The position numbers and the translations under genes were made by a program. Below the pieces are notes generated by a model. That model saw only the letters and a program-made list of their open reading frames with translations, searched no databases and was not told the origin of the DNA. From positions 1-21,593 of IMG/VR virus record IMGVR_UViG_3300030105_000746: 21,593 bases of DNA; one strand, given 5' to 3'. This DNA is from a virus. Shown here one piece after another: positions 1-21,593 of the stretch (position 1 is the stretch's first letter; every line of letters begins with the position of its first letter).

Positions 1-1939
1 CTGTGTTCCAAGCTAGTGTGTAAGGTCCTGAAGATGCGTGTTGTGCTACTTCTATACTAATGATTGCTCCTGCAACTGCGTTACTTGGAGCTGATATAGT
101 TGTGTTTTCTTCTAAGACTAGAGTAGCGTTAGCTTTTGCTGCTGCATCCCAAGCTGTAGTCCCGTCTACTAAAGCCCCTTCTGTAATTTTAGCTGAAGTA
201 GCGGCTGTAACCACACCTGAGAACGAAGCTGTTGCAAATGTAGTAGGTACAATGTTTGCACTACCGTCAAAAGAAACTCCGCCAATTGTTCTAGCGGTTG
301 CTAAAATAGTTGCTTCAGCTGCCAAAGCGACTGCTATGTTTGCACTACCATCAAAACTTGTGCCACCTATAGTTCTAGCTGTGGCTAAAATAGTTGCTTC
401 AGCTGCTAACCCCGAAGTTGCTTGGTTACCTGCAGAGTTTACTCCAGGTAAATTAATGTTTGCACTACCATCAAAGCTTACGCCACCAATGGTTCTCGCT
501 GTAGCTAGTGTAGTTGCATCAGCGGCTAAAGCCACGGCAATATTTGCAGAGCCATCAAAAGATGTTCCGCCAATTGTTCTAGCGGTTGCTAGAATAGTTG
601 CTTCGGCTGCTAAAGCTACTGCTATATTTGCAGAACCATTAAAAGATGTTCCGCCAATTGTTCTAGCGGTTGTTAATGTAGCTGCTGAACCTGTAGTATT
701 TTGATTGAGCGTACCAACTACTAGATCTACAGTGCCATCGCCATCTTGATATGTAACTGTAATTCCAGTTTCAGTATTACTAGCAAACATTGCTCCAATA
801 ATATCTTGCAGTTCTTCTGTGGTGTGTATGTCAGATGTTAAAGCAAGAGTACCTGTAGCTACTGGTAAAGTAGCTGTAACATTTCCGGAGTATGCACCAT
901 GAGCTGCTGCTTCTATTCTCGTGTAATGAGCATTAGAAGATTCACAATATAAATCTATATAAGACTTAGCCCCACCATTTTTAATTGCGATAGCACCTTG
1001 AGATATTTGTACACCATTAGAGGAACCGCCGCCGACTCCTAAAGAAGTTGTAATTGTTGCTGCCGCAGGTAAAACAAAGTCTAATGTGTTATCAGAATCA
1101 TTATAAGTAACTGCTATACCGGTTTCAGTATTACTTGATACCATAGCGCCAACTGTGTCAGAAATAGTCTCTGCAAGTGTTACGCCGTTTACGGTAATAG
1201 CATCGGCTTCTAAAGTACCATCAATATCGGCGTTGCCTGATATATCTAAACTACCAGCATCTAATTCACCAGCTATCGTAAGCAATCCGCTAGACGGGTT
1301 GTAAGTAAAACCGGTGTCTGTTTCTAAACCTTGAGTACCAGTTGCTCCGTCTACAAATGTTGGAAAAACAGTTTCATCAGTTGAGTTGTTTGCAGTAGCT
1401 GTAATAGTATCTGCAGTGCCCAAGGCCACCGGTTCTATGTGGTAAACAGTAATAACCCTGCTATTCGCAGGAGCGGTAGCAAACGTTAAGGTTGTACCGG
1501 AAACAGAATAAGTATTGTGAGCCTGGAAAGCACCATCAATGTAAACTTGTAAGTATTTTTCGTCTGTTGCGGCTTGGGTTAAGGTAAAAGTAGCATCACT
1601 ACCATCCCCTGCAAAGATATCTGTGTTCCAAGAAGAGGTGCTTGTGCTAACTTCTTCGAGTACAACTGCGGTTATCCTTAGTTCTGCTTTATCACCAGAA
1701 CTAAATGCACGCGCTGAGGTGTTATCTTGCGCTCTAACAATGGTTAAAACATGCGTACTACGGGCGGTAACTTTTACTATTTCAGTATTAGTTCCATCGT
1801 CAAATGTACAATAAAAATGTTCGCCAGAACTCAAGGATGGAAATAAATTCCCGTTAACTACCGTAGCGCTTGTAGCGCTGTTTGATAAGTTTGCCGCGAG
1901 AGTTGTCTTGGCATTGTTAGTATATTTAATACTCGCCAT
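1..1939 (-). CDS. Repetitive tail fibre protein (3' end outside window)
   Basis: A start ATG at 1939 with AGGAG 7 bases upstream opens a frame that runs without a stop to base 1, giving at least 646 residues; the C-terminus is missing. The N-terminus (about 1-95) contains HFYCTFDDGTNTEIVKVTAR and later VRAQDNTSARAFSSGDKAEL, typical of the virion-binding start of phage fibres. A beta domain (about 100-170) follows. A motif of the form GAMxxSNTETGIxVTYxDxD occurs twice (near 1150-1075 and 800-718). Five copies of a 28-residue unit around TARTIGGxSFDGSANI lie at about 674-250. The visible end (ISIEVAQHASSGPYTLAW) is a beta-type tip. The protein should recognise the host surface. It is very rich in Ala, Thr, Ser and Gly and poor in Cys, like other trimeric fibres. 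Confidence 0.85.
   Translation of the reverse strand, partial: MASIKYTNNAKTTLAANLSNSATSATVVNGNLFPSLSSGEHFYCTFDDGTNTEIVKVTARSTHVLTIVRAQDNTSARAFSSGDKAELRITAVVLEEVSTSTSSWNTDIFAGDGSDATFTLTQAATDEKYLQVYIDGAFQAHNTYSVSGTTLTFATAPANSRVITVYHIEPVALGTADTITATANNSTDETVFPTFVDGATGTQGLETDTGFTYNPSSGLLTIAGELDAGSLDISGNADIDGTLEADAITVNGVTLAETISDTVGAMVSSNTETGIAVTYNDSDNTLDFVLPAAATITTSLGVGGGSSNGVQISQGAIAIKNGGAKSYIDLYCESSNAHYTRIEAAAHGAYSGNVTATLPVATGTLALTSDIHTTEELQDIIGAMFASNTETGITVTYQDGDGTVDLVVGTLNQNTTGSAATLTTARTIGGTSFNGSANIAVALAAEATILATARTIGGTSFDGSANIAVALAADATTLATARTIGGVSFDGSANINLPGVNSAGNQATSGLAAEATILATARTIGGTSFDGSANIAVALAAEATILATARTIGGVSFDGSANIVPTTFATASFSGVVTAATSAKITEGALVDGTTAWDAAAKANATLVLEENTTISAPSNAVAGAIISIEVAQHASSGPYTLAWNT
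250..674 (-). repeat. Five imperfect 84-base repeats in the fibre gene
   Basis: The coding-strand unit translates to a 28-residue repeat beginning TARTIGG(T/V)SF(D/N)GSANI and usually continuing AVALAAEATILA. Plus-strand landmarks of the form CCGCCAATTGTTCTAGC recur near 277, 570 and 651, with diverged versions near 363 and 483. The third copy departs after SANI into NLPGVNSAGNQATSG and so is longer. Near-identical DNA in several copies makes in-frame recombination likely. A long plus-strand open frame across this stretch is a by-product of the repeats. Confidence 0.9.
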
Positions 1940-1956
1940 TTAGAAACTCCTAAAAA

Positions 1957-2394
1957 TTAACTGACAGTAACAGTCCAAGTGATTGTAATTGCGTCAGCTG
2001 AACCTTTATTAACTACTGCAAATTCAGTATGGCATAACAGAGTTCCGCCGGAAGAAGCATTAAAAATACCTGCTTCTACTATGGCACCTGTTGACACACC
2101 GGCTGCAAATGTAGCTATGTAAGTTACTACATTGTTGGAAACAGCTGCGCTAGTAAGGGATACCCTACCACTAAGTTCTGTTCCTAAAGTAGTATCGGCG
2201 ACTGCTGGGTTAGTAGTATCTGTTCCAAGAGCCATGTGTGTCATAGCTGCTGGGCTGTTTGAAGTAGTTTTTAACATACTTGCAGCTACAAAAGCTTTAC
2301 CCGCAGTAGTAACTAAGTTATCAATATCGCGTACAACTTTGCCGTTTAGCTCAATTTGTAGTCTACCTGTTATATTAAAGCCATCATTAATCAT
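1957..2394 (-). CDS. Phage tail fibre-associated structural protein
   Basis: This 145-residue protein is beta-rich and follows a pattern I have seen in many phage tail-tip proteins. LQIELNGKVVRDIDNLVTTAGKAFVA lies near the start. MTHMALGTDTTNPAVADTTLGTELSGR comes next, then TYIATFAAGVSTGAIVEAGIFN, and finally the C-terminal ITITWTVTVS. These proteins sit just ahead of or among fibre genes and are usually annotated as fibre or putative structural proteins. The ribosome site AGGAG overlaps the previous stop codon, and the start ATG is at 2394. It is followed by 17 bases and then the fibre gene. No enzymatic feature is visible. Attachment of the fibre to the tail is an inference from position. 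Confidence 0.6.
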   Translation of the reverse strand: MINDGFNITGRLQIELNGKVVRDIDNLVTTAGKAFVAASMLKTTSNSPAAMTHMALGTDTTNPAVADTTLGTELSGRVSLTSAAVSNNVVTYIATFAAGVSTGAIVEAGIFNASSGGTLLCHTEFAVVNKGSADAITITWTVTVS

Positions 2395-2402
2395 ATTTTC
2401 TC

Positions 2403-3074
2403 CTAATTAAATGCAAAAGTGCCCAGTACGGATGCATTCAAAACGCTGTTTGCACCGGAAATATGTAGAACACTTATCGATTCGGATATTGTAGCACTAT
2501 CTGCAGCGGATGTGCTAAAACTATAAGCCAGGGCTTCCGCTAGGGAAGGGGTTTCTGTAAGTGCTTTTGCAAGAGCCGTTGCTGTTATGGCGTCTGACAT
2601 AGCAGGGGTATCAGTTAAAGTAGAAGAATACGCTAAAGTTGCAAGCTCACTTAGGGTAGTTGAATGTCCAAGACCAGTAGATACGTCGGTGGTTAAAGGA
2701 TCGTCGTTGCTTGCAGTGTCAACTAAGCTTACTGACTCAGTAAAAGCCCTTACAAAATTCTTACGGAAAAATACAAGGTTGTCGCCCATTGACACAGATT
2801 CTGTTTGTGTTGCTAAAGTAAAGCCTATAGCGGCTTGTTCTTCTAAAGTGGCTGTATCTACTAGAACTTTAGAAAAAGTTATAACGTCTACAGAGTCTGT
2901 AATAGAAAGAATTAAAGCGTTTGGATGCCCAACAGTAAAGAATAAATCTTTACTAAATGCATCAAGCGTTACATCTACAGCCGACAAATTTACATACTGT
3001 ACAACACCGTGGATGTCTGTAAATGTAACAGTTGATCTTAAATCAACGTAGGTAAATGTTTGTTTGAACGCCAT
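2403..3074 (-). CDS. Degenerate-repeat tail-tip protein, function unknown
   Basis: This 223-residue protein opens with a short beta-type domain (residues 1-55) and continues with loose repeats of about 18-20 residues. The theme is (T/S)-(E/D)-(S/T/P)-x-(S/T)-(L/M/I)-x-(D/E). Examples are SITDSVDVITF, VDTATLEEQAA, QTESVSMGDNL, FTESVSLVDTA, LTDTPAMSDAI, LTETPSLAEAL and ADSATISESIS. It is rich in Ser, Thr, Ala and Asp and low in Lys, Trp and Cys. Such repeats are known in virion surface and fibre proteins; a beta-solenoid or extended trimeric stalk is possible. It overlaps the upstream stop by 1 base (TAATG). Its own stop is merged with the next ribosome site (TAGGAG). I recognise no named family. 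Its place between an Ig-like protein and fibre genes suggests a host-contact or linker role. Confidence 0.5.
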   Translation of the reverse strand: MAFKQTFTYVDLRSTVTFTDIHGVVQYVNLSAVDVTLDAFSKDLFFTVGHPNALILSITDSVDVITFSKVLVDTATLEEQAAIGFTLATQTESVSMGDNLVFFRKNFVRAFTESVSLVDTASNDDPLTTDVSTGLGHSTTLSELATLAYSSTLTDTPAMSDAITATALAKALTETPSLAEALAYSFSTSAADSATISESISVLHISGANSVLNASVLGTFAFN

Positions 3075-3451
3075 TAATCAAAATCTTCTCGAATTTTGAA
3101 TTTAACTAAATCTTGCACTGTCTGAATGTTGCCATCACTTTTTGTGTACTCAAGTTCACCCTCAAAGGTCCCCGCTTCAGTCCACGTTCCCGTAGGAAAA
3201 GTAATAGAACACTGCCCAGCAGACCCGCCGCTTATTAAAGTGGCTGTAATAGTTTTAGTAATTACAGTGGATCCCACTTTGCGTATGCGCAGTTTAACAA
3301 CCCCGCTGGATAAATTAACAGCTTCCCACGTAGTACTATCATCAGCGTCTAGCGTAAAACCAGATGCCGCAGCATTGCTATCTTTTAAAGTAAAGTTTAA
3401 CTGTGGAAGAGTGTCCCCCACTACTAGTTTTAATGTATCTGAATATGCCAT
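3074..3451 (-). CDS. Ig-like/BppU-like small structural protein of the tail tip
   Basis: This 125-residue protein has the pattern of a small beta-sandwich. LKLVVGDTLPQLNFTLKDSN at the N-terminus, VVKLRIRKVGSTVI in the middle, and GTFEGELEYTKSDGNIQTVQ near the end match the N-terminal domain of BppU-like upper baseplate proteins (DUF2479 type) and related fibre-anchoring domains. It probably helps attach fibres to the tail. The start has a good ribosome site: AAGAGGT ends a few bases before the ATG, placed in the 19-base gap after the giant protein gene. It ends in a TAATG overlap with the next gene. The family call rests on pattern memory, not on a catalytic motif. Confidence 0.6.
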   Translation of the reverse strand: MAYSDTLKLVVGDTLPQLNFTLKDSNAAASGFTLDADDSTTWEAVNLSSGVVKLRIRKVGSTVITKTITATLISGGSAGQCSITFPTGTWTEAGTFEGELEYTKSDGNIQTVQDLVKFKIREDFD

Positions 3452-3470
3452 AAATTACCTCTTAGTATAC

Positions 3471-6400
3471 CTAATTTTCCCTGTCAAACCCACCTACTTG
3501 ATTGTAGCCTGGTATAAAGTCATCTATTTTTAATTTACCCTGTGGGAAATCCCAGAGTTTCTCGAAGGTTGGTCCTAACGGACTAATCCATAATGGGTCT
3601 CCATAATTCTTGCCAGTTATGAATGGCAACATCAACGTTGCCGGTCCAAGGCCCCCGCTTCGGTCTAGAATTTCTACTGCGTATTCGCCGTATCCCATAT
3701 CAAGTGATTTTCTATAGTTTTTCTGGGTTGAATCAACTCCAGGTAAAGCCCACGCCAACCCACCTTTAAATCTTTCTCTTAAATCAAATCCTAACATAGT
3801 TAATGGTATTAGAGTTGCAGCGGTTAAAAGTAATGGCATAGCAGCTTGAGAAACAGAATCTCCTTCTTCACGCCTAGCATTTACCTCTCTTCCCACTCCC
3901 CCAATTACAACTTTGCCATAAGCGTAAAAGAAAGATTTTAGTTGCCAAACCAAAGCAAACCTAGGATCAGAAGCCCAAGCGGGTCTTTCTGAAGCGTTAG
4001 GTCGTACAATTGATTCATCAACAAATCTATATAATGCTACTTTTACTTTTTTACCAGCAGAAGTTTCTAGTGATTGTTCTCCTGCTTCCCAGGCTGCAAC
4101 ATCTTGTGGAGTTAAATTCAGTTCTTTTAAATACCTAATAGAACGTTGATCTCCTTCTGCCGCTTTTTTACCATGGTCAATAATAAAGCTTTTACCCATT
4201 CCGGCCGCAAACATCCTGGTAAACTTAGTAAACCATTCTGTTCCTGTGTATTTAAAAAAGTTTTCATTAAATCGTTTAGAACCTTCGGTCATATAATCCA
4301 TTTCACCAGCGTTAACGTTAAGTAAATTAAGAGCATCGGTGCTAACAGCACCTATGTCGTAAGCTAGTCGTACCGCTTCTTCTTCTCCTTTTAAAGCGTT
4401 CCAAAAAATACTTGCTGTTTCTCTTAGTTTAGGTAGTTCTTTCGACCTAAGTATAGGCCCTGCCACATCAGGAAAAGATGCAAATACTGTTAAAGCTAAC
4501 AAACCAAAAATGTTTGCTGTCAAAGCCCAACTGTTAGCTGTTTTTAGTCTAGGATATTTTACAAAAATTTCTGGTGTAATTTTACCTATAGAGGCAAGAA
4601 CCATACTAGTAGCAATGTCTTTTTCTTTTTCAGTTGGAAGAGAATCAATTAGCCTTTGTATTTCTTTAGCGCCCCCCCTTCTGTTTAATTCTGCTCTTTT
4701 AATTGTAGATGTCATGTAGTTACGTAATGTTTCTGCAGGATCATTTAATAATGAATTTTCATCTGCAGACTCATCGGTAGCGTTTCTAAGTTCTTTGGTT
4801 GGAATATTTTTAAAGGCTTTTGATCTTTCTTTAGAAAGCCCCAACGCAAACTTACCTGCGTCGCTGTAGAGATCAATATTAGTATTTTCAGGGTCGGAAA
4901 TTAAAAGTTCTATAGTTGCTCGCGCTTCTTTTGGAGTCATCTTGTATTGTTTGTTGTTTTCGTCTAAAAATATGTTTCCCTTATTAAATTCTACAAGTAA
5001 GTTTACAAGCTTGTCTTGCAACACAGTGCTGTTTTCTAGGTTAGCTAAAGATATAGAACGAGGAAAATAGTTACTTATCTTGTTTATCCCAGCGTATGTT
5101 TTAAACTCTTCGTCTACATACATTTTTTCTAAGAACACTCTAATTTCTTTGGCTTTAGGGCTTAATTTATTAGTGTTAGTGGTGTTATCCTCCGCTTCAT
5201 ACAAAATCTCCATGGCCTCATCAGTCACTTCGCTTAGTTCTTCAAAGCCTAATATACGTGCTACTTTGTTTGTGTACTCATATATTTTTTGTTGTTTAGC
5301 TTTACTCCAACCTAACTCAGTAGTAGTTGATGATTGTGAGTATAAAATGTTTGCTATTGTTACACCTATAGGCCCAAGTCCCCTAAGCATGTTATCAGCT
5401 GTATAAGTTACTTCTTTACCAAGCCCTAATGCTTTTCTAATCCATTTAGCTGTTTTAGAATCAGACTCTGCTATTTTCTTAGCAACTTTAGCTATTTTAT
5501 CTAAAGCGGGTTTTGACCCTAACTTAGAATCTATTTTAGGCATTTCATCTATAACTATGCTTCGTATAATTGCGCTATTGAACATTCGGTTTGGTGTACG
5601 TTGTGGATTACCTAGTCCTTCTTTTCTAGCAGAAATAAGAGATGTAATATAATCATTAAAAGCAGGCTCTACTTTAAACCTTCTTCTAAATGCTTTAGAC
5701 ATCGTTTCAAAGAAAGCTCTCAGTTTTACAGCTATTCTTTTGTAAATAGCTTCTCCACCATCAGTTGCTTTTGCGGTTTCATCAAGTAAAAACTTAGCAA
5801 TTTGATTAGCGCCATGCTCTTCAAACCTAGCGGATATATTTTTTTCACCTTCCATCCCAGGAAAGTTTAGCTTCTGTTTTAGTTCAAACTTCTTAAAGTT
5901 TTTTACAAGTAATTTATAAGCATTGCTAGTTTTTTTTAGACTCATAGAAAACTCTTGTTCTAAAATAGAGTGGCCTAACTCATGCATTAAAGTGATAGCT
6001 GCTTTGCCTTCTGATTCAGCGCTTGTGCCTTTTTTAGAATCAATTATTATAAAATCTGCGCCGTCTGCTCCAGCTTGATAACTAAGAATCCTACCTCCAG
6101 CATTACCTTGTCGTATAAATTCTTGTTCTTCCATGATTGCATTTAAAACGCCAACGTTTCCTACGTCATTAAAAGTAACTACATCATCAGTAGTAAAGAC
6201 ATAAATGTCGCGTTTGTTTTTAAAATCATTCCTAACAATATTCATAATAGTAGGTAAGAATTTAACGTCTTGGAAAGTCTTTAAAGTTGTTTTTGATAAA
6301 AAAGATATAGGTTTTCTTCTATCAGTCTGAGGTCGTAAAGGGTCTTTAGGTCTGTTTTTAAACTCGTCTGCGGCTCTTGTTTCTCCCACATCTGTAGACT

Positions 6401-9400
6401 CTAAAGCTATTGTTTTTTGTGTGGTGTCTGGTGCTGGCAATGAACTTTGTGCTAAAACAGGGTCATAGCTCCCTTTTTTTTCTAATTGCCTTACAAAACT
6501 AATGCTTCCTTCAATACCTAATCTTTTTTCTACCCGTGCTTTTTCTCTTTTTAAAATGGTTAAATCTTTTGCAAGTTGATTGCTTTCCTTTCTTCTTTCG
6601 GGTTCAGGTACAGACTCTATAATACGACCTGTAGTATTGTCTTTCGTGCTTGCAAATTTTAAAAACTCTACACGTTCTTCTTTAGTTTTAATTGAAGTTT
6701 GTATTTTGTTATACAAACTACCTAATCCACCTTTTTCCAAATTTTTGTTTATTACCCTGGTTATTTTTTTTTGAATTCTAGCAATTAGTTCTCTTGTACG
6801 CTCTTGGTTAGCATCTTGATTTACAGGAACAGTAGCAGACTGGCCAGTAGTACCGCCGGCAGCGCCACTTTCTCCACCAGTAGCTATAAACTCGTCTGGG
6901 TTTAAAGGTTGTGTAGCAGTTCCGGCTAGTTGTTGCCTACTTAAATCTCTTTCTGCCGCGGTGCCTTCTTCTTCTGTTTTTAATGCAACTCGTAAAGCAG
7001 CTAGTTCTTGTCCAACATTTTCGTATTCTTCATTTGGTTCGGCTTCTGGGTTATCTTCAAGTTCTTGTATACGATCTTGCAACTTAGTACTTACATCAGA
7101 AAACTCGCCACGTTCTGCGGCTAGTGTTGTCATAGAAAATTCTTGATCTCCTCTGCCTTTTGTATAAACAATAGCGTCTGCTTCTTCTTCTGCGGTTAGT
7201 TCTCCTATTGGTTTACCATTCCAAAAAAACTCATACCCTAATACTAGAGCTTCTGCTGCAGCTACTTGAAAACCTTGGTTAGCAGTTTCTAAATCGCCAG
7301 TAGCAGTAGCTTGAGATTTAGTTCTATTGTTATATCCACGGCCAAAATTAGTAAGCCTTGGCATATCCATAGGCTGAGCCCCTTCTCCTTTTTCTTTATT
7401 TGTTGGAGTTATAATTGTCCAGGGGGAGCCTTTATATTTCCTAGCCGTATTTTTTGATTCTTTTACCCAATGCGCAACTTCTACATCCATATCTAACTCA
7501 CCCGGTAAGCTGTACTTAAGCATGCCGTGACGAGGCGTTCCGTCTTCATCTTGTCCAACTTCAATAATATCGTAGTAAAACGCTTGTCCTGCTTCTTTAG
7601 ATCTTTTTGTAAAATTTCTAAGAAGAGCGCCAGAATAAATATTAGCTTTTATGTTATCAACAAGATCAGGTTGAAATCCAAAAGCATAAACCAAAGCATT
7701 TTCTTTGTCTGTTTCGTAAGCTTCTGCTTCTGTCCTACCTTTTCCTCCACTATCTTCTGTTTGACTTTTTACTAACGTTGGATCATTAGCTTTCCAACCA
7801 GGGGTTTCAGCTTTTTTTTCTTTATTTTGGGATTCATGTTTTGCAGATTTAATTGGATCCACTTTAGAACCTGGTTCATCTGTAACTAACTCAGACTCAA
7901 AAGAAGTTGCTCCCATTGCACCAGCTGCGAAAGATGCCATACGATCATCAAGAGCTGATAAATCTAATTCGTCAACTTGTTCATCTTGTGACGCTATGCC
8001 TTTTAATTCTTGTTGAAGTTGGCCATCCAGGTTTGATCCGTCAGTAGGACTTTGTCCTTGTCTAATAAGTTCAACAGTTTCAAAGTCTTGTCTTAAAGTC
8101 TGTTGTTTTTCTGGAGATAGGTTTTCTATTCCTTTTGTGGGTAAACCTTTTTTTACATTTTCCCTATCTTTAATTTGTATCTCTTTTAAAAGACCTTGAT
8201 ACCTAGCAATTAACGCCGCATCTTCTCTAGAAGTTTGTTGGTCCTCAAGATCCATACTACGTCTTTTAGGTTGTTGTTCTGCATCCTCAAAAAGTTCTTT
8301 TTGTATAGGAGTAACAGCATTTTTACGTTCTTCAACGTGTTGTTCTACAGGCTTGGTGACTATGTTTGCTTTAGGGCCAAACAGCTTTATAGCTGCTTTT
8401 ACTGCACCATCTTGGTCTTGCGAGTTTGTATTTTGATACCAAATAGGTACGCCTTGTTTATTTAAAACCTCAACAACTAGGTCTCCAGCTTTGTCTCTAC
8501 CATGAGAATAACCTAAGATTTGAGAAAGGACGCTATCTAAAACATTTGTGTCATATAATCCATCCCCTTCAGTCTGTGCTTCAAACCTATTTAAAAGCTC
8601 TGCGTTTGAACTTAACAACATACCCATAGACTTACTGGCTTGTTTATCTCCAGCTATGTGTTGAGTAACGCCCGCATTTACTAGTCTTTCTCCTAGTTCT
8701 GGTTTGGTTTTTAATAACTGGGCAAGCTGATTAAAGCTATCGGGGTCTATATAAACCGCTTCTTTGTTATTAGTAGGGTCTAGCATAGCTTCTAGTTGAG
8801 CTTCTAACCAAGCTTCTGGTTCTGTATACACGGTGCCCGGTTCGTTTTCGCCGTAGCGTTCTTTGTAAAACTTTTCTAGTTGAGCCTTATTGTGTTGTTC
8901 TTTTATATAGCCTCTAGCTTTAGTAATAACTTTACTTGGGCCACTAGCAATTCCAGTTACTGTACCACCAGCAGCACCAATACCAGCACCCCCAAAAAAC
9001 CCCATAAATAAAGCTTGTCCTCTATCAAGATTAGCCATAGCTGATGTGTAATCATCATCAATTGCAAACTTTTGTTGTACAGTTATTTCTTCTTGTAATA
9101 GTTCAGTAAGTCCTTCAACGCTTGAAGATTTTGCAGCCCCAGCAGTTATAGACTGTAAAATAGTCTTATGAGCCTGGCCACTGCCTTTTTTCATTTGGTT
9201 TAAAAAACCTTTAAACACTAAAGCTTCACCGCCTACCCCTATTGCTGTAAATGGCACACCAAGTCCTAAAGATTGAAAGGCTTGAATTGGGTCAGTCATG
9301 CCTTGTTCTGCAAAAGTACCAAAAGCTATACCAGCTCCCTGTGGGTACTCTTGACTTACAGCACCTACAACTGCTCCACGTTTTGCGTATATTGCTCTTT

Positions 9401-10022
9401 TTCCCATTCGTTTTCTATAAACTTGATAAGCACCTTCTAACATATCAGTTTCATCTTTATTTAGCGTTAGAGCTTTCATTCGCTTTTTAGCAATTCTAGC
9501 TATTTCTTTTTTAGCTATATTGCCAGTTAAGCCTTTAGCAAACGCACCCGATGCAAACCCTACAAAAGTACCTCCAACAGCCCCCCCAGGGCCTGCAAGA
9601 ATTGCGCCGGCTCCTGCGCCTGCTAAACCGGAAATGAAACTATTAATAGCTGAAGGGCCAAATTGACCTGTTGCGCTGGATACTTGATTAATAAAGCCCC
9701 CAAAAGTTGGCTCGTCTAGAAACTTATGGAAGTCTTCAACGGGCTCCATAATAGCTCCCGCATAGCTTTCATTCCTTTCAGCTTGCGCAATATTATTACG
9801 CATAGCAGTTTCGTCGCCTTTTATTGAATTAGCTAAAGCTGAAAAATAATTTAAGTTAGCAGCTACATTGTAACCACCAGATTGAAAACCTTTTTTAAAG
9901 ATTTTTACTGGGTCTTTTAATTCTCCTCTAGAAGAAGGCTGTTCGGTATAAGTACCGGGTACTTCATATGCCTCCTCTTGACCAACTTTTTGTGTATAAG
10001 CCTGCGGTACTTTACTAGCCAC
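3471..10022 (-). CDS. Giant internal virion / ejection protein with zincin-type metallopeptidase motif
   Basis: This 2183-residue protein starts with GTG at 10022, directly after the previous stop. Residues 125-165 and about 337-362 are Gly/Ala-rich hydrophobic segments. The middle (380-1250) is charged, with coiled-coil stretches and low-complexity linkers. At 1347-1351 it has HELGH within ITLMHELGHSILEQEF, the zinc site of metallopeptidases. EEHGANQIAK at 1401 follows, giving a candidate third ligand (Glu1401 or 1402), the spacing of gluzincins. NYFPR at 1651 and FVDESIVRPNASERPAWASD near 2000 are phrases I know from phage 'large polyvalent' and giant internal proteins. Hydrophobic segments at about 1833-1856 and 2059-2080 could span a membrane. 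The likely role is to leave the capsid with the DNA and form or service the conduit through the envelope. The protease target is unknown. There is no frameshift over 6.5 kb. Confidence 0.8.
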   Translation of the reverse strand: MASKVPQAYTQKVGQEEAYEVPGTYTEQPSSRGELKDPVKIFKKGFQSGGYNVAANLNYFSALANSIKGDETAMRNNIAQAERNESYAGAIMEPVEDFHKFLDEPTFGGFINQVSSATGQFGPSAINSFISGLAGAGAGAILAGPGGAVGGTFVGFASGAFAKGLTGNIAKKEIARIAKKRMKALTLNKDETDMLEGAYQVYRKRMGKRAIYAKRGAVVGAVSQEYPQGAGIAFGTFAEQGMTDPIQAFQSLGLGVPFTAIGVGGEALVFKGFLNQMKKGSGQAHKTILQSITAGAAKSSSVEGLTELLQEEITVQQKFAIDDDYTSAMANLDRGQALFMGFFGGAGIGAAGGTVTGIASGPSKVITKARGYIKEQHNKAQLEKFYKERYGENEPGTVYTEPEAWLEAQLEAMLDPTNNKEAVYIDPDSFNQLAQLLKTKPELGERLVNAGVTQHIAGDKQASKSMGMLLSSNAELLNRFEAQTEGDGLYDTNVLDSVLSQILGYSHGRDKAGDLVVEVLNKQGVPIWYQNTNSQDQDGAVKAAIKLFGPKANIVTKPVEQHVEERKNAVTPIQKELFEDAEQQPKRRSMDLEDQQTSREDAALIARYQGLLKEIQIKDRENVKKGLPTKGIENLSPEKQQTLRQDFETVELIRQGQSPTDGSNLDGQLQQELKGIASQDEQVDELDLSALDDRMASFAAGAMGATSFESELVTDEPGSKVDPIKSAKHESQNKEKKAETPGWKANDPTLVKSQTEDSGGKGRTEAEAYETDKENALVYAFGFQPDLVDNIKANIYSGALLRNFTKRSKEAGQAFYYDIIEVGQDEDGTPRHGMLKYSLPGELDMDVEVAHWVKESKNTARKYKGSPWTIITPTNKEKGEGAQPMDMPRLTNFGRGYNNRTKSQATATGDLETANQGFQVAAAEALVLGYEFFWNGKPIGELTAEEEADAIVYTKGRGDQEFSMTTLAAERGEFSDVSTKLQDRIQELEDNPEAEPNEEYENVGQELAALRVALKTEEEGTAAERDLSRQQLAGTATQPLNPDEFIATGGESGAAGGTTGQSATVPVNQDANQERTRELIARIQKKITRVINKNLEKGGLGSLYNKIQTSIKTKEERVEFLKFASTKDNTTGRIIESVPEPERRKESNQLAKDLTILKREKARVEKRLGIEGSISFVRQLEKKGSYDPVLAQSSLPAPDTTQKTIALESTDVGETRAADEFKNRPKDPLRPQTDRRKPISFLSKTTLKTFQDVKFLPTIMNIVRNDFKNKRDIYVFTTDDVVTFNDVGNVGVLNAIMEEQEFIRQGNAGGRILSYQAGADGADFIIIDSKKGTSAESEGKAAITLMHELGHSILEQEFSMSLKKTSNAYKLLVKNFKKFELKQKLNFPGMEGEKNISARFEEHGANQIAKFLLDETAKATDGGEAIYKRIAVKLRAFFETMSKAFRRRFKVEPAFNDYITSLISARKEGLGNPQRTPNRMFNSAIIRSIVIDEMPKIDSKLGSKPALDKIAKVAKKIAESDSKTAKWIRKALGLGKEVTYTADNMLRGLGPIGVTIANILYSQSSTTTELGWSKAKQQKIYEYTNKVARILGFEELSEVTDEAMEILYEAEDNTTNTNKLSPKAKEIRVFLEKMYVDEEFKTYAGINKISNYFPRSISLANLENSTVLQDKLVNLLVEFNKGNIFLDENNKQYKMTPKEARATIELLISDPENTNIDLYSDAGKFALGLSKERSKAFKNIPTKELRNATDESADENSLLNDPAETLRNYMTSTIKRAELNRRGGAKEIQRLIDSLPTEKEKDIATSMVLASIGKITPEIFVKYPRLKTANSWALTANIFGLLALTVFASFPDVAGPILRSKELPKLRETASIFWNALKGEEEAVRLAYDIGAVSTDALNLLNVNAGEMDYMTEGSKRFNENFFKYTGTEWFTKFTRMFAAGMGKSFIIDHGKKAAEGDQRSIRYLKELNLTPQDVAAWEAGEQSLETSAGKKVKVALYRFVDESIVRPNASERPAWASDPRFALVWQLKSFFYAYGKVVIGGVGREVNARREEGDSVSQAAMPLLLTAATLIPLTMLGFDLRERFKGGLAWALPGVDSTQKNYRKSLDMGYGEYAVEILDRSGGLGPATLMLPFITGKNYGDPLWISPLGPTFEKLWDFPQGKLKIDDFIPGYNQVGGFDREN

Positions 10023-12893
10023 TTACTTTCTCTTTTTTGCTCTTTGTTCGATATAGTTTGCAAGTTCGCCCTGGCCCACCTTTGCAGTAAAAGCTTCCCA
10101 GTCCATACTTTTCTCTGTGGGTAGTTGACTAGAACCTACGGTGTTAGTAAATTGAATACGAATTGGTTTTGGGTCACCATTGGGTTTTTTAGCGTCGCCA
10201 TAAATAATTTCAAAGTTATCAAAATCACCACCTAATGTTTCTGTTCTTTTTCCCCTAAGTAAGACATCTCCAATCCAATCAACTAACCCTTCTGAACTTC
10301 CTCCAATCTCATCATCTATAGCGTTTGCTATAACTCCGTCCATAAGCTCTAGCTGTTCCCTGTATACATCCGGATCCAGCCCCGCTCCACCTGATCTAAT
10401 AACTCTAAGGAAAGAAGGCACTGTCTGTTTAAGTTTTGATATAAACACTGCATTGTTAGTGCTGTAATCTAATTTTTTAGAATCTGCAGTAAAACCTCTG
10501 GTTACTGCTGCATCATTCAACGCTTTTAACTCTGTCGTGAAGTCGGTTGCTTGTGTTGCGGCAAATTCATTAATTCTATTTTGTAACTCCTCAGCTCTAA
10601 TATTAGTATTGCGTACATTGTCTGCTGTTGTACTTGGGCTTCCAGTTGCAGCTTCATTCATTAAATCCGAATAAAGAGCTCTTGAATCTGGTACGCTTTT
10701 TCCGCCATTATAAGAATAAGCAATAAGAAGAGCCACTTGTCTAAACTCTCCTTGTTTTAGTATTCCATTTGTAGCCGCTTTAATAAGATCAGCTTTACTA
10801 TTTATGTTTTTTTCTTCTAATAACCCTTGTATTGTTTCAACAGATCCAGGTGATACTTTTTCTAAAGCCGCTATGTTGTCTGGATTATTAAACCATTCGA
10901 TTTGACCTTCTCTATCTTTTGGTATTATAGGAATATCCGAAACACCTGCCACGCCATCTTTGGTTTCTTTTAACGTCTCATCACGCCCAAGAAGATCATC
11001 AACTTTTGTTAGGTTGGCCGCTAGTTCATCTTCATACTTTTGTTTTTGTTTTGAGTTTATTGAAGGATTATTTATAAGTTTTTCTAAAGCGTTGTTTCTG
11101 TTTTTTAGTTTTAAAGTATCTTTTTCACCGACCCTTTTTATTTCTTCTTCTTTTTCTCTTAATTTACCTTCCGTTTTTAAAAGTTGTTCTTTTGCTATTT
11201 TGTATTCTCTGCCCTCTTTTACCGGTATTGTTTTTCCGAAAGCGAATATTGGTATAGCTGTGCCGCCTGCGTCTGCTTTTTCGTCCATAGCAGCAATTCG
11301 CATTGTTAACTTTTCATGTCGTTTTCTAAGAGTGGTGTAACCTTTTTTGTAACTATTAGGTACACTTTCAGAATTAAAAGCCGCAGAGGTTTCATCTATG
11401 TATTGATAGGGTTTGTCTTCTGATTCTGTTTCTGTTTCAGGGGTGCTGCTTTGATTAAACTGTTCTTCTTTAGCTAGCTGACGGGTGCCAGGTAAGTTTT
11501 TTTCTGTCACTGTTCCACTAGCTAAAGCTGAAGTCGGACTTTCTATTTCTTCTGAAGCTGCTGGAGTACTATCATCAGCAGCAGGGGCAGTAGCACCGCC
11601 TGAAGCATAAGTACCGGCTTGAACTTGCGAAATAATTCCATCTAACTCTGCATCGTCCATTTGGCCTGTGGTTTTAATTCCTGACCAACGACCTCTTATT
11701 TTGTCTCTAATCTGTTGTTGGGTAGCATTTGATCCTGCATCTTTAATAGTTCTGTTCATGTACCATTCAAAAAGTTTATCTTGATTTTGTTCTGTAAACA
11801 CGGTGGTATCATCGAACCCAAGTTCTTCAAAACCTCCTCTGTCTTTAATGTCTTTTAGAGTTTTTCCTACAAATTGGTATTTCCCTACGGGCGTATGAAC
11901 ACCTCCTTTTTTTCCAGTTTCAGGGTTTAGCTGTTCTTTAGACCAATTAGCATAATCTCCATCTATTTTAGTAAAATCTAAAATTTGAGCTAGGGTCTGT
12001 TCTGTTACAGGAGGTTGGCCTTTAAATGTAGCTGTCTCTGCATTCTGCCAAAGAGCATTAGCGTTGTTACTGCTTTCATTCATGGTAAGCGTGTTTGTTG
12101 GGGGTGTTCCTGGTGCTGTTCCTGGTGCTGTTCCTGGTGCTGTTCCCCCGTTGGATATGTTTGCTATATCTTCTCCGCCTTCAGCATCTACGATTTCTCC
12201 ATCCTTTCTTAGAGGGTTCAAAGCTTCTCTAGCACCCGCAAGTACTTCAGGAAGTTGGCGAGGAGAACCCTCTCCTTCTCCTCCTATTGCGCTTCCTGCC
12301 ATTTGTTGAATTTTAGTGCGATCATTGTTGTCAAAATTTAATCCGGCTAACGTAGCATACGCAGCTCCGTCTATACCACCTTTTGTAAAAAGATTCATTT
12401 GTTGTGCTTCAAGCACCGTTCCAAAACCTTCAGCGTCCAGTAACATAGGACTTTCATTTTCTCCCGTGCCTCGATCCACGGTAACAGCTTTTACGTCTCC
12501 ATTTTTGTCTCTAATTTGAAGTCCATACCGCGTAACTTTATCCCCATTTGGGAGTGTTGTTGTAAGAACTTTTGGCTTTAATAAATAACCTTGAACTTGT
12601 TGTCCGTCTGAGTCTACGTAGTTGTTAAGACGATTACCAGCATTTAAATAAGTTTCTCCAAGCTCGTCAGACAAACCCATAAATTTATTAACATTTGCAG
12701 ACAAACCACCATCTACTACTCCAAAAATACCTTGAGAAACTACCTCGTTCCCAAGATTTTGATAACCCCTTCTAGTGTTTTCGTCATCTAATTTAGCGGT
12801 TTGTGCTTGGGTATATTTTCTATTTGCTTTATTAGAATAAGCATTATCAAAATTTGCCAACATTGAACCAAAACCAAAATCATTTGCTGCCAT
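10023..12893 (-). CDS. Large internal virion protein with embedded lysozyme/transglycosylase-like domain
   Basis: This 956-residue protein probably rides in the virion and opens the peptidoglycan layer during DNA entry. Residues 1-250 form an N-terminal structural part. A flexible Thr-Ala-Pro-Gly linker at 250-266 leads to a lysozyme-like domain at about 270-430. In that domain NESSNNANAL resembles the ESGGNxNA start of transglycosylase-type enzymes, with Glu273 as candidate catalytic acid. HTPVGKYQFVGKTLKDI (333 onward), then VFTEQNQDKLFEWYMNR, match the GRYQ...QD segments of this superfamily. A polar linker (430-500) and a Lys/Glu-rich coiled-coil stretch (about 520-640) follow. The C-terminal 300 residues have no motif I recognise. 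A weak AGGT lies 8 bases before the ATG. The gene ends directly against the GTG start of the giant protein, suggesting the two are made together. Confidence 0.75.
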   Translation of the reverse strand: MAANDFGFGSMLANFDNAYSNKANRKYTQAQTAKLDDENTRRGYQNLGNEVVSQGIFGVVDGGLSANVNKFMGLSDELGETYLNAGNRLNNYVDSDGQQVQGYLLKPKVLTTTLPNGDKVTRYGLQIRDKNGDVKAVTVDRGTGENESPMLLDAEGFGTVLEAQQMNLFTKGGIDGAAYATLAGLNFDNNDRTKIQQMAGSAIGGEGEGSPRQLPEVLAGAREALNPLRKDGEIVDAEGGEDIANISNGGTAPGTAPGTAPGTPPTNTLTMNESSNNANALWQNAETATFKGQPPVTEQTLAQILDFTKIDGDYANWSKEQLNPETGKKGGVHTPVGKYQFVGKTLKDIKDRGGFEELGFDDTTVFTEQNQDKLFEWYMNRTIKDAGSNATQQQIRDKIRGRWSGIKTTGQMDDAELDGIISQVQAGTYASGGATAPAADDSTPAASEEIESPTSALASGTVTEKNLPGTRQLAKEEQFNQSSTPETETESEDKPYQYIDETSAAFNSESVPNSYKKGYTTLRKRHEKLTMRIAAMDEKADAGGTAIPIFAFGKTIPVKEGREYKIAKEQLLKTEGKLREKEEEIKRVGEKDTLKLKNRNNALEKLINNPSINSKQKQKYEDELAANLTKVDDLLGRDETLKETKDGVAGVSDIPIIPKDREGQIEWFNNPDNIAALEKVSPGSVETIQGLLEEKNINSKADLIKAATNGILKQGEFRQVALLIAYSYNGGKSVPDSRALYSDLMNEAATGSPSTTADNVRNTNIRAEELQNRINEFAATQATDFTTELKALNDAAVTRGFTADSKKLDYSTNNAVFISKLKQTVPSFLRVIRSGGAGLDPDVYREQLELMDGVIANAIDDEIGGSSEGLVDWIGDVLLRGKRTETLGGDFDNFEIIYGDAKKPNGDPKPIRIQFTNTVGSSQLPTEKSMDWEAFTAKVGQGELANYIEQRAKKRK
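12105..12147 (-). repeat. 12-base tandem repeat encoding Thr-Ala-Pro-Gly linker
   Basis: The plus-strand unit TGTTCCTGGTGC is present in three perfect copies (12105-12116, 12117-12128, 12129-12140), followed by a partial copy. On the coding strand it gives Gly-Thr-Ala-Pro repeats at residues of about 250-266 of the lysozyme-bearing virion protein. It is in frame, just before the catalytic domain, and likely acts as a flexible spacer that can change length by slippage. Confidence 0.9.
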
Positions 12894-12902
12894 AATATAT
12901 AC

Positions 12903-13499
12903 CTAAATTGCGAACGCCAATATAGCAGCTGTTGCTAACGAACTGCCCATGCCTACCATTTGTGAAGTGTGAGAAGCCTTTGCAGTTTTAAAAGCCGACG
13001 CTTTTGCTGCAGCATTTTGTGAGGCTGTTCCCATTCCAGACAACGCGCTTCTATTGACGCCTTGTCCAATGTTAATTAAATCAGCAAGAGTAGACTGATT
13101 AATGTCTTTTTGCGCAGTTCTTGCGGTATTTAAACTTCCAGCCAAACCAAGCTGCCCTTGTCTTTGATTAGCAACTTGTTGTTGTTGTCTTTGCGCAACA
13201 CTTAATCCAGCTCCGCCGTAACGGGATATGTTTCTTTCTTGTATACCTTTTGCTATTTCCGTTTGTTTGGCTGCATCTTCCGGAGCCCTATCTATTAAAG
13301 AAGTATCATTTCTCGCTTCTATTAATTTGTTTTCAAACCCTCTATAGTCTTGTATGTAACTTTCATAGTCTTGCCGAGTTATATCAGCAAAGGCTTTTTC
13401 TGGGTCAGTTACGCTTGGAAGACCGGAAGTAGCCATACTGTTTTGGTACTCTACTTCGCCTGTTGTATTTTGTAGAGCTGTGGCCATATTACTTAACAT
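12903..13499 (-). CDS. Second Ala/Gln-rich internal virion protein with hydrophobic C-terminus
   Basis: I place the start at the ATG at 13499, which forms a TAATG with the upstream stop. That gives 198 residues. An in-frame upstream codon at 13535 would add 12 basic residues inside the previous gene and has no better ribosome site. Another ATG lies four codons downstream (13487). The N-terminal 90 residues are polar and charged (DPEKAFADITRQDYESYIQD). A central part has VAQRQQQQVANQRQGQLG, followed by Ala/Ser/Gly-rich helix. The last 18 residues (MVGMGSSLATAAILAFAI) are hydrophobic and could insert into a membrane. This architecture suits a small ejection protein that sits in the capsid core and ends up in the host envelope. 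It resembles its upstream neighbour in composition and may be a paralogue. No catalytic motif is seen. Confidence 0.5.
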   Translation of the reverse strand: MLSNMATALQNTTGEVEYQNSMATSGLPSVTDPEKAFADITRQDYESYIQDYRGFENKLIEARNDTSLIDRAPEDAAKQTEIAKGIQERNISRYGGAGLSVAQRQQQQVANQRQGQLGLAGSLNTARTAQKDINQSTLADLINIGQGVNRSALSGMGTASQNAAAKASAFKTAKASHTSQMVGMGSSLATAAILAFAI

Positions 13500-14128
13500 T
13501 ATCCGCCGCCCCCTGATTGAAATCTTTCGGACCAAGTAGTTTTTCGAGACTTACCATCTAGTGTGCCTGCTTTATCTCTTGTGTAAGTTGTACCGCCAAG
13601 GAAACTTTTGTCCTCCCCCATGTTCTTAAACCCTTGTTTTCCTAATGAGCCCCCAACCTGTACGAAAGCTGCAGTTTGTGCTTCTCTAACTTGTTGTTTA
13701 GCTTTTGCAGCTTGTAAATCTTTTGTGTTTTGAATTCTTGATGCTTGTGCTAACCCAGACATAGCTTCTCCTTGTTGCCCACGCGCAGTTCCTAAAACTC
13801 CAACTTGTTGCTGTCTTTGTGCCGCTAAACCTTGCGCGCTTGCAGCGGCCATTTGTCCAACTGCGGCTGATGCTAAATCAGCGGCTTGGTCTACAGACTT
13901 AGTGCCAGCTAAAGACGGGCCTTGGCCTGTTAAAGACTGCATAGTATCAGCGCCTGCAACTCCACGTGCTACTCCACCTAAATCTTCGCCCATAGACTCA
14001 TCTCGCATTTCCCTAAGAAGGGGTGCGTACATACGGTTAAAATCATTTTTTTCTGCGGTTGCTACAGAGGCTTGTGTTCTTTCTGCTTCACTGGCTTGGT
14101 AATCTTGTGCTTTTGGTTTACTACTCAT
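13499..14128 (-). CDS. Internal virion (ejection) protein candidate, Ala/Gln-rich
   Basis: This 209-residue protein has no enzyme motif. Residues 1-60 are charged and helical. From about 80 to 165 the sequence is dominated by Ala, Gln and Gly (AAASAQGLAAQRQQQVG; LQAAKAKQQVREAQ), with high helical potential. A Gly-rich, basic end follows (SLGKQGFKNMGEDK; last residues FQSGGGG). The composition, and its position between adaptor genes and two giant virion proteins, match the small core/ejection proteins of podoviruses (the place of T7 gp14 or P22 gp7). It shares the QRQQQ core and general layout with the next gene. The ATG overlaps the upstream stop (ATGA). I see no signal peptide. Function is inferred from context. 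Confidence 0.5.
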   Translation of the reverse strand: MSSKPKAQDYQASEAERTQASVATAEKNDFNRMYAPLLREMRDESMGEDLGGVARGVAGADTMQSLTGQGPSLAGTKSVDQAADLASAAVGQMAAASAQGLAAQRQQQVGVLGTARGQQGEAMSGLAQASRIQNTKDLQAAKAKQQVREAQTAAFVQVGGSLGKQGFKNMGEDKSFLGGTTYTRDKAGTLDGKSRKTTWSERFQSGGGG

Positions 14129-14568
14129 ACTTCTTTTTTATAAACGTAACTCGTTAATTTAAATCCATTAGCAGTTGCAGTCTTTGCCCATCCTGGACGA
14201 CTGGTGTGAAACTCAATAGTTTGCACGTTTTTTTCTAAAGCTAGTTTGTCTAAAAAATCAAACCCAGCTTTAACATAATTATACTCTGGTTTTTGGTAAG
14301 TTGCCCATACAAAAAGTGTGGGTTCGCCGCTAGGATCAGCTATAAGTGAGCACACTACAAACCCTATATACTCGTCTTTTTTGTAAAACATGTACAAAGT
14401 TGCGCTGCTATTACGTAACGCTAAATATACATCTGCTGGAATCCAATCAGAATAACTTTTTTTTCGTATTATCTGTAGATCGGGTTCAATCCTTTCGTAT
14501 GCGTAGCGAACTTCATCTATGGGTATTTCCTCAATGGAAACACCCTCAATAGTCAATCTCTGAACCAT
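14125..14568 (-). CDS. GNAT-like acetyltransferase of the structural cluster
   Basis: This 147-residue protein has the size and strand-helix rhythm of a GNAT fold. A strand pair with LYMFYKKDEYIGFVVCSLIA occupies about residues 57-80, then FVWATYQ, then a long helix (AGFDFLDKLALEKN), a strand (VQTIEFHTS) and a C-terminal ANGFKLTSYVYKK, which resembles the closing motif of the fold. The acetyl-CoA loop Q/RxxGxG/A expected before the long helix is not clear here; the sequence reads KPEYNYVKAGF, so the enzyme may be divergent or inactive. The ATG at 14568 lies 23 bases inside the previous gene with no good ribosome site, so start by re-initiation or at a nearby downstream TTG is possible. It overlaps the next gene by ATGA. 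GNAT-like genes do occur in structural clusters of short-tailed phages; substrate unknown. Confidence 0.6.
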   Translation of the reverse strand: MVQRLTIEGVSIEEIPIDEVRYAYERIEPDLQIIRKKSYSDWIPADVYLALRNSSATLYMFYKKDEYIGFVVCSLIADPSGEPTLFVWATYQKPEYNYVKAGFDFLDKLALEKNVQTIEFHTSRPGWAKTATANGFKLTSYVYKKEV

Positions 14569-15229
14569 ATCTTTTATATCGTTTACGAGGAGACATTCCT
14601 GCTCCTTTATATTTTACAACTCTGCGTACCCCTAAATCTCCACCTCTGGCTTTTAGTTCGGCTTGTATAATTTCTTCGTTAAATAGTCCTAGATAATCTG
14701 CTGCAGCTTGCGGATCAGTCCAATCTTTTGCTGGTATGCGCAACAGCCTATATAAAGCCCCATATATAATTCCATCCCTGTAACTGTTAGAAAAAGTTGT
14801 ATCAATATTGCTTGTGGTTCTACTTGGTTTTAAAGCAGCAGACACTAAAAGCCCATTATTAATAGCGCTTCCAGGTACTGGTATTACCCAGAACGTGCTG
14901 GGAGTTTTTTGTATGTAAACTTGGGGAAGAGCAGTTCTGTCCCTCCAATCTGGATAATTAAGTTCTAGGCTTCTAGGACTTATAGGATCTAAGTCATCTC
15001 CGTTGTAAGTCATCCAAAGTATTTGATGTACGTCTGTTCCACTGGGTTGATCAAATTCATACTCGAATACTCCAGTAATAGTTGTAATAGGATCTAAGTC
15101 ATAAACGTATGCTTTTGATCTTTCGGCAAACTCTATACATGCCGACCGTAAAGTAGCCTCTATTAAAGCATCTGGGCAATTAGGAACGTAAGGAAGTATG
15201 TCTTTTACTAAAGAATTAAAAGAGGCCAT
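14546..15229 (-). CDS. Second head-tail connector-type structural protein
   Basis: This 227-residue protein starts with a helical segment in the form PYVPNCPDALIEATLRSACIEFAERS, a pattern I know from a family of short-tailed phage structural proteins found next to portal/adaptor genes. A beta-rich centre follows (ITGVFEYEFDQP, the Trp-Met pair before NGDDLDPIS, STFWVIPVPG). Then comes a helical stretch with YRDGIIYGALYRLLRIPAKDW, which mirrors the GNALIDYALYRCYLKDA part of the preceding adaptor. The two may share a helical-bundle plan. The C-terminus is strongly basic (MSPRKRYKRYG). I infer a ring stacked on the portal or first adaptor, for example a tail tube/nozzle-base component; the exact ring is not settled by sequence. 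It overlaps the next gene by 23 bases. Confidence 0.65.
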   Translation of the reverse strand: MASFNSLVKDILPYVPNCPDALIEATLRSACIEFAERSKAYVYDLDPITTITGVFEYEFDQPSGTDVHQILWMTYNGDDLDPISPRSLELNYPDWRDRTALPQVYIQKTPSTFWVIPVPGSAINNGLLVSAALKPSRTTSNIDTTFSNSYRDGIIYGALYRLLRIPAKDWTDPQAAADYLGLFNEEIIQAELKARGGDLGVRRVVKYKGAGMSPRKRYKRYGSEIDY

Positions 15230-15230
15230 G

Positions 15231-15947
15231 TTATACTCCTACTCCTTGAACAGGGGGAGGAGTAATATTTTGTCCATTCCTATCAAAATTTGGGTTTAAT
15301 AAATTTTTAGCATTTATACCAGTTGACACACTATTTAAAAATAGCTGATAGTGTTGACTAGCCCGCTGCGAATTGCCAGCAAACTCTGCGTCTTTTAAGT
15401 AACACCTGTATAAAGCATAGTCTATAAGAGCGTTACCATAAATGTCATCCATTCCGATAGTACTACTAGTGGAACTTAAGTCCGTAGGAACATCAGAATA
15501 AACAATTTCTATGTAAGCATTAACTCCAGATTTTACGCCAGGGTATACATAAAACTTTTTAGGGTCATCGGGATCAAAAATATAATGTTTAATTATAGTG
15601 CCATGCGTAGCATCACCTGTAACAGTAGGATTATGCCAATCAGGCTCTATGGAATTTAATATGTCAACGTCAACTAATCTAACGGCCCTGCCACCAGTTG
15701 CTCCGTTTTGATTGCTAGACATATTGCGAACTACTTTAATTAGCGTTAAACCAGGAACGGCTTGTTCTGTGCCAGTTGCAAGGGAATTGTTCACGTGCTT
15801 TGACGTAGCTTCTGGTTTAAAATTAACTACTTCTCTTTGTGCATCGTTAATGTAACGAAGCAACTCAGCCGAAGTCCAACGAACGCCTGTAGTATCTTGC
15901 AGGGAATCCTGAATTCTAGATATTAAATTTGCGCCCGATAGTGCCAT
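15231..15947 (-). CDS. Head-tail adaptor protein, DUF6682-like
   Basis: This 238-residue protein begins with the pattern of the phage adaptor family DUF6682: LISRIQDSLQDTTGVRWTSA, then ELLRYINDAQREVV. It is a helical start characteristic of proteins that dock under the portal ring and join it to the tail. The middle is beta-rich (KKFYVYPGVKSG, AYIEIVYSDVP), followed by a helical region (DDIYGNALIDYALYRCYLKDAEF) and a Pro-rich end (NITPPPVQGVGV). The order in the polypeptide and its place right after the head genes both fit. It starts in a TAATG overlap with the preceding gene and ends 1 base before the next ATG; its last codons (GGAGTAGGAGT) provide the ribosome site of that gene. Confidence 0.82.
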   Translation of the reverse strand: MALSGANLISRIQDSLQDTTGVRWTSAELLRYINDAQREVVNFKPEATSKHVNNSLATGTEQAVPGLTLIKVVRNMSSNQNGATGGRAVRLVDVDILNSIEPDWHNPTVTGDATHGTIIKHYIFDPDDPKKFYVYPGVKSGVNAYIEIVYSDVPTDLSSTSSTIGMDDIYGNALIDYALYRCYLKDAEFAGNSQRASQHYQLFLNSVSTGINAKNLLNPNFDRNGQNITPPPVQGVGV

Positions 15948-16219
15948 TATTTTTTAGTCGTTTTTTTAACCGTTTTTTTCTTAGGTGTTTCTACACCTTC
16001 AATCTTAACTTCTACTTCAACTACCTCAGCAACTTTTACGTTCATCGGTTCTGAAGGTTTTTTGTCTTTAATCATGTCTGGTCTATGTTCTGTGCAACCT
16101 TCTTGCAAACAGAAATAACCTAGGTCGTCTCCAACTTCTTTTGGTACGCCTGCTTCTAATCTAATAGATGCGCCCCAAGTGGTTGAAATGTACTTGTCGT
16201 CTTTTGATATTACTATCAT
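15947..16219 (-). CDS. Small head-associated protein with Lys-rich tail (function unknown)
   Basis: This 90-residue protein directly follows the capsid terminator, with AAGGAGT placed a good distance before its ATG. Residues 1-50 look like a compact beta-rich domain (the segment GASIRLEAGVPKEVGDDLGYFCLQEGC holds two cysteines). Residues 55-80 alternate Val and Glu. The last dozen residues are almost all Lys and Thr (KKKTVKKTTKK). Small proteins at this position in other phages are often capsid decoration/cement or head-completion proteins, and many resemble this one in having a 'GxxxRFxAGxPxxVP' type start. The basic tail could contact DNA or the acidic capsid lining; that is inference. The stop overlaps the next start (TAATG). 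Being downstream of the terminator, it is probably made in smaller amounts than the capsid protein. Confidence 0.6.
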   Translation of the reverse strand: MIVISKDDKYISTTWGASIRLEAGVPKEVGDDLGYFCLQEGCTEHRPDMIKDKKPSEPMNVKVAEVVEVEVKIEGVETPKKKTVKKTTKK

Positions 16220-16231
16220 AATTTACTCCTT

Positions 16232-16261
16232 AAAAAGGGGGTGGCCCAACATGAGCCACCC
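16232..16261 (-). terminator. Rho-independent terminator after the capsid gene
   Basis: On the minus strand the 7-base stem GGGTGGC / GCCACCC encloses a 9-base loop, followed by CC and then five T residues. It lies 13 bases past the capsid stop and just before the ribosome site of the next gene. It would end, or more probably thin out, transcription after the capsid gene while allowing read-through to the adaptor and ejection genes. On the plus strand no T run follows the stem, so it points one way. Confidence 0.82.
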
Positions 16262-16274
16262 ACAAAAAGCATAC

Positions 16275-17420
16275 TTAGTATGCAACATCCAATCTAATTA
16301 CACCAAAGTCTTCAACGCCACCATTGTAGTCGCTGTTAAACTTAGGTTTTTTAAGACCAAAGATTTTACCAATGGAGATACCATTTTGGTTACCGTAGTC
16401 GAAGGTGTCTTCAACTATTTGTGGTAAACCGATATCGGCCATAGCAAGAGCTTGAGCTCCACAGAACAAACAAGCAGAGCCTTCAACAGTCGCATCAGCC
16501 CCCCATTTGTATCCAGCAGAACCAGCATTACCAGAAGCTCCAGAAGCCGCATTCGCTGTATTGAATACGTGTCTGAACTCATGGACCATAATGCCATCAA
16601 CCATTAGACTTGAAGAACCGGAGAACAAGCTATTGCCTGGTCCTCTGACTCCAGCATTTCTGACGTTAGTCAAGAAATCTGAATCAAGTTTAAGGTCAGC
16701 CATTACTTGAGGTGATACAAATAAATGATACACCTCTTCTCCACCTGCGCTTCTTACTCCACGGATGTAGTTGTCTTTAGCATAAGCTTTTAGAGCAACT
16801 AAACATTCGTAAGTGATGGTGTCAGCTGCAACAGTAGCAGTTACATCACCAGCAACAAGTTTGTTTGTAGCATCCCATCTTCTGTGCCTGTTGGCAGTTG
16901 GGGCTGTTACGTCTCCACCAAAAACCATGTCGCCAAGATTTTGTCCTGAATTCAGAACTGGTCTTAAAGCACCACTGTTTTTGAGGGTGTAAGAAATACC
17001 AGAAAGCGTTAAGAACGCTAATTGGTCAATACGATCTGCCATTGCATAAGCAAGTGCGTCACGTGAATTCTCACGGAAATTAACAACTGATTTTTGATCA
17101 GCAAGACGACCCGAAAGTCTGTTTGCGAATCTCAATTGATCCAGTTGTACGACTATGTCGAAAGCTCTTAAAGTCTCTTCATTACCTTCTAAGGTGTTGT
17201 CTCCAATGATACCGTCACCAGACATATCGGCAAGAAGAGTTAAAACTGCTCTTGCTCCTTTTTCTGATTGAGTAAGCTCAGATATTCTCTGAACCATTGC
17301 ATTAGATCCGCTACCTGCGAATTGGTTAATGAAAGACATATTTCTTGCGACACGCCAAAAATCACGAGACCAGATCGTTAATTGTTCGCTGGTCAACGCG
17401 CTAAAGTTTGTGTTAGCCAT
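16275..17420 (-). CDS. Major capsid protein, N4 gp56 / Phage_capsid_3 type
   Basis: This 381-residue protein should build the icosahedral shell (HK97-fold lattice). The sequence pattern fits the N4-gp56-like major capsid family: an N-terminal segment placing Trp-Ser-Arg-Asp before the first helix, the phrase LSGRLADQKSVVNF, then AMADRIDQLAFLTLSG. A later stretch around YHLFVSPQVMADLKLD leads to a C-terminal part with FGLKKPKFNSDYNGG. I choose the ATG at 17420 (MANTNF) over an in-frame TTG at 17435, because GGAGG lies 7 bases before the ATG and the TTG would sit upstream of that site. The gene is flanked by a long leader and followed by a terminator, so it can be transcribed as its own unit. 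Position after portal and scaffold supports the call. Two cysteines close together (LFCGAQ region) are not known to me as a family feature. Confidence 0.93.
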   Translation of the reverse strand: MANTNFSALTSEQLTIWSRDFWRVARNMSFINQFAGSGSNAMVQRISELTQSEKGARAVLTLLADMSGDGIIGDNTLEGNEETLRAFDIVVQLDQLRFANRLSGRLADQKSVVNFRENSRDALAYAMADRIDQLAFLTLSGISYTLKNSGALRPVLNSGQNLGDMVFGGDVTAPTANRHRRWDATNKLVAGDVTATVAADTITYECLVALKAYAKDNYIRGVRSAGGEEVYHLFVSPQVMADLKLDSDFLTNVRNAGVRGPGNSLFSGSSSLMVDGIMVHEFRHVFNTANAASGASGNAGSAGYKWGADATVEGSACLFCGAQALAMADIGLPQIVEDTFDYGNQNGISIGKIFGLKKPKFNSDYNGGVEDFGVIRLDVAY

Positions 17421-17633
17421 TGGGCTATCCTCCAAATAAAATTAAAATAACCAGCCGACTTATGGAGCGGCTCATTGTCCGTATACCCTTTATCGTTAGG
17501 GAAACGTTCTCATAATTTTACGAACATGACGTCGACCAGTTTTACGCCGTGATAGGCGAATACGTTTTTTTACCGTAACGACTCGTGCTAGATATCGGAC
17601 TAGCAACCGAATACTTATATCTTATACTAAGGC
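17421..17633 (-). promoter_or_regulatory. Non-coding leader of the capsid gene, with hairpins and a possible promoter
   Basis: This 213-base stretch is by far the longest gap between genes in the window, and I see no credible reading frame in it. On the minus strand it opens with two TATAAG boxes (17626-17621 and 17619-17614). A poor -35-like TTGGTT lies 16 bases before the second box. Small potential hairpins follow: GCTAG/CTAGC (17604-17587, 8-base loop), CGCC/GGCG (17558-17545, 6-base loop), CCCT/AGGG (17501-17486, or alternatively CGTT/AACG at 17506-17494) and AGCCG/CGGCT (17472-17453, 10-base loop). An AT-rich run and the ribosome site GGAGG (17433-17429) precede the ATG. A late promoter plus a structured 5' leader for abundant capsid mRNA is the likely role. 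The promoter boxes are weak evidence, and a phage polymerase promoter cannot be excluded. Confidence 0.5.
17429..17433 (-). promoter_or_regulatory. Ribosome binding site that fixes the capsid start
   Basis: GGAGG on the minus strand lies 8 bases before the ATG at 17420. It decides between that ATG and the in-frame TTG at 17435, which lies upstream of the site. Confidence 0.8.
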
Positions 17634-18698
17634 TTAACCAAAGTCACCACGCATTCTGCGCAATGTCTCAGCAGGAAGAGCGTCAAACTCTTCGCCTGAT
17701 AATAAAGATAAATCAACTTTTTTCTCGCCTTTAGAATTTGCGCCCTCTCCTTTCATAGCAGGAGGCTGTGCTTCTGCAGCTTGTAATTTTTTATTTACGG
17801 TAGAAGTTTGTTTTCTTTGTTGTAAAGCGGGATCTGATTGTATTTCAGGTGCTCCTTTTAACAACTCGGGCTTTTTAACTGCTAAAGTGTATTCTGTTGC
17901 TTTTGCTAACGCATCAGCAGCAGTATAACCTTGTACAGTAAACGCATCCCTAAGATCTATAACCTCAGCTTGTAAGTCTGCATCAAAATCGGCACTATTT
18001 TCGTTTAATATAGGAAAAGTAGCTTCGATTTCAGCAGCTTTAGCTTGCAATTCGGTCATTTCTTGGCTTTGTTGCACTGTTTTGCCCATTTTTGCTTGTA
18101 CTTCAAACATAAATTGTTCTTTTTCAGCGTTTCTTATCTCACTTCTTAACGCAACAGCTTTGTCTGTCTCACCATTAAGCACTAGGTCTTGATATTCAAC
18201 TTCTTTTTCATCAAAACTGTATTCAGGCGCATTTTCTAAAGCTTGTTTTTCTGCTTCTGTAGCTTCATTTAGCTTTTTCTGCATTGCTTTGTTTTTTGCT
18301 AGCACTTCATCCAGTCTAGATTTAGGCACCATAGGTGCTTTAGGGGTTTCTACTTCGTTTTGTTGAGCAAGGCCTTGCTCGCTTCCTTCAACTGGCTGAA
18401 TATCTGGTTGTGCAACAGACTCGCTGTCTTGAACCACTCCTTCTTCGCTATTAGTTTCTGGCTCTGTTTCTGTTTCTGCTTCTGTTTCTGTTTCTGGTTC
18501 TTCTTCAACAACCTCTTCTTCTGGAGCGGCGTTAGTTTCTGTTTTAACTTCTTCATTGTCGTCCTCCTGAACGTCATCAAAATTAAGATCTACGTTAAAC
18601 GCTTCTGCTTCGTCTTCAGAAACAATATCTGCGCCTGGCATCCTATCCATTACAATTCCTTCGTCTTTCTCCACTTCAGCTTTTTTATTCTTAGCCAT
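17634..18698 (-). CDS. Capsid scaffolding protein
   Basis: This 354-residue acidic protein lies between portal and capsid, the usual place for the scaffold that guides procapsid assembly and is then removed. Residues about 20-120 are extremely acidic and low-complexity, including an alternating Glu-Thr tract at about 70-83. The middle (about 125-255) is helical and rich in Lys, Glu, Gln and Ala, consistent with coiled-coil self-association. The C-terminus is charged, ending in an Arg-rich stretch (ETLRRMRGDFG). In P22-like scaffolds a basic C-terminal helix-turn-helix binds the coat; a similar role here is inference. A perfect AGGAGGT Shine-Dalgarno site (18712-18706) sits 7 bases before the ATG, inside the 3' end of the portal gene, so high expression is expected. 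There is no recognisable enzyme or protease motif. The role is inferred mainly from position and composition. Confidence 0.8.
   Translation of the reverse strand: MAKNKKAEVEKDEGIVMDRMPGADIVSEDEAEAFNVDLNFDDVQEDDNEEVKTETNAAPEEEVVEEEPETETEAETETEPETNSEEGVVQDSESVAQPDIQPVEGSEQGLAQQNEVETPKAPMVPKSRLDEVLAKNKAMQKKLNEATEAEKQALENAPEYSFDEKEVEYQDLVLNGETDKAVALRSEIRNAEKEQFMFEVQAKMGKTVQQSQEMTELQAKAAEIEATFPILNENSADFDADLQAEVIDLRDAFTVQGYTAADALAKATEYTLAVKKPELLKGAPEIQSDPALQQRKQTSTVNKKLQAAEAQPPAMKGEGANSKGEKKVDLSLLSGEEFDALPAETLRRMRGDFG
18455..18498 (-). repeat. Hexamer-type short repeat encoding Glu-Thr tract in scaffold
   Basis: On the plus strand the unit TTTCTG and near copies (GCTCTG, GCTTCTG) recur about seven times. 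On the coding strand they give the alternating Glu-Thr run at scaffold residues of about 70-83. All copies keep the frame. Such a tract is prone to in-frame slippage and probably lies in a disordered acidic region, so length changes would be tolerated. Confidence 0.75.
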
Positions 18699-20805
18699 TG
18701 TTATTACCTCCTGTAGGTTTCATGGCGGCAGTTGCCAGTTTGGCGGCTGCCTGGGTTTCAGTTTGTCCTTTACGGACTTCATTTGTCATTCCTGACAATC
18801 TTTCTCTCAATTCAAGCTCTTCTTGCTTCATTTGAATTTTACTCTGTAGTTCAGCAACTTTAAGTTGCGGATCTGCAGCTTCGCCTTGAGCTTTAGCCAT
18901 ATTAAGTTGAGCAGTTGACTCAATTGCTTTGACTTCTGCTTCAAGTTTAGCAATTTCAAGTTGTGTTTGTCTGATTCTAGACTCCATTTCAAATTGTGCA
19001 AGTTGTGCTTGTTCTGGAGTTGGTGGTTCAGTGCCTTGCATCTGTCTAATACGTTGGGCAATATCTGCTTTACGTGCTAAATGCGAGTACTCAACAATTA
19101 AATCATCTGGTATTGGAACGCCTGCTTGTCGTAGTTGAATTGCTTCAGCAAATTGAACTTCATCAAAGTTATCCCTAGAAGGAGCAGAAGCAATTACTAC
19201 GTCGTATTCGCCTACTGTTAGGTCATTAATAATTTGGCCTTCAGGAGTAACTTGATTTACCGCCATAGGTTCTCTTGGTTTAAACGGATTTGATTCATCG
19301 GTAATTTGGATAACTCGCTCTTCGGTATAATACCGTTGTACAAGGTTCAATACTTTTTCTGCTAAATACTGTCTTGTTTTTTTCAAATTATCCAAAGGAA
19401 CTTGAATCATTAAAACGCCACGATTCTGTTTTGCTTGTATAGCAATACCAGAAACTTCTGCGCCATCTGTTCCCAACATAGCGTCACTTATGCCACTAAT
19501 AGTTTTAATATTCTCTGCTGCTTTTTTAGCAATCCTATCTAAACCAGTAGGTATTTGGTTAGGGGGTATTTTTCCTGGTGCTGTACTACCACGGTTAAAC
19601 TCTAGTACTAAACCGGTTTCCGCGCCGTGTTCTTCTAAGTCATCGGCGGTCATTCCTGTTAAGGAACCAGATTCTACAATCCAACCACTGTTAGCAGTTG
19701 TGTTAACTATGTGTAATTCTTGAGATGAAATTTTATTTAATTGTTCTTGTGGTGATATTAAGTTACGCACCATTCCAAAAGGTTTACCCCTTCTCCAATA
19801 TGGAAAGTAAGGAACCAAAGTAAAGTGTTCATAAGGAGACCAGTCGTCATGTAGTACTACTGTGTCCGCAGTCGTTGTCCAACGAACCGCTCGCATTTTT
19901 TTCTCTACTATATAAAGACCATAATCGTCTGCAAATGTTTCTCTTTTCTTCTTAGTCCAATCATAAGGTACTGGTCTTTGATCTCCAGTAACTGGATCTA
20001 CGTAAAGAATACAATCTTTTAATCTGTAATACTGGCGTTCAACAACCCTAATAGATCTTAAAGCTTTTGCATCTTCTGGATTGTTTGGGTAATCGGCCCC
20101 ATGATAATCATTGTCAGTATCACCATAAGTTTCATCTTCATACTCCATGGAATCTGCGCCAAGAGTTGTCCCTACTTCAGCAATCATTCTTAACTTGTCT
20201 GCTTTATCTTGACCATAAGTTTCTTCTATCTCTTCAAGACTCATCCATTTACTTTCAAATATTTCATTCCAAGTTCGGGGGTCGTACTCTTTTGCGTCTG
20301 GATCAATAATAATATCTAGAGGGTCTTTATTTTCTATGCGTATTTCGCCATTTATATGATCTGAAAAATCTATGCGTACATCAAACCAACCCCGGTCTTG
20401 AATTAAACCATCAGAAAAAGCTTGGCTTTCTAACCAGTCTAATTTGTTGTTGTCTCCAACCTGCAGGTACAATTTTGATAGTACGTCTGCAATTTCTTGA
20501 TTGCCGTTTCCTCTAGGTTTAAATTGTACATCGGCTCTTCGAGTACTTTGCTCACCCAAAACAGTATTAACTGTGGGTAAGATTGTGTTGATTGTTAATG
20601 CGGGTCGACCCTGGTCGTCGAGCGCTGCCATGTCAGCTTCGTCCCATTGCTCGCCGCGATAAAACGCGTCACATTGTTTTGCTATTTCTACGTAATCAAG
20701 ATGGCCGTGGTCGCGGGCTCGGGTATAGGCTTCCCATTGTCTTTTTGCGAGGGTTTGTTCTTCCCCAGCGCTAAGCTTCTTTTTTTTCTTTTTATAATCT
20801 GCCAT
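18691..20805 (-). CDS. Portal protein, P22-like
   Basis: This 704-residue protein should form the dodecameric ring at one capsid vertex through which DNA is packaged and ejected. Its length is close to the 725 residues of the P22 portal, and the N-terminal region (AKQCDAFYRGEQW, then RPALTINTILPTVNTVLGEQ, followed by a segment like ADVQFKPRG) is the pattern of P22-type portals. The last 110 or so residues, from about 595, are rich in Gln, Glu, Lys and Ala with no prolines over long runs. They are predicted to be helical or coiled-coil, which matches the C-terminal barrel/crown of this portal class. The gene begins within the terminase stop (TAATG) and ends 8 bases inside the scaffold gene. 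The order terminase-portal-scaffold-capsid supports the call. The start is the ATG at 20805, followed by a Lys-rich N-terminus. Confidence 0.93.
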   Translation of the reverse strand: MADYKKKKKKLSAGEEQTLAKRQWEAYTRARDHGHLDYVEIAKQCDAFYRGEQWDEADMAALDDQGRPALTINTILPTVNTVLGEQSTRRADVQFKPRGNGNQEIADVLSKLYLQVGDNNKLDWLESQAFSDGLIQDRGWFDVRIDFSDHINGEIRIENKDPLDIIIDPDAKEYDPRTWNEIFESKWMSLEEIEETYGQDKADKLRMIAEVGTTLGADSMEYEDETYGDTDNDYHGADYPNNPEDAKALRSIRVVERQYYRLKDCILYVDPVTGDQRPVPYDWTKKKRETFADDYGLYIVEKKMRAVRWTTTADTVVLHDDWSPYEHFTLVPYFPYWRRGKPFGMVRNLISPQEQLNKISSQELHIVNTTANSGWIVESGSLTGMTADDLEEHGAETGLVLEFNRGSTAPGKIPPNQIPTGLDRIAKKAAENIKTISGISDAMLGTDGAEVSGIAIQAKQNRGVLMIQVPLDNLKKTRQYLAEKVLNLVQRYYTEERVIQITDESNPFKPREPMAVNQVTPEGQIINDLTVGEYDVVIASAPSRDNFDEVQFAEAIQLRQAGVPIPDDLIVEYSHLARKADIAQRIRQMQGTEPPTPEQAQLAQFEMESRIRQTQLEIAKLEAEVKAIESTAQLNMAKAQGEAADPQLKVAELQSKIQMKQEELELRERLSGMTNEVRKGQTETQAAAKLATAAMKPTGGNNNG
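18706..18712 (-). promoter_or_regulatory. Strong ribosome binding site of scaffold gene
   Basis: AGGAGGT on the minus strand is placed 7 bases before the ATG at 18698. It lies within the last codons of the portal gene and is the best match to the anti-Shine-Dalgarno sequence in this part of the window. Confidence 0.8.
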
Positions 20806-21593
20806 TAAGCGCTCATTGATGATTTACGTTTTCCATCTTTTACCAAATGTTTTAACCCATCTCTCCATGACGGAATGTGCTCAGGTCGTTCATAGAACGT
20901 TGCAAATTCTGTCATCATTAAACCAATCCACGCCAATGCATCTACCTGGTCATCATGTGTTCCGTTTGGAAAACGTAAAAGTTCTGCAACCATTGTCCCA
21001 GTCCAAACGGCGTCTTCTGGAAAGTATACCATACCTTGTTGCATTCTACCTTGGATTGCTCTTGCCCGTAACTCCTTATCTCGCCTACCAACTTTTAAGT
21101 CTTTAAAGTATGCTTCGTTAAGGCCCCGTTCCCTTGTTCTTTTTTCTAGGAATGGTCCCAAGGCCATCTCAATATGTCCTCTTTCTATTCCCACTATACC
21201 TGGGCGCCATAATTCGTACAAGTCTAATATCTGTTCTACTAACTCGAACCCGTCATACTTGCCGCGGACCACGTCAACAATGAATAAATTATCATATTCA
21301 TCGACCCCGACAACAATACCAACTGAAAAATCATTCCGGTCACGCTGTCCGATCGCGAGATCCCACGCGCAATAGTATTTAAGTTTAGAAGTATCAATCT
21401 CATTGAAATTATAATAAGCGATCATATCGCGGTTAAAATAGTCGCCTTCGTCGGACACGGGATTTTGTTGATACAAAGCAGACCAATCGCGCGGGCCGAT
21501 GGCTTTCCTTATCTGCTCGAGAGCGTCCACATTGTAACGCGCCGGGTGCAAACTTTCACCTGTTTTTCTAAACTTTTCGTCTTCTTCTGCAAT
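20805..21593 (-). CDS. terL: Phage terminase large subunit, C-terminal nuclease part (5' end outside window)
   Basis: This is the DNA-packaging motor subunit; the visible part is the RNase H-like nuclease that cuts concatemeric phage DNA. The frame stays open to the right edge, so the N-terminal ATPase with its Walker motifs lies outside and only about 262 residues are visible. An in-frame TTG at 21551 could be mistaken for a start, but coding continues upstream of it. Three acidic nuclease motifs are visible: the aspartate in AWDLAIG (fragment residue about 78), the glutamate in GIERGH (about 137), and HDDQVDALAW (about 214). The segment LYQQNP before the first motif and DKELRARAIQGRMQQG after the second are typical of the Terminase_6C type. 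The stop overlaps the portal start in a TAATG, implying coupled translation. No small terminase gene is in view. The family call is secure. Confidence 0.95.
   Translation of the reverse strand: MAEEDEKFRKTGESLHPARYNVDALEQIRKAIGPRDWSALYQQNPVSDEGDYFNRDMIAYYNFNEIDTSKLKYYCAWDLAIGQRDRNDFSVGIVVGVDEYDNLFIVDVVRGKYDGFELVEQILDLYELWRPGIVGIERGHIEMALGPFLEKRTRERGLNEAYFKDLKVGRRDKELRARAIQGRMQQGMVYFPEDAVWTGTMVAELLRFPNGTHDDQVDALAWIGLMMTEFATFYERPEHIPSWRDGLKHLVKDGKRKSSMSA

What the first reader, a model, noticed from the sequence alone, without database searches (positions are those of the whole stretch)
5800..6010. HELGH zinc-peptidase site inside a 2183-residue ejection protein
Residues 1347-1351 read HELGH inside ITLMHELGHSILEQEF, and EEHGANQIAK follows about 50 residues later, the layout of gluzincin metallopeptidases. 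Zincin-like domains are known in phage 'polyvalent' proteins (Iyer and colleagues' concept), which are thought to act in the host after injection. A protease that travels with the DNA could clear host defence factors, mature virion proteins or open the envelope. The active-site residues look intact, so activity is plausible.
Basis: partly seen in the sequence, partly recalled or inferred. Interest (0 to 1): 0.6.

Follow-up and report, generated by a model that had tools for sequence, protein, structure and literature searches.

The report
Zinc protease inside phage ejection protein
A large protein that this short-tailed phage probably injects into its host along with its DNA carries a well-conserved, probably working zinc-protease domain, while one related phage lineage has lost the whole zinc site but kept the domain, so what the protease does can now be tested directly.

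Summary
HELGH lies at residues 1347-1351 of the 2183-residue minus-strand ORF (window 5970-5984), with EEHGANQIAK at 1401-1410. Homologues settle the third ligand: Glu1402 is invariant in every member that keeps HExxH (consensus F-x-E-W-x-[AS]-D-Q), while position 1401 varies. An AlphaFold2 model of residues 1242-1465 (pLDDT 87.6) has the minimal zincin topology, with HELGH and Glu1402 on the two expected helices; the best solved-structure matches are zincins. The C-terminal part matches T7-gp16/PhiM1 ejection-core proteins, so 'ejection protein' is supported. Of 92 distinct uncut relatives found through the C-terminus alone, 77 keep HExxH plus the Glu, 5 carry another HExxH type, 1 has none, and 9 form one clade that lost the site: HELGE in one, KELGN with Glu-to-Asn in eight. 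That clade still keeps the domain under purifying selection. A hypervariable 'cargo' segment (NADAR, SLOG or 2OG-oxygenase domains in relatives) precedes the zincin. This is a new variant of the known polyvalent-protein plan (phage N4 vRNAP is analogous). Best guess: the zincin processes the ejection protein during or after ejection; proteolysis of host proteins remains open.

The parts
3471..10022 (-). 2183-aa giant internal/ejection protein (P0001), GTG start directly after the stop of the 956-aa gene
   Evidence: C-module relatives are annotated 'virion structural protein' in KPP25/phiR18
8223..10022 (-). N-terminal module, residues 1-600, conserved in 63-70 of 83 diverse relatives up to about residue 550
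6300..8222 (-). variable central 'cargo' segment, residues 601-1241; in relatives 290-1645 aa, some with NADAR, SLOG, 2OG-Fe(II) oxygenase or DUF7831; no known domain in the window's own
5628..6299 (-). zincin metallopeptidase domain, residues 1242-1465
   Evidence: AlphaFold2 pLDDT 87.6, pTM 0.83; VIA-align top rows are zincins; 22 of 78 members hit Pfam M78/IrrE, 18 hit PHROG 87 metallo-protease
5970..5984 (-). HELGH, residues 1347-1351: predicted zinc ligands His1347, His1351 and general base Glu1348
5817..5819 (-). Glu1402, predicted third zinc ligand (F-x-E-[WH]-x-[AS]-[DN]-Q motif)
   Evidence: invariant in A3 and in all intact rows; lies in the helix after the HExxH helix
3474..5627 (-). 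C-terminal helical ejection module, residues 1466-2183, related in fold to PhiM1 and T7 gp16 core proteins
   Evidence: Foldseek 8vb2_A E 7.1e-6; VIA 9jyy_I Z 7.0, 8vb2_A Z 6.0, 7eyb_I Z 5.6; PHROG 30152 at residues 1645-2049
10023..12893 (-). 956-aa upstream protein with a lysozyme-like stretch at residues 296-425 (window 11619-12008), probable virion muramidase and partner ejection protein
   Evidence: tblastn to SIO1 gp24 and ICBM1 'endolysin, lysozyme-like domain'
12903..14128 (-). two small genes (210 and 209 aa) between tail genes and the giant genes, probable small internal proteins (position only)
   Evidence: inference from gene order
16275..17435 (-). major head protein, 55% identical to Pseudomonas phage KPP25/phiR18: places the virion in the KPP25-like podovirus group

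Best explanation
The window protein is a polyvalent-type internal virion protein of a KPP25-like podovirus, probably ejected into the host with the DNA. It has four parts: a conserved N-terminal module, a fast-evolving cargo segment, a gluzincin-type zinc metallopeptidase (residues 1242-1465; ligands His1347, His1351, Glu1402; base Glu1348), and a T7-gp16-like C-terminal ejection module. SHOWN by computation: the domain identity, the conservation of the ligand set, the modular plan and the ejection-core relationship. INFERRED: it binds zinc and is proteolytically active. INFERRED, less sure: its main job is limited proteolysis of the ejected protein itself or its partners during or just after ejection, cutting near the cargo/C-module junction to free cargo from the ejection channel. 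In one clade this activity was lost stepwise while the domain stayed as a structural linker.
For: Zincin topology (N-helix, three strands, HExxH helix 94-120, Glu helix 152-172) at high confidence; structural neighbours are YbeY, SPRTN, M1 aminopeptidases, M61, CapP and BlaR1. Relatives hit M78 (best E 1.3e-7) and M48 families. Intact HExxH+E in 77 of 92 distinct uncut relatives gathered by C-terminus only. In a scan anchored on the Glu motif alone, all 48 distinct proteins also have HExxH 30-70 residues upstream. The zincin always sits between cargo and C-module although the cargo changes completely. Among the closest relatives omega is 0.19-0.28 in the zincin, against 0.28-0.58 in residues 401-1240 and 0.11 in the C-module, more like a conserved internal function than an arms-race effector. 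Ejection role. Processing of polyvalent proteins by their MPTase is the favoured proposal in the literature, with phage P1 DdrB processed before packaging (PMC5512222).
Against: No zinc binding, cleavage or cleavage site is shown. Phage N4 vRNAP, the closest analogue in plan, is packaged unprocessed although it carries HExxH (PMC5512222). One clade of relatives (8 KELGN proteins plus 1 HELGE) lacks the site yet keeps the domain, and at least two members keep enzymatic cargo (SLOG in L035; NADAR and SLOG in L156), so cleavage is not obligatory for carrying cargo. The window's own cargo has no recognisable enzyme. Structural Z-scores are middling (at most 6.8), and plain Foldseek against the PDB found no zincin at significant E.
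Confidence: 0.5

Rival explanations
1. Host-directed protease: the zincin is delivered into the host and cleaves a host protein (defence factor, regulator or transcription protein), as IrrE/ImmA-type peptidases cleave repressors.
For: Closest curated family among relatives is M78 (IrrE/ImmA), whose known members cleave regulators (knowledge of the family). Other injected cargo in relatives (NADAR, SLOG, 2OG oxygenase) looks host- or defence-directed (PMC9503650). Iyer et al. list this possibility.
Against: The domain evolves more slowly than the cargo and is tied in position to the C-module, unlike a freely shuffled effector. One clade did without it.
Confidence: 0.28
2. Mainly structural domain: the zincin fold serves encapsidation, folding or threading of the ejection protein, and metal binding stabilises it; catalysis is secondary or absent.
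For: A monophyletic clade lost all three ligands but keeps the domain under purifying selection (omega 0.11-0.16) in the same place. In N4 the region holding the MPTase is needed for encapsidation without processing (PMC5512222).
Against: 77 of 92 relatives keep the full catalytic set including the general base, and the ligands were lost together rather than drifting one by one across the family. LUZ24-like relatives have the C-module with no HExxH in the ORF, so the fold is not needed for ejection in general.
Confidence: 0.15
3. Fe/alpha-ketoglutarate-dependent HExxH oxygenase: a zincin-like fold used as an oxygenase rather than a peptidase.
For: A solved alphaKG-HExxH domain is among the structural matches (8s5f_F, Z 3.5, 148 aligned), and the N4 structure paper notes HExxH in such enzymes when describing its own HExxH domain (PMC12633501).
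Against: It ranks well below peptidases in the same list, and the better sequence hits of relatives are to peptidase families.
Confidence: 0.05
4. Chance motif in a helical protein.
For: HExxH is a short motif; the window sequence alone hits no Pfam peptidase model.
Against: 0.6% chance per shuffled protein, an invariant ligand set across diverse relatives and a confident zincin model.
Confidence: 0.02

Closest known systems
Zincin-like MPTase domains of phage polyvalent proteins (Iyer et al. 2017, PMC5512222)
   Same: Large virion-type protein, HExxH plus downstream Glu helix, disparate enzymatic domains in the same family of polypeptides, fold as described there
   Different: Not reported there as far as the text searched shows (no NADAR, SLOG, gp16 or M78 in it); attached to a T7-gp16-like ejection module; has a naturally inactivated sister clade
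Phage N4 virion RNA polymerase gp50, C1 zincin + C2 helical domain (PMC12633501)
   Same: Plan: N-terminal domain, enzymatic cargo, HExxH domain, large helical C-terminal domain; last gene of the ejection cassette
   Different: No RNA polymerase here; HELVH...NEFxA zincin not alignable with ours (hhalign probability 10%); C2 not detectably related by sequence
KPP25/phiR18 (Kochitakasuvirus) ORF088-type virion structural protein
   Same: Homologous C-module (27% identity), HExxH in the corresponding place (HESMH), major head protein 55% identical
   Different: A different zincin subfamily (HES[ML]H...ERxAY) not hit by the window-family HMM
T7 gp16 and PhiM1 C4 internal core/ejectosome proteins
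   Same: Fold of the C-terminal module
   Different: Zincin added; the lysozyme-like domain is in the neighbouring 956-aa protein instead
Peptidase M78 (IrrE/ImmA)
   Same: 22 of 78 relatives match; gluzincin layout
   Different: Window sequence itself below threshold; embedded in a giant virion protein

Membership tests
Zincin (gluzincin) metallopeptidase | HExxH on a helix | tested here: met
   residues 106-110 of the model lie in helix 94-120; conserved in 77 of 92 relatives
Zincin (gluzincin) metallopeptidase | third ligand Glu on a downstream helix | tested here: met
   Glu1402 = model residue 161 in helix 152-172; invariant with HExxH
Zincin (gluzincin) metallopeptidase | N-terminal helix, three-stranded sheet, two C-terminal helices | tested here: met
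   H14-25, E31-36, E69-74, E81-86, H94-120, H152-172; zincin neighbours
Zincin (gluzincin) metallopeptidase | ligand side chains converge on one metal | not testable with these tools
   model coordinates are not returned
Zincin (gluzincin) metallopeptidase | zinc-dependent proteolysis | not testable with these tools
   needs protein
Peptidase M78 / IrrE-ImmA (Pfam PF06114) | match to the family profile | tested here: inconclusive
   22 of 78 relatives match at E<0.01 (best 1.3e-7); the window domain itself does not
Polyvalent proteins | several disparate enzymatic domains in one polypeptide | tested here: inconclusive
   met at family level (L154: 2OG oxygenase + DUF7831 + NADAR + zincin; L156: NADAR + SLOG + HELGE domain); only the zincin is recognised in the window protein
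Polyvalent proteins | carried in the virion and injected | tested here: inconclusive
   fold match to ejection cores and 'virion structural protein' annotation of relatives; injection not observed
N4-like virion RNA polymerase | single-subunit RNAP domain | tested here: not met
   no Pfam, NCBIfam or PHROG RNAP match in P0001
N4-like virion RNA polymerase | homologous HExxH C1 domain | tested here: inconclusive
   same motif layout, but hhalign probability 10%
T7 gp16/PhiM1-type ejection core protein | helical core fold of the C-terminal part | tested here: met
   8vb2_A E 7.1e-6; core-protein entries top the VIA list, Z 5.6-7.0
T7 gp16/PhiM1-type ejection core protein | N-terminal transglycosylase domain as in T7 gp16 | tested here: not met
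   none found in P0001; a lysozyme-like stretch is in P0002

The most novel reading that the evidence does not exclude
A widespread group of mostly uncultured, KPP25-like podoviruses uses a zincin-gated injection cassette: a constant N-module and C-module carry exchangeable enzymes (NADAR, SLOG, 2OG oxygenase) into the cell, and the zincin cuts the cassette on arrival to release them. One lineage has switched to a non-cleaving, zinc-free version of the same cassette.
Probability: 0.25. Interest if true: 0.75.

Novelty: new variant of a known kind. Interest (0 to 1): 0.5.

Why it matters
Zincins are described as the commonest domain of phage polyvalent proteins (PMC5512222), yet whether they cut the carrier, other virion proteins or the host is unknown. 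This family offers a clean comparison: active members, one intermediate (HELGE) and a zinc-site-free clade that keeps the same architecture, with cultured relatives (Aeromonas phage phiA008, Pseudomonas phage KPP25) in which it can be tested. It also shows that a giant ejection protein can serve as an exchangeable delivery cassette for NAD/ADP-ribose-related enzymes.

Tried and rejected
1) Direct Pfam, NCBIfam and PDB-sequence searches with P0001 found nothing useful; only the family alignment revealed peptidase hits. 2) Plain Foldseek of the domain model against PDB returned unrelated helical proteins at E>0.06; VIA re-ranking put zincins on top. 3) Homology to the N4 vRNAP zincin or C2 domain: HMM and hhalign gave no support, so only analogy is claimed. 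4) T7 gp16 by sequence profile: no hit; only by fold. 5) Glu1401 as third ligand: rejected, as the position varies. 6) A second zincin elsewhere in the zinc-site-free proteins: no HExxH in them and no second match of the family HMM above noise. 8) Virion proteomics for KPP25: the cited paper (Miyata 2014) was not found in the library; the related 2026 paper has no mass-spectrometry passage. 9) The full 942-residue model had mean pLDDT 63.6; the last 95 residues are not interpretable.

Full report
WHAT IS THERE. The ORF at window 3471..10022 on the minus strand encodes 2183 residues from a GTG start directly behind the 956-aa gene. A HExxH occurs in 0.6% of shuffles of the protein. The window is an IMG/VR virus record of 21,593 bases, likely a fragment: it holds the end of a terminase-like gene, portal, scaffold-like, major head, tail, small internal and giant internal genes and part of a tail-fibre-like gene. 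The portal and major head proteins match PHROG families. The major head protein is 55% identical to Pseudomonas phages KPP25 and phiR18, which places the virion in a KPP25-like podovirus group.

CONSERVATION. The closest relatives (IMG/VR contigs L001-L008) keep HELGH and FEEHGANQ, with synonymous codon differences at the ligand positions. A scan using only the C-terminal part of the protein, then a second one (275 pattern matches, 263 confirmed relatives, best 80 kept) and a scan of bacterial and archaeal genomes, gave a set not selected for the zincin. Of 92 distinct proteins whose ORF is not cut off, 77 have HExxH plus the downstream Glu motif, 5 have a different HExxH type, 9 have a lost site and 1 has none. 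Conversely, a scan selected only by the Glu motif found HExxH 30-70 residues upstream in all 48 distinct proteins. The consensus is HE[LIVMFY]GH followed by F-x-E-W-x-[AS]-D-Q. The Glu before the Trp is invariant among members with an intact HExxH, apart from alignment uncertainty in the most distant rows, which identifies Glu1402, not Glu1401, as the third ligand. The window clade is unusual in having His for the Trp and Asn for the Asp.

FOLD. With 78 rows from fetched loci, AlphaFold2 gave pLDDT 87.6 and pTM 0.83 for residues 1242-1465: helix 14-25, strands 31-36, 69-74 and 81-86, HExxH helix 94-120, a connecting helix 126-141 and the Glu helix 152-172. This is the minimal zincin core described by Iyer et al. 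(PMC5512222). Plain Foldseek against the PDB was not significant. VIA-align of its candidates put zincins on top: YbeY family 1oz9 Z 6.8 (114 aligned, 4.1 A), SPRTN 6mdx Z 6.4, M1 aminopeptidases Z 5.0-6.3, M61, CapP and BlaR1 lower. These Z-scores are middling and support the fold only together with the motif. Of 78 members, 22 match Pfam M78 (IrrE/ImmA; best E 1.3e-7), 5 match M48, and 18 match PHROG 87 'metallo-protease'. The window sequence alone does not reach these thresholds.

EJECTION PROTEIN. A 942-residue model of zincin plus C-terminus (mean pLDDT 63.6) has one significant Foldseek match in the PDB: the PhiM1 ejectosome protein 8vb2_A at E 7.1e-6. The top VIA rows are T7-like core proteins: 9jyy_I Z 7.0 over 262 residues, 8vb2_A Z 6.0 and 7eyb_I Z 5.6. 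Relatives in KPP25 and phiR18 are annotated as virion structural proteins. The preceding 956-aa gene has a lysozyme-like stretch. So the label 'ejection protein' is well supported by inference, though injection itself is not shown.

MODULAR PLAN. Segment HMMs from the close clade hit 63-70 of 83 diverse relatives for residues 1-550, few (0-12) for most of residues 601-1250, about 46-49 for the zincin and 83 for residues 1801-2150. Between the N-module and the zincin lies a segment of 290-1645 residues (median 460). In relatives it can hold 2OG-Fe(II) oxygenase plus DUF7831 plus NADAR (L154), NADAR plus YAcAr/SLOG (L156), or cpYpsA/SLOG (L035). In phages, NADAR and SLOG domains are usually standalone proteins and are thought to counter NAD-derived defence signals (PMC9503650). 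In the window protein this segment has no recognisable domain. Among close relatives omega is 0.28-0.58 in residues 401-1240, 0.19-0.28 in the zincin and 0.11 in the C-module.

A NATURAL ZINC-SITE LOSS. Eight distinct proteins read KELGN in place of HELGH and Asn in place of the third-ligand Glu; a ninth (L156) reads HELGE with the Glu kept. The HMM aligns them to the same domain. On a tree built only from columns after the zincin, these form one clade (SH-aLRT 100) nested among intact members, with the HELGE protein as sister to the KELGN proteins. A stepwise loss is the simplest reading. The domain remains under purifying selection there (omega 0.11-0.16, like intact clades). Because L035 and L156 still carry SLOG or NADAR cargo, catalysis is not needed for having cargo. 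LUZ24-like relatives (tf, BroderSalsa) have a shorter protein with the C-module and no HExxH, so catalysis is not needed for ejection in general.

HOW IT PROBABLY WORKS. The zincin keeps one position at the border between changing cargo and constant ejection module, evolves more slowly than the cargo, and was lost as a unit in one lineage. I infer that it is active and most likely trims the ejected protein or its partners. Iyer et al. favour processing for polyvalent MPTases, citing P1 DdrB, but N4 vRNAP is packaged unprocessed (PMC5512222), so cutting after ejection fits better than cutting before. A host-protein target is the main rival; the M78 link makes it reasonable. A purely structural role is third.

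COMPARISON WITH KNOWN SYSTEMS. The plan parallels N4 vRNAP: N-terminal domain, enzyme, HExxH domain C1, helical C2 (PMC12633501; gene order). An alignment of nine N4-like C1 domains against this family gave hhalign probability 10%, so this is analogy, not shown homology. I file the finding as a new variant of the polyvalent-protein kind.

Noticed in passing
L154 (cargo at 648-5336), L156 (1221-6158), L035 protein residues 1167-1312: Enzymatic cargo inside giant ejection proteins: 2OG-Fe(II) oxygenase + DUF7831 + NADAR; NADAR + YAcAr SLOG; cpYpsA SLOG.
   Followed up: partly
L029, L030, L031, L034, L035, L039, L113, L180 and L156: Clade with the zinc site lost (KELGN plus Asn; HELGE in L156) but the domain kept under purifying selection.
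   Followed up: yes
window 11619-12008 (-), residues 296-425 of the 956-aa protein: Lysozyme-like stretch shared with Roseobacter phage SIO1 gp24 and Lentibacter phage ICBM1; probable virion muramidase.
   Followed up: partly
L014 (Roseobacter phage CRP-810) 665-6715 and 6687-9206: The C-module is a separate gene (gp34); the gene before it (gp35, 2016 aa) has two HExxH sites and, by eye, an ART-like FYHGT...GPGIYL stretch: a split version of the same plan.
   Followed up: no
L051 protein residues 29-107; start of phiA008 UIS74281 (L013 2961-): Staphylococcal-nuclease-like domain at the N-terminus of the giant protein (Pfam for L051; by eye for phiA008).
   Followed up: no
L012, L053, L054, L056, L058: KPP25-type members carry a different HES[ML]H...ERxAY zincin in the same place, not hit by the window-family HMM: possible replacement of one zincin by another.
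   Followed up: partly
P0001 residues 1-550 and 1101-1200 against L006, L007: Mosaic: N-module 30-57% identical while residues 601-1100 and 1201-2183 are about 65-91%; dS also differs between regions, which suggests recombination inside the gene.
   Followed up: no
L115 (Motiliproteus coralliicola, 1.54-Mb scaffold); L116, L117 (Endozoicomonas): Relatives inside bacterial assemblies, one in a large scaffold of a named strain: probable prophages, useful for host assignment.
   Followed up: no
window 2-1939 (-): Tail-fibre-like protein with repeated ATARTIGGTSFDGSANI units, cut by the window end.
   Followed up: no
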